Shown: positions 1 through 40,289 of the stretch, one piece after another
Numbering within the stretch: the stretch's first letter is position 1
Layout of the letters: the number at the start of each line of letters is the position of its first letter
Assembly (NCBI GenBank): GCA_014874255.1
Contig: JACWAN010000018.1
Location: 1-40,289, forward strand
DNA from: Candidatus Woesearchaeota archaeon
Lineage (GTDB): Archaea > Nanobdellota > Nanobdellia > Woesearchaeales > UBA525
Reading direction: 5' to 3'
DNA length: 40,289 nt
The notes under the pieces: model-generated
The model's database searches: none
Seen by the model: the letters and a program-made list of their open reading frames with translations, nothing else
What the model was told of the DNA's origin: nothing
Position numbers and translations under genes: made by a program

Positions 1-22
1 CGAGCTGAAGCAACGCGGCACG

Positions 23-66
23 CAGGATTCAAAGAATCCTGGCGCACGGAAACGCTTCGCGTTTCC
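23..66. repeat. Two adjacent perfect hairpins
   Basis: Positions 23-30 pair with 34-41 (8 bp, AAA loop) and 48-55 pair with 59-66 (8 bp, TTC loop). They lie before the first gene at the window edge. They could be the 3' part of an intergenic element that begins outside the window; they do not match either structured-repeat family seen elsewhere here. Confidence 0.45.
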
Positions 67-103
67 TTTGCGTTCACGCGCAGAGGCGAAGCGCGCGCAA
101 ACA

Positions 104-110
104 TTTTTAA
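104..110 (+). promoter_or_regulatory. TATA box of the Nudix gene
   Basis: TTTTTAA at 104-110 lies about 25 bp before the ATG at 135, the spacing expected for an archaeal promoter giving a leaderless or near-leaderless mRNA. No Shine-Dalgarno sequence is visible. Confidence 0.5.
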
Positions 111-134
111 TCCCTCACATTCTCACAATCGAGT

Positions 135-626
135 ATGCATCACGCGACGCTCTGCTACCTGCTCAAGGACGGCCACGTGCTGCTCGGCCTGAAGAAGCGC
201 GGCTTCGGCGAAGGCAGGTGGAACGGGTACGGCGGCAAGGTGGAACGCGGCGAGACTCCTGAGGAGGCGACGGTGCGCGAGGTCAAGGAGGAGAACGGCA
301 TCGCCGTCGCCCTCGACGCGCTCGAGAAGGCCGCGGTCCTCGGCTTCTTCTTCACGAACGCCCCGGCGGGGAAGAGCTGGGACCAGATCGTCCACGTCTA
401 CATCTGCCGCGAGTGGAGCGGCGAGCCCGTCGAGACGGAGGAGATGCGGCCGCGGTGGTTCGCGTTCGACGATGTTCCGATCAGCCAGATGTGGAACGAC
501 GACCCGTACTGGCTGCCGCTCGTCCTCGACGGCAAGAAGGTCGAGGGGACGTTCACGTTCGGCCACGACAACTCATCCGTCATCGAGCAACGCGTCGAGA
601 TCGTCCGGGAATTCTCTGATTCTTGA
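135..626 (+). CDS. Nudix hydrolase, MTH1-like (8-oxo-dGTP diphosphatase type)
   Basis: A 163-residue protein that looks like a complete MTH1-type Nudix hydrolase, which cleaves oxidised purine nucleoside triphosphates to the monophosphate and so cleans the nucleotide pool. The Nudix box (G-x5-E-x7-RE-x2-EE-x-G) is intact around residues 34-56, starting GKVERGE and ending REVKEENG. The flanking motifs LLGLKKRGFGEGRWNGYGGK and EMRPRWF and the DDPYWLP segment closely resemble human MTH1, including the Trp/Asp region that reads the base. The substrate is inferred from that resemblance. The 3' end overlaps the end of the convergent membrane-protein gene by 47 bp. Confidence 0.88.
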   Translation: MHHATLCYLLKDGHVLLGLKKRGFGEGRWNGYGGKVERGETPEEATVREVKEENGIAVALDALEKAAVLGFFFTNAPAGKSWDQIVHVYICREWSGEPVETEEMRPRWFAFDDVPISQMWNDDPYWLPLVLDGKKVEGTFTFGHDNSSVIEQRVEIVREFSDS

Positions 627-1183
627 AGAAGATGTACGCGACCGGCGCCGCCAAGGATATCCACGCGATCGCGAGGACGTCGGCGCTCGTCCCGGTCGAG
701 AAGAGGAGGAACGCCCCTACGGGGAGGAGCGGCAGCATCAGGGCGAGGTGCGCGGCGAGGAAGCGCGCGAAGCGCGGATGTTTCTTCGTGCCTGCGAACC
801 GTTCTTTCGTCCTCGACAGCAGGAACCATGCGAGGAGCGCTCCGGCGACGTCCATGAGGGTGTCCTTGATGCCGTCGAAGAAGAAGTGGTCGAGCATGTA
901 CGCCGGCTGCTTGAAGAGGATGTCGCCGAGCATCTCGCACAGCGCCCATATCATCTGCCAGCCGTAGACGCCGAGCAGCCCTTCGAGCGGCGTCATCCGA
1001 AGGAAGAGGACGAGCGCCAAGAGGAGGTTGACGCCCCAGAAGAAGTGCATGATGTTGTCGACGGGCGGCCAGACGCCGAAACCGTCCCGGACGTGCGTGA
1101 GGGGGCATAATCCCGCGCACCCAGACCTCGAGGAGGACGCTGAACGTCAGGGTAAAGCTGAAGAGCGCTTTCCGGGCGTCCAT
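580..1183 (-). pseudogene. Small polytopic membrane protein, broken by a 1-nt frameshift
   Basis: The N-terminal part starts at 1183 (MDARKALFSF...) and runs in one frame to about 1110. The rest (starting inside ...HFFWGVNLLLAL, ending at 580) lies in another frame. The switch falls at a run of five C on the minus strand (plus 1110-1114). Removing one C gives a continuous protein of about 200 residues with some five hydrophobic segments and the conserved-looking stretch RDGFGVWPPVDNIMHFFWG. A TATA-like TTTTATTAA lies just upstream. The family is not recognised with certainty; the FFFDGIKDTLMDVAGAL segment recalls small VanZ/DUF2238-like membrane proteins. It may be a true frameshift or a homopolymer sequencing error. 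Confidence 0.6.
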
Positions 1184-1213
1184 GGTCGCACGCGTACGCT
1201 TGAGTTAATAAAA

Positions 1214-1903
1214 TTACTGCTCATGAGAATAAGCGATGTCATTGAATCGGACGAATTTCATCCGTCCTTCCGTTCTCTTCGACGTATCAACATGATATTC
1301 TTGTATCCCGCAATTGGGAACCGCTCCCAGGGCGAGCACGCCAGGTTCATCCAAATGCTCGAAAAGCGCTCGGAACAGCACGTAAGGCACGTGATGGGTG
1401 ACGACCAGAACATTCTTACCGCGACAATCCCTCACCAGCTTGTCCAAGAAACTGTGAACTCGCCCCTCGACATCGGGATAATTCTCCCCTCTCGGCAGAC
1501 GGTACCAGTATTTTCCGTCACGCTCCCTGTCGGCGAACTCTTCAGGGTATCGCTCTTTGATCTCCTCGGTCGTGAAGCCATGCAGCCGTCCGAACTCTTT
1601 TTCCCGCAGGCGATTGTCCTTGAACAGACTGACATCATAATCGAGCTGAGCGATGATCCCCTACGCAGTCTCGAGCGTCCGCACATACGGCGAGGAGAAA
1701 CAAACGTCAAATCTTGGATGATCACGGAGGTACAACCCGGTCTGCTGCGCTTGCCGGTGTCCACGTTCGGTCAAAGCTACAACCATATCGCGGATTGATT
1801 TCTGCTTGAGGATCTCCTCAAGATTGTCGTCGATGAGGTCGAGGACCGCATTCTGCGTCGATTGCCCGTGACGCACGATGACCAACGATGAAGGCCACTT
1901 CAT
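1214..1903 (-). pseudogene. Histidine phosphatase (phosphoglycerate mutase superfamily) with an in-frame amber codon
   Basis: The frame from 1903 to 1214 encodes about 229 residues of a histidine-phosphatase protein. The catalytic RHG is at the N-terminus (VIVRHGQSTQN), followed by SSPYVRTLETA, the acid REKEFGRLHG segment and the late catalytic His in VVTHHVPY. A TAG at 1661-1663 interrupts it directly after RTLETA; the frame then continues without shift (GIIAQLDYDVSLF...). Family members have an ordinary residue such as Arg or Gln at this point. TAG is a normal stop for other genes here (dus, the THUMP methyltransferase), so recoding is unlikely. Either a recent nonsense mutation or a base error explains it. 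The TATA box is at 1925-1935. Confidence 0.8.
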
Positions 1904-1924
1904 GAAAGAAGGGAAAGGCGTTCA

Positions 1925-1935
1925 GTTATTTAAAC
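1925..1935 (-). promoter_or_regulatory. TATA box of the histidine-phosphatase gene
   Basis: GTTTAAATAAC on the minus strand lies 22-32 bp before the ATG at 1903 and directly abuts the stop codon of the upstream wHTH gene. Confidence 0.5.
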
Positions 1936-2478
1936 CTAGAACTTCTTCCGCAGCCAGACCTTGTTCGTCTTGCCGTCCTCCTCGCGGCTGACGATGCCGC
2001 GCTGCTCGAGCGCCTTCAGCAGCAGGGAGAGCGTCGTCTTCGACAGCCCGGTCCGGAAGCGGAGCGTGGACTGCTTGATGCCGTCCTGCTCCTTCACGGC
2101 GAGCAGGATCCTTTGCTCTTCTTCGGGGAAGCCGGACAGGAACGCCTTGAACTCGTCCTTCTGCTTCTCCTGCTGCTTCGCCTCCTTGAGCGCCTGCGAA
2201 ACTTCGAGGTGCTGCTTCTCCAGGGAGCGTGCCGCCCGGTCGAAGATGATGAGGTAGGCGCCGAGGGCGAGGAGCGCGGCGGTGATGGCGCCGCCGAAGA
2301 TGTAGAGCCCGTTCCCCTGCTCGTGGAGGCATGTACCGTCGTCGAGGTAGCAGTTGCCGCCGCGCGCCTGGATGAGGAGCGCGGTGTCCGTGTCGTGCTG
2401 CGCCTTGACGAGGAAGAGGAGCGCCCCCGCGAGGAGGGCGAACACCACGACGATGACGCCGATGACGCGCTGGTTCAT
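1936..2478 (-). CDS. Membrane-anchored winged-helix transcription regulator
   Basis: 180 residues. Two transmembrane segments (about 5-24 and 58-80) enclose a short outside loop with two cysteines (NCYLDDGTCL). A charged coiled coil follows (about 85-112), then a C-terminal winged helix (about 120-180). The helix-turn-helix is visible as IKQSTLRFRTGLSKTTLSLL followed by LEQRGIVSREEDGKTNKVWL. This is the layout of archaeal membrane-bound MarR/TrmB-like sensors, in which an outside signal is thought to control a cytoplasmic DNA-binding domain. The ligand and target are unknown. It is transcribed alone from a TATA box at 2500-2510. Confidence 0.75.
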   Translation of the reverse strand: MNQRVIGVIVVVFALLAGALLFLVKAQHDTDTALLIQARGGNCYLDDGTCLHEQGNGLYIFGGAITAALLALGAYLIIFDRAARSLEKQHLEVSQALKEAKQQEKQKDEFKAFLSGFPEEEQRILLAVKEQDGIKQSTLRFRTGLSKTTLSLLLKALEQRGIVSREEDGKTNKVWLRKKF

Positions 2479-2499
2479 GGGGGCTCCTCAACGGGGAAG

Positions 2500-2510
2500 G
2501 GTATAAATGG
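2500..2510 (-). promoter_or_regulatory. TATA box of the membrane wHTH gene
   Basis: CCATTTATACC on the minus strand, 22-32 bp before the ATG at 2478. A short leader contains GAGGAGCCCCC before the start. Confidence 0.55.
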
Positions 2511-2536
2511 TTTATGCATTTAGGACCCTGGGCGTT

Positions 2537-2663
2537 GAGTATCGTTACCGGCTTCTCGCGTATCGCTGTTCAATTCGAAAGGGCTCGTCCCCGTAAGGGA
2601 CAACCCCCTAGTCGCCCTCTGATGCTTCCTTCGCCACGCTCGCCCTTCAGCCGGTAACGACTC
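2537..2663 (+). repeat. Structured repeat family S2, copy A
   Basis: The closing stem is 2543-2553 with 2649-2659 (11 bp, CGTTACCGGCT/AGCCGGTAACG), extended by GAGT/ACTC across a two-base bulge. Inside, AGGGC pairs with GCCCT around a GTCCC/GGGAC hairpin followed by the family motif CAACCCCCTA. The 5' part, GGCTTCTCGCGTATCGCTG, is nearly identical in copy B (8057-8175). It lies between the promoter of the wHTH gene and the end of the dedA gene. Candidate structured RNA; function unknown. Confidence 0.6.
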
Positions 2664-2696
2664 CATTCGCCTAAGAGCTGGATGAAGAGGTTGCGC

Positions 2697-3293
2697 TCAG
2701 ACGCGGAGCTCCTTCCGCAGGAACCTGTCGATGCCTCGCTTGAGCAGATACATGGCGAGGAGGAACAGGAATAGCAAGAATACGCCTTTCTCCACATCCT
2801 GGAAGACATTTATCGCTTTGCTGAACCCTCTGCCGGCGAGCCAACCGACCGATATCACTATCCCCGACCATACTGCGATGATGGCTGCGTTGAAAGCGGA
2901 GAACCTCTTGAATGTCATGCGTTCCCTGCTCAAGTAAGCGATGGTGGCTATCCGGGTGCCATAGATGAATTTTCCGATGAGAAGAGCGAGAAACGTGCCG
3001 TATCTGGTGAGCGACACATAAAGCCGGTCGACCTCCTTGTATGCTCTGGCAACCCATCTCCAAGCAAGAGCTCTCGTCATCAGACGGCTCCTCCCGAAGA
3101 AGAACCACATCGAATCGGAAGAGAACGTACCGAGCAGGCAGGCGAGGAAAACGCTCCAGACGGGGACCATATCCTGTCCCGAAAGGAACGCCAAGGCGAG
3201 TATCGTCTCTTCTCCACCGAAAAATGCGCCCGCAAAAGACACGGAGAAAGGATAAGCGACGAAAAACATCAAGAGGCCTTCGACGAGTCCCAT
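2697..3293 (-). CDS. DedA/SNARE-associated family membrane protein
   Basis: 198 residues with about five hydrophobic segments and the family features of DedA/VTT proteins: the GGEETILALAFLSGQ re-entrant segment near residue 26 and the KFIYGTRIATIAYLSRERM region near 105-125. This corresponds to the G-x3-R motif of PF09335. Bacterial and archaeal relatives are now linked to lipid-carrier scrambling or recycling. The start follows the stop of the hydrolase–glycosyltransferase gene by one base, so the two are almost certainly co-translated. The pairing with a glycosyltransferase suggests handling of a lipid-linked sugar or lipid; that role is inference. Confidence 0.8.
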   Translation of the reverse strand: MGLVEGLLMFFVAYPFSVSFAGAFFGGEETILALAFLSGQDMVPVWSVFLACLLGTFSSDSMWFFFGRSRLMTRALAWRWVARAYKEVDRLYVSLTRYGTFLALLIGKFIYGTRIATIAYLSRERMTFKRFSAFNAAIIAVWSGIVISVGWLAGRGFSKAINVFQDVEKGVFLLFLFLLAMYLLKRGIDRFLRKELRV

Positions 3294-3294
3294 C

Positions 3295-4716
3295 TTACTT
3301 CGAACGGCCGGAAAGCCGTCCGCCTCGCATCAGATCCAGCAGTACAAGGAGATACGCCATCCCCACATCGAAGTTCATCCACCATCTGAGGAAAGTCCCC
3401 TTGAGGAGGCCGTATTTCTTCTCCTTCAGTGTCTGTCGGTAATCAAAGACCCGGTAATCATACCCTTTCCCGAGATGTCTGGCCAGGTGGTTCAGTCCGA
3501 CTTCCACGCGGTAGCGTTTCTTGAAACGGGAGGGAAGGGCGTTCCAGGTCTCCCTGCGCAAGGCACGCTCGCCGGAATTCAACGCGAAAGGGAGGAATGA
3601 CCGTTGCATGAGGTTGCTTCGTATGCCGATGAACATGTCGACGCTGCGCCGTCTGACGGGGGCGACGATCCCCCTGATTATTTCTGGTGAGAGGCCGTGG
3701 AGATCCGCATCGCAGAAGAAGATGATGGGCGCCTCGGACGCGTCCACTCCCCGCTGCATCGAGTGGCTTTTCCCCATGTTCACGCGGTTCTTCAGGAGGA
3801 CGACCCCCTCAAACCGTCTGACAACATCGTCAGTGCCGTCTGTCGAGGCGTCGTCGACCACTATGATCTCGTCGATGCACTCCGTCTTGCTCAATGCTTC
3901 CAAGACCTCGCCGATTGATTCGGCCTCATTATATGCGGGAACAATCGCTGCGACGGTCTCTTTCTGCGCAGCTCTTATCTCGAATGCGTCCCGGATGAAG
4001 GTCGCGATGAGTCGGTAGAGGCGCCGCCTGCTGGATGAATAGAATATGTTGTGGTTCCTGTTGCGGAAGACGACGCTCTGCTTGATTCCGGAGCCGATGA
4101 CCCTCTGCAAGCGCACGATGCCCTCAGAATCGCTGATGGGGTCGTGGGTTGAGTGGATCGCGAGCGAGGGGCAGGTTATATCTTTTAGGGAGTCCTCGAG
4201 TATCTTGTTCGATTGCTTGACTATCTTCAGCCCGTTGATGTGCATGTGGCTGTAGAAGCGTGCATGCTTCCGCAATCGGGTCTCGAGAGGCGTGTGAAAC
4301 TTCCGCCAGTGCTTTTTGAAGACGCCGACCGTCTCGATCAAGGGGATGTTGAAAGGGAATCTCAGCGAATAGGGTATGGACACGGTGATGACGCCCATAA
4401 CAGGGTATTTCGACGCGAGAATGAGCGCCAGTTGAGCGCCGAAGCTGACGCCCACGATGACGATCTTCTTCCCGCCCCTGATCTCTGCTTTGAGGGCGGT
4501 CTCGGCTTGGTTCAGGAAATCGTCGTATCCGAGCGCGTCCAAGTCGCCTATCGAGGTGCCATGCCCCTTGAGCAGGATCGCCTTCACATTGAGATTGAGG
4601 CGTTCATGGAGATAGTTCGGAAGCTCGTTGAAGTCCGTCTGGCTTCCCGTGTAGCCATGGATGAGGAAGACCTCCTCGTCAGAACGCGATCTCAAGTCGA
4701 TGCCTGCGTCAATCAC
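3295..4716 (-). CDS. Alpha/beta-hydrolase fused to a family-2 glycosyltransferase
   Basis: 473 residues, starting at a GTG. Residues about 1-245 form an alpha/beta hydrolase of the carboxylesterase/monoglyceride-lipase type: oxyanion-hole HGYTGS near 20, nucleophile elbow GVSFGA with Ser91, acid Asp in HSTHDPISD and His in NRNHNIFY. Residues about 255-473 form a GT2 glycosyltransferase of the dolichol-phosphate-sugar synthase type: VPAYNEAESIGEVLEAL, IIVVDDASTDGT and the metal site CDADLHG, with a hydrophobic end but no clear multi-pass domain. The combination suggests an enzyme that both builds and trims a lipid-linked or glycolipid product. It is followed at a one-base gap by dedA. A TATA box (TTTAAAAAA) lies at 4739-4747. 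Confidence 0.85.
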   Translation of the reverse strand: MIDAGIDLRSRSDEEVFLIHGYTGSQTDFNELPNYLHERLNLNVKAILLKGHGTSIGDLDALGYDDFLNQAETALKAEIRGGKKIVIVGVSFGAQLALILASKYPVMGVITVSIPYSLRFPFNIPLIETVGVFKKHWRKFHTPLETRLRKHARFYSHMHINGLKIVKQSNKILEDSLKDITCPSLAIHSTHDPISDSEGIVRLQRVIGSGIKQSVVFRNRNHNIFYSSSRRRLYRLIATFIRDAFEIRAAQKETVAAIVPAYNEAESIGEVLEALSKTECIDEIIVVDDASTDGTDDVVRRFEGVVLLKNRVNMGKSHSMQRGVDASEAPIIFFCDADLHGLSPEIIRGIVAPVRRRSVDMFIGIRSNLMQRSFLPFALNSGERALRRETWNALPSRFKKRYRVEVGLNHLARHLGKGYDYRVFDYRQTLKEKKYGLLKGTFLRWWMNFDVGMAYLLVLLDLMRGGRLSGRSK

Positions 4717-4738
4717 AAGAAAAATATATGCGGAAAGG

Positions 4739-4747
4739 TTTTTTAAA
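4739..4747 (-). promoter_or_regulatory. TATA box of the hydrolase–GT2/dedA operon
   Basis: TTTAAAAAA on the minus strand, 23-31 bp before the GTG at 4716. This spacing supports the GTG start. Confidence 0.5.
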
Positions 4748-4783
4748 TCTTGTTCAAGGGAGCGGCACTTGGCACCGACGTGC

Positions 4784-6973
4784 TCACAACCGTCCCGCGC
4801 GCAACAGCAGCGAGTTCGTCACGACGCTGACCGAGCTGAGCGCCATGGCGCCGCCGGCGATGATGGGGGAGAGGAGCCAGCCCGTGAAGGGGTAGAGGAG
4901 GCCGGCCGCGATGGGGATGCCGAGCACGTTGTAGAAGAGCGCCCAGAACATGTTCTGCCGGATCTTCGCCATCGTCTGCCTGCTCAGCCGGAAGGCTTTC
5001 GCCACGTCCGCGAGGTCGTTCCGCATCAGGACGACGTTGCCCGTCTCCATCGCGACGTCCGTGCCGCTTCCCATGGCGATGCCGATGTCCGCCTGCGCGA
5101 GCGCGGGGGCGTCGTTGATGCCGTCGCCGACCATCGCGACTTTTCCGTGCCGCTGCAGCCGCTTGACGTACGAGGCCTTCTCCTGCGGCAGCACCTCGGC
5201 GAAGACGTTCTTCGGGTCGATGCCGGCCTGGCCGGCGATCGCCTCCGCGGTCCGCTTGTTGTCGCCGGTGATGAGGTAGACCGCGATGCCGTCCTTCCGG
5301 AGGCTGGCGACCGCTGCCGGCGCGCTCGGCCTGATCGTGTCCGCGACCGCTATGAGGCCGATGAGCCTGTGCGGAGAGGCGAGGAGCATGACCGTCTTCC
5401 CTTCGGTTTCCAGCTCTTCAATCAGTGTGAGTTCTTTTTTCTCTAATAGTATCTTGTGCTCTTTGAGGAGTTTCTGGTTGCCGAAGAGGAACGCGTGGCC
5501 TTCCAGGTGAGCGGTGACGCCGTGGCCAGGCACCGCTGTAAAATCCGTCGCTGCGCGGAGGCCGATCCTCCGCTCTTTCGCCGCAGCGAGTATGGCTTCG
5601 GCGAGCGGGTGCTCCGACCCTTTCTCGATGCTCGCCGCGACGTGGAGGACCTGCTGCTCGGTGAAGCCGTGGAGCGCGACGACGTCCGTCACGGCGGGCG
5701 TGCCGTTCGTGATGGTGCCGGTCTTGTCGAAGACGACCGCCCGCACCTTGTGCGCGATCTCCAGGGTCTCGCCGCCTTTGATGAGGATGCCGTGCTTCGC
5801 GCCTTTCCCGGTGCCGACCATAATCGCGGTGGGCGTCGCCAGACCGAGCGCGCACGGGCACGCGATGACGAGGACGGCGATGGCGGCGGAGAGGGCGAAG
5901 GCGAAGCCGTTGCCCAGCAGGTACCAGGAAGCGAAGGCGATGAGCGCGAGGAGCATGACGACCGGGACGAACCACGCGGAGACCGCGTCGGCGAACCGCT
6001 GGATCGGCGCTTTCTCCCCTTGCGCCTCTTCGATGAGCTTGACGATCTGGCTGAGCGTCGTGTTCGCCCCCACCCTGGTGGCGGTGAACCGGAACGAGCC
6101 GTGCTTGTTGATCGTGCCGCCGATGACCATACTTCCTACTCCTTTCTCGACGGGGATTGATTCGCCGGTGATCATGCTCTCGTCGAGAGAGGAACGGCCT
6201 TCGACGATGGTGCCGTCGACGGGGATCTTCTCTCCCGGCTTGACGAGGACGAGGTCGCCCACGACGACCTGGTCGACCGGGACGCGCCGCTCCTGGCCGT
6301 CGCGGATGACGATCGCGTATTTCGGGCTGAGGTCGACGAGCTTGGAGATCGCGTCCGAGGTCTTGCCTTTCGCGACCGCCTCGAGGTATTTTCCCGCGAT
6401 GACGAAGGTGATGAGGATCGCGCTGGTCTCGAAGTACTGGCCCGCCGCCGGGTTGAACAGCACGTTGTAGACGCTGTAGAGGTACGCGGCGCTCGTGCCA
6501 AGAACAACTAAGGTGTCCATCGACGCGCTCTTGTTCCTGAGCGCGGCCCACGCGCCCCGGTAGAACGACCAGCCGACGTAGAACTGGACCGGGGTCGCGA
6601 GCAGCCAGAGGAGGTAGTCCTTGTACGGGAGGTCGACGCCGAGCCACATGAGGAGCATCCCGATGATGAACGCGGGGACGGCGAAGCAGAGGCTGAGGAT
6701 GAGCTTCTTGCGGAATGTCCGGGTCTCCGCTTCCTGCTGTTCACGCGGGGATTTCGCCTGCTCGGCCGGCAGCGCGCGGTAGCCGCGCTTCTCCACCCGG
6801 CCGATGAGCACGTTCTCGTCCACGGACGCGTCGTCGTACCGGACGGTCGCGCTCGCCGCCGCGTAGTTGACGTTCGCGTCCGCGACGCCCGGCGTCTTCT
6901 GCAGCGTCTTCTCTATCAGCGTCGCACAGCTGGCGCAGTGCATCCCTTCGATCGCAAGCTTCGCCGTCTTCAT
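4784..6973 (-). CDS. copA: Copper-translocating P1B-type ATPase
   Basis: 729 residues, a full-length Cu(+)-exporting ATPase. One N-terminal heavy-metal-associated domain carries GMHCASC (Cys13, Cys16). Membrane helices follow, with the actuator motif TGES, the intramembrane CPC site (Cys372, Cys374, in [11 protein letters not shown]), the phosphorylation site DKTGT (Asp416) and the hinge [10 protein letters not shown]. The late YN and MxxSS features of Cu(+) pumps appear near the C-terminus ([21 protein letters not shown]). The family exports Cu(+) from the cytoplasm using ATP. It follows the ArsR-type regulator gene by 36 bp on the same strand, and the two probably share the promoter at 7376-7410. 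Confidence 0.96.
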
Positions 6974-7009
6974 CGTTGTACCTCTCTCTCCATCAAATCT
7001 CTCTCTCCA

Positions 7010-7378
7010 TCAACGTTGTTTCGCGTGCGCGCCCGAGGCGTGCATGTGCGCGGGTGCATCGATGAGGTGGATGCAGTACGCCCGCGTGTGGCTGTCGATG
7101 AGCTTCATGAGCGGCAGGATGGTCGCTTCGTTCAGGGCGTAGACCCGGTACTTCCCGTCCCTGCGCGCGGAGACGAAGCCGCAGCGTTCGAGCCGCGTGA
7201 GGCAGTGCGAGACGCAGGTCTGCTCCAGCCCGGTCTTCGCGACGATCTGCGTCACGTTCCGTTCCCCTTGCCGGAGCGCGTTGATGATGCGCAGCCGGTT
7301 CTGGTTGGCGAGGGTCTCGAAGAAGACCCCGTAGGCCTCGTACGCGCGCCCGGGATTATTGTATGATTCATTTTTCAT
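7010..7378 (-). CDS. ArsR-family metal-sensing repressor of the copper operon
   Basis: 122 residues with an ArsR-type winged helix: FFETLANQNRLRIINALRQG, then ERNVTQIVAKTGLEQTCVSHCLTRLERCGFVSARRDGKYRVY. Cys55, Cys59 and Cys66 lie in or next to the recognition helix, and Cys102 lies near the end, followed by a His/Met-rich tail (His104, His111, Met112, His113, His117). These are plausible Cu(+) ligands. It is the first gene of the copA operon, and a palindrome overlaps its start codon, implying autorepression relieved by copper. Copper as ligand is inferred from the neighbours. Confidence 0.88.
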   Translation of the reverse strand: MKNESYNNPGRAYEAYGVFFETLANQNRLRIINALRQGERNVTQIVAKTGLEQTCVSHCLTRLERCGFVSARRDGKYRVYALNEATILPLMKLIDSHTRAYCIHLIDAPAHMHASGAHAKQR

Positions 7379-7410
7379 ATGATATGATAATCATATGTTG
7401 TTTATATGCC
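7376..7410 (-). promoter_or_regulatory. Promoter and palindromic operator of the arsR–copA operon
   Basis: CATATGAT at 7376-7383 and ATCATATG at 7390-7397 form a perfect 8-bp inverted repeat with a 6-bp spacer that includes the start codon (7376-7378). GGCATATAAAC (7400-7410, minus strand) is a TATA box 22-32 bp before the ATG, giving a leaderless mRNA. Repressor bound here would cover the transcription start. Confidence 0.75.
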
Positions 7411-7438
7411 TTGTGGAAGATGCGCCGAATCCCGGCGT

Positions 7439-8008
7439 TCAGCCGCCGCAGCCGCAGCCGCCTGCCGAACCAGTACCGGTCGCGCCGCAGGCGCTGCCGT
7501 AACCGGTGCCGGCTGCAGGAGCCGCTGCAGAGGGATCAGCAGACGGCGCCGCCACAGCCGCTGCCGCGTCGCCGACGGTGATGACGCCGCGTCCCATCCC
7601 CATGGAGCAGCTGATCGGGTAGCTGCCCGCCGCGGGCGCGGTGAACGCGATCACGTTGTCGCCCTGCGAGACGTACTTCCGGATGCCGAAGCCGGGCATG
7701 ACGACGTCGCGCATGCACCCGGTCACTGTCGAGAGGTCGACGGTCATCCTGACCGGGACGCCGGGCTGGAGCGCGGCCGGCTCGGTATAGTACGTCGTGC
7801 CGCGCATCTTGAGCGTCACGTCCTGGACGCCGCCCGCGCCTGCCGTGGCGGTCGTCGCGGCGGAGGGCGACGCCGCGAGCGTCGTCGGCGCCGTCGCGCG
7901 CGTCACGCCGGGCGCGACGCCGAGCGCGGCCATGTTCCTCGCCGAGAGCACGAGCACGAGCGCGAGGACGAGGAGCGCGCCGAGCACAACGATTGCTTTG
8001 TTGTCCAT
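7439..8008 (-). CDS. Membrane-anchored cupredoxin-like protein
   Basis: 189 residues. An N-terminal transmembrane anchor (about 5-24) precedes an Ala/Thr-rich linker and a cupredoxin-type domain (about 60-150). The domain has TGCMRDVVMPGFGIRKYVSQ, the FTAPAAGSYPISCSMGMG loop that normally carries the C-x-n-M copper ligands, and a final GVITV strand. A second Ala/Pro linker ends in a Cys/Gly-rich tail (GGCGCGG). The domain should sit outside the membrane and bind copper, either as a store or to hand it on. The surrounding copper genes support this. It is transcribed towards the arsR gene but is separated from it by its stop and the operator region. Confidence 0.78.
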   Translation of the reverse strand: MDNKAIVVLGALLVLALVLVLSARNMAALGVAPGVTRATAPTTLAASPSAATTATAGAGGVQDVTLKMRGTTYYTEPAALQPGVPVRMTVDLSTVTGCMRDVVMPGFGIRKYVSQGDNVIAFTAPAAGSYPISCSMGMGRGVITVGDAAAAVAAPSADPSAAAPAAGTGYGSACGATGTGSAGGCGCGG

Positions 8009-8056
8009 GATTGTTCACCTCATGATTGTCTTGTTGATTGTCTTGGTATTTCGTTC

Positions 8057-8175
8057 GGGTCACAGGCTTCTCGCGTGTCGCTGTGAAGGCCGAAGGGACT
8101 CGTCCCCGTAGGGGGCGACCCCCTACTCGTCCTTCGCTATTTGTTCCTCAATGCTCGACCGTCGGCCGGTGACCC
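8057..8175 (+). repeat. Structured repeat family S2, copy B
   Basis: The closing stem GGGTCAC (8057-8063) pairs with GTGACCC (8169-8175) and continues after one A·G mismatch with GGC/GCC. It shares GGCTTCTCGCG-TCGCTGT with copy A. The inner stem GAAGG/CCTTC differs from copy A but is again paired, around the CCCCGTAGGGGG hairpin and the ACCCCCTA motif. It sits between the cupredoxin gene and the end of the HMA membrane gene. Confidence 0.6.
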
Positions 8176-8189
8176 TCGCTTTTTCGTTG

Positions 8190-8196
8190 AAAAAAA
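8190..8196 (-). terminator. Oligo-T terminator after the HMA membrane gene
   Basis: Seven consecutive T on the minus strand, 17 bases past the stop at 8213. Archaeal terminators are typically such T-runs. It would separate the chaperone/membrane-protein pair from the cupredoxin gene. Confidence 0.4.
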
Positions 8197-8212
8197 TTTT
8201 TGTTCTTCCTCC

Positions 8213-9133
8213 TCATACCGCGAAGAGCGGCGCCTTCGGGCCGTACACCATGATGATGACGAAGACCGCCGCTATGATGATGCACGCCGAGACGAAGGTG
8301 AGGAAGTCGAGCGGCTGGCGGAAGACCTCCTTGCCCTCGACCATCTCCTCGTACACCATGTACGACATGCCCGCCATGATCGCGACGTTGATCGCCATGT
8401 AGAACGGCATGAACCAGAGCAGGTGGTCGGAGAACATCATCACCGAGATCATCGGCCCCATCGTGCCGCCCATCAGGCCGGCCATCATGCCCTGCATCGT
8501 CCCCATGACGCCGCAGCCCTTGCCGGCGACGACGCCGGTGAAGACGCCGACGAGCATCCCCGCCATCGAGCCGATGAAGAAGCCGTTCGTCGCGCCGACG
8601 ACCGCGCCGAGCATCATGCCCGCCTGCATCCCGACGGTCATGCCGAGCATCATCCCGACCATGCACGTCATCCGCGCCCTGTACGCGGAGATGTGCCAGA
8701 GGCCGAGGCCGACCGAGACGACGGTGATGTCGAGGTAGAGGAGCCACCAGCCGTAATGACTGAGGAAGCCGGGGATGGTGTCGAAGAACCCGACGTAGGC
8801 GATCGCCTCGACGAGGAGGAGGAAGACGAAGGCGGAGAGCGCGTAGACGATGCCGTCGCGCTCGATTGCGTACTTGCTCTTGTTCTCGCGGAAGTCGCGC
8901 CAGCGCTCCCCGAGTGACTTGCGGTCGAACGGCGCGAGGGAGGCGCGGAACCCGTCCTTCCGGATCAGGCCGACGATCGCGTCTGCCTTGACCGCCGCGT
9001 CGTCGTACTCGACGATGACCGCGCCCTCGTCCACCTCGAAGTCGGTGACGCCTTTCTGGCTCTCCAGGCGTTTCGTGATGAGCTTGACGCAGCTGTCGCA
9101 CTCGATGTCCGGCACGTAGATCGTCGCGTCCAT
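8213..9133 (-). CDS. HMA-domain, Met-rich polytopic membrane protein (copper handling)
   Basis: 306 residues. The N-terminal heavy-metal-associated domain has a divergent ligand motif IECDSC (Cys12, Cys15), followed by a linker and about seven membrane helices. The central helices are very rich in Met and Gly (MTCMVGMMLGMTVGMQAGMM, then a second run MGTMQGMMAGLMGGTMGPM), a pattern that offers many thioether ligands for Cu(+). No ATPase motifs are present, so it is not a P-type pump. A copper channel, store or sensor is plausible. The start codon directly follows the stop of the small HMA chaperone gene. I do not know a named family for the membrane part. Confidence 0.75.
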   Translation of the reverse strand: MDATIYVPDIECDSCVKLITKRLESQKGVTDFEVDEGAVIVEYDDAAVKADAIVGLIRKDGFRASLAPFDRKSLGERWRDFRENKSKYAIERDGIVYALSAFVFLLLVEAIAYVGFFDTIPGFLSHYGWWLLYLDITVVSVGLGLWHISAYRARMTCMVGMMLGMTVGMQAGMMLGAVVGATNGFFIGSMAGMLVGVFTGVVAGKGCGVMGTMQGMMAGLMGGTMGPMISVMMFSDHLLWFMPFYMAINVAIMAGMSYMVYEEMVEGKEVFRQPLDFLTFVSACIIIAAVFVIIMVYGPKAPLFAV

Positions 9134-9328
9134 CTACTCGACCTCGTACCCTTCTTCCTTGATGATCTTCCTGACCCGCTGCTCGTCGAGGCTGCCGAAG
9201 TCGACGGTGACCTCTCCCTTGGCGTGCGAAGCCGCGACGCTGCCCGCGCCCGCCTCTTCCAGCGCCTCCGCGATGATCATCTCGCAGCTGCGGCAGTGCA
9301 TCCCCTTGACCTTGAGCGTCTTCTTCAT
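9134..9328 (-). CDS. Small HMA copper chaperone (CopZ/Atx1-like)
   Basis: 64 residues from the ATG at 9328, an entire ferredoxin-like HMA domain with the metal motif GMHCRSC near residues 8-14 and the usual closing VRKIIKEEGYEVE. Such proteins carry Cu(+) in the cytoplasm to the ATPase. The start is set by GAGGTG five bases upstream of the ATG; a GTG at 9337 would add three residues. It is the first gene of a two-gene operon with the Met-rich protein. Confidence 0.88.
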   Translation of the reverse strand: MKKTLKVKGMHCRSCEMIIAEALEEAGAGSVAASHAKGEVTVDFGSLDEQRVRKIIKEEGYEVE

Positions 9329-9345
9329 GATGGACACCTCGTTTC

Positions 9346-9450
9346 CCGGAGCATATTCTCCGGAACGGAAAAAGATTGGAACGGAAAAAATGAACGGAAA
9401 AACGATTTTATGTGTTGTCCTTGAGTGAGAAGCGACCTTGATATATACCC
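9346..9450 (-). promoter_or_regulatory. Promoter region of the copper chaperone operon with repeated sites
   Basis: Plus-strand motif GAACGGAAAAA occurs three times (starting 9363, 9379 and 9392), and an inverted repeat CCGGAG-N6-CTCCGG spans 9346-9363. TATA-like boxes on the minus strand are ATAAAATC (9404-9411) and TATATA (within 9440-9450). The repeats lie between the nearer TATA box and the start codon, where a repressor would act. They differ from the arsR operator, so a second regulator or arrangement is likely. Confidence 0.5.
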
Positions 9451-9569
9451 TTCCAGCGAAAAAGAGGGGGCGGGAACGTCCAGGAAGGCCGAATCCTCGT
9501 CCCAGAACGTTTAAGACGCGTTTTTGTTTTCGTCAACAAAGAAGGGGAAAAGAGACGCAGACAAACCAT

Positions 9570-9821
9570 GCATCATGGCCGCCGCCTTGGCACAAAACCC
9601 GGGCGCGAACATACTCACTTCGCGATCATTTCATTCCCGGGTTCTGGAACAAGTCCAGAACCGTTCGTAGTGTTCGGTTCAGTCGCTCTCGCTCCTGACC
9701 GACTCGCAAGCTCGTCGTTCCCGAACACATGGACGAGCGTTTTTTGCGAGGCCATAATCGTGAGCGCTCAACCCATTCTCGGACCGGAGGGAGAACAATG
9801 AGGCCGCGACGGCCATGATGC
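9570..9821 (+). repeat. Structured repeat family S1, copy 1 (longest)
   Basis: The closing stem is 9570-9581 with 9810-9821 (12 bp, GCATCATGGCCG and its complement). It contains CCTTGG, CCCGGGCGCGAACAT, ATAATCGTGAGCGC and CGGACCGGAGGGAGAACAA, the family core. The inner stem GGGCGC/GCGCTC needs a G·U pair, valid on the plus strand only. About 140 bases are inserted between GAAC and the P3 stem, including a perfect GTTCTGGA/TCCAGAAC hairpin. The rest of 9451-9885 outside this element holds no gene that I can support. Confidence 0.65.
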
Positions 9822-9833
9822 GAAGAAGACCAC

Positions 9834-9842
9834 AAAAAAAAG
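9834..9842 (-). terminator. Oligo-T terminator after the small membrane protein
   Basis: Nine T in a row on the minus strand, about 45 bases past the stop at 9886, after a pyrimidine-rich stretch. Confidence 0.4.
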
Positions 9843-9885
9843 AACGGGAGAAGGAGAACCAGAGAAGGAGAACAGGAGAAGGGGA

Positions 9886-10098
9886 TCAGTTCTTCGTTGT
9901 CTTCGCTCTGTCCGCCCGTTTCAGCAGGACGATGTTCAGGATCAGGCCGAGGACCGCGACGCCGGTTATCAAGTAGTTGTAGAGCAGGATGTCGCTCTGG
10001 GCGCCGTGCCGGTAGTTCATGAGCATGTTGATGATGCTGTAGACGCCGCCGCCGGTCCAGAAACCGATCCCGAACTTGTACCGGTCCAAATCGACCAT
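9886..10098 (-). CDS. Small two-helix membrane protein
   Basis: 70 residues with two hydrophobic segments (about 10-27 and 40-60) and a basic C-terminal tail (KRADRAKTTKN). No family is recognised. A TATA box (GTTTATAA, 10122-10129) lies 24-31 bp before the ATG, which supports it as a real single gene rather than a chance frame. Confidence 0.65.
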   Translation of the reverse strand: MVDLDRYKFGIGFWTGGGVYSIINMLMNYRHGAQSDILLYNYLITGVAVLGLILNIVLLKRADRAKTTKN

Positions 10099-10165
10099 GG
10101 ATAAAGAACGATCTTGATGGATTATAAACTTTAGGGAGCATTACGGCCCGGACAACAACGAGTCC

Positions 10166-11002
10166 TTACTCGAACTCCGCGAACGGCGGGTCGATGATGC
10201 GGCGCTGCGGCAGATTGTCGAGTATCTTCGTGTCCTCCTCGTCCAGCTTGAAGTCGAAGATCTCCATGTTCTCGCGGAGATGCTGCTCGGAGCTCGCCTT
10301 CGGGATGGCGACGATGCCCTTCTCGTGGAGCCAGCGCAGCGTCACCTGGCCCGCGGTCTTGCCGTGCTTCCGTCCGATCGCGGCTATCTTCTCGTCGCGG
10401 AAGACCTTCCCTTGCGCGAGCGGCGAGTACGCGGTGAGCAGGATGCCGTGCTTCTTGCAGTACGCGAGCAGCTCTTCCTGGTAGAGGTACGGGTGGAACT
10501 CGACCTGGTCCATGACGATCGGGACCTTGGAGGCCTTCCGTGCCTGCTCGAGGTGCTTCACGGTGAAGTTCGCGACGCCGACGTGGCGGATGAGCCCTTT
10601 CTCCTGCAGCTCGCGGAGCGCGTCGAAAGTCTCGGTCATCGGGATGGCGCGGTTCGGCCAGTGGACGAGGCAGAGGTCGAGATACGGCGTGGCGAGCTCG
10701 GTGAGCGCCTCTTCGCAGGCGGCGATGGCGTCGTCGCGGCGCAGGTTGCTCGTCCAGACCTTGGAAGTGAGGAAGACCTTCGAGCGGTCATGCCCCCGCA
10801 GCGCGCGGCCGATATCCTCGTGGTTCGAGTACATCTCCGCCGTGTCGAGGTGCGTGTAGCCGAGCTTGAACGCCGAGCGGACCGCGTCGGTGCAGGTCTT
10901 CCCGGTCAGCTGCCACGTGCCCAGCCCGAGGGCGGGGATCGAGCCGCCGCCGACGAGAGGGAACGAAGGCACATTGACGGAGGGCTTCGAGGGGGTTTTC
11001 AT
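10166..11002 (-). CDS. Aldo/keto reductase
   Basis: 278 residues, a typical AKR (beta/alpha)8 barrel of the prokaryotic AKR5-like type, which reduces aldehydes or ketones with NADPH. The catalytic tetrad is visible: Asp and Tyr in HLDTAEMYSNHEDIG (about 53-67), Lys in FLTSKVW and His in LVHWP. The cofactor segment IPKASSEQHLREN is near the C-terminus. The substrate cannot be read from the sequence. It is divergent from the secreted-protein gene, with promoters about 25-30 bp apart. Confidence 0.92.
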   Translation of the reverse strand: MKTPSKPSVNVPSFPLVGGGSIPALGLGTWQLTGKTCTDAVRSAFKLGYTHLDTAEMYSNHEDIGRALRGHDRSKVFLTSKVWTSNLRRDDAIAACEEALTELATPYLDLCLVHWPNRAIPMTETFDALRELQEKGLIRHVGVANFTVKHLEQARKASKVPIVMDQVEFHPYLYQEELLAYCKKHGILLTAYSPLAQGKVFRDEKIAAIGRKHGKTAGQVTLRWLHEKGIVAIPKASSEQHLRENMEIFDFKLDEEDTKILDNLPQRRIIDPPFAEFE

Positions 11003-11023
11003 GGCAGAGACGAGGGGGCTGAG

Positions 11024-11069
11024 CGTATAAAACGTTTATGGAACGCCGTTTCCCGAAAAGTATAAAACG
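11024..11069. promoter_or_regulatory. Divergent TATA boxes for the aldo/keto reductase and secreted protein
   Basis: GTTTTATACG on the minus strand (11024-11033) is 22 bp before the reductase ATG. AGTATAAAACG on the plus strand (11059-11069) is about 47 bp before the ATG at 11116. Confidence 0.55.
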
Positions 11070-11115
11070 AAGAGAGGACTCTGCCATCGGAGAATCCGGG
11101 TGAAGGGGTGCGTCG

Positions 11116-11781
11116 ATGAAGGGATTATTGATACTGTCTGTGCTGATCCTGTTCGTGCTCGTCGCGGCGCTGGTCGCGGCGGAGAGCGCGGACTATTACA
11201 CCGTCGTCACGGACGCGGGCGGCGCCGCCGACGTCGTGACCGCGGCCAATTTCGCGGCGGCGATGCAGGCGCAGGCGGGCGCGCGGTTCAGCGGCGCGCT
11301 CGACACGGACGTCGCGAGCAATCCCGACCAGTACGCGGGGAAGATGCTCGTCTACATCACAGGCAAGGATGTCAGGATCGTGCAAGGCGACGCGGGGAAC
11401 GCGCCCGTCGTCGCGGCCGCCGAGTCGTATTTCCGGCAGCAGGGGTTCAGCGTCAGCATGGGCGCGCCGCAGGCAACGGCTACGCCGCCGCCCCCGCCGC
11501 AGCCCGTGCAGAACGAGAGCGCGTGCGACGGCTGCGTCTCCGGAAGCGGCTGCATCCCCGTCGGCATCCATCTCAACGGCCAGTACTGCGACGAGCAGAA
11601 GGAGCTCGTCCCGGACGTGCAGAACTACCGGTGCATGAACGACTCCGACTGCGCGGACGGGACGTGCCAGAACCACGTCTGCGTCCCGGGCAGCGTGCCG
11701 CCGCCGACGCCGCAGCCCGCGCCGGTGAAGCAGGGCGTCTTCGCGCGGTTCTTCTCCTGGCTGGCGAGCATCTTCGGTTAG
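11116..11781 (+). CDS. Secreted or surface-anchored Cys-rich protein
   Basis: 221 residues. A signal peptide or anchor (about 1-22) is followed by a domain resembling the unit found in archaeal S-layer and cell-surface proteins (about 25-118, with KMLVYITGKDVRIVQG). A Pro-rich linker leads to a small disulfide-type domain (about 133-195; eight Cys including CDGCVSGSGC and CMNDSDCADGTCQNHVC). A second Pro linker ends in an amphipathic segment, FARFFSWLASIFG, a C-terminal pattern common in secreted DPANN proteins. Function unknown. A GGGGTG sequence precedes the chosen ATG. Confidence 0.72.
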   Translation: MKGLLILSVLILFVLVAALVAAESADYYTVVTDAGGAADVVTAANFAAAMQAQAGARFSGALDTDVASNPDQYAGKMLVYITGKDVRIVQGDAGNAPVVAAAESYFRQQGFSVSMGAPQATATPPPPPQPVQNESACDGCVSGSGCIPVGIHLNGQYCDEQKELVPDVQNYRCMNDSDCADGTCQNHVCVPGSVPPPTPQPAPVKQGVFARFFSWLASIFG

Positions 11782-11808
11782 AATGATGGCTAAGGACTGT
11801 GAGGTGGG

Positions 11809-11991
11809 ATGATGGCGAGACTGGTGAAACATACGGCGCACGGGCCGCAGCAGGTCGGCGACAAGTGGGTCTGCATGTGCGGGCTCTCGAAGAGCAAACC
11901 GTTCTGCGACGGCAGCCACAAGCGCACCAAGGACGAGGACGAGAGCAAGACATATGTCTACGACGAGGAGAAACGGGTCGAAGTGAAATGA
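11809..11991 (+). CDS. CDGSH iron-sulfur domain protein
   Basis: 60 residues, an entire CDGSH domain: CMCGLSKSKPFCDGSH supplies the three Cys and one His that hold a [2Fe-2S] cluster. Such small proteins take part in redox sensing or cluster transfer. GAGGTG lies a few bases before the tandem ATG ATG; the second ATG (11812) is also possible. It lies 28 bp behind the secreted-protein gene and may be co-transcribed. Confidence 0.9.
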   Translation: MMARLVKHTAHGPQQVGDKWVCMCGLSKSKPFCDGSHKRTKDEDESKTYVYDEEKRVEVK

Positions 11992-11997
11992 TAAATC

Positions 11998-12015
11998 TTT
12001 TTCACGATCTTTTTT
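11998..12015 (+). terminator. Oligo-T terminator after the CDGSH gene
   Basis: Runs of five T (11998-12002) and six T (12010-12015) directly follow the stop at 11991 and abut the stop of the convergent aldehyde dehydrogenase gene. Confidence 0.5.
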
Positions 12016-13365
12016 CTAGCCGACCCAGATCGTCTTGATGTTGACGAACTCGCGGATGCCGTAGTGCGAGAGCTCGCGGCCGTACCCGGATTTCTTGACG
12101 CCGCCGAACGGCAGTCTTGGGTCCGACTTGACGATGCCGTTGACGAAGACCGCGCCTGACTCGACGCGGCGCGCGACCTTGATCGCGCGCTCCGTGTCCT
12201 TCGACCAGACGCTGCCGCCGAGGCCGAACCGCGTCGCGTTCGCGAGCGCCACCGCCGCGTCGTCGTCCTTGACGCGGTAGATGACCGCGACGGGGCCGAA
12301 CGTCTCCTCCTGGAAGAGGCGCATCTCCGGGGTCACGCCGGCGAGGACGGTCGGCTCGTAGTACGCGCCGTCCCGCTTGCCGCCGAGGAGGAGCTTCGCC
12401 CCTCTCTTGACCGCATCCTGGACCTGGCCGTCCAGCTCAATCGCCAGGTCTTCGCGGGCGAGCGGCCCCACCTGCGTCTCAGGGTCGAGCGGATCACCCA
12501 TCTTCTGCTGGCGCATGAACGCGACGAACTCCTGCTCGAACTTCGCCGCTATCTTGTCGAGAACGATGAACCGCTTGGCGGCGATGCAGCTCTGCCCGGC
12601 GTTGATCATCCGGCCATTGACTGCTTGGAGGGCGCAGAACGCGACGTCCACGTCGTCCAGCACGATGAACGGGTCTGAACCGCCGAGCTCGAGCACGGTC
12701 TTCTTGATCTCCTTGCCCGCCTGCGCGGCGACGAGGCTGCCGGCGTGCTCGCTCCCGGTGAGCGTGACCGCTTTGACTGCGTCGTGCGTGATGACGCGCT
12801 CCACTTTCGACGAGGGGATGAGGAGCGTGCGGAACAGTCCTTTCGGGAAGCCCGCATCCCTGAACACTTCCTCGATGGCAAGGGCGCTCGCCGGGACGTT
12901 GCTCGCGTGCTTGAGGACGCCCGCGTTGCCGGCCATCAGCGCCGGAGCCGCGAAGCGGAAGACCTGCCAAAAGGGGAAGTTCCACGGCATCACCGCGAGG
13001 ACGACGCCGATCGGCTCGAACGCGACGAAGGCGCGCTTGCCGTCGCTCTCCGCGGGCTCGTCCTTGAGCATCCGTTCCGCGTGCTCCGCGTAGTAGTCGC
13101 AGACCCATGCGCTCTTCTCGACTTCGCTGAGGGCTTGCGTGATCGGCTTCCCCATCTCCTCGGTCATGGCCTTCGCGTAGCGCTCCTTGCGTTCGCGGAG
13201 GAGAGCGGCCGCCTTCTTCATCAGCGCTGCGCGTTGCGCGAACGGGACGAGGCGCCATCCCTTGTACGCGGCGTCCGCCTCGTCGAGGATGCGGTCCGCT
13301 TCCTGGTCGGTGTGCTCCCGGTGCTCCTTGAGCGGCTTGCCCGTGGCTGGATTGATGGCTCGCAT
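12016..13365 (-). CDS. NAD(P)-dependent aldehyde dehydrogenase, succinate-semialdehyde dehydrogenase-like
   Basis: 449 residues from the ATG at 13365 (GAGGTG six bases upstream; a GTG at 13374 adds three). Conserved features of the ALDH superfamily are present: the cofactor segment VMPWNFPFWQ, VTLTGSEHAG, the general base Glu in VLELGGSDPF, the catalytic Cys in NAGQSCIAAKR and ETFGPVAVI. Length and motif wording match the GabD/SSADH type, which oxidises an aldehyde to the acid. The exact substrate is not certain. Confidence 0.92.
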   Translation of the reverse strand: MRAINPATGKPLKEHREHTDQEADRILDEADAAYKGWRLVPFAQRAALMKKAAALLRERKERYAKAMTEEMGKPITQALSEVEKSAWVCDYYAEHAERMLKDEPAESDGKRAFVAFEPIGVVLAVMPWNFPFWQVFRFAAPALMAGNAGVLKHASNVPASALAIEEVFRDAGFPKGLFRTLLIPSSKVERVITHDAVKAVTLTGSEHAGSLVAAQAGKEIKKTVLELGGSDPFIVLDDVDVAFCALQAVNGRMINAGQSCIAAKRFIVLDKIAAKFEQEFVAFMRQQKMGDPLDPETQVGPLAREDLAIELDGQVQDAVKRGAKLLLGGKRDGAYYEPTVLAGVTPEMRLFQEETFGPVAVIYRVKDDDAAVALANATRFGLGGSVWSKDTERAIKVARRVESGAVFVNGIVKSDPRLPFGGVKKSGYGRELSHYGIREFVNIKTIWVG

Positions 13366-13411
13366 GAATGTCACCTCACAGCGTCATCATTCTTGAAAAA
13401 AACGTTTTTTC

Positions 13412-13566
13412 GTCATCGTCGCCACGAGGTCTTGTCCTCCCTCCGGTCCGGGATTTTGCCAAAATGCGCCTGCATGCCCACGACGGCAACGTCGGGGCGC
13501 CGGAACGAAAACGTTCCGCGCGAATCGGCGCATTTTGTGATTTTGTTCCAGGGTGGCGACGATGAC
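13412..13566 (-). repeat. Structured repeat family S1, copy 7 (minus strand)
   Basis: The closing stem is 13412-13425 with 13553-13566 (14 bp perfect). On the minus strand it reads CACCCTGGAACAAAATC, then an inner stem AAAATGCGCC/GGCGCATTTT, then CCCGGACCGGAGGGAGGACAAGACCTCGTGG, matching the 3' core of the other copies. The middle is different. It lies between the acetolactate synthase and aldehyde dehydrogenase genes, in the same direction as both. A T7 run follows it on the minus strand. Confidence 0.6.
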
Positions 13567-13590
13567 CTAGTATGTGTGGTCAGTGGAATG

Positions 13591-15249
13591 TCAGAGCTTG
13601 AAGTCGAAGGTGTCGCAGAGGTCCTGCTGCAGCCGCTTCGTCAGGGCGAGGTTCTCGCGCGGGTCGATGTCGACGGCGACGAGGCGCATCTCGCCGCTCG
13701 CGAGCGACTCCTTCAGGGCGTGCTCGAGCTCCTTGACGGTGCGCGGACGGTACGCCTTGATGCCGAAGCTCTCCGCGTACTTGACGAAGTCGGGGTTGGT
13801 GAGCGCGGTGCCGAACGATCTGCCGGTCGCCGCTTCCTGCTTCCACCGGATGAGGCCGTAGTCGTTGTCGTTGAAGACGAGGACGGTGAACCCGACGCCT
13901 AACCTGGTGGCGGTCTCGAGCTCCTGACTGTTCATGAGGAAGCCGCCGTCGCCCATCACGGCGATGACCCGTTGCCCGGGACGTGCGATCCGCGCCGCGA
14001 TGCCGCCAGGAAGGGCTATCCCCATGCTCGCGAACCCGTTCGAGATGATGACCGTGTTCGGCTCGTACGCGGGGTAGTTCCGCGCGATCCACATCTTGTG
14101 GCTGCCGACGTCGCTGAGCAGGATGTCGTCGTCCTTCGTCAGCGTGCGGAGCAGGGCGAGGACGCCGGGCACGGTGAACGGCTTCCCTTCCTCGAGGGCG
14201 GCGTGCTTGAAGTCGTCGAGGATGCGCTCGCGCAGCGGCTGGATGCGACGTGGATCGAAGCCGATCTTCTCTTCCGCGAGGCGCCGGTTCAGCTCCCAGA
14301 GCGTGGCGCTGATGTCCGCGACGATCTCCACGTCCGGCTGGTAGTACTCGTACACCTCGGCCGGCGTGAAGTCGATGTGGATGATCCGCTTGCCCTTGGC
14401 GCCATTCCAGTTCTGCGGGTCGTACTCGGCGACGTCGTACCCGACGGTGATGACGACGTCGGCGCGGTCGACGTAGCACATCTGGAAGTCGCGCGCCTTG
14501 AGGCCGATGGTGAAGAGGGAGCGCGGGTCCTTGCCGGAAACGGCTCCTTTCCCCATGAACGTCGTGACGACCGGGATGCCTGTCTTCCCGACGAAGTCGC
14601 GGAGGTGCTTCGACGCGAGCTTCCGGATGGCGCCGTTGCCTGCGATGATGAGCGGGCATTTCGCGTCGCGGATGACCGCCATCGCGGCGTCGACCGCCTT
14701 GAAGTCGGGCGAGGCGCGCCGGACGCGGCGCGGCGCGAGCGGCTCCTTGTCCGTCTCCATCCGGGCGACGTCCTCCGGGAGCTCGAGGTGCGTGACGCCG
14801 GGCTTCTCCGTCTCGGCGAGCTTGAACGCCTTCCGGACGGCTTCCGCCACTATCTGGGGGCTGGTGATCGAGGCGTTCCACTTGACGATGGGCCGGAACA
14901 TGGAGACGATGTCCACGGCCTGGTGGCTCTCCTTGTGCAGCCGGTCGAGGGAGCCCTGGGCGGTGATCGCGACGACGGGGCTCTTGTCGAGCTGCGCGTC
15001 CGCGAGCCCTGTGAGGAGGTTCGTCGCGCCAGGCCCCAGGGTTGCGAGGCAGACGCCCGCCTTGCCGGTGAGCCGTCCGTAGACATCCGCCATGAACGCC
15101 GCTCCCTGCTCGTGGCGCGTCGGCACGAACGTGACGTTCGATTTCTCGAGGGAGAAGAGGAGGTCCTGGTTCTCCTCGCCCGGCACGCCGAAGACGTGCG
15201 TGACGCCCTCTTTCTCGAGGGCCTTGACTAAGAGGTCGGATGCTTTCAT
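13591..15249 (-). CDS. Acetolactate synthase, catabolic AlsS type (ThDP enzyme)
   Basis: 552 residues, a three-domain thiamine-diphosphate enzyme. The PYR domain starts with GVTHVFGVPGEENQDLL and carries the ThDP-activating Glu in RHEQGAAFMADVYGR. The PP domain has the Mg/ThDP motif GDGGFLMNSQELETA followed by FNDNDYGLI. The GVPGEEN wording is typical of FAD-independent catabolic AlsS, which joins two pyruvates to acetolactate and CO2. No regulatory subunit gene is adjacent, which fits that type. A TATA box (ATTTTTAAC, 15273-15281) gives a short leader. Confidence 0.9.
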   Translation of the reverse strand: MKASDLLVKALEKEGVTHVFGVPGEENQDLLFSLEKSNVTFVPTRHEQGAAFMADVYGRLTGKAGVCLATLGPGATNLLTGLADAQLDKSPVVAITAQGSLDRLHKESHQAVDIVSMFRPIVKWNASITSPQIVAEAVRKAFKLAETEKPGVTHLELPEDVARMETDKEPLAPRRVRRASPDFKAVDAAMAVIRDAKCPLIIAGNGAIRKLASKHLRDFVGKTGIPVVTTFMGKGAVSGKDPRSLFTIGLKARDFQMCYVDRADVVITVGYDVAEYDPQNWNGAKGKRIIHIDFTPAEVYEYYQPDVEIVADISATLWELNRRLAEEKIGFDPRRIQPLRERILDDFKHAALEEGKPFTVPGVLALLRTLTKDDDILLSDVGSHKMWIARNYPAYEPNTVIISNGFASMGIALPGGIAARIARPGQRVIAVMGDGGFLMNSQELETATRLGVGFTVLVFNDNDYGLIRWKQEAATGRSFGTALTNPDFVKYAESFGIKAYRPRTVKELEHALKESLASGEMRLVAVDIDPRENLALTKRLQQDLCDTFDFKL

Positions 15250-15272
15250 GCGACGGGAGGAAGGGGCGGAAG

Positions 15273-15281
15273 GTTAAAAAT
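15273..15281 (-). promoter_or_regulatory. TATA box of the acetolactate synthase gene
   Basis: ATTTTTAAC on the minus strand, 24-32 bp before the ATG at 15249. Confidence 0.5.
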
Positions 15282-15353
15282 GCTGTGTAGGAATGCTCCT
15301 GAGTGCGGAGAAAACGCACGACCGGAGGCTCTCGGGAGGTATCGGCCGCGCTT

Positions 15354-15980
15354 TCAGCCGTGGATGACGCCGACCGCGGCCAGGCCGTTGAGGATGAGCT
15401 GCGCGGAGACGAACGTCAGCAAGAGCCCCATGACGCGGCCGATCACCTTGAGGCCGATGGGGCCGATCACCTTCTGGAAGGTCTCGGAGAAGCGGAGCAT
15501 CGCCCAGCTGATGGCCAGGACGAAGAGGAGGGCGACGATGACGACGAACGGGCCGGCGCTGTCCGGGTGGGAGAAGAGCATCACCGCGGTGATAGCGCCC
15601 GGACCCGCGAGGAGCGGGATGGCGAGCGGCGTGATCGAGACGTCCTCCTTCTCGGCCGCGACCTTCTCCTCGTGCTCGCTCGTCTCCGTGCGGGTGACGC
15701 GGCCGAAGAGCATCTCGATGCCGATCGTGAAGAGGAGGACGCCGCCCGCGATCTGGACCGCGGAGATGGAGATGCCGAAGTAGTTGAGGAGCGTGCGGCC
15801 GATGGCGGCGAAGAACGCCAGCACGAAGAAGGCGACGACGCACGCGCGGAAGACCATGGCGTGGCGCTCCGTCTTCGTATTGTCCCGCGTGATGGCGAGG
15901 AAGAGTGGGATGGCCGCGACGGGGTCGATGATGAGGAAGAGGTTGAAGAGGACCGTCGCGTACAGGACGACATCGATCAT
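15354..15980 (-). CDS. MarC/NAAT-family membrane protein
   Basis: 208 residues with six predicted membrane helices and the MarC family pattern: IIDPVAAIPLFLAIT near the N-terminus, a cytoplasmic acidic/basic loop (about 112-130, HEEKVAAEKEDVS), PLAIPLLAGPGAI and the closing GLLLTFVSAQLILNGL. Some relatives have been linked to small neutral amino-acid transport, but the role of most is unknown. A TATA box (16002-16011) precedes the ATG by 22 bp. Confidence 0.88.
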   Translation of the reverse strand: MIDVVLYATVLFNLFLIIDPVAAIPLFLAITRDNTKTERHAMVFRACVVAFFVLAFFAAIGRTLLNYFGISISAVQIAGGVLLFTIGIEMLFGRVTRTETSEHEEKVAAEKEDVSITPLAIPLLAGPGAITAVMLFSHPDSAGPFVVIVALLFVLAISWAMLRFSETFQKVIGPIGLKVIGRVMGLLLTFVSAQLILNGLAAVGVIHG

Positions 15981-16001
15981 CCGTGCCGCACAACGAATCC
16001 T

Positions 16002-16011
16002 GCTTATAAAT
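16002..16011 (-). promoter_or_regulatory. TATA box of the marC-like gene
   Basis: ATTTATAAGC on the minus strand, 22-31 bp before the ATG at 15980. Confidence 0.55.
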
Positions 16012-16101
16012 CTTGCGAGGGGAAAAGACCGTCGAAAGCAGCACAGCCGACCAGAATCCCGTCAGTAATCCCATCCGGAAACCCCGCAACGAGTCCGTCA
16101 C

Positions 16102-16268
16102 GTCCGTCGTCGCCTTGGCACGAGACCCGGGCGCGAACATGGCGCCGCAGCGCCATTATCGTGAGCGCCCGACACAACGAATTCGGAGAATTCGTGCGCC
16201 CGAAGACCCACGGTCTCCAGGGCGAAACCTCGGACCGGAGGGAGAATAATAAGGCCGCGACGACGGAC
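16102..16268 (+). repeat. Structured repeat family S1, copy 2
   Basis: The closing stem is 16102-16113 with 16257-16268 (12 bp). P2 is GGGCGC (16129-16134) with GCGCCC (16165-16170). An asymmetric internal loop GAAC / TATC-GTGA could form tandem G·A pairs. P3 is ATGGCGC/GCGCCAT around CGCA. A 3' module with GAATTC-gga-GAATTC and CGCCC..GGGCG hairpins follows. An 89-nt segment (16158-16246) is identical to copy 5. It occupies the gap between the marC gene and the 217-residue gene; I see nothing else in 16012-16297. Confidence 0.68.
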
Positions 16269-16327
16269 CGGGAAAACCGTGATGAGATTTGTAAAAACTT
16301 AAAAATGGTAACTCATTCAAGCACAGA

Positions 16328-16981
16328 ATGGAGACCGCCCCTCAAGACATGATCGAGAGGATCCGGGAAGAGGTCCGGGAAGGAGGCTACGGCCAGGTCC
16401 TCTTCTTCCGCGAACACAACTATTATCGGACGCCGTGGTTCTTGGATAATACCGACTCGCGCATAGATTTCCACGGAACGCGCGACCATGTGCCTGCGTT
16501 GGACATCATGCTCGGCTACATGGCGGCAAAAGAGATCGTCGTGACGAGGGAAGGGATCGCGCTCCCGATGGAACGCTACGCGAAGAAGCTATTGTTCTGG
16601 GATGACGAGGAAGACCGGGCATTCAAGATAATCACGGGCATGATGCCTCTTTCCAATGAAGCGCTGAGGGGATTGACAGAAGGGACGAGAAAATCTCCTC
16701 CTGAGACCTATGGCCTCACCATCGGCCATGAGAACGTCCTTGAGGAAGAGAAGAAGCATCTCTGGTTCAACAAGTCATACCTCGACGCGCTGGCCGCGCT
16801 CGGACACCCGGAACCGTCGAGGGCGAGCGGGAAAGACGGGGGAATCGAGTTTACGATTCCGAGCAAGCGGACGATGGAAGCGTTGCTGCGCGAAGGCCAT
16901 ATCATAGGGTCGGCCGCCCATGTCGAGATGGAACTCTGGCGCCGCCGGAACCCGGTCGATCTGAAGATGATGCTCGACTGA
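16328..16981 (+). CDS. Protein of unknown function, 217 residues
   Basis: No family is recognised. The protein is soluble and mildly acidic, with no signal peptide or membrane segment. Notable stretches are YGQVLFFREHNYYRTPWF, a His/Asp-containing FHGTRDHVPALDIML and a C-terminal half rich in charged helices. It is a lone gene with a TATA box (CTTAAAAAT, 16298-16306) 22 bp before the ATG, which supports expression. The next gene has its own promoter. Confidence 0.7.
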   Translation: METAPQDMIERIREEVREGGYGQVLFFREHNYYRTPWFLDNTDSRIDFHGTRDHVPALDIMLGYMAAKEIVVTREGIALPMERYAKKLLFWDDEEDRAFKIITGMMPLSNEALRGLTEGTRKSPPETYGLTIGHENVLEEEKKHLWFNKSYLDALAALGHPEPSRASGKDGGIEFTIPSKRTMEALLREGHIIGSAAHVEMELWRRRNPVDLKMMLD

Positions 16982-17011
16982 TTTTTATAGTCCTCATCGT
17001 TTCTGTCTGTC

Positions 17012-17929
17012 ATGACCCTCGCGCTCGGCCCGCTGCGGCTGAAGAACCCGTATCTGCTCGCCCCGATGGAAGCGGTCTCGGACACCGGCTTCCGCCAGCT
17101 CTGCGGCTCCTTGGGAGCGTCGCTCACGTTCACGGAGATGGTCAGAGGGGCGTCGTTCCTCCGGGAGAACAAGGCGACGCTCGACCTCGTCGACACGTAC
17201 GAGACGGACGCGCCAGCCGGGGTTCAGTTCCTCACGAAAGGCCCGGAGGAGCTGCAGAAGACCCTTGAGAAGTTCTTCGAATTGCGGGAAAAACCCGGCT
17301 ACGAGCACTTCCGGCACGTCAAGGCGTTCGATCTCAACTTCGGCTGCCCCTCCCCCGAGAACATCCGGATAGGGGCGGGCCCTGCGCTCATCAAGCGGAC
17401 GGCGCGGATGGAAGCAATCTTCAGGACGCTGGCCGAGGTGACGAGGGAGCACGACGACTCGATCGCCGTCGGCGCCAAGTTACGGTTAGGGATGAATCAG
17501 CTGGAGAAAGAACGGAAAGTCGCGTACCGTCTCGTCCCGGCCGCGAACCAATATCTCGACTTCTTCACCATGCATGCGAAGCACGCGGCCCAGCGCGGCC
17601 GCGAGGAAGCGGACTGGAACGCCTTGCGAGAGCTGCGCGACGTGGTCACGACGAAGCTCATCGGGAACGGCGGCGCGCTCGACGCCGAATCCGCGCGGCG
17701 GATGCTCCGCGAGACGAAGGTAGACTGCGTCATGGTCGCGCGCGGCGCGATCAAGAACCCCTGGATCTTCCGCGCCCTCGCCGAGCAAGGACCGGAGCTG
17801 CCGACGCGGGACGAGATCCTCGACGCGCAGAGCGCGTACCTCGCGACCGCGAAGCTCTACGGCACGCGGCAGAAATACCTCGACTTCCACAAGGAGAACT
17901 TCGCGAAGATGCTCGCCGAACGGCGGTAG
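17012..17929 (+). CDS. dus: tRNA-dihydrouridine synthase
   Basis: 305 residues, a flavin-dependent Dus enzyme reducing uridine in tRNA to dihydrouridine with NAD(P)H. The FMN-barrel start PYLLAPMEAVSDTGFRQLC and the catalytic Cys in LNFGCPSPENIR (near residue 113) are present. GAKLRLGM supplies the FMN-binding Lys, and MHAKHAAQR takes the place of the usual HGRT segment. IGNGGALDAESARRML and MVARGAIKNPWIF close the barrel. The target uridine cannot be read. A TATA box (TTTTTATA, 16982-16989) lies 22 bp upstream. Confidence 0.92.
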   Translation: MTLALGPLRLKNPYLLAPMEAVSDTGFRQLCGSLGASLTFTEMVRGASFLRENKATLDLVDTYETDAPAGVQFLTKGPEELQKTLEKFFELREKPGYEHFRHVKAFDLNFGCPSPENIRIGAGPALIKRTARMEAIFRTLAEVTREHDDSIAVGAKLRLGMNQLEKERKVAYRLVPAANQYLDFFTMHAKHAAQRGREEADWNALRELRDVVTTKLIGNGGALDAESARRMLRETKVDCVMVARGAIKNPWIFRALAEQGPELPTRDEILDAQSAYLATAKLYGTRQKYLDFHKENFAKMLAERR

Positions 17930-17971
17930 AAAAAGGAAAAATACTAGTATCAGTTCCTCTCCGCAGCACGG

Positions 17972-18394
17972 ATGACGGGCATGATGGACGCATTCTTCGA
18001 CCCCGAGAACGTCTTCGTCGTCGTCGGCGCGACGAACAACGGGGAGAAGTACGGCTCGAAGGTCTTCCTCGACCTGAAAGCGGCAGGGTACAACGTCGTC
18101 GCGATCAACCGCAACGCGCGGCCGGGCGAGGGGATCCACGGCACGCCGGCGTACAGGACCGTCACGGAGTACGTCAAAAGGAATGAAAAAATAAAGAAAG
18201 TATCCGTGGTTCTGGTATTGGTGGTCCCGCCGCCCGCGGCGCTCGCCGTCGTCGAGGAAGCGGCGGAGCACGGCGTCAGGAAGGCGTGGTTCCAGCCGGG
18301 AGCGGAGTCGAAGGAAGCGACTGCGTTCTGCGACGCGCACAAGATCGCGTGCATCCACGACCAGTGCATCATGGTCCAGAAACCTAGTCGTTGA
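17972..18394 (+). CDS. CoA-binding domain protein (YccU-like)
   Basis: 140 residues, a single Rossmann-type CoA_binding domain: FVVVGATNNGEKYGSKVFLDL, then YNVVAINRNA and VVPPPAALAVVEEAAEHGV, followed by AWFQPGAESKEA and a Cys-containing C-terminus. These stand-alone proteins resemble the nucleotide-binding part of succinyl-CoA synthetase alpha subunits; their role is unsettled. A TATA-like AAATACTA lies about 30 bp upstream; the ATG at 17984 is an alternative start. It overlaps the convergent mutY-like gene by 11 bp. Confidence 0.85.
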   Translation: MTGMMDAFFDPENVFVVVGATNNGEKYGSKVFLDLKAAGYNVVAINRNARPGEGIHGTPAYRTVTEYVKRNEKIKKVSVVLVLVVPPPAALAVVEEAAEHGVRKAWFQPGAESKEATAFCDAHKIACIHDQCIMVQKPSR

Positions 18395-19259
18395 CCCTGA
18401 TGCTCTTTCCCCGGGAGAGGAATCCTTCTTCCCGGAGCTGTTCGAGCGCGTTCCTGAACGCTTCTCGCTCGTCGTTCTTCGGCCGAACGACGATTATTTT
18501 TAGTAAATCTTTTTCCGAGAGGCGTCCGTTCTCGTTCACCGCTTTCAGGATCCGGCCGCGCCACCACCGGTTGCTATGCAGGAACGCCGGCTGCTTCCGC
18601 TTCTCGCGCGCCTTCTTCTCGTCGGGGCGTTCACCCCGCGACTTGCAGAGGTTGTAGACAGGGCAGCCGTCGCACTTCGGCTTCGTCGCCGTGCAGACCG
18701 CGCTGCCGAGATCCATGAGCGCGTTGCCGTAGTCCGTCGCGCGTTTCTCGGGGAATGAATCGATGAATATCTTTTCAATTTTAGTTTTAGATTTAGTAAT
18801 ACCCGTACTAGTCCTAGAAAAGAACGTCCGTCTAAAGATTCTCTCGATATTGACGTCGATGCAATGTCCTGGTCTGTCGTGCGCGAAGACCATGAGCGCG
18901 CCCGCGGTGTAAAGACCGATGCCGGGCAGCCGGACGAGCTCCTCCTCCGTCGACGGGAGCTGTCCGCTGTGCTGTTCGACGAGGAGCTTCGCGAGCGCGT
19001 GCAGACGGACCGCGCGGCTGTTGTAGCCGAGCCCGGACCACTGCCTGAGGACCTCTGACCGCGGCGCGGCGGCGAGCGCCGCGAAGCCGGGGAAGCGGGC
19101 GAGCCACGCCGCGTACTTCGGGATGACCCTGTCGACCTGCGTCTGCTGGAGCATCACCTCGGAGACGAGGATGGCGTACGGGTCCGTCGTCCGGCGCCAG
19201 GGCAGGTCGCGCTTGTTGCGGCCGTACCATGCAAGGATCGCTCGCGAGAACTCGGGCAT
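18384..19259 (-). CDS. mutY: A/G-specific adenine DNA glycosylase (MutY-like)
   Basis: 291 residues. It removes adenine mispaired with 8-oxoguanine. MutY hallmarks: SEVMLQQTQVDRVIPKY with the catalytic Glu, the helix-hairpin-helix LPGIGLYTAG with Tyr where endonuclease III has Lys, catalytic Asp in CIDVNIERIF, and a [4Fe-4S] site C-x6-C-x2-C-x5-C (CTATKPKCDGCPVYNLC). The usual MutT-like domain that reads 8-oxoG is replaced by a short C-terminal winged-helix-like segment, RILKAVNENGRLSEKDLLK. The start MPEFSRAIL is chosen because a minus-strand TATA box lies at about 19282-19292; longer readings run into the S1 element. It pairs functionally with the MTH1-like gene at 135. Confidence 0.9.
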   Translation of the reverse strand: MPEFSRAILAWYGRNKRDLPWRRTTDPYAILVSEVMLQQTQVDRVIPKYAAWLARFPGFAALAAAPRSEVLRQWSGLGYNSRAVRLHALAKLLVEQHSGQLPSTEEELVRLPGIGLYTAGALMVFAHDRPGHCIDVNIERIFRRTFFSRTSTGITKSKTKIEKIFIDSFPEKRATDYGNALMDLGSAVCTATKPKCDGCPVYNLCKSRGERPDEKKAREKRKQPAFLHSNRWWRGRILKAVNENGRLSEKDLLKIIVVRPKNDEREAFRNALEQLREEGFLSRGKSIRVND

Positions 19260-19315
19260 GGCTCCCAGGGTGGAGCGGCGGTTTTTATTGTTTTTCAGTT
19301 CTGCAACATCGTTGC

Positions 19316-19429
19316 CATCACGATTGCCGCGGAGGTCTGCTGCTCGTCCCTCGCAGCTTATTGCGATTTTTGCCCTGCATGAATCGGGCAAAAATCTAGT
19401 CTCGCTCCAAGGCGGCAACCACGATGATG
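19316..19429 (-). repeat. Possible divergent S1 element, copy 6 (minus strand)
   Basis: TTGCCGC (19324-19330) pairs with GCGGCAA (19412-19418), and CATCA (19316-19320) with TGATG (19425-19429), across an internal loop. On the minus strand it starts GCCGCCTTGGAGCGAGAC and ends CCTCCGCGGC, like copy 4. The centre is a perfect 11-bp hairpin (19365-19375 with 19386-19396), and the GGACCGG core is not preserved. Membership is less certain than for the others. Confidence 0.45.
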
Positions 19430-19437
19430 TCAACCGT

Positions 19438-21174
19438 TCAGTCCCGTTGCGTCTCGTAGACGAAGCTGAAGAAGCCGAAGATGTAGAAGAAGAGGTTGAT
19501 GGCGAGGAAGAGGAGGAGCCAGCAGACGATGAAGAGGTCGCCCGGCGAGGAGTTCCGCACGGTCTCGACGAAGAGTGAGAGGGTCGTGACGAGGTAGTAT
19601 TTCACCGTCGCGAGGAAGAACGTGAAGGTGTACGCGCCGAAGAAGAGGATGCCGCCGAGGAAGAGGAACGCCATGAGATAACCCTTGAGCCGCCGCCACA
19701 ATCCCAGCAGGAGGAACGCGGCGAACAGGCCGACGAGGATGCCGGCGTACAGGAGCGGTTGCGCGGTCGCGATGGCGTGCGTCTGGAGGTCGACGCCGAT
19801 GAGACCGCTCGCGTCCAAGCCCTTCATCGAGAAGGCGGGCACGAGGAGGAACGAGATGATCGCCGTCAGGAAGAGCGCGACCGCCCACGCCGACAAGGAA
19901 GGATGATGTTGCCGCTCGTCCTCGCCGTCCGGCCGCGTCCGGATACGGTAGGACTTGTACCAGATGTAGGCGGGCAGTCCGAGCAGGACGAGGAGGCCGA
20001 ACGCGTTGAGCGCGTAGAGGAGCACGAAAGCGGCGTTCGCCTGCCACGACGCCCCGAAGGAGGAGAAGAGATGGGCATAGAGCGGGTCGTGGCCTGCGCC
20101 GAGCTGGCCGAAGTACATCTCGCCCCGCCAGCCCGTCATGAAAGGGAGGAGGAACGCGCCGATGTCGGTCAATAGGTGGAGGACGAGCAGGCCGGAGAGA
20201 CCGAGGAGCACCGTGCTCCGCCGCTGGAAAAGATGGAAGAACCCTTTGATGAAGTCGTTGCCGAAGTTGCCGATCTGCAGGAGCAGGCCGCCTCTGTCGA
20301 TCCCCTCGTGACTCCGACGATGGGAGCGGAGGAGCAGGAGGAGGTAGAAAGCGATGCCGACCATCGTCAGGGGCGCGTCCACCGCGATGGCGAGCCACTC
20401 GACGAAGAGGTTGAAGATCAGGACGAAGAACGCGGCCATCGCGAGGAGCACGGCGAGTATCCGCACCAGGGTCTTCCAGCCACCAGCCTTGCCGCCTTCG
20501 CCGAGGACGTGGAGGACGCTCCGCTCCGCCGCCGAGAACCGGAAGGCGGCGTAGACCGTGAGGCAGAGTATCAGGAGCCCGCCGACGATGAAGCCCGCCG
20601 TCTCGATGGCCGCCTCGTTGAGGATGAGGGTGTTGTAGAGCTGGAAGGTGAGGCCGTCGAGCCCGTACGGCTGGAGGAGCGCGCCCATAGTCTGGTTGCC
20701 GGCGGTGAGGGCGAACGGGATGGCGGGGTTGGTGAGGGTGATGTGCGTCGCGAGGGTGTTCGCGTACGAGGCGAGCGTGTCCGGGAAGATGTGGAGGACG
20801 GTGAAGGCGTTGTACGCCGCCTGCGAAACGTTGACGGGGATTGCGCCCGGCGCGTTCCCGGGAAAGAAGCTGACATAGTCCATGACATGGCTGAGCATCC
20901 CCGCCCGCAACGACTCCGCGAAGCCGACCACGGTCTTCAGGGAGAGGGCGAAGAACGCCGTGATCGCCGCGGCGTCCCAGAGCCGGTGGCGCTCGCCGAA
21001 GATGATCTCGCTCGGGCTCGCGCTGTAGAGCAGGTAGACGACGAGCGCCCAGCTGATCACGTTCTTTATGTAGGTCCAGAACGGGCCGAGGAAATTGAAG
21101 AAGTCGAATATCTGGGACAGGATGATGGCGACGAGCACCGCCTCGTTGATCTTCCAGCCCAGGTACTTGTCCAT
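19438..21174 (-). CDS. Large polytopic membrane protein of unknown function
   Basis: 578 residues with about twelve hydrophobic segments, two long loops with Asn-x-Thr/Ser-like polar stretches (about 100-160) and a basic cytoplasmic loop (YKSYRIRTRPDGEDERQHH). No transporter or enzyme motif is recognised. The ATG at 21210 lies inside a TATA box (CTATTTAAATG, 21208-21218), so the ATG at 21174 (GAGAGGGGCGC before it, MDKYLGWKINEA) is the better start. It stands alone, next to an S2 element upstream and a possible S1 element downstream. Confidence 0.75.
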   Translation of the reverse strand: MDKYLGWKINEAVLVAIILSQIFDFFNFLGPFWTYIKNVISWALVVYLLYSASPSEIIFGERHRLWDAAAITAFFALSLKTVVGFAESLRAGMLSHVMDYVSFFPGNAPGAIPVNVSQAAYNAFTVLHIFPDTLASYANTLATHITLTNPAIPFALTAGNQTMGALLQPYGLDGLTFQLYNTLILNEAAIETAGFIVGGLLILCLTVYAAFRFSAAERSVLHVLGEGGKAGGWKTLVRILAVLLAMAAFFVLIFNLFVEWLAIAVDAPLTMVGIAFYLLLLLRSHRRSHEGIDRGGLLLQIGNFGNDFIKGFFHLFQRRSTVLLGLSGLLVLHLLTDIGAFLLPFMTGWRGEMYFGQLGAGHDPLYAHLFSSFGASWQANAAFVLLYALNAFGLLVLLGLPAYIWYKSYRIRTRPDGEDERQHHPSLSAWAVALFLTAIISFLLVPAFSMKGLDASGLIGVDLQTHAIATAQPLLYAGILVGLFAAFLLLGLWRRLKGYLMAFLFLGGILFFGAYTFTFFLATVKYYLVTTLSLFVETVRNSSPGDLFIVCWLLLFLAINLFFYIFGFFSFVYETQRD

Positions 21175-21229
21175 GCGCCCCTCTCTTTCTCGGGTCACCG
21201 TCACAGACATTTAAATAGTTGACCATTCG

Positions 21230-21395
21230 GGTCGCGACGGAAGCGTAGGTCACCGGCAAAAGGAGACCCGTTGCGGAGAACGAAGCCGGAGAGGAGAGAG
21301 GGTTGCCCCTCACGGGGAGCTCCGGTGAAGCGAAAAATATCTCGACACGGGTCGCAGCCGGCGACCCGAGCGTGAGCGAGGCTTCCGTCGCGACC
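21230..21395 (-). repeat. Structured repeat family S2, copy D (minus strand)
   Basis: A perfect outer 15-bp stem is 21230-21244 with 21381-21395. A second stem, 21248-21257 with 21357-21366, is GGTCGCCGGC/GCCGGTGACC on the minus strand and includes a G·U pair; on the plus strand this would be A·C, so the RNA strand is minus. A third stem, ACCCGT/ACGGGT, matches copy C in sequence. CCGGAG/CTCCGG encloses the CCCCGTGAGGGGCAACCCTCT motif. It fills the gap between divergent genes 19438-21174 and 21471. Confidence 0.62.
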
Positions 21396-21470
21396 GAAGA
21401 GGAGCGAAGTCCGTTTTTCCCGTCGTCCGACCATAAGCAATATATAGGACCCTGCCACACTCGGCGTGAG

Positions 21471-21941
21471 ATGGAGTCTTATGTTGCGGCTGCAGAGACC
21501 GCGCGCAAGAAAGCGGGGGTGGCGGACCACATCCTCACGCAGACCTATCCGATGGTCAAGGACCCGAAGCTGCTCGTCGCCGTCCTCCAGAACACGTTCG
21601 ATTCTGTCGAGGCGGGGATGGACGCCCTCTTGCTGCTCGAGCGGGAACGGAAGCGCATTCCGCCGGTCACGGGGGACTTCACGGCGCGGCTCGCCGGGTT
21701 CACGCGGCACGTCGCGCCGCTCTACGAGCTGCCGGACGGCTTCCTCCGCTTCGTGGCCGAGCTGCTCGAGACGGTGCGGGAGCACAAGCGCAGCCCCGTC
21801 GAGTTCGTCCGGAAGCAGCAGTACGTGATCTGCGACGACGCCTACCGGCTGCGGACGCTGAGCGAGGAGCAATTGAAGAAGTACGTCCAGCGCGCCAAGG
21901 CGTTCGCCGCGCTGGTCGAGGAGAAGGTGACTGGACAATGA
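21471..21941 (+). CDS. Helical protein of unknown function, first of a coupled pair
   Basis: 156 residues, nearly all predicted helical, without membrane segments. Recognisable stretches: ARKKAGVADHILTQTYPMVKDPKLLVAVLQ and the charged C-terminus EEQLKKYVQRAKAFAALVEEK. I recall similar gene pairs in DPANN genomes but know no function. The start ATG is 23 bp after a TATA box (AATATATAGG, 21439-21448). Its stop overlaps the start of the next gene (ATGA), so the two products are probably made in equal amounts and may bind each other. Confidence 0.72.
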   Translation: MESYVAAAETARKKAGVADHILTQTYPMVKDPKLLVAVLQNTFDSVEAGMDALLLLERERKRIPPVTGDFTARLAGFTRHVAPLYELPDGFLRFVAELLETVREHKRSPVEFVRKQQYVICDDAYRLRTLSEEQLKKYVQRAKAFAALVEEKVTGQ

Positions 21942-22435
21942 TGCAATCCCTGCATGACGCGGTCGAGGAGCTGAAACGGGTCGACCACCTGATCTACGTG
22001 AGCCTGAAGTACACGCGCACGGTGGACGTGATCATCAACATCCTGAACCGGATGGTGGACTGCTACGCGTTCCTCGTCGACGCGCTGATCAAGCACGCCG
22101 AGGAGCAGAAGCGGTGGGCGGGCGAGATGCCCGGCAGCGCGATCGAGAAGGCGGACCTCGTCAAGGAACTGTATAAGGACGACGTCACGATCCAGGACAA
22201 CATCGACCTCTACCTCCTGCTCCGCAAGCTGCTCCGCGCGAAGAACGTCGAGCGCGAGAACGAATACCGGAGGCACGTCACGATGAAGACGATCATCGAC
22301 GGCCGCGAGGAGATCGTGAACATCGACATCATCACGAACTACTACCTCTTCCAGCGCGAGTTCCTGCAAGCGGTGCAGAAGATGCTCGGCGTCAAGACGG
22401 AAGACCTCGCCCGCGACGACAACCCGTACTTCTGA
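21938..22435 (+). CDS. Helical protein of unknown function, second of a coupled pair
   Basis: 165 residues, helical: LHDAVEELKRVDHLIYVSLKYTRTVDVI, then IDLYLLLRKLLRAKNVERENEYRRHVTM and a short strand-like KTIIDGREEIVNIDI. No membrane segment or known motif. The R-x6-H spacing in RENEYRRH faintly recalls HEPN nucleases, but the match is too weak for a call. The ATG overlaps the upstream stop by four bases (translational coupling). A T-rich terminator follows. Confidence 0.72.
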   Translation: MMQSLHDAVEELKRVDHLIYVSLKYTRTVDVIINILNRMVDCYAFLVDALIKHAEEQKRWAGEMPGSAIEKADLVKELYKDDVTIQDNIDLYLLLRKLLRAKNVERENEYRRHVTMKTIIDGREEIVNIDIITNYYLFQREFLQAVQKMLGVKTEDLARDDNPYF

Positions 22436-22452
22436 GAGAACAACGAAGCGTC

Positions 22453-22479
22453 CCTTTCCTTTTTTTCCCGTCCTTTTCC
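22453..22479 (+). terminator. T-rich terminator after the helical-protein pair
   Basis: A pyrimidine tract with a run of seven T lies about 20-45 bases past the stop at 22435 and directly before S1 copy 3. Confidence 0.45.
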
Positions 22480-22490
22480 ATTCATTCTTA

Positions 22491-22609
22491 GCGCCATCGC
22501 TGCCTTGGCACGATTGACGGCGGCGAAGATGGCGCCGCTGCGCCATAATCCTGAGCCGCCGTTCTTTTCCCGCACCGGAGGGAGGGCGACTAGGCCGCAG
22601 CGATGGCGC
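22491..22609 (+). repeat. Structured repeat family S1, copy 3 (shortest)
   Basis: The closing stem is 22491-22503 with 22597-22609 (13 bp perfect). P2 is GGCGGC/GCCGCC, where copy 2 has GGGCGC/GCGCCC. The internal loop is GAAG / AATC-CTGA, where copy 2 has GAAC / GTGA: the C-G pair has become G-C, a compensatory change. P3 is ATGGCGC/GCGCCAT. The 3' core is CACCGGAGGGAGGGCGA. This minimal copy defines the core fold. Confidence 0.68.
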
Positions 22610-22677
22610 GGAAGAGAAAAAGAACATCCGGACAGTCGAACGTCTGCTTTTTAAACCGTCTGCGGTTCTCAGAGGAG

Positions 22678-23856
22678 ATGACAGCGAAGAAGACAGCGAA
22701 AGGCGAGAAGGCGATTAAGGCCCCTGTGGCGGGCGCGCTCCGCCTCGCGCTCCTCTGCGACCAGGGCTGCGAGCCCGAGGCGGCGCTCGAGGCGAAGGAG
22801 CTGACCGGCCGCGCAGCCAGGAACGGCAAAGGCTATGTCGTCCTGGACGGCTGTACGCCGGACGACGTGGCGGCGCTCTGCTACCGCAGCCAGGCCGCCG
22901 CGCGCGTGCTGGCCTTCATCGCCGAAGGAAAGATTGCAGAGCCGGACGACCTCCTCCAAGCAGAAGAAACTATCCTCGGCTTCGACTATTCCCCCTATCT
23001 CAAGCACGGAGGAACGTTCAGGGCGACGTGCGAACGGCTCGGCGACCACAGCTTCCAGGCGCAGGAGATAGAACTGCTCCTCGGCGGCCTCCTCTACGAA
23101 GAGAAACACTATCCGGTCAACCTCGCCAAGCCGGACATGACGCTCTTCTGCGCGATCGATCACGACGCGTACGTCATCGGGATCGACCTGGCCGGCAGGG
23201 ACCTCGCGAAACGCGAATACCGGGCATTCCACACCAGACGATCATTGCGCGCGAGCGTCGCGTACGCCGCCGTCCGCGCCGCCGGCTACACCGGGAAAGA
23301 AACCCTGCTCGACCCGTTCATGGCCGAGGGCTCCCTCGTCATCGAAGCGGCCGTTTTCGGCTCCGGGACGAGCCCGCAACGCTTCCGGAAAGAGTTCGCC
23401 TTCCTCGCCATGCCCTTCGCCGCCAGCAGGGAATGGACATTCCCGGACAGCCAGCCGAAGAAGACGAACGTCACGGGATTCGCGCCGATGGTCTCCATGC
23501 TGAAGATGACGCGCGCCAACGCGAAGCTCGCCGGCGTGATTGACAGCTTCTCGCTGACGAAGTGCGAGATTGAATGGCTCGACACCAAGCTCGAGAAAGG
23601 GAGCGTCGACCTCATCGTGACGGTGCCGCCGCAGTCCGGGAAGAGCACGCCGCCGAAGGACGTCGAGAAGCGGCAGGACGACCTCTTCCACCAGGCGAAA
23701 TACGCGCTCGGGAAGAAAGGGATGGTCCTTCTTGTCACGGAGAAGAAGGCCGAGCTCCTCAACCCGGCGGAACGCCACGGCTTCTCCTTGCTGGAAGAGC
23801 GCGAGGCCTGGATGGGCGAGAAGAAACTCCTGTTCCTGGCGTTCGGGAAGAAGTAG
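22678..23856 (+). CDS. THUMP-domain class I methyltransferase (Trm14/RlmL-like)
   Basis: 392 residues. An N-terminal domain and THUMP region (about 30-165) precede a Rossmann methyltransferase domain (about 185-392). The joining segment LAKREYRAFHTRRSLRASVA and motif I, LLDPFMAEGSLVIEAA, match the family that methylates guanine N2 in tRNA or 23S rRNA. The catalytic N/D-P-P-Y motif is altered to TVPPQSGK (about 320), so activity or target may differ. The start at 22678 has GAGGAG just upstream and a TATA box (TTTTTAAACC) about 25 bp earlier; an earlier ATG lies inside the S1 stem. The 3' end overlaps the DGR reverse transcriptase gene by 98 bp, tail to tail. Confidence 0.82.
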   Translation: MTAKKTAKGEKAIKAPVAGALRLALLCDQGCEPEAALEAKELTGRAARNGKGYVVLDGCTPDDVAALCYRSQAAARVLAFIAEGKIAEPDDLLQAEETILGFDYSPYLKHGGTFRATCERLGDHSFQAQEIELLLGGLLYEEKHYPVNLAKPDMTLFCAIDHDAYVIGIDLAGRDLAKREYRAFHTRRSLRASVAYAAVRAAGYTGKETLLDPFMAEGSLVIEAAVFGSGTSPQRFRKEFAFLAMPFAASREWTFPDSQPKKTNVTGFAPMVSMLKMTRANAKLAGVIDSFSLTKCEIEWLDTKLEKGSVDLIVTVPPQSGKSTPPKDVEKRQDDLFHQAKYALGKKGMVLLVTEKKAELLNPAERHGFSLLEEREAWMGEKKLLFLAFGKK

Positions 23857-24931
23857 GGGACTGGAGCAGTTCTATTTGCATCTCTGTCTCGATGCCGAGT
23901 TTCCGTCGCAATTGGTAGGTGTTCGCGTGTCGTGCGTAGGCGCTCCAGCCCTCGAGCGTTTCACGAATACGTTCCGGTTCGCTTACGCTGCGTTTGCAGG
24001 ATGCGATAAGCCGCGTCACCCTCGTCTTGATGCTCCTGATGTTCCGTTTTCTCGGTAGTTTGTGGCGATAGAAGACGCGGTAACCGAGGAGCGGGACTCC
24101 TCTTCGGAGTGGGATGATGGCGCTCTTCTCCGGATGGAGAGCGAGGAGCAGCTCCTCTTCGAGGAATGCGGCGATCTTCTTCTTGTACTCTGCAAGGACT
24201 GCCGGCGAGACGTGCATGATGATGAAATCATCGACATAACGCACATAATATCTTGCTTTGAGCGTGTGCTTGATGTACTGGTCCAGTTCGTCGAGGTAGA
24301 TGTTCGCAAAGAACTGGCTCGTCCAGTTCCCGAGCGGCATGCCTTTTCCCGGCGTGCCCGAGTCGTAGTTTTCCAGGATAGTCCTTGCCAACCAGAGGAT
24401 ATCCTCGTCCGGAACCCGTTTTTTGATGATGCCGATGAGCGTTTCGTGGTCGACCGTATCGAAGTAATGTCGGATGTCTGCTTTCAATGCGTGGCCGATG
24501 ACATCGTTTCCGTTTCGCGCTATCGCTCTTGTCCGTCCGTTCTTCGTGACCCTTTGTTTGAAGTCGTCGAAGCGGCGCAGTGCGGGGAGCGTCCCCTTAC
24601 CTTTCCTGCTCGCATAACTATCATGGATAAATCTCGGCTCGTAGATCGGCTGGAGGATGTTGACGAGCGCGTGATGGACGACGCGGTCGCGGAACGCGCT
24701 GACGCTGATGATGCGCGTCTTTGGGTCGCGCAGGACGAATTTCTTGAGCGGCGCAGGTCGGTACGTCCGCTCGAGGAGCTCTTTCCTGAGATGGACGAGA
24801 TGGAGCCGCCAATGCTCGTCGAACTCCAGGACGCAGGATTTGCTCGCCTTGCCTTTTCGCGCTCGCCAATAGGCGCGTTCGAGATTCTCGAGCGAGAAGA
24901 GCTGTCTGCCGAGGTGGCGGTATGTTCTCAT
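23759..24931 (-). CDS. DGR reverse transcriptase
   Basis: 390 residues. This enzyme copies the template-repeat RNA into cDNA with errors at adenines; the cDNA then replaces the variable repeat. The N-terminus RQLFSLENLERAYWRARKGK is typical of DGR enzymes. Catalytic Asp152 lies in KADIRHYFDTVDH, and YVDD is at 232-235. Motif 4 reads PLGNWTSQ (199-206), with SQ as in DGRs rather than the SP of group II introns. No maturase or endonuclease domain is present. The ATG at 24931 is preferred over 24961, which would run into the template repeat. Residues 359-390 are read antisense to the methyltransferase gene and look non-conserved (Pro/Ser/Arg-rich). Confidence 0.93.
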   Translation of the reverse strand: MRTYRHLGRQLFSLENLERAYWRARKGKASKSCVLEFDEHWRLHLVHLRKELLERTYRPAPLKKFVLRDPKTRIISVSAFRDRVVHHALVNILQPIYEPRFIHDSYASRKGKGTLPALRRFDDFKQRVTKNGRTRAIARNGNDVIGHALKADIRHYFDTVDHETLIGIIKKRVPDEDILWLARTILENYDSGTPGKGMPLGNWTSQFFANIYLDELDQYIKHTLKARYYVRYVDDFIIMHVSPAVLAEYKKKIAAFLEEELLLALHPEKSAIIPLRRGVPLLGYRVFYRHKLPRKRNIRSIKTRVTRLIASCKRSVSEPERIRETLEGWSAYARHANTYQLRRKLGIETEMQIELLQSPTSSRTPGTGVSSRPSRPRALPARRSRGVPPG

Positions 24932-24953
24932 TGTGTCCCGTCGCGGGGGAGGC

Positions 24954-25047
24954 CATTCCACGGACGCGGCTGTTGTTGTTGGCTTGCTCGTTGGCGTTCA
25001 GGTTGTTGAGGTTGTTGTAGTTGTCGCCGCCGAGGCACGCAAGCCGG
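24954..25047 (-). repeat. DGR template repeat (TR)
   Basis: 94 bp, nearly identical to 25285-25384. On the minus strand it is dense in AAC codons (GACAACTACAACAACCTCAAC...), the usual TR design, since AAC can mutate to 15 residues without a stop. It lies 22 bp before the reverse transcriptase ATG and behind the variable-protein gene, the common order VP–TR–RT. All substitutions to the VR fall on TR adenines (13 outside the gapped run), including two in the 3' end (GGAATG against GGGGTG). Confidence 0.95.
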
Positions 25048-25136
25048 CCGTTGTAGCCCCCTCACCTTTCATCCTTCACTGCCGTTCCACTGGTTCTGCC
25101 GCCTCGTCTCGACGCGGGTACTGGATGTCGCGGCTG

Positions 25137-25199
25137 CATTTCATGACAGGAATGTCCTGCCGTGATGAAGGGACGTGTGGCCCCTCGCCGCATCGCGGC
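25137..25199. repeat. Hairpins in the DGR spacer
   Basis: TTCAT (25140-25144) with ATGAA (25165-25169) encloses CAGGA/TCCTG (25147-25151 with 25155-25159). A second hairpin, GCCGC-ATC-GCGGC, lies at 25187-25199. It has the same 5-bp stem as the hairpin beside the VR (25271-25283). In the transcript these would fold upstream of TR. The 195-bp spacer (25048-25242) contains no gene that I can support and may be part of the structured TR RNA. Confidence 0.5.
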
Positions 25200-25242
25200 A
25201 GGGACGAGATGAGAAAAAGATGTTGATATAAAATGTTTGCGA

Positions 25243-26016
25243 TTACCTTCGTTTCCTGTGGAGCGGCGCGGCCGCTTCGCGGCGCACCCCACGGACGCGG
25301 CTGACGTAGTCGTTGTCGGCCCGCTCGTAGGCGTACAGGACGTAGAGGCCGTAGTAGTCGTCGCCGCCGAGGCACGCAAGCCGGAGTTCCGCTTGGTCTT
25401 TTCCGAGGTGCTTTACATCGCCCGGCTTCAGATCATGGACGTAACCAGTCTCATAGCCCTTTTCCTTGTTCAGCCAGCCAGCGTACGCTTCGCTTGTCGT
25501 GGGAAGCATCGCCCGTACCGTCTTGTTGCTGCCGAACGCAGAGACGCCGTCGACGCTCTTCGTGCTCAGTTCGAGCGGCGACTCGGTGAACTCGACGACT
25601 CTTCCAGTCTTCTCGGCGCGGCGGAGCGCCGCCTTGACGAGCGCGTCGCTCGTCGGCAGGACGAACGGCCTGCCTGCCTTGTGCGCGTCGTACATCGCTT
25701 GCGCGTGGACGACGACGAGATTCTTGTCCGGCGTCCAGATGTCGTCGAACGCAGCATATTTCTGCCCGTCTGCCAGGAAGTGGATTGCGCCGGTCCGGCC
25801 GCGCTGATACGCGTTCGCGTGGTCCTCGCCGTCCGCCTCGATGCGGAACGCAGCCGCCTCGTCGAGGCTTTGCATGACGGTGCCGAGATTCTTGCAATAC
25901 TCCACCATCTTGGGCAGATTGAGATTTGATTCGGAGCTTTTCGTGAACGCGAGTCCGCGGAAACCAGGGTTCTCGATGCTGTATGGCGTGTTGACTTCGA
26001 TCTTCTGAAGCGTCAT
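25243..26016 (-). CDS. DGR variable protein (C-terminal diversified domain)
   Basis: 257 residues. The C-terminal variable region (about 212-244) lies inside RLACLGGDDYYGLYVLYAYER..., with diversified positions 220, 222, 223, 225, 226, 228, 230, 232, 234-238, 243 and 244. It has the look of a C-type-lectin-like fold of DGR proteins, where an invariant scaffold presents variable side chains; a basic tail (RREAAAPLHRKRR) follows. The N-terminal 200 residues match no domain that I know. No signal peptide or membrane segment is visible, so the product is probably cytoplasmic. It has its own TATA box (26054-26064) and AAGGTGATATC before the ATG. Confidence 0.9.
   Translation of the reverse strand: MTLQKIEVNTPYSIENPGFRGLAFTKSSESNLNLPKMVEYCKNLGTVMQSLDEAAAFRIEADGEDHANAYQRGRTGAIHFLADGQKYAAFDDIWTPDKNLVVVHAQAMYDAHKAGRPFVLPTSDALVKAALRRAEKTGRVVEFTESPLELSTKSVDGVSAFGSNKTVRAMLPTTSEAYAGWLNKEKGYETGYVHDLKPGDVKHLGKDQAELRLACLGGDDYYGLYVLYAYERADNDYVSRVRGVRREAAAPLHRKRR
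25271..25283. repeat. Hairpin beside the VR (initiation of mutagenic homing)
   Basis: GCCGC-TTC-GCGGC, a perfect 5-bp stem, starts one base past the 3' end of the variable repeat (on the coding strand). In the Bordetella phage DGR a hairpin or cruciform at this place is needed for retrohoming. It is inside the coding sequence (RREAA). Confidence 0.7.
25285..25384 (-). repeat. DGR variable repeat (VR)
   Basis: 100 bp inside the 3' end of the variable-protein gene, aligned to TR 24954-25047 with one 6-bp gap. Codon changes TR to VR include AAC to GAC, TAC, GGC and GTC and CAA to CGG; no change affects a C, G or T of the TR. The VR is two codons longer than the TR in the AAC run before AGCCGCGTC. 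Confidence 0.95.
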
Positions 26017-26053
26017 GATATCACCTTGTTCTATCGGTCAGTTAACAGGAACT

Positions 26054-26064
26054 CTTTTATAAAT
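26054..26064 (-). promoter_or_regulatory. TATA box of the DGR operon
   Basis: ATTTATAAAAG on the minus strand, 38-48 bp before the ATG of the variable protein, followed by an inverted GTTAAC. No other clear promoter is seen before TR or the reverse transcriptase, so one transcript may carry all three. Confidence 0.6.
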
Positions 26065-26107
26065 TTTTTTATTTTTACTACTTTTTAGAAAGAACAAATA
26101 TGCGTTC

Positions 26108-26368
26108 TTATCTGAACCCGATCACCGGGAAGCCGTATTCCTCGATCTCCTCTTTCGTGTGGAAGCGGTAGTTCTTCGTCAAGCTCACCCGGGTCACGTC
26201 CTTCTCGACGGTCCGGCCGGTGTACTCGTTCTTTTCGTGATCCCACTCCCGCAAGACGAGGACGTCGCCCGGCTCGCACGCGAAATCGGCGAGCCGCAGC
26301 TCGTACTTCTTCTCGCCGCTCAGGATCGCCGCGAACGAGCCGCGCCGGATCTTCTTCTCGATCCCCAT
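26108..26368 (-). CDS. DUF3850 (ASCH-like) protein
   Basis: 86 residues matching the DUF3850 pattern: FAAILSGEKKYELRLADFACEPGDVLVLREWDHE, then EYTGRTVEKDVTRVS. This small beta-barrel is related to ASCH/PUA-like domains, which often bind RNA or modified nucleotides; no activity is established. It is the third gene of an operon with the wHTH protein and the ThyA-like protein (3-bp gap to the latter). Confidence 0.82.
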   Translation of the reverse strand: MGIEKKIRRGSFAAILSGEKKYELRLADFACEPGDVLVLREWDHEKNEYTGRTVEKDVTRVSLTKNYRFHTKEEIEEYGFPVIGFR

Positions 26369-26371
26369 CGT

Positions 26372-27040
26372 TCACTTCCCCCTCTTCCCGACGCCTTTGC
26401 CGAGGACGGCTTCCACGTCGTCCAGCGTGTCCATGTGGAGGTGCGCGCTGAGCGAGATCGTCGTGAGCGTGCCACGGGGCAGCGCGAGGGCGTGCGCCAC
26501 GTACTCCTGGAGCTTGCTCATCTGGTAGACGTTGGCCGGCCACCCGGTAAAGAAGCCGCTCGTCCGGATGAAGACCGTGACGCAGAGCCGCTGCTCGATG
26601 ACGCGGAACGAGATGACGCTGATGCTGGGGAAGTTCTTCTTCCCGATCCGCATGTCCCGGAGGGGGTTGAGGAGCGTCACGACCGCCCGCCGCGTGTTGG
26701 GCCGCTGCTGCAGCAACGGGATGACATACTCGTCCACCTGGTTGAGGGCGTGGTCGTAGTCGAAGATCCGCTGGCCGTACAGGTAGTCGTAGTTCGGGAG
26801 CGCGTCCTTGTTCAGGACGATGTTTGCCAATTCGTCTTCGCTCGGGTAGATCCATTTCCGGTAGGCGCGCATCGCCCGCACGGCGTCGACCGCGGAAGAG
26901 GGGTTCTCCACCATGACGGTCAAGTTGAGGAGCTCGCAACTCTCCCTGCTCTCGTCGTCCGTGAAGACCCTGCCCTCTGAGAGGATGAGCTTGATGGCGT
27001 CGCGCCACGCCTCCATCACGGTCGCGGCCTTGATCTCCAT
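26372..27040 (-). CDS. Thymidylate-synthase-fold protein without the catalytic Cys
   Basis: 222 residues. The C-terminal half aligns well with ThyA: YGQRIFDYDHALNQVDEYV, RRAVVTLLNPLRD, then ISFRVIEQRLCVTVFIRTSGFFTGWPANVYQMSKLQEYV and GTLTTISLSAHLHMDTLDDV. The ThyA nucleophile (PC-H) is PS here (KNFPSISV), and the Asp of RS-x-D is Gly (RTSG). The Asn of the P-x-N motif and one His are kept. It therefore cannot work by the normal thymidylate synthase mechanism. It could be a nucleotide-binding homologue or a modified hydroxymethylase; a true function is unknown. It begins one base after the stop of the upstream wHTH gene. Confidence 0.75.
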   Translation of the reverse strand: MEIKAATVMEAWRDAIKLILSEGRVFTDDESRESCELLNLTVMVENPSSAVDAVRAMRAYRKWIYPSEDELANIVLNKDALPNYDYLYGQRIFDYDHALNQVDEYVIPLLQQRPNTRRAVVTLLNPLRDMRIGKKNFPSISVISFRVIEQRLCVTVFIRTSGFFTGWPANVYQMSKLQEYVAHALALPRGTLTTISLSAHLHMDTLDDVEAVLGKGVGKRGK

Positions 27041-27041
27041 C

Positions 27042-28634
27042 TCACTCCTCCTCCAGGAACGCGGAGAGCTTCAATTCTCCGGTCTTGCCGTGGAAGTCGA
27101 ACGTGAACGACGGCAGGTCGTACGCGCGGAGCAGGTACCGCGCCACCTGGAGGATCTCCTCCTGCGGGATGGAGCGCGCGAAGAAGAAGCGGAGCCGGTC
27201 CGCTCCCTTGAAGACCTTGAAGAGCCGCTCGCGCGCGTGCAGGTAGGCGGTCATCTCCTTCGTCTGGAGGTCCTTGAGCGAAGCGACGACGGTCTTGCGG
27301 TAGCGCCGCTCGGTGAAGAAGTCCTGGTCGAACTTGCCGAAGGACGTGCTCAATCCCACGGCGAACCGGATGGGCAGGCCGCAGCTCTTGAAGATCGTCT
27401 CCTGCGCCTGGCAGAACCGGTCCAGCTCCTCCTGCGTCGAGCCGAGGAGCTCGGCCAGCGGGTAGTCGGCCTCCCACTCGTAGTTCCACAGCCGGATGTA
27501 GTGCTTGCCCGCGCGGAAGAAGTCCTTGGCGCCTTCGCCGGTGCCGGGCGCGATCATGGAGAGGTCCGCGGAGTAGCGGCGGCGTCGTTCTTCCACCTCG
27601 AAGAAGGCGTGCGCCGTGGTGAGGAGCATCTCGCGGAACGCGGCGGGCGTCCCTCTCTCCTTGAAGAAGCGGTCGAGGTCGACCGCCACGGCGATCTGGC
27701 CGACGAGGCAGCCATCGGCTTTCCCCTTGATGTCCTCCCGGTAGTAGGCCCATTCCTCCGGCGTGAGCGAGTACGCGCCCGCCCGTCCGAAGTAGACCGG
27801 TGGGGAGAAGATCGCGCTGTTCTTGAGGTGGAGCTTGACCCGGTGCTCGGCGAAGAGGCCGAGGAGCTGGGTGAAGGACGCCTCCTTCTTGTTCAGGATG
27901 CGCGGCGTGATGCTGAAGACCGGGGTGAGGTGCTTGATCCAGCCGCGCTCGAGGAGCAGCTTGGCGACGGCGAGGACGTGCCCGTCCCCGTCGCCGGCGA
28001 GGGAGATGAGGAGCGCGACCCGGACGTCGTAGTCGTGCGCGTCGAGCGCGAGGTAGTGGAGGAACGCCTCGAGCGCCTCCGGCGGGGAGCGCTCGACCAG
28101 GGTCTCGAAGCCGTGGATCGCCACGACGTCGTTCACCGCCGGCAACACCTGCTGCAGCCGTTCCTGGAGCGCGGCCAGGGAAGGGAACGCGTCCGCGTCG
28201 AGGAGCACGCTGTTCTGCTTGGTGAGCCAGCTCTCCGGCCGGAACTTGCGGATGAGGCCTTCCTGCTCGTACCCGTCGATCTGCGTCGTGACGCTGGACG
28301 GCTTGGCGATGACGATGCGCTGCTTCCGCTCCTGGATGACGAGCTCGCCTTCCTCGAGCGCCAGTGCGAGGAGCTTCTCCCCCTTGCCGTGGACGCCTTC
28401 CTCTTTCAGGATGGCGCGCTCGACCAATTTGTTGACGTGGTAGAGCAGCTTGCGGTGGAGCTTCGCCTTCCGGCCGTAGCCCGCGCGCTGCTCCTTCTTG
28501 TCGGCGGAGTTGATCAGGCGGTTGATCGCGGCGTATTCTTCCTTGAAGACGAGGTGGACCAGCTCGGTGGTGGTGTAACGCTTCGCCGGATCCTGCTTGA
28601 ACGCTTCCAGGACGGCGGTCTCCAGGGCGTGCAT
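27042..28634 (-). CDS. wHTH-containing protein of unknown function
   Basis: 530 residues. An N-terminal winged-helix segment (about 1-85: YTTTELVHLVFKEEYAAINRLI, YHVNKLVERAILKEEG) is followed by a large soluble part with no recognised family. Conserved-looking stretches include AVDLDRFFKERGTPAAFREML, RRRRYSADLSMIAPGTGEGAKDF and a C-terminal GKTGELKLSAFLEEE. A DNA-binding regulator joined to a ligand or nucleic-acid domain is one possibility. It leads an operon with the ThyA-like and DUF3850 genes. The TATA box (TTATATAA) is at 28659-28666. Confidence 0.75.
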   Translation of the reverse strand: MHALETAVLEAFKQDPAKRYTTTELVHLVFKEEYAAINRLINSADKKEQRAGYGRKAKLHRKLLYHVNKLVERAILKEEGVHGKGEKLLALALEEGELVIQERKQRIVIAKPSSVTTQIDGYEQEGLIRKFRPESWLTKQNSVLLDADAFPSLAALQERLQQVLPAVNDVVAIHGFETLVERSPPEALEAFLHYLALDAHDYDVRVALLISLAGDGDGHVLAVAKLLLERGWIKHLTPVFSITPRILNKKEASFTQLLGLFAEHRVKLHLKNSAIFSPPVYFGRAGAYSLTPEEWAYYREDIKGKADGCLVGQIAVAVDLDRFFKERGTPAAFREMLLTTAHAFFEVEERRRRYSADLSMIAPGTGEGAKDFFRAGKHYIRLWNYEWEADYPLAELLGSTQEELDRFCQAQETIFKSCGLPIRFAVGLSTSFGKFDQDFFTERRYRKTVVASLKDLQTKEMTAYLHARERLFKVFKGADRLRFFFARSIPQEEILQVARYLLRAYDLPSFTFDFHGKTGELKLSAFLEEE

Positions 28635-28658
28635 GGCGCTTCAGGAAGGCGCTGAAGG

Positions 28659-28784
28659 TTATATAATTTACCATCACTTTGGGATGAAAAAAGGGCGGTT
28701 ATAAGGGTTACAGCAACGCGGCGCTTCAGGAAAGTGGCTGGAAAAGGCGATGTTCTTCTGGAAACGACCCTTTCGTTTATAAAC
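28659..28784. promoter_or_regulatory. Divergent promoter region with two TATA boxes
   Basis: TTATATAA (28659-28666) serves the minus-strand wHTH operon, 25 bp before its ATG. GTTTATAAAC (28775-28784) is a symmetrical box that could serve the plus-strand regulator gene. The 13-mer GGCGCTTCAGGAA occurs both at the wHTH start (about 28635) and at about 28722, a possible shared regulator site. Between 28785 and 28858 a further TTTATG box (28843-28848) is seen and no gene. Confidence 0.5.
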
Positions 28785-28909
28785 CCCCTGCCTCGTTTCA
28801 GGATCTCCCTGAAGCAGACCGTGCGTCCTTCCCAACAAGGGTTTATGCGAACGCGCGCTTGAAGGACTTACGCGCTGACCGAAAAAAAAGCGGAGCGCGG
28901 GGGGATACG

Positions 28910-29389
28910 GTGTTGGAGCTCAAATCCAAGGAACGGATCCTGTTGAGCCATTTCCGGCGGAACGCGCGGGAGTCGCTCACCACCATCAGCCGCGAGACGA
29001 GGGTGCCGGTCAGCACCGTGTTCGACAAGCTGAAGCACTACGAGCAGAGCTTCATCCGGAAGCACACCACGCTCGTCGACTTCTCCAAGCTCGGCTACCA
29101 GACAAGGGCGAACGTGATGCTCAAGGTGGCGGTGGAGCAGCGGAACGCGCTGAAAGAGCACCTGCTGCGGTGCGAGCACGTCAACTCGCTCTTCAAGGTG
29201 AACAACGGGTACGACTTCCTCGTCGAGATGGTCTTCCGGCACATCAAGGACCTGGAGGATTTCCTCGAGGCGCTGGAGCGGAAGTACACGATCAGCGAGA
29301 AGACGGTCTTCTACATCATCGAGGACATCTGCCGCGAGGAGTTCCTCGCCAAGCCCGACCTCGTCAGCCTCGACCTCGTCGAAGAATAG
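28910..29389 (+). CDS. Lrp/AsnC-family transcription regulator
   Basis: About 159 residues from a GTG at 28910 (GGGGGATAC before it); an ATG at 28859 would add 17 residues. The N-terminal HTH is LELKSKERILLSHFRRNARESLTTISRETRVPVSTVFDKLKHYE. The RAM-type ligand/oligomer domain follows: TRANVMLKVAVEQRNALKEHL, VNNGYDFLVEMVFRHIKDLEDFLEAL. The family forms octamers or dimers that read amino acids or other small ligands; this ligand is unknown. It faces away from the wHTH operon and may control it from the shared region. Confidence 0.85.
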   Translation: MLELKSKERILLSHFRRNARESLTTISRETRVPVSTVFDKLKHYEQSFIRKHTTLVDFSKLGYQTRANVMLKVAVEQRNALKEHLLRCEHVNSLFKVNNGYDFLVEMVFRHIKDLEDFLEALERKYTISEKTVFYIIEDICREEFLAKPDLVSLDLVEE

Positions 29390-29426
29390 GAGGGCGTCGA
29401 AGGATGGACGAGAACAAGAGGAACAA

Positions 29427-29468
29427 TCATAATAATCAATTCATAATAATCAATCATAAACCATAATC
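29427..29468. repeat. AT-rich direct repeats
   Basis: CATAATAATCAAT is present twice, with a third partial unit and CCATAATCGTC nearby. The base composition is unlike the surroundings. The 3' part of the gap before S1 copy 4 also repeats CAAGGAATC twice. No gene is seen in 29390-29675. Confidence 0.5.
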
Positions 29469-29512
29469 GTCAAGGAATCATCAAGGAATCGTTTTTTACG
29501 AGTACAATTCAA

Positions 29513-29663
29513 CGCGTGCCGCCTTGGAGCAAGACCCGGGCGCGAACATACTCACTCAGTTCGTAGTGTTCGGTTCCCAAACACATGCGGCCGCAGCCGC
29601 ATAATCGTGAGCGCCCGACCCATTCTCGGACCGTAAGGGAGAACAAAATCTCCGCGGCACGCG
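29513..29663 (+). repeat. Structured repeat family S1, copy 4
   Basis: The closing stem is 29513-29522 with 29654-29663 (10 bp, CGCGTGCCGC/GCGGCACGCG). It has CCTTGGAGCAAGACCCGGGCGCGAAC, a 37-nt insertion related to the one in copy 1 (TTCGTAGTGTTCGGTT shared), P3 ATGCGGC/GCCGCAT, AATCGTGAGCGCCC and CGGACCGTAAGGGAGAAC. P3 differs from copies 2 and 3 by paired changes. It lies between convergent gene ends. Confidence 0.66.
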
Positions 29664-29675
29664 AACAAGAAGCGT

Positions 29676-31229
29676 TCAACGTGTTTTTCCGTCTTTTTCA
29701 GGGGTTTTTCTTTCCTTCTTCGGAGCGGTCTCCGGAGCGGTCTTCTCACCAGCCTTCTTCTCATCCCCCTCAGTCTTCCTCGGCGGTTTCGCCAGGTCTT
29801 CCATGCGCGGGATCGGGAGGTGGAACCGCTTCGGGAAGTGATCGGGGATGTGCGAGATCGAGCGCGTCGTCCGCCGGACGCCCTCGCCGACCGTGTCATC
29901 CATGAGCGCGGTGAGCGTGCCTTCGCGGCGATGGTAGTGCGGCTCGCTCTCCTGGATCCGCTTCCCCGTCTCGATGTCGAGACTGGAAGATTTCTTCATC
30001 GAGAGGACCTGGCTCGGATAGACGCTGCGATGCCCGGTCATGATGAAACTGATGACGCACGCCACCATCGCATAAGGAGCGAGCTTCGCGCCGAACAATT
30101 CGACGGAGAGGATGCTCGCCGCGATGGGTGTATTGGTCGCGCCCGCCAGGACGGCGACGAGGCCGATGGCCGCGAACGTCGCCGGGTCGAGCCCCATGAA
30201 GTGCGCGAAGACGCTGCCGGCAGCGGCGCCGACGAACAGGACCGGCGTCACGATGCCGCCGCTCCCGCCGAAGCCGAGCGTGATCCCGGTGAAGACCATC
30301 TTGAGCAGGAAGGCGTACCAGACGACCGCGCTGCCGGTGAGGGCGCCGTTGATCGTGTCCATCCCCAGTCCCAGGTATTGCGTCGAGAAGACGAGCGCCA
30401 AGGCGGAAAGCACGAGGCCGGCGACGAGGGCCTTCACCCAGTCCTGGCCCGGCAACGCCTTGGCTGCCGTTTTTGTCCGGCGGAGCACCTCGATGAGGAG
30501 GAAGGTGCACAGCCCGAAGAAGATGCCGGCGATCACCACCTTGATGAAGAACGATTCGGTGAAGACCGGGACGAAGTCGATCGGATGATAGAAGTACGGG
30601 ATGCCGAGCGCGGAGGAGACGCCGTACGCGGTGATGCCGGCGATGAAGCTCGGCAACAGGACTTCGTAGAGGAGGCTGCCGACGAAGAGGACCTCGATGC
30701 CGAAGACGGCGCCCGCGAGCGGCGTGCCGAACACCGCTGCGAAGCCTGCGCTGATGCCGCAGATGGTGAGCTTCCGCACATCGTCCGAGTCGAGGCGGAA
30801 GATGCCGCCGAAGATTGAGCCGATCGTCGCGCCGATGTCCGCTGCCGGCGCTTCCTTGCCGACGGAGCCGCCGCCCGCGATGGTGATGATCGGGGCGAAG
30901 AACGCGGTGACGAGCGACCAGCCAGGGATCCGCTTGAACTTGTGGATGTACTCGATCACCTTGTCCGTCGTGTGCGCATCCCCTGACGGGAGGATGTACT
31001 TGAGGAAGAGGACGTTCGCGACGAGCGCGACCGGCAAGAGGATGTAGAACGGCACGGCGAGGTTGGCCGCCTTGATCGACCAGTCGAGCGCCTTGACGAA
31101 GAGCGTCGTGCTGAGGCCGATGATGATGCCGATGACGGTGGCGAGGACGAACCACTTGAAGATGCTGACGAAGATGACGCTCTCCTCGGTGAAGTGGCTG
31201 TTCACGTCGTAGAAGAAGTCCTTCTTCAT
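29676..31229 (-). CDS. ClC-family chloride channel or H+/Cl- antiporter
   Basis: 517 residues with the helix pattern of ClC proteins. The selectivity motifs are GGGSVGKEAPAADIGATIGS (canonical GREGP region, here GKEAP), FAAVFGTPLAGAVFGIEV and GFGGSGGIVTPVLFVGAAAGS (canonical GGxFxP). The C-terminus (about 440-517) is a long charged tail rich in Lys/Glu/Pro without CBS domains. Altered filter residues leave the ion and the channel/antiporter choice open. The TATA box lies in CATTTTTAAG just before the ATG. Confidence 0.9.
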   Translation of the reverse strand: MKKDFFYDVNSHFTEESVIFVSIFKWFVLATVIGIIIGLSTTLFVKALDWSIKAANLAVPFYILLPVALVANVLFLKYILPSGDAHTTDKVIEYIHKFKRIPGWSLVTAFFAPIITIAGGGSVGKEAPAADIGATIGSIFGGIFRLDSDDVRKLTICGISAGFAAVFGTPLAGAVFGIEVLFVGSLLYEVLLPSFIAGITAYGVSSALGIPYFYHPIDFVPVFTESFFIKVVIAGIFFGLCTFLLIEVLRRTKTAAKALPGQDWVKALVAGLVLSALALVFSTQYLGLGMDTINGALTGSAVVWYAFLLKMVFTGITLGFGGSGGIVTPVLFVGAAAGSVFAHFMGLDPATFAAIGLVAVLAGATNTPIAASILSVELFGAKLAPYAMVACVISFIMTGHRSVYPSQVLSMKKSSSLDIETGKRIQESEPHYHRREGTLTALMDDTVGEGVRRTTRSISHIPDHFPKRFHLPIPRMEDLAKPPRKTEGDEKKAGEKTAPETAPKKERKTPEKDGKTR

Positions 31230-31331
31230 GGCGAGCCGACCGGAGCGAGCAAGCTTAAAAATGCTGCGGTCGAAGAATCGCAGATATCACGGCACAGTCA
31301 TCACCACCCTGCATCGCGACCACCTCACCAA

Positions 31332-31552
31332 GCATCGCGGCTATCGCCTTGGAACAAAGCCCGGGCGCGAACATGCAGGAGCGACGAGTTATACGAGTCG
31401 GCCAGGAACGCAGCGACTGGACCGAAGCGACTGCATAATCGTGAGCGCCCGACACAACGAATTCGGAGAATTCGTGCGCCCGAAGACCCACGGTCTCCAG
31501 GGCGAAACCTCGGACCGGAGGGAGAACAAAATCTCCGCGATAGCCGCGATGC
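31332..31552 (+). repeat. Structured repeat family S1, copy 5
   Basis: It has the longest closing stem of the family: 31332-31347 with 31537-31552, 16 bp perfect. It has CCCGGGCGCGAAC, P3 ATGCAG/CTGCAT around an extended arm, ATAATCGTGAGCGCCCGAC and the 3' hairpin module. Segment 31438-31526 (89 nt) is identical to copy 2, while stems and P3 differ, which points to recent copying or conversion. It fills most of the gap between the ClC gene and NAC; I see no gene in 31230-31607. Confidence 0.7.
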
Positions 31553-31607
31553 AAAGAGCGGAGGGAAAACTAGGAACTCAGATGCAAAGAAGAAAGACGA
31601 GAACTCT

Positions 31608-31961
31608 TCACTCGCCCTGGAGGCTGAGGATGGCGGCCGCGAGGTCGCCGTCCGCGGCTTCGATGGCCGCGCGCGCCTCCGCTTCCGAGACGCCGGCCTG
31701 CTCCGCAACGGTCTGGACGTCGTCGTCGCTGATCTCGGCCTTCGTGTCCAGGGATTGCTCGGTGCTCGGTCCGGCAACCTGCCAGGTGTCCTGGCCCATC
31801 ATGTTCACCTTGGAGACCTGCGCCGGCTCGATGACGATCTTCCGGGAGGAGCAGACGATCTCGACGCGTTCCACGTCGTCGAGGTCCACCTGCTGGATCC
31901 CCATCTGCTTCATCATCTGCTTCATCTGACGGGGATTGACGCCGGGGATCACTGCGCTCAC
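31608..31961 (-). CDS. nac: Nascent polypeptide-associated complex protein (archaeal NAC)
   Basis: 117 residues. NAC domain (about 20-72: GIQQVDLDDVERVEIVCSSRKIVIEPAQVSKVNMMGQ) followed by a C-terminal UBA domain (about 80-117: DVQTVAEQAGVSEAEARAAIEAADGDLAAAILSLQ). Archaeal NAC is a ribosome-bound homodimer that contacts emerging chains. Its ATG overlaps the stop of the upstream sec61-beta gene (ATGA), linking it to translocation. This is a firm archaeal marker. Confidence 0.95.
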   Translation of the reverse strand: MSAVIPGVNPRQMKQMMKQMGIQQVDLDDVERVEIVCSSRKIVIEPAQVSKVNMMGQDTWQVAGPSTEQSLDTKAEISDDDVQTVAEQAGVSEAEARAAIEAADGDLAAAILSLQGE

Positions 31962-32137
31962 CCGAGCCCGAACCAGGCCGTGCCGTAGAGGTGGAGAAGA
32001 ATCTCGAGGACGATGATGAGGATCGCGATGCCGACGACATACTCGGGTCGCATCTCGATCTTTGTCTTGACCTCGTCCCAGTACTGCGTGATGCCCGCCG
32101 TCGAAGACGGCATCCGGATCTTGTCGTCGCGTGCCAT
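31958..32137 (-). CDS. Preprotein translocase Sec61 subunit beta
   Basis: 59 residues: a cytoplasmic N-terminus with MPSSTAGITQYWDEVKTKIE and one C-terminal membrane helix, VVGIAILIIVLEILLHLYG, the standard archaeal Sec-beta form. It is the non-essential small partner of the SecYE channel. It heads an operon with NAC. A strong TATA box lies at 32159-32168. Confidence 0.9.
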   Translation of the reverse strand: MARDDKIRMPSSTAGITQYWDEVKTKIEMRPEYVVGIAILIIVLEILLHLYGTAWFGLG

Positions 32138-32158
32138 GCCTGCGAAGAACCCGCGCCG

Positions 32159-32168
32159 TTTTAAAAAG
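32159..32168 (-). promoter_or_regulatory. TATA box of the sec61-beta–nac operon
   Basis: CTTTTTAAAA on the minus strand, 22-31 bp before the ATG at 32137; leaderless or near-leaderless mRNA. Confidence 0.6.
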
Positions 32169-32234
32169 GTAGCGCTTCGGGAGGCGGCGTTAGACACTTC
32201 ACGACCGGGACGTCGTCCGGCTTCTTCAGGCAAA

Positions 32235-32421
32235 CCGAACAAGAGGCTCTTAGGCAAATTCGCTTCGCGGTGTTGCCGGCTGCGACCCGTATCGCTTCGT
32301 TCCTTTCTGCATCGTTGAAGCCCCGGATGGGGCATCCCCCTCAACTCTTCGCTTCTTCTTATCGCTACGGGTCGCCCTTTGGCCGGCGACACATCATTTG
32401 CCAAAGAGCCCGAACAAGAGG
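32235..32421 (+). repeat. Structured repeat family S2, copy C, flanked by 12-bp direct repeats
   Basis: The outer stem is 32245-32259 with 32396-32410 (two 7-bp halves around an A·A mismatch). The second stem is 32270-32280 with 32382-32392 (11 bp with one U·G). The third is GCGACCCGTA/TACGGGTCGC, 32282-32291 with 32366-32375. GTTGA/TCAAC encloses the hairpin and CATCCCCCT motif. CCGAACAAGAGG is repeated exactly at 32235-32246 and 32410-32421, at the two ends of the element. It lies between the divergent sec61-beta and hydrogenase-like operons; no gene in this gap. Confidence 0.65.
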
Positions 32422-32424
32422 AAG

Positions 32425-32433
32425 GTTTAAAAG
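32425..32433 (+). promoter_or_regulatory. TATA box of the hydrogenase-4-like operon
   Basis: GTTTAAAAG lies 92 bp before the first ATG (32525), which would leave an mRNA leader of roughly 65-70 bases, longer than other leaders here. Confidence 0.45.
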
Positions 32434-32524
32434 GGGGTGGCTTCAACCGCGCCGCTCGCGGAGGAAAAGCGCATCCCGGCAAGGTAAGGTTCTCGGGTGC
32501 GCCGCCGTCGAAGGAAAAGAAGAT

Positions 32525-34465
32525 ATGATTGCGACTCTTGCGTATCTGGCCCTCGGACTGCTCCTCCTCCCCGCACTCGCGCCGCTCCTCGCCTTCCTGA
32601 AGGACGGCAGGGCAGGAAGGAAGGCGTTCCTCACGGCGATCGGAATCGCGGCCCTCCTCCTCACGGCGCTCGCGGCGTACGTCCTCTACACCGGGACGCA
32701 GCTCCTCCTGCCGCTCTACGACCTCGCGCCCGGGCTCGGCCTCACGCTCCTCGTCGATCGGCTCTCCGCCTTCTTCATCCTCATCATCGCGGTCGTGGCC
32801 TTCGCGGTCGCGATCTACTCCGCCGGCTACGTCGAGCACCTCAAGTCCCCCGTCCGGAAGAACCTCCTCATCGCGCTCATGAGCATCTTCGTCCTCTCCA
32901 TGGTCCTCGTCATCTCGGCGAAGGGCATGGTAGGATTCCTCTTCTCATGGGAGCTGATGTCGCTCGCCTCCTTCCTCCTCGTCAATTTCGAGTATGAGAA
33001 GAAAGGGACGCGCAAGGCCGGTCTCTATTACCTCGCCATGACGCAGCTGAGCACGGTCTTCCTCATCGCCGCGACCGGCGTCATCTACGCGCAGACCGGC
33101 TCGTTCGACCTCCAACGCGTCGCGTTCTCCTCGCCCTTCTGGGCGTCGCTCGCGTTCCTGTTCGCCTTCCTCGGCTTCGGCATCAAGGCGGGCATCGTGC
33201 CGTTCCATAAGTGGCTGCCGTACGCCCACCCCGCCGCGCCATCGAACATCTCCGCGCTCATGTCCGGCCTGATGATCAAGGTGGCGATCTACGGCCTCGT
33301 CCGCTTCCTCCTCACCGTGCTCCCGCCCGGCCCGGTCTGGTGGGGCATCCTCCTCCTCACGGCAGGCACGGTCTCCGCCATCCTCGGCGTCATCTACGCG
33401 CTCAAGGAGCACGACCTCAAGCGGCTGCTCGCGTACCACAGCATCGAGAACATCGGCATCATCGTCATGGGACTCGGCCTCTTCGAGATCTTCTCCGCCG
33501 CCGGCCTGCACGCGGTCGCGCTGCTCGCCCTGGGCGGCGCGCTCTTCCACACCCTGAACCACGCCCTCTTCAAGAGCCTCCTCTTCCTCACCTCGGGCTC
33601 GGTCTTGAACGCGACGAAGACCATGAACATCGAGCGGATGGGCGGCCTCTCCGCACGCATGCCCGGCACGGCTGCACTCTTCCTGATCGGTGCGGTCTCC
33701 ATCTCCGCGCTGCCGCCCTTCAACGGCTTCGTGAGCGAGCTGATGCTCTTCGAGGCGTTCTTCCAGGCGTACCTGCTCGCCAGCCCCTACCTCCAGATGC
33801 TCCTCGTCATCGCGTTCTCCGTCTTCGCGCTCACCAGCGCCCTCGCCGCGGCGTGCTTCGTCAAGGCGTACGGCGTCGTCTTCCTCGGCGTCCCCCGGTC
33901 GAAAGAGGCCAAGGAGGCGAAGGAGGCGCCGCGCAGCATGCTCGCCGGCCCGGCGGTGCTCGCGGCCCTGTGCATCGTCCTCGGCCTCTTCTCCTTCCAG
34001 CTCTTTGCGATAGCGGGGTTCAGTTTCCCCGTCCCTGACCTGCTCGTCGTCGGCCTCCTGCTCCTCGCCGTCTACGCCCTGACGGCCTTCGCGCTCCGGA
34101 ACGTCGGCAAGCGACGGACCTGCGAGACATGGAGCTGCGGCTATCCGTCCGCGGGCAGCGTGGCGGAGTACACCGCCTCCGGGTTCTCCGAGCCGATCAT
34201 CCGCATCTTCGACGCGATCTTCCTCCCGAAGCTCACGGTCGAGCGCGAATACCACGACGGCCAGAAGGCGCTCTTCAAGCGCGGCACAGCCGAGATGAGG
34301 CTGATGCGGTTCTTCGAGGAGTACCTCTACGACCCGGTCGCGCGGGCCGTCGAGAAGGCCGCCGCCTTCGTCGCCCGGCTGCAGGACGTCGACCTCGACC
34401 TGTACGTCGCCTACATCTTCGTCTCCGCGCTGCTCCTCATCATCGTCGCGAGGTTCCTCATATGA
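32525..34465 (+). CDS. hyfB: Hydrogenase-4-like antiporter subunit (HyfB/NuoL-like)
   Basis: 646 residues, an antiporter-like ion-pumping subunit of complex-I-type enzymes. The key charged residues are in place: Glu in FSWELMSLASFLLV (TM5), Lys in GFGIKAGIVPFHKWLPYAHP (TM7) and the Lys/His group in KEHDLKRLLAYHSIENIGI. The C-terminus carries the RRTCETWSCGYP segment usual in HyfB. It starts a six-gene operon in which each gene overlaps or nearly touches the next. It would move H+ or Na+ through the membrane. Confidence 0.93.
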   Translation: MIATLAYLALGLLLLPALAPLLAFLKDGRAGRKAFLTAIGIAALLLTALAAYVLYTGTQLLLPLYDLAPGLGLTLLVDRLSAFFILIIAVVAFAVAIYSAGYVEHLKSPVRKNLLIALMSIFVLSMVLVISAKGMVGFLFSWELMSLASFLLVNFEYEKKGTRKAGLYYLAMTQLSTVFLIAATGVIYAQTGSFDLQRVAFSSPFWASLAFLFAFLGFGIKAGIVPFHKWLPYAHPAAPSNISALMSGLMIKVAIYGLVRFLLTVLPPGPVWWGILLLTAGTVSAILGVIYALKEHDLKRLLAYHSIENIGIIVMGLGLFEIFSAAGLHAVALLALGGALFHTLNHALFKSLLFLTSGSVLNATKTMNIERMGGLSARMPGTAALFLIGAVSISALPPFNGFVSELMLFEAFFQAYLLASPYLQMLLVIAFSVFALTSALAAACFVKAYGVVFLGVPRSKEAKEAKEAPRSMLAGPAVLAALCIVLGLFSFQLFAIAGFSFPVPDLLVVGLLLLAVYALTAFALRNVGKRRTCETWSCGYPSAGSVAEYTASGFSEPIIRIFDAIFLPKLTVEREYHDGQKALFKRGTAEMRLMRFFEEYLYDPVARAVEKAAAFVARLQDVDLDLYVAYIFVSALLLIIVARFLI

Positions 34466-35406
34466 ACTGGCTCTTCGCGCTCTACTTCGTCCTGAACACC
34501 GCCGTGGCGGTGGCGCTCGCGCCCCTGCTCATGGGCGTCGTGAAGAAGGTCAAGGCCTGGGCGCAAGGACGGCGGGGGCAGCCGCTGCTCCAGCCGTACT
34601 ACAACCTGGCGAAGCTGCTGCGGAAGGAGACGGTCGTCTCGTCGAACGCCTCGTGGGTGACGAGGGCGACGCCGTACCTGAGCATTTCCGTCCTCATCGT
34701 CGCGACGCTCTCCGTACCGCTCCTCTTCCTGCCGGGCAAGACCTCTGCATTCGGCAACGTCATCCTGTTCTTCTACCTCCTCGCGCTCGCGAACTTCTTC
34801 ATGGCGCTCACCGGGCTCGACGGCGGCAGCACCTTCGGCGGCATGGGGAGCTCGCGCGAGATGTCGCTCTCCGCCATCCTCGAACCGCTCGTCCTGCTCA
34901 CCTTCCTCACCCTCGCGTTCGTCTTCAAGACGTTCGACATCTTCGGGATCGTCGGGACGACGTCGCAGGCAGGCATCTTCTCGGTCGACCCCGTCCTCAT
35001 CCTCCTCGGCGCGGCGTTCTTCGTCATCATCGTCGCGGAGACCGCGCGGTTGCCCGTCGACAATCCGGAGACGCACCTCGAGCTGACGATGGTGCACGAG
35101 GCGATGGTGCTCGAGCACTCCGGCAAGCACCTCGCCCTCATGGAGACGGCGCACGCGATCAAGCAGCTCCTCCTCATGGCGCTCTTCATCAACATCTTCC
35201 TCCCCTTTGGTTTCGCGACGCAGCCGACCGCCGCGTCGGTCGCGCTCTCGCTGCTGAGCTTCCTCGCGAAGAGCATCATCCTCGCGGCAGCCATCGGCCT
35301 CTTCGAGTCGTCCGTCGCGAAGCTGCGGCTGTACCGCGTCCCGGGCTTCTACGCCGTCGGGACGTTCCTCGTCGTCCTCACCATCATCCTGGAGGTGTTC
35401 CGATGA
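34462..35406 (+). CDS. hyfC: Hydrogenase-4-like membrane subunit (HyfC/NuoH-like)
   Basis: 314 residues, about eight membrane helices. The NuoH-family signature ETARLPVDNPETHLELTMVHEAMVLEHSG is intact, as are GRRGQPLLQPYYNLAKLLRKE and RLPV. This subunit joins the membrane pump to the peripheral arm and forms the E-channel in complex I. The start ATG overlaps the hyfB stop (ATATGA). Confidence 0.94.
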   Translation: MNWLFALYFVLNTAVAVALAPLLMGVVKKVKAWAQGRRGQPLLQPYYNLAKLLRKETVVSSNASWVTRATPYLSISVLIVATLSVPLLFLPGKTSAFGNVILFFYLLALANFFMALTGLDGGSTFGGMGSSREMSLSAILEPLVLLTFLTLAFVFKTFDIFGIVGTTSQAGIFSVDPVLILLGAAFFVIIVAETARLPVDNPETHLELTMVHEAMVLEHSGKHLALMETAHAIKQLLLMALFINIFLPFGFATQPTAASVALSLLSFLAKSIILAAAIGLFESSVAKLRLYRVPGFYAVGTFLVVLTIILEVFR

Positions 35407-36086
35407 TCGATCCCGTCTTCGCGCTCGACCTCATCAAGATACTCCTCGTCCTCATCGTGCTCAGCGCGGCGCTCATCATCACGCGCCGGGACTTCATCGC
35501 CCTGACCTCGCTCTACGCAGCCCAATCATTCCTCATCGTCCTCCTCTCCGTCGGGCTCTTCGCGATCGACCGGAATCCCCTGCTGCTCATCATCGCGGCC
35601 ATCACGCTGCTCAGCAAGGTCGTCATCATCCCTTTCATCCTCACGAAGGTGCAGCGCCGGCTGAAGATGAAACGCGAGATCGAGTTCAGCCACCTCTCCC
35701 CCATCGGGGCGATCCTCCTCGCGGTCGTCGCGTTCTTCTTCATCTACGCGCTGTTCTCAGGCATCCTTTCAGGGCTCGACAAGGGCGTGCTCTCCACGGT
35801 CGTCTCGCTCGCCATCTGCCTCGTCTTCATGGGACTCATCATCATCTTCACGCGGAAGCAGACCATCACGAACGTCATCGGCTACCTCACCATGGAGAAC
35901 GGCGTCCTGCTCTTCAGCCTCTTCGTCGCCGAGCTGTCGCTGCTCATCGAGGTTCTCATCCTCCTCGACCTCATCATGCTCATCGTCCTCGTCGCGCTCA
36001 TGGCGTTCGGCATCGACTCCAGCATCGAGGAGTTCCACTCCCAGCTCAACGTGCTGGACCGGTGGCTCGGGAGGGAGCAGCGATGA
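35403..36086 (+). CDS. hyfE: Hydrogenase-4-like membrane subunit (HyfE/NuoK-like)
   Basis: 227 residues. The NuoK-like part is in the second half: ITNVIGYLTMENGVLLFSLFVAEL with the conserved Glu, then IEVLILLDLIMLIVLVALM. The first half has three to four extra helices, as in HyfE. The ATG overlaps the hyfC stop by four bases. It should form part of the ion path next to HyfC. Confidence 0.92.
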   Translation: MIDPVFALDLIKILLVLIVLSAALIITRRDFIALTSLYAAQSFLIVLLSVGLFAIDRNPLLLIIAAITLLSKVVIIPFILTKVQRRLKMKREIEFSHLSPIGAILLAVVAFFFIYALFSGILSGLDKGVLSTVVSLAICLVFMGLIIIFTRKQTITNVIGYLTMENGVLLFSLFVAELSLLIEVLILLDLIMLIVLVALMAFGIDSSIEEFHSQLNVLDRWLGREQR

Positions 36087-37546
36087 TCTTCCTGCTTCTC
36101 TTCCTGGTCGGCGCGGCCGTCCTCGCCCTCGTCCTCCTCTCGCGCTCGCACCGCGTCATGAATGTCCTCTCGCTCGCGCATGCGACTGCGTACGTCGGCA
36201 TCGTCGCCTACGCGCTCGCGCGGCTGCCGCTGCCCCTGCACGCGGACGGCAGCGACTACCTCTTCCTCGACCATCTGGGCGCGTACGAGATCCTCGTCGC
36301 GTCCGTGGTCTTCTTCCTCGCCGCGCTCTACCTCGAAGGCTACATCGAGAGCCTCATCCGCGCCGAGGAGCTCCCGAAGCGCAACCTGCGGCTCTTCTAC
36401 GTCGCCATGAACCTGCTGCTCATCGCGACCGCGTTCAGCTTCGCCTCCGACAACCTCGCGGTCTTCTGGATCTTCCTCGAGCTGACGACGCTCTTCTCCG
36501 CCGTCCTCGTCGTGACGCTCAACGCGAAGGAGAACATCGACGTCGCCCTGAAGTACATCTTCATCGCGTCCACCTCGATGCTCTTCTCGTTCATCGGAAT
36601 CATCCTCCTCTTCTTCCTCTCGGCGCAGGCGACCGGCACGGGCACCCTGGAATGGAGCGCGCTGATGCTGCACGCCGCGACGTTCTCCCCCGCGCTCCTG
36701 CTCGTGAGCTTCCTCTTCATCCTCATCGGCTTCGCCGCGAAGTCGGGCATCGCGCCGTTCCACACCTGGCTGCCGCACACCCACGCGAAGGCGCCGTCCG
36801 CGGTGAGCGTGGTGCTCTCCGGCGCGGTCGTGAACATGGGCATCTACGGCATCCTGCGGGTCTTCGCCATCGTGCACCAGACGTCGGCGCTCACCGCCGC
36901 CTCCTGGTTCCTGATCGGCTTCGGCATCTTCAGCGTCGCCGTCGCATCGCTCAGCATGCTCCGGCAGCGCAACACGAAGAGGATCATCGCCTTCTCGAGC
37001 ATCGAGCACATGGGCGTCATCCTCGTCGGCATCGGCATCGCGACGCGGACCTCGGTCTTCTGGTCGCTCGCATACGTGCTCGCGCACTCCCTCGCGAAGT
37101 CGCTCCTCTTCTTCTCCGCAGGCATCATCAACCGGCAATACGAAAGCAACGAGGCGGAGGACGTGCGGGACATCTTCCGCCTGCAGCCGCTGGCCTCCCT
37201 CGGCCTCATCGTCGGCAGTCTCACCATCGTCGGCATGCCGCCGTTCCTCCTCTTCCTGCCGAAGCTCTTCATCATCATCGAGCTGGGCAAGGTGTCGCTC
37301 CTCCTCTTCTTCCTCCTGATGCTCTTCCTCCTCATCGCCGTCGTCGCCTTCGGCGCCTTCATGATGCGCCTCTTCTCCGCGGTCCCCGAGGCCGGGAAGC
37401 AGGAGCGCATCCCCCGTTTCCCGGTCCCGGCGAAGATGAGCCTCACCCTGGCGATCCTCATCACGCTCGTCCTCGCCCTCGGTCTCTGGTTCCCGTCATA
37501 CGTGCAGCATGTCATCGACGCGATCGTGACGGAGTTGAGGTTCTGA
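36083..37546 (+). CDS. hyfF: Hydrogenase-4-like antiporter subunit (HyfF/NuoN-like)
   Basis: 487 residues, the second antiporter-like subunit. The key Glu is in FWIFLELTTLFSA, the key Lys in GFAAKSGIAPFHTWLPHTHAKAPS, and further polar residues in RQRNTKRIIAFSSIEHMGVI. Two antiporter-type subunits in the operon predict at least two ion-translocation paths. A four-base overlap joins it to hyfE. Confidence 0.93.
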   Translation: MIFLLLFLVGAAVLALVLLSRSHRVMNVLSLAHATAYVGIVAYALARLPLPLHADGSDYLFLDHLGAYEILVASVVFFLAALYLEGYIESLIRAEELPKRNLRLFYVAMNLLLIATAFSFASDNLAVFWIFLELTTLFSAVLVVTLNAKENIDVALKYIFIASTSMLFSFIGIILLFFLSAQATGTGTLEWSALMLHAATFSPALLLVSFLFILIGFAAKSGIAPFHTWLPHTHAKAPSAVSVVLSGAVVNMGIYGILRVFAIVHQTSALTAASWFLIGFGIFSVAVASLSMLRQRNTKRIIAFSSIEHMGVILVGIGIATRTSVFWSLAYVLAHSLAKSLLFFSAGIINRQYESNEAEDVRDIFRLQPLASLGLIVGSLTIVGMPPFLLFLPKLFIIIELGKVSLLLFFLLMLFLLIAVVAFGAFMMRLFSAVPEAGKQERIPRFPVPAKMSLTLAILITLVLALGLWFPSYVQHVIDAIVTELRF

Positions 37547-39108
37547 TGGTCGACCCGCTGTTCGAAGAGATGGGCAAAGTGGTCCCGGAAGGGCTGCTGA
37601 AGGGGTCATGGGAAGGGAAGGACGGCGCCATCTACCTCCCGCTCCCGGAGGACGCGTTCGGCGGCGTCATCAAGGGCTTCGTGGAGAAGGGGCTCGTCCT
37701 CGTCGGCCTCTTCTGCGAGGAGGGCTTCCGGGAAGGCGAGCGCTTCACGCTCCTCTACGTCTTCGAGAAGCGCGGGTACGAGCGGCTCGTCGTCCTCCTC
37801 CGCGGCCTCGGGGAGGGGCGCGCCTCGTCCGTGGCGAGGGACTTCCCTTCGGCGTCCTGGTACGAACGCGAGATAACGGACGGCTTCGGCATCGCCTTCC
37901 CCGACGGCCCCGACGGACGGCCGCTCTTCCTGCACGAGTGCTACCCGGACGGCTTCCATCCCCTCCGCAAGAGTCAGGCACGGCCGCGGGAGGCGCAGAA
38001 GCGCACGGCGTACGCGTTCAAGGAGGTGACGGGGGAGGGCGTCTACCAGATCCCGGTCGGACCGGTCCACGCAGGCATCATCGAGCCCGGCCATTTCCGG
38101 TTCAGCGTGATTGGCGAGACCGTCCTCGCGCTCGAAATCAGGATGTTCTTCAAGCATCGCGGCATCGAGAAGCTCGCCGAGGGGAAGACGTCTGAGGAGG
38201 GCGTCCTGTTCGCGGAGGCGATTAGCGGCGACGAGAGCGCCGCGAACAGCACCGCGTTCTGCGAATGCGCCGAGCGCATCGCCGGCACGCGGCTGCCGGC
38301 ACGCGCACAGCACCTGCGGACGGTCCTGCTCGAGCTGGAGCGCATGTACTCGCATCTCGGCGACCTCGCCGGCATGGCGGTGGACGTCGCCTACCCGGTC
38401 GGCGCGTCGCCGTTCCTCGTGCTCCGCGAGGAGCTCCTGCGCCAGAATCGCGCGCTCACCGGATCGCGGTTCCTGAAAGGCGCGATCGTGCCGGGCGGCC
38501 TGCGACGCGACCTTCCCAGGGAGGCGCTCGCAGCGCTCGGAGCGTACCTCCCGTCGTTCATGGAGCGGTTCGTCGAGGCGGCGAAGGGCATCCGGTCAAC
38601 GCCGCTCGTCATCGACCGGTACGCAGGCACCGGCATCGTCCGGCGGGAACTCGTCAAGCCGCTCAACCTCTCCGGCCCCATCGCGCGCGCCTGCGACGTC
38701 CGCATCGACACGCGCGCCGACCACCCGTACGGGCTCTACGCCGCGATGCGGTTGACGCCGAGGCTGCAGCAGGACGGAGACGTCCTCGCCCGCTTCGAGG
38801 TGAAAGCAGAGGAGGTTCTCGCCTCCGCGACAATAATCCTACAACTCCTCGAGAGATTGCCCGACGGTCCGGTGCGAACGCGGTGCGCGTCCAAGAACGG
38901 ATACGCGCTCGCGCTCGTCGAGGCGCCGCGAGGGCAGAGCATGCACTATCTGCATCTTCGCAACGGGACGATCGTCCGCTATAAAGTGCGGACCGCTTCG
39001 TTCTGCAACTGGCAGGCGATTGAGCACGCGGTGCCGGGCAACATCGTCCCGGATTTCCCGCTCATCAACAAGAGCATGAACCTCTCGTACGCCGGCACCG
39101 ACCTATGA
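37546..39108 (+). CDS. hyfG: Hydrogenase-like large subunit (HyfG/NuoCD-like) lacking all Ni ligands
   Basis: 520 residues. Residues 1-145 are the NuoC-like part (WYEREITDGFGIAFPDGPDG, HECYPDGFHPLRK), and the rest is the large-subunit/NuoD-like part (FKHRGIEKLAEG). The first Ni motif, C-G-x-C, is S-G-D-E (227-230), and the second, C-x-x-C, is S-Y-A-G (514-517). The fold is kept but no [NiFe] site can form. This is the defining trait of energy-converting hydrogenase-related (Ehr) complexes. Its start shares one base with the hyfF stop. Confidence 0.93.
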   Translation: MVDPLFEEMGKVVPEGLLKGSWEGKDGAIYLPLPEDAFGGVIKGFVEKGLVLVGLFCEEGFREGERFTLLYVFEKRGYERLVVLLRGLGEGRASSVARDFPSASWYEREITDGFGIAFPDGPDGRPLFLHECYPDGFHPLRKSQARPREAQKRTAYAFKEVTGEGVYQIPVGPVHAGIIEPGHFRFSVIGETVLALEIRMFFKHRGIEKLAEGKTSEEGVLFAEAISGDESAANSTAFCECAERIAGTRLPARAQHLRTVLLELERMYSHLGDLAGMAVDVAYPVGASPFLVLREELLRQNRALTGSRFLKGAIVPGGLRRDLPREALAALGAYLPSFMERFVEAAKGIRSTPLVIDRYAGTGIVRRELVKPLNLSGPIARACDVRIDTRADHPYGLYAAMRLTPRLQQDGDVLARFEVKAEEVLASATIILQLLERLPDGPVRTRCASKNGYALALVEAPRGQSMHYLHLRNGTIVRYKVRTASFCNWQAIEHAVPGNIVPDFPLINKSMNLSYAGTDL

Positions 39109-39146
39109 ACGACGCATGAATGATCAACGCAATGAGGGATGGAACG

Positions 39147-39698
39147 ATGAAGGACGCCGTGAAGAACCTGCTGGGACGGAAGATCGCCGGAGACGCGGCC
39201 GTCCCGACTGACAGGACCGATGAGGAGTTCGAGCGTCTCGGCCATGAACTCAGGAAGGAGGTCTCATCCATCTTCGGCCGGAGCCTCGCCATCAGGGAGG
39301 TGGACACGGGGAGCGACAACTCCCCCGAGATCGAGCTCAACAATCTCACGACGCCGCACTACGACATCGAGCGCTTCGGCGTCTCCTTCGTCGCCTCCCC
39401 GCGGCACGCGGACGCGCTCGCCGTGACGGGGCCGGTCACCCGCAACATGGCTGACGCGCTCCGGCGGACGTACGACGCGACCCCGGCGCCGAAGCTCGTC
39501 ATCGCCATCGGGGACGACGCCTGCGACGGCGGCCTCCTCAAAGGGTCGTACGCGGTGCTCGGCGGCGTGGACAAGGTGCTGCCGGTCGACCTCAAGATCC
39601 CGGGGAACCCGCCGACGCCCGAGGAGATCATGCGCGGGCTGCTCCGCCTCATGGCGGCCATACGCGACCGCAAGGCCACGCAACACAAACATCGCTAA
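39147..39698 (+). CDS. hyfI: Hydrogenase-like small subunit (HyfI/NuoB-like) lacking all cluster Cys
   Basis: 183 residues from the ATG at 39147 (GAGGGATG upstream; ATGs at 39120 and 39132 are alternatives). The fold is clear: EIELNNLTTPHYDIERFGVS, VASPRHADALAVTGPVTRNM, GGVDKVLPVDLKIPG and PPTPEEIMRGLL. The four cysteines that hold the N2-type [4Fe-4S] cluster are changed to Asp57, Pro60, Asp124 and Asn154 (SDNSP for SCNGC; GDDA for GDCA; PGNPP for PGCPP). One unrelated Cys remains (126). No ferredoxin-like subunit gene follows, so the complex has no visible electron path. Confidence 0.92.
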   Translation: MKDAVKNLLGRKIAGDAAVPTDRTDEEFERLGHELRKEVSSIFGRSLAIREVDTGSDNSPEIELNNLTTPHYDIERFGVSFVASPRHADALAVTGPVTRNMADALRRTYDATPAPKLVIAIGDDACDGGLLKGSYAVLGGVDKVLPVDLKIPGNPPTPEEIMRGLLRLMAAIRDRKATQHKHR

Positions 39699-39706
39699 GC
39701 GTCGCG

Positions 39707-39715
39707 CATTTAAAC
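39707..39715 (+). promoter_or_regulatory. TATA box of the endonuclease V-like gene
   Basis: CATTTAAAC, 22-30 bp before the ATG at 39737; near-leaderless mRNA, separate from the hydrogenase-like operon. Confidence 0.55.
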
Positions 39716-39736
39716 GCCAGTCACCGCCTCTTCCTG

Positions 39737-40186
39737 ATGGTCCGCGTCAACCTCGTCGATCCGTCCGTGCTGACGGACCAGCATCTCGTCGCGGAATATG
39801 ATGAGATATTGATGCTGCTCGGCTACGTCAGACGGTATCCGTCGCGGGAAGGGATCCCGTCCTCGTACCGGCTCGGCAAGGGGCACATCCTCTTCTTCAA
39901 GGACAAGCTGGTCTATCTCAAGAGACGGCACGGACTCCTGAAGACGGAGATGCGAAAAAGGGGATTCAGACCTACGAGAACGATTACGTTGAACGAGTTC
40001 CCGAAGAGCCTGCGGAACGACTGGACGCCGAGAGAGAAGGATTACGAGATCATCAAGACGCGGCTGCGCGAGAAGCTGGAGAAGAAACCCGCGTATTACC
40101 GCTATTACGGAAAACACGAGAGCGAAGCATTCTTACGGGGACTATTGGATGAACCTCCCCGGGCTAAAGCCCGGGGTATCTGTTGA
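39737..40186 (+). CDS. Pyrimidine-dimer DNA glycosylase (T4 endonuclease V-like)
   Basis: 149 residues. It should remove UV-made cyclobutane pyrimidine dimers and nick the strand (base excision). The match to T4 DenV runs end to end: MVRVNL at the start, LTDQHLVAEYDEI with Glu20 and catalytic Glu23, LGKGHILFFKDKLVYLKRR and EKLEKKPAYYRYYGK. Residue 2, whose alpha-amino group is the nucleophile, is Val instead of Thr. The last 15 or so residues (to PPRAKARGIC) are coded by the palindromic end of an IS200/IS605-type element, so the native C-terminus was probably replaced on insertion. Confidence 0.88.
   Translation: MVRVNLVDPSVLTDQHLVAEYDEILMLLGYVRRYPSREGIPSSYRLGKGHILFFKDKLVYLKRRHGLLKTEMRKRGFRPTRTITLNEFPKSLRNDWTPREKDYEIIKTRLREKLEKKPAYYRYYGKHESEAFLRGLLDEPPRAKARGIC
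40157..40176. mobile_element. Terminal hairpin of an IS200/IS605-type element
   Basis: CCCCGGGC-TAAA-GCCCGGGG, a perfect 8-bp stem with a 4-base loop at the boundary between the endonuclease V gene and the transposase fragment. Subterminal hairpins of this kind are the recognition ends of IS200/IS605 elements. Confidence 0.65.
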
Positions 40187-40289
40187 GTAATGTTTGTGTT
40201 CTTCCGCCTCTGTTGCTCTGTGCAATGTAGTGTTGTATCGCGTCGGCGCTGACGCTGCCGACGCTCCGGAAGAACTTGCCAGGGCTCCA
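40164..40289 (-). CDS. IS200/IS605-type transposase (TnpA), C-terminal part, cut by the window end
   Basis: The 41 C-terminal residues of a Y1 (HUH) transposase run in from the window edge: WSPGKFFRSVGSVSADAIQHYIAQS. The Tyr in HYI is in the position of the catalytic tyrosine. The TAG stop lies within the terminal hairpin, so coding sequence and IS end overlap. The rest of the element is outside the window. Confidence 0.7.
   Translation of the reverse strand, partial: WSPGKFFRSVGSVSADAIQHYIAQSNRGGRTQTLLNRYPGL

Follow-up and report, generated by a model that had tools for sequence, protein, structure and literature searches.

The window, a stretch of 40,289 nucleotides from a Candidatus Woesearchaeota archaeon (contig JACWAN010000018.1), carries an operon of six genes on the + strand (32525-39698), encoding homologues of HyfB, C, E, F, G and I (Table 1). 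This is an Ehr-type gene set: hydrogenase-4-like, with large- and small-subunit homologues and antiporter-like subunits. As judged by Pfam and NCBIfam profiles, the operon encodes the domains Proton_antipo_M, NADHdh, Complex1_30kDa/49kDa and Oxidored_q6, and both HyfB and HyfF score above the cut-offs of curated models (NF006418 and NF006427, respectively). HyfE keeps a constant position across all complete operons. The genes from HyfB to HyfG overlap end to end, and HyfI lies 11-38 bases downstream: of its two candidate starts we favour 39147 over 39120, M10 being nearly invariant among the relatives. The original prediction of a single overlapping operon thus holds, with the overlap itself limited to the first five genes.

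Table 1. Genes of the operon and the sites discussed in the text (positions are those of the window).
Feature	Coordinates	Strand	Details
HyfB-like antiporter-type subunit	32525..34465	+	646 aa; PF00361 4.9e-54; NF006418 861 bits (cut-off 794)
HyfC/NuoH-like membrane anchor	34462..35406	+	314 aa; PF00146 1.1e-37
HyfE-like membrane subunit	35403..36086	+	227 aa; 6.7e-16 to NF008556 (hydrogenase 4 membrane subunit), under the cut-off of that model
HyfF-like antiporter-type subunit	36083..37546	+	487 aa; PF00361 2.3e-47; NF006427 600 bits (cut-off 511)
HyfG-like large subunit, 30-kDa and 49-kDa domains fused	37546..39108	+	520 aa; PF00329, PF00346
HyfG E180-P-G-H183, at the place of Mbh Glu21/Lys24 (beta1-beta2 coupling loop)	38083..38094	+	alignment to 6cfw_L
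HyfG S227-G-D-E230, replacing the first Ni motif CGxC	38224..38235	+	S 94%, G/D/E 100% of 54
HyfG S514-Y-A-G-T-D519, replacing the second Ni motif CxxC	39085..39102	+	S, Y, G, D 100% of 54; D519 equivalent to Mbh Asp379, 55/55
HyfI/NuoB-like small subunit	39120..39698	+	192-aa ORF; PF01058 8.2e-25; likelier start 39147
HyfI D66...P69, former first CxxC cluster ligands	39315..39326	+	D66 54/54; position 69 T/A/P/V, never C
HyfI D133, former third cluster ligand	39516..39518	+	D 94%, rest mostly E
HyfI N163, former fourth cluster ligand	39606..39608	+	N 98%, one D

Both Ni motifs of the large subunit are lost, as had been predicted: SGDE (227-230) stands at the CGxC position of HyfG and SYAG (514-517) at the CxxC position. 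The small subunit has lost all four Cys ligands of its proximal [4Fe-4S] cluster, and the residues in their place, numbered from the 39147 start, are D57, P60, D124 and N154 (D66, P69, D133 and N163 of the 192-aa ORF), exactly those originally named. The Cys residues conserved to at least 95% in the soluble arm are only HyfI C135, HyfG C487 and HyfG C239 (97%), and since these are scattered, no cubane ligand set is left. The nearest solved relative of HyfG is FHL HycE (7z0s_E; 425 residues aligned, 4.7e-69), and the predicted HyfG model (pLDDT 80, TM 0.84 to E. coli HycE) retains the large-subunit fold. The best solved relative of HyfI is MbhJ (6cfw_J, 3e-30). In the monomer models the pLDDT drops below 50 at HyfG 155-204, 495-508 and 512-520 and at HyfI 148-163, leaving the interface loops unresolved and no pocket visible.

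To place these losses, we compared 54 members of the clade, which come from Woesearchaeota-like MAGs, Methanosarcina, Methanoregula, Bathyarchaeota and organohalide-respiring Dehalococcoidia. Not one of them (0/54) keeps the Cys set of the Ni site (four positions in HyfG) or that of the cluster (four positions in HyfI). All 54 carry the replacement motifs SGDE and NLSYxGxDL in HyfG and GSDN, GD(D/E)AC and IPGNPP in HyfI, an identity that excludes chance; moreover, C-to-D and C-to-N replacements each take two base changes, making drift an unlikely source. No HyfG in the clade (54/54) has any residue past the mature end, i.e. a C-terminal extension of the type cleaved by the maturation protease, and an extension of 19-32 residues is present in 10 of 23 Cys-containing relatives. 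HypD was not found in the host assembly (81.5% complete). In the tree the clade, thinned to 34 rows, has an SH-aLRT of 100 and a long stem (0.68), and contains no sequence with cluster or Ni Cys; its closest branches are bacterial Ehr, that branch having an SH-aLRT of only 80.

Purifying selection acts on each of the six subunits, pairwise dN/dS being about 0.04-0.31 (7 usable pairs). The original prediction had named Cys-keeping homologues within the clade and relaxed selection as the two outcomes that would speak against it; the loss is instead clade-wide and selection is purifying. The distribution is patchy, a close homologue being found in 0/5 genomes of the same genus and in 4/97 others that belong to the same order or are more closely related, and this would fit a degenerate hydrogenase-4 operon in the course of being lost. 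We nevertheless regard such decay as scarcely credible: the replacement motifs are fixed clade-wide across two domains of life, and together with the dN/dS values this rules out local degeneration.

Ehr are defined by a large subunit without NiFe ligands, according to PMC6349859 and PMC10432482, and the window's HyfG fits this definition; the missing Ni ligands are likewise described in PMC10432482, PMC10284858, PMC4378227, PMC6349859 and PMC7304191. The window's complex shares with Ehr the six-subunit layout, the absence of Ni ligands and of a C-terminal extension and, with most of them, the large-subunit replacement motifs SGD(E/S/T) and SYxG(N/H/T)DL. It differs in the small subunit, where sampled Ehr retain the four cluster Cys and the window's clade lacks all four. 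The premise of the original prediction, that Ehr commonly keep this cluster (a usual trait, though not one stated to define them), proved accurate: it is kept in 28/28 other Ehr sampled, the one exception beside the window's clade being an Allomeiothermus (L048), whose loss is an independent event. Loss of the small-subunit cluster is not mentioned in the excerpts of the Ehr literature covered here; the defining study, Marreiros et al. 2013, lies outside that coverage and an earlier mention is possible. The best reading of the sequences is that the window's complex belongs to a cluster-free subfamily of Ehr.

Related changes occur elsewhere. In some Chloroflexota relatives the cluster ligands are replaced by D/(D,E)/(D,S) and the large-subunit Cys are retained. 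That small subunits of the Asp type arose only once is rejected (AU test, p-AU 8.8e-5), and the comparison of one versus two events for the Chloroflexota cases gives p = 0.128. That Asp, Glu and Ser have independently replaced the same ligands in Chloroflexota suggests that the vacated site is functional.

How does the complex compare with those of known function? Subunit order and folds are those of hydrogenase-4 and formate hydrogenlyase (E. coli Hyf/Hyc, 7z0s), but the window's operon lacks the Ni ligands, the proximal cluster, the HyfA/HyfH-type ferredoxin subunits, HyfD and the C-terminal extension. The marks of group 4 [NiFe] hydrogenases (Hyf/Hyc/Mbh/Ech), namely the CGxC/CxxC Cys, the proximal cluster ligands and the C-terminal extension found in many of them, are all missing. 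Those of respiratory complex I are missing as well: HyfI has no N2 tandem-Cys, and for an NADH or F420H2 input module the operon has no NuoE/F/G or FpoF-like gene. Among solved structures HyfI is closest to MbhJ of Pyrococcus Mbh (6cfw), and the equivalents of Mbh Glu21 and Asp379 are kept in HyfG; the window's complex differs from Mbh in having His at the Lys24 position and in lacking the NiFe site, the Fe-S chain and a separate Mrp module. Glu21 and Lys24 of Mbh have a coupling role in the beta1-beta2 loop (PMC11228991). In the set lacking both small-subunit and Ni-ligand Cys, E180 is conserved in 52/55 sequences and H183 and D519 in 55/55.

The pump residues of the membrane arm are intact, in line with the expectation that they had been kept. 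Conserved are E143, K221, K252, E308, K350 and E405 of HyfB and E133, K220, K299, E308, K339 and K394 of HyfF; the HyfC signature charges (E193, R196, D200, E207, E213 and E218) are all present, and 22 charged HyfC residues are at least 95% conserved within the clade. Both the ion-translocating subunits and the Mbh-type residues coupling the arm to the membrane are retained.

Loss of the proximal [4Fe-4S] cluster removes the only known electron route to the large subunit. A ferredoxin-type subunit was predicted to be missing and indeed is: the operon contains no such gene, and in 30+ relatives none is found repeatedly beside it; by Pfam and NCBIfam profiles, none of the six subunits has a flavin or ferredoxin domain. 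The part of the original prediction holding that the complex may not use electrons is thus strongly suggested, as no electron wire to HyfG can be drawn. Among an exchanger, a channel and a pump driven by another reaction, we lean towards a putative exchanger, given the retained coupling residues, the two antiporter-like subunits and the lack of a second conserved enzyme.

In the model that we propose, to which we give roughly even credence, the complex would be an electron-free ion translocator performing Mrp-like exchange, gated by its HyfG/HyfI cap. HyfB and HyfF would most likely carry out cation exchange coupled to protons, as do Mrp antiporters, whose function is independent of redox. Like Mrp, both have the antiporter fold and conserved Glu/Lys; unlike Mrp, the window's operon lacks MrpB/C/E/F/G and has HyfC/HyfE and a hydrogenase-like arm, and as Mrp needs subunits of the MrpE/F/G type, the comparison is an analogy. 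The hydrogenase-like cap would serve to gate or to sense. Protonation of a candidate pocket at the former cluster site (Asp/Asp/Asn and Ser-Gly-Asp-Glu), or its occupation by a ligand, perhaps a hard divalent cation, would shift the beta1-beta2 loop and the Glu180/His183/Asp519 network, as redox chemistry does in Mbh.

The same pocket admits other roles. It could host non-redox chemistry, for instance CO2 hydration or some other hydrolysis or group transfer, that either powers ion flow or is powered by it; the DabAB/MpsAB CO2-uptake complexes are a model for such chemistry-coupled ion flow. For a passive cap, conservation of the replacement residues is stricter than necessary, and in three Methanoregula loci a gene judged by its sequence to be beta-carbonic-anhydrase-like lies divergently upstream. 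These three loci are close kin, however, other loci have no co-conserved enzyme gene and no known catalytic motif is recognised, and we consider this reading rather unlikely. To a similarly low degree we credit an oxidoreductase with another cofactor: a flavin, a carboxylate-held mononuclear metal, or a diffusible two-electron donor or acceptor between HyfG and HyfI. All solved relatives are redox enzymes, HyfI C135 and HyfG C487 are invariant, a mononuclear metal could sit on Asp/Asp/Asn, and a non-cubane cofactor (flavin, mononuclear iron) may be compatible with the sequence. Against this stand the missing flavin and ferredoxin domains and cluster ligands, the lack of a conserved partner gene nearby and the finding that the nearest cluster-intact Ehr have the same large-subunit motif, so that the change specific to the clade is the removal of the wire.

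Clustering of 403 flanking ORFs from 30+ loci yielded no functionally conserved partner, ruling out a hidden partner gene; recurring neighbours are mostly explained by common descent of the Methanosarcina or of the Methanoregula loci. One Ehr-like operon, on a Burkholderia plasmid (L054), lies within an island bearing seven fluoride riboswitches. A fluoride link was dropped, as neither the window nor 18 clade loci showed such a riboswitch. In locus L013, HyfB, C, E and F occur a second time, lacking G and I, about 4 kb downstream of a full operon; we do not take this membrane-arm-only copy as proof of an arm-free exchanger, as its HyfC keeps all invariant charges and it may share HyfG/I. Such sharing of parts, and the other complex I-type large subunits encoded in some clade hosts, would fit a partner in the regulation or assembly of another respiratory complex, or an alternative form of its membrane arm, as opposed to a free-standing transporter. 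We judge this very improbable, since the six genes are almost always complete and alone, and several hosts, the window's included (G000, G104-G106), show no other complex I-type large subunit.

A closed Dehalococcoides genome with 19 reductive-dehalogenase matches has the complete operon, in which other residues stand in for all eight Cys. The D. mccartyi Hyc is counted among the organism's hydrogenases (PMC2930330, PMC6113397, PMC8516407), and PMC8516407 annotates hycC of D. mccartyi, along with one further gene, as 'hydrogenase membrane subunit', also the name of the models matched by the window's HyfB and HyfF. As judged from sequence, this 'Hyc hydrogenase' very likely belongs to the window's clade and, if so, could not be a hydrogenase.

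Overall, we put forward, with confidence and doubt in about equal measure, that an entire branch of the complex I superfamily works without electrons, its Fe-S site turned into a conserved carboxylate/amide pocket gating an ion exchanger; that this conversion happened more than once (in the clade and in Chloroflexota with large-subunit Cys); and that the branch includes M. acetivorans and D. mccartyi complexes filed as hydrogenases. There is debate over how redox chemistry drives ion movement in complex I and related complexes. If the proposal is true, nature offers a relative that shares the coupling loop and the membrane arm and has no redox centre; it would separate ion movement from electron transfer, and the coupling mechanism would be open to direct testing. 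As the operon is present in an apparent Methanosarcina acetivorans (near 5.39 Mb), which is genetically tractable, and in Dehalococcoides mccartyi, whose 'Hyc hydrogenase' is routinely counted in H2 metabolism, metabolic models would then also need correction.

The HyfB, HyfC, HyfE, HyfF, HyfG and HyfI genes form a single tight operon, with few-base overlaps joining the first five. Profile searches gave clear assignments for five of the six subunits, HyfE being assigned from the profile it matched best and from where it sits in the operon. The soluble arm consists of HyfG, in which 30-kDa and 49-kDa domains are fused (HycE of E. coli formate hydrogenlyase being the closest relative with a solved structure, 4.7e-69), and HyfI (closest: Pyrococcus MbhJ, 3e-30). 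The more likely start of HyfI is 39147 rather than 39120, since the methionine start of its relatives lies there; the residue numbers of the original prediction match this start. The six-gene organisation and the predicted loss of both Ni motifs and all four cluster cysteines were fully confirmed: HyfG carries SGDE and SYAG, and the proximal-cluster ligand positions of HyfI are D, P, D and N. Elsewhere in the window, the reverse transcriptase gene and its RNA appear, from their sequences, to be a retroelement or a unit resembling a retron, here carried by an archaeon.

Features of the window
Feature	Position	Strand	Remark
Reverse transcriptase	23759-25216	-	RVT_1, 2.2e-20; span includes the preceding RNA
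Rfam RT-16 RNA	25048-25216		61.1 bits; precedes reverse transcriptase
CLC-type chloride channel/transporter	29676-31229	-	
NAC	31608-31961	-	between CLC gene and Hyf operon
Sec61-beta domain	within 31958-32839	-	between CLC gene and Hyf operon
HyfB-C-E-F-G-I operon	32525-39698	+	
Pyrimidine dimer DNA glycosylase (PF03013)	39737-40186	+	immediately 3' of operon

Scanned at the protein level, 85,462 species genomes yielded 34 loci whose identity to HyfG is 49-59%; they lie in Methanosarcina, Methanoregula, Bathyarchaeota, Altiarchaeales, Woesearchaeota, one Thermoplasmatota MAG and Dehalococcoidia MAGs, with a common gene order wherever the contig was long enough. Further members and outgroups came from surveys of 349, 251 and 247 genomes in three phyla, and plasmid-borne relatives were also added. 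Loss of the cysteines proved to be clade-wide and the subunits to be under purifying selection, both as proposed for checking in the original prediction. The replacements are fixed across 54 clade sequences: in HyfI (192-aa numbering), G64, S65 and D66 are at 100%, D133 at 94% (the rest mostly E) and N163 at 98%, while HyfG G228, D229, E230, S514, Y515, G517, D519 and L520 are all at 100%. A Cys-to-Asp or Cys-to-Asn change takes two base changes. In every member HyfG terminates at the mature C-terminus, the protease-cleaved tail being absent. Pairwise dN/dS is ~0.04-0.31 for all six subunits in seven usable close pairs, an eighth pair being saturated. Together, the fixed replacements and the dN/dS values rule out a local accident. 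The motifs are common to an order-mate of the window genome (locus L007) and a Woesearchaeota locus (L044). At locus L013, a complete cluster-less operon is followed ~4 kb downstream by a second HyfB-C-E-F set lacking G and I (15814-20840); this set has nearly all invariant residues, and after it comes an opposing superoxide-dismutase-like gene.

In a HyfG+HyfI tree with trait columns masked (quick method without bootstrap, SH-aLRT supports), the sequences without the cluster form a single clade of 34 thinned rows (SH-aLRT 100, stem 0.68). Closest to this clade are bacterial Ehr that keep the cluster, though the support of that branch is only 80. Allomeiothermus (below) apart, all 28 other Ehr sampled lack the Ni ligands and keep all four cluster cysteines, in line with the statement in the original prediction that Ehr commonly retain the cluster. 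They comprise Thermoproteota loci, probably of ammonia-oxidising archaea (L067-L075, L077), proteobacterial and actinobacterial plasmids (L045-L047, L049-L051, L053), and L054, L116-L119, L121-L123, L138, L139 and L142. The large-subunit motif of most is very like that of the clade. The large-subunit state is thus ordinary for Ehr, and the loss of the electron wire is what is new in the clade. As the literature defines Ehr, by the absence of Ni ligands, the window complex is a member; Ehr as such are already known, without an assigned function, and as far as the literature searched shows, the group-defining 2013 paper lying outside it, the metal-site-free subfamily is new. The Ehr-like L054 operon (NuoH, HyfE, large subunit, NuoB, NuoL; Burkholderia cenocepacia plasmid NZ_CP073671.1) is part of a fluoride island that also holds genes for CrcB, DUF190, CLC and pyrophosphatase. 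Of the seven fluoride riboswitches in the island, one immediately precedes the NuoH gene.

The small-subunit cluster was also lost elsewhere. The reverse mosaic occurs in six complexes of Chloroflexota (L106-L109, L113, L120): the large-subunit cysteines are present (CGAC/CAAC and CYxC, within ELCYxCxDR; C-terminal extension absent), and the small-subunit ligands have become Asp, Glu or Ser (GSDN; GDEAC or GTDAC; PG(D/S)PP), which would make these complexes a metal site without an electron wire. Their nearest relatives (L110-L112, L114, L115) have intact clusters. Constraining the Asp-type small subunits to one origin was rejected (p-AU 8.8e-5); for the six Chloroflexota losses, one versus two events gave p = 0.128. 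The Ehr of Allomeiothermus silvanus plasmid pMESIL01 (L048) independently lost all four cysteines, and its motifs (NTGLDDTE, GNEAIGG, PGSPARP) differ from both the clade and the Chloroflexota replacements. That ligands 1, 3 and 4 were replaced in parallel by D, D/E and N/D/S suggests some use for a carboxylate/amide site at the former cluster, for example in holding a hard divalent cation or carrying protons.

By sequence, the operon subunits lack the ligands that an Fe-S cluster or a NiFe site would need, and the only soluble-arm cysteines conserved at ≥95% are HyfI C135, HyfG C487 and HyfG C239. A redox enzyme whose cofactor escaped recognition is an unlikely reading. The neighbourhood comparison found no ferredoxin, flavin or dehydrogenase gene that recurs beside clade operons, and HypD was not found in the host assembly (1.29 Mb, 81.5% complete). 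This assembly holds no second complex I-type large subunit, and a role as partner of another complex seems very improbable. We infer that no electrons pass through the complex. HyfB and HyfF retain their antiporter-like Glu/Lys, and HyfC its charged residues. For Mbh it has been proposed (PMC11228991) that the redox signal reaches the membrane arm through Glu21 and Lys24, in the beta1-beta2 loop, and Asp379, next to the Ni site; the HyfG equivalents of these residues, E180, H183 and D519, are kept in 52, 55 and 55, respectively, of 55 complexes without small-subunit cysteines and Ni ligands. The predicted HyfG fold fits HycE (pLDDT 80, TM 0.84); confidence in the HyfI monomer model is low (pLDDT 63), yet a structure search with it still finds MbhJ and NuoB chains. 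No pocket was seen at the HyfG/HyfI interface in the monomer models, whose interface loops are poorly resolved. What remains would be a two-channel antiporter arm with its mechanical link to the soluble cap intact. Coupling to non-redox chemistry is unlikely. There is about an even chance of the simplest function, Mrp-like exchange of cations for protons, with protonation, a metal or a ligand at the former metal pocket acting as the gate.

The complex is absent from all five same-genus genomes, and of 97 relatives altogether just 4 have a close homologue, so its spread in the order looks patchy and is perhaps horizontal. The rotary ATP synthase catalytic subunit (alpha/beta-type, PF00006) was not found in the 81.5% complete host assembly, and nothing scored above cut-off in four of five congeners, the subunit being present in one congener and in other family members; incompleteness may account for part of this. 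In the window's family or order, L008, L009 and L010 encode a separate complex I-like system whose NuoB has ordinary cluster cysteines and is fused to a NuoC-like domain in L010, apparently likewise in the other two. In Methanoregula (L034, L036, L037), a divergent beta-carbonic-anhydrase-like gene, assigned from its sequence, lies 1-1.8 kb upstream of the operon, which may be mere synteny.

The complex occurs in 19 of 31 Methanosarcina species, and the whole metal-less operon was read in a closed 5,751,492-bp genome (L160/L167), which we take to be M. acetivorans C2A; NF006418 was above its cut-off in one of 14 control genomes, likely M. acetivorans. Ten of 12 Chloroflexota hosts have reductive-dehalogenase matches (19 to 50 each in nine), and a closed 1,469,720-bp genome (L103/L168), presumably D. 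mccartyi 195, carries the full metal-less operon at ~1.41 Mb. The D. mccartyi 'Hyc' appears to be a cluster-less Ehr and not a hydrogenase, and its name looks wrong. It has been counted as a hydrogenase (PMC2930330, PMC8516407) and reported in a proteome (PMC6113397). The cluster-less subfamily will surprise specialists, and is testable in a tractable methanogen.
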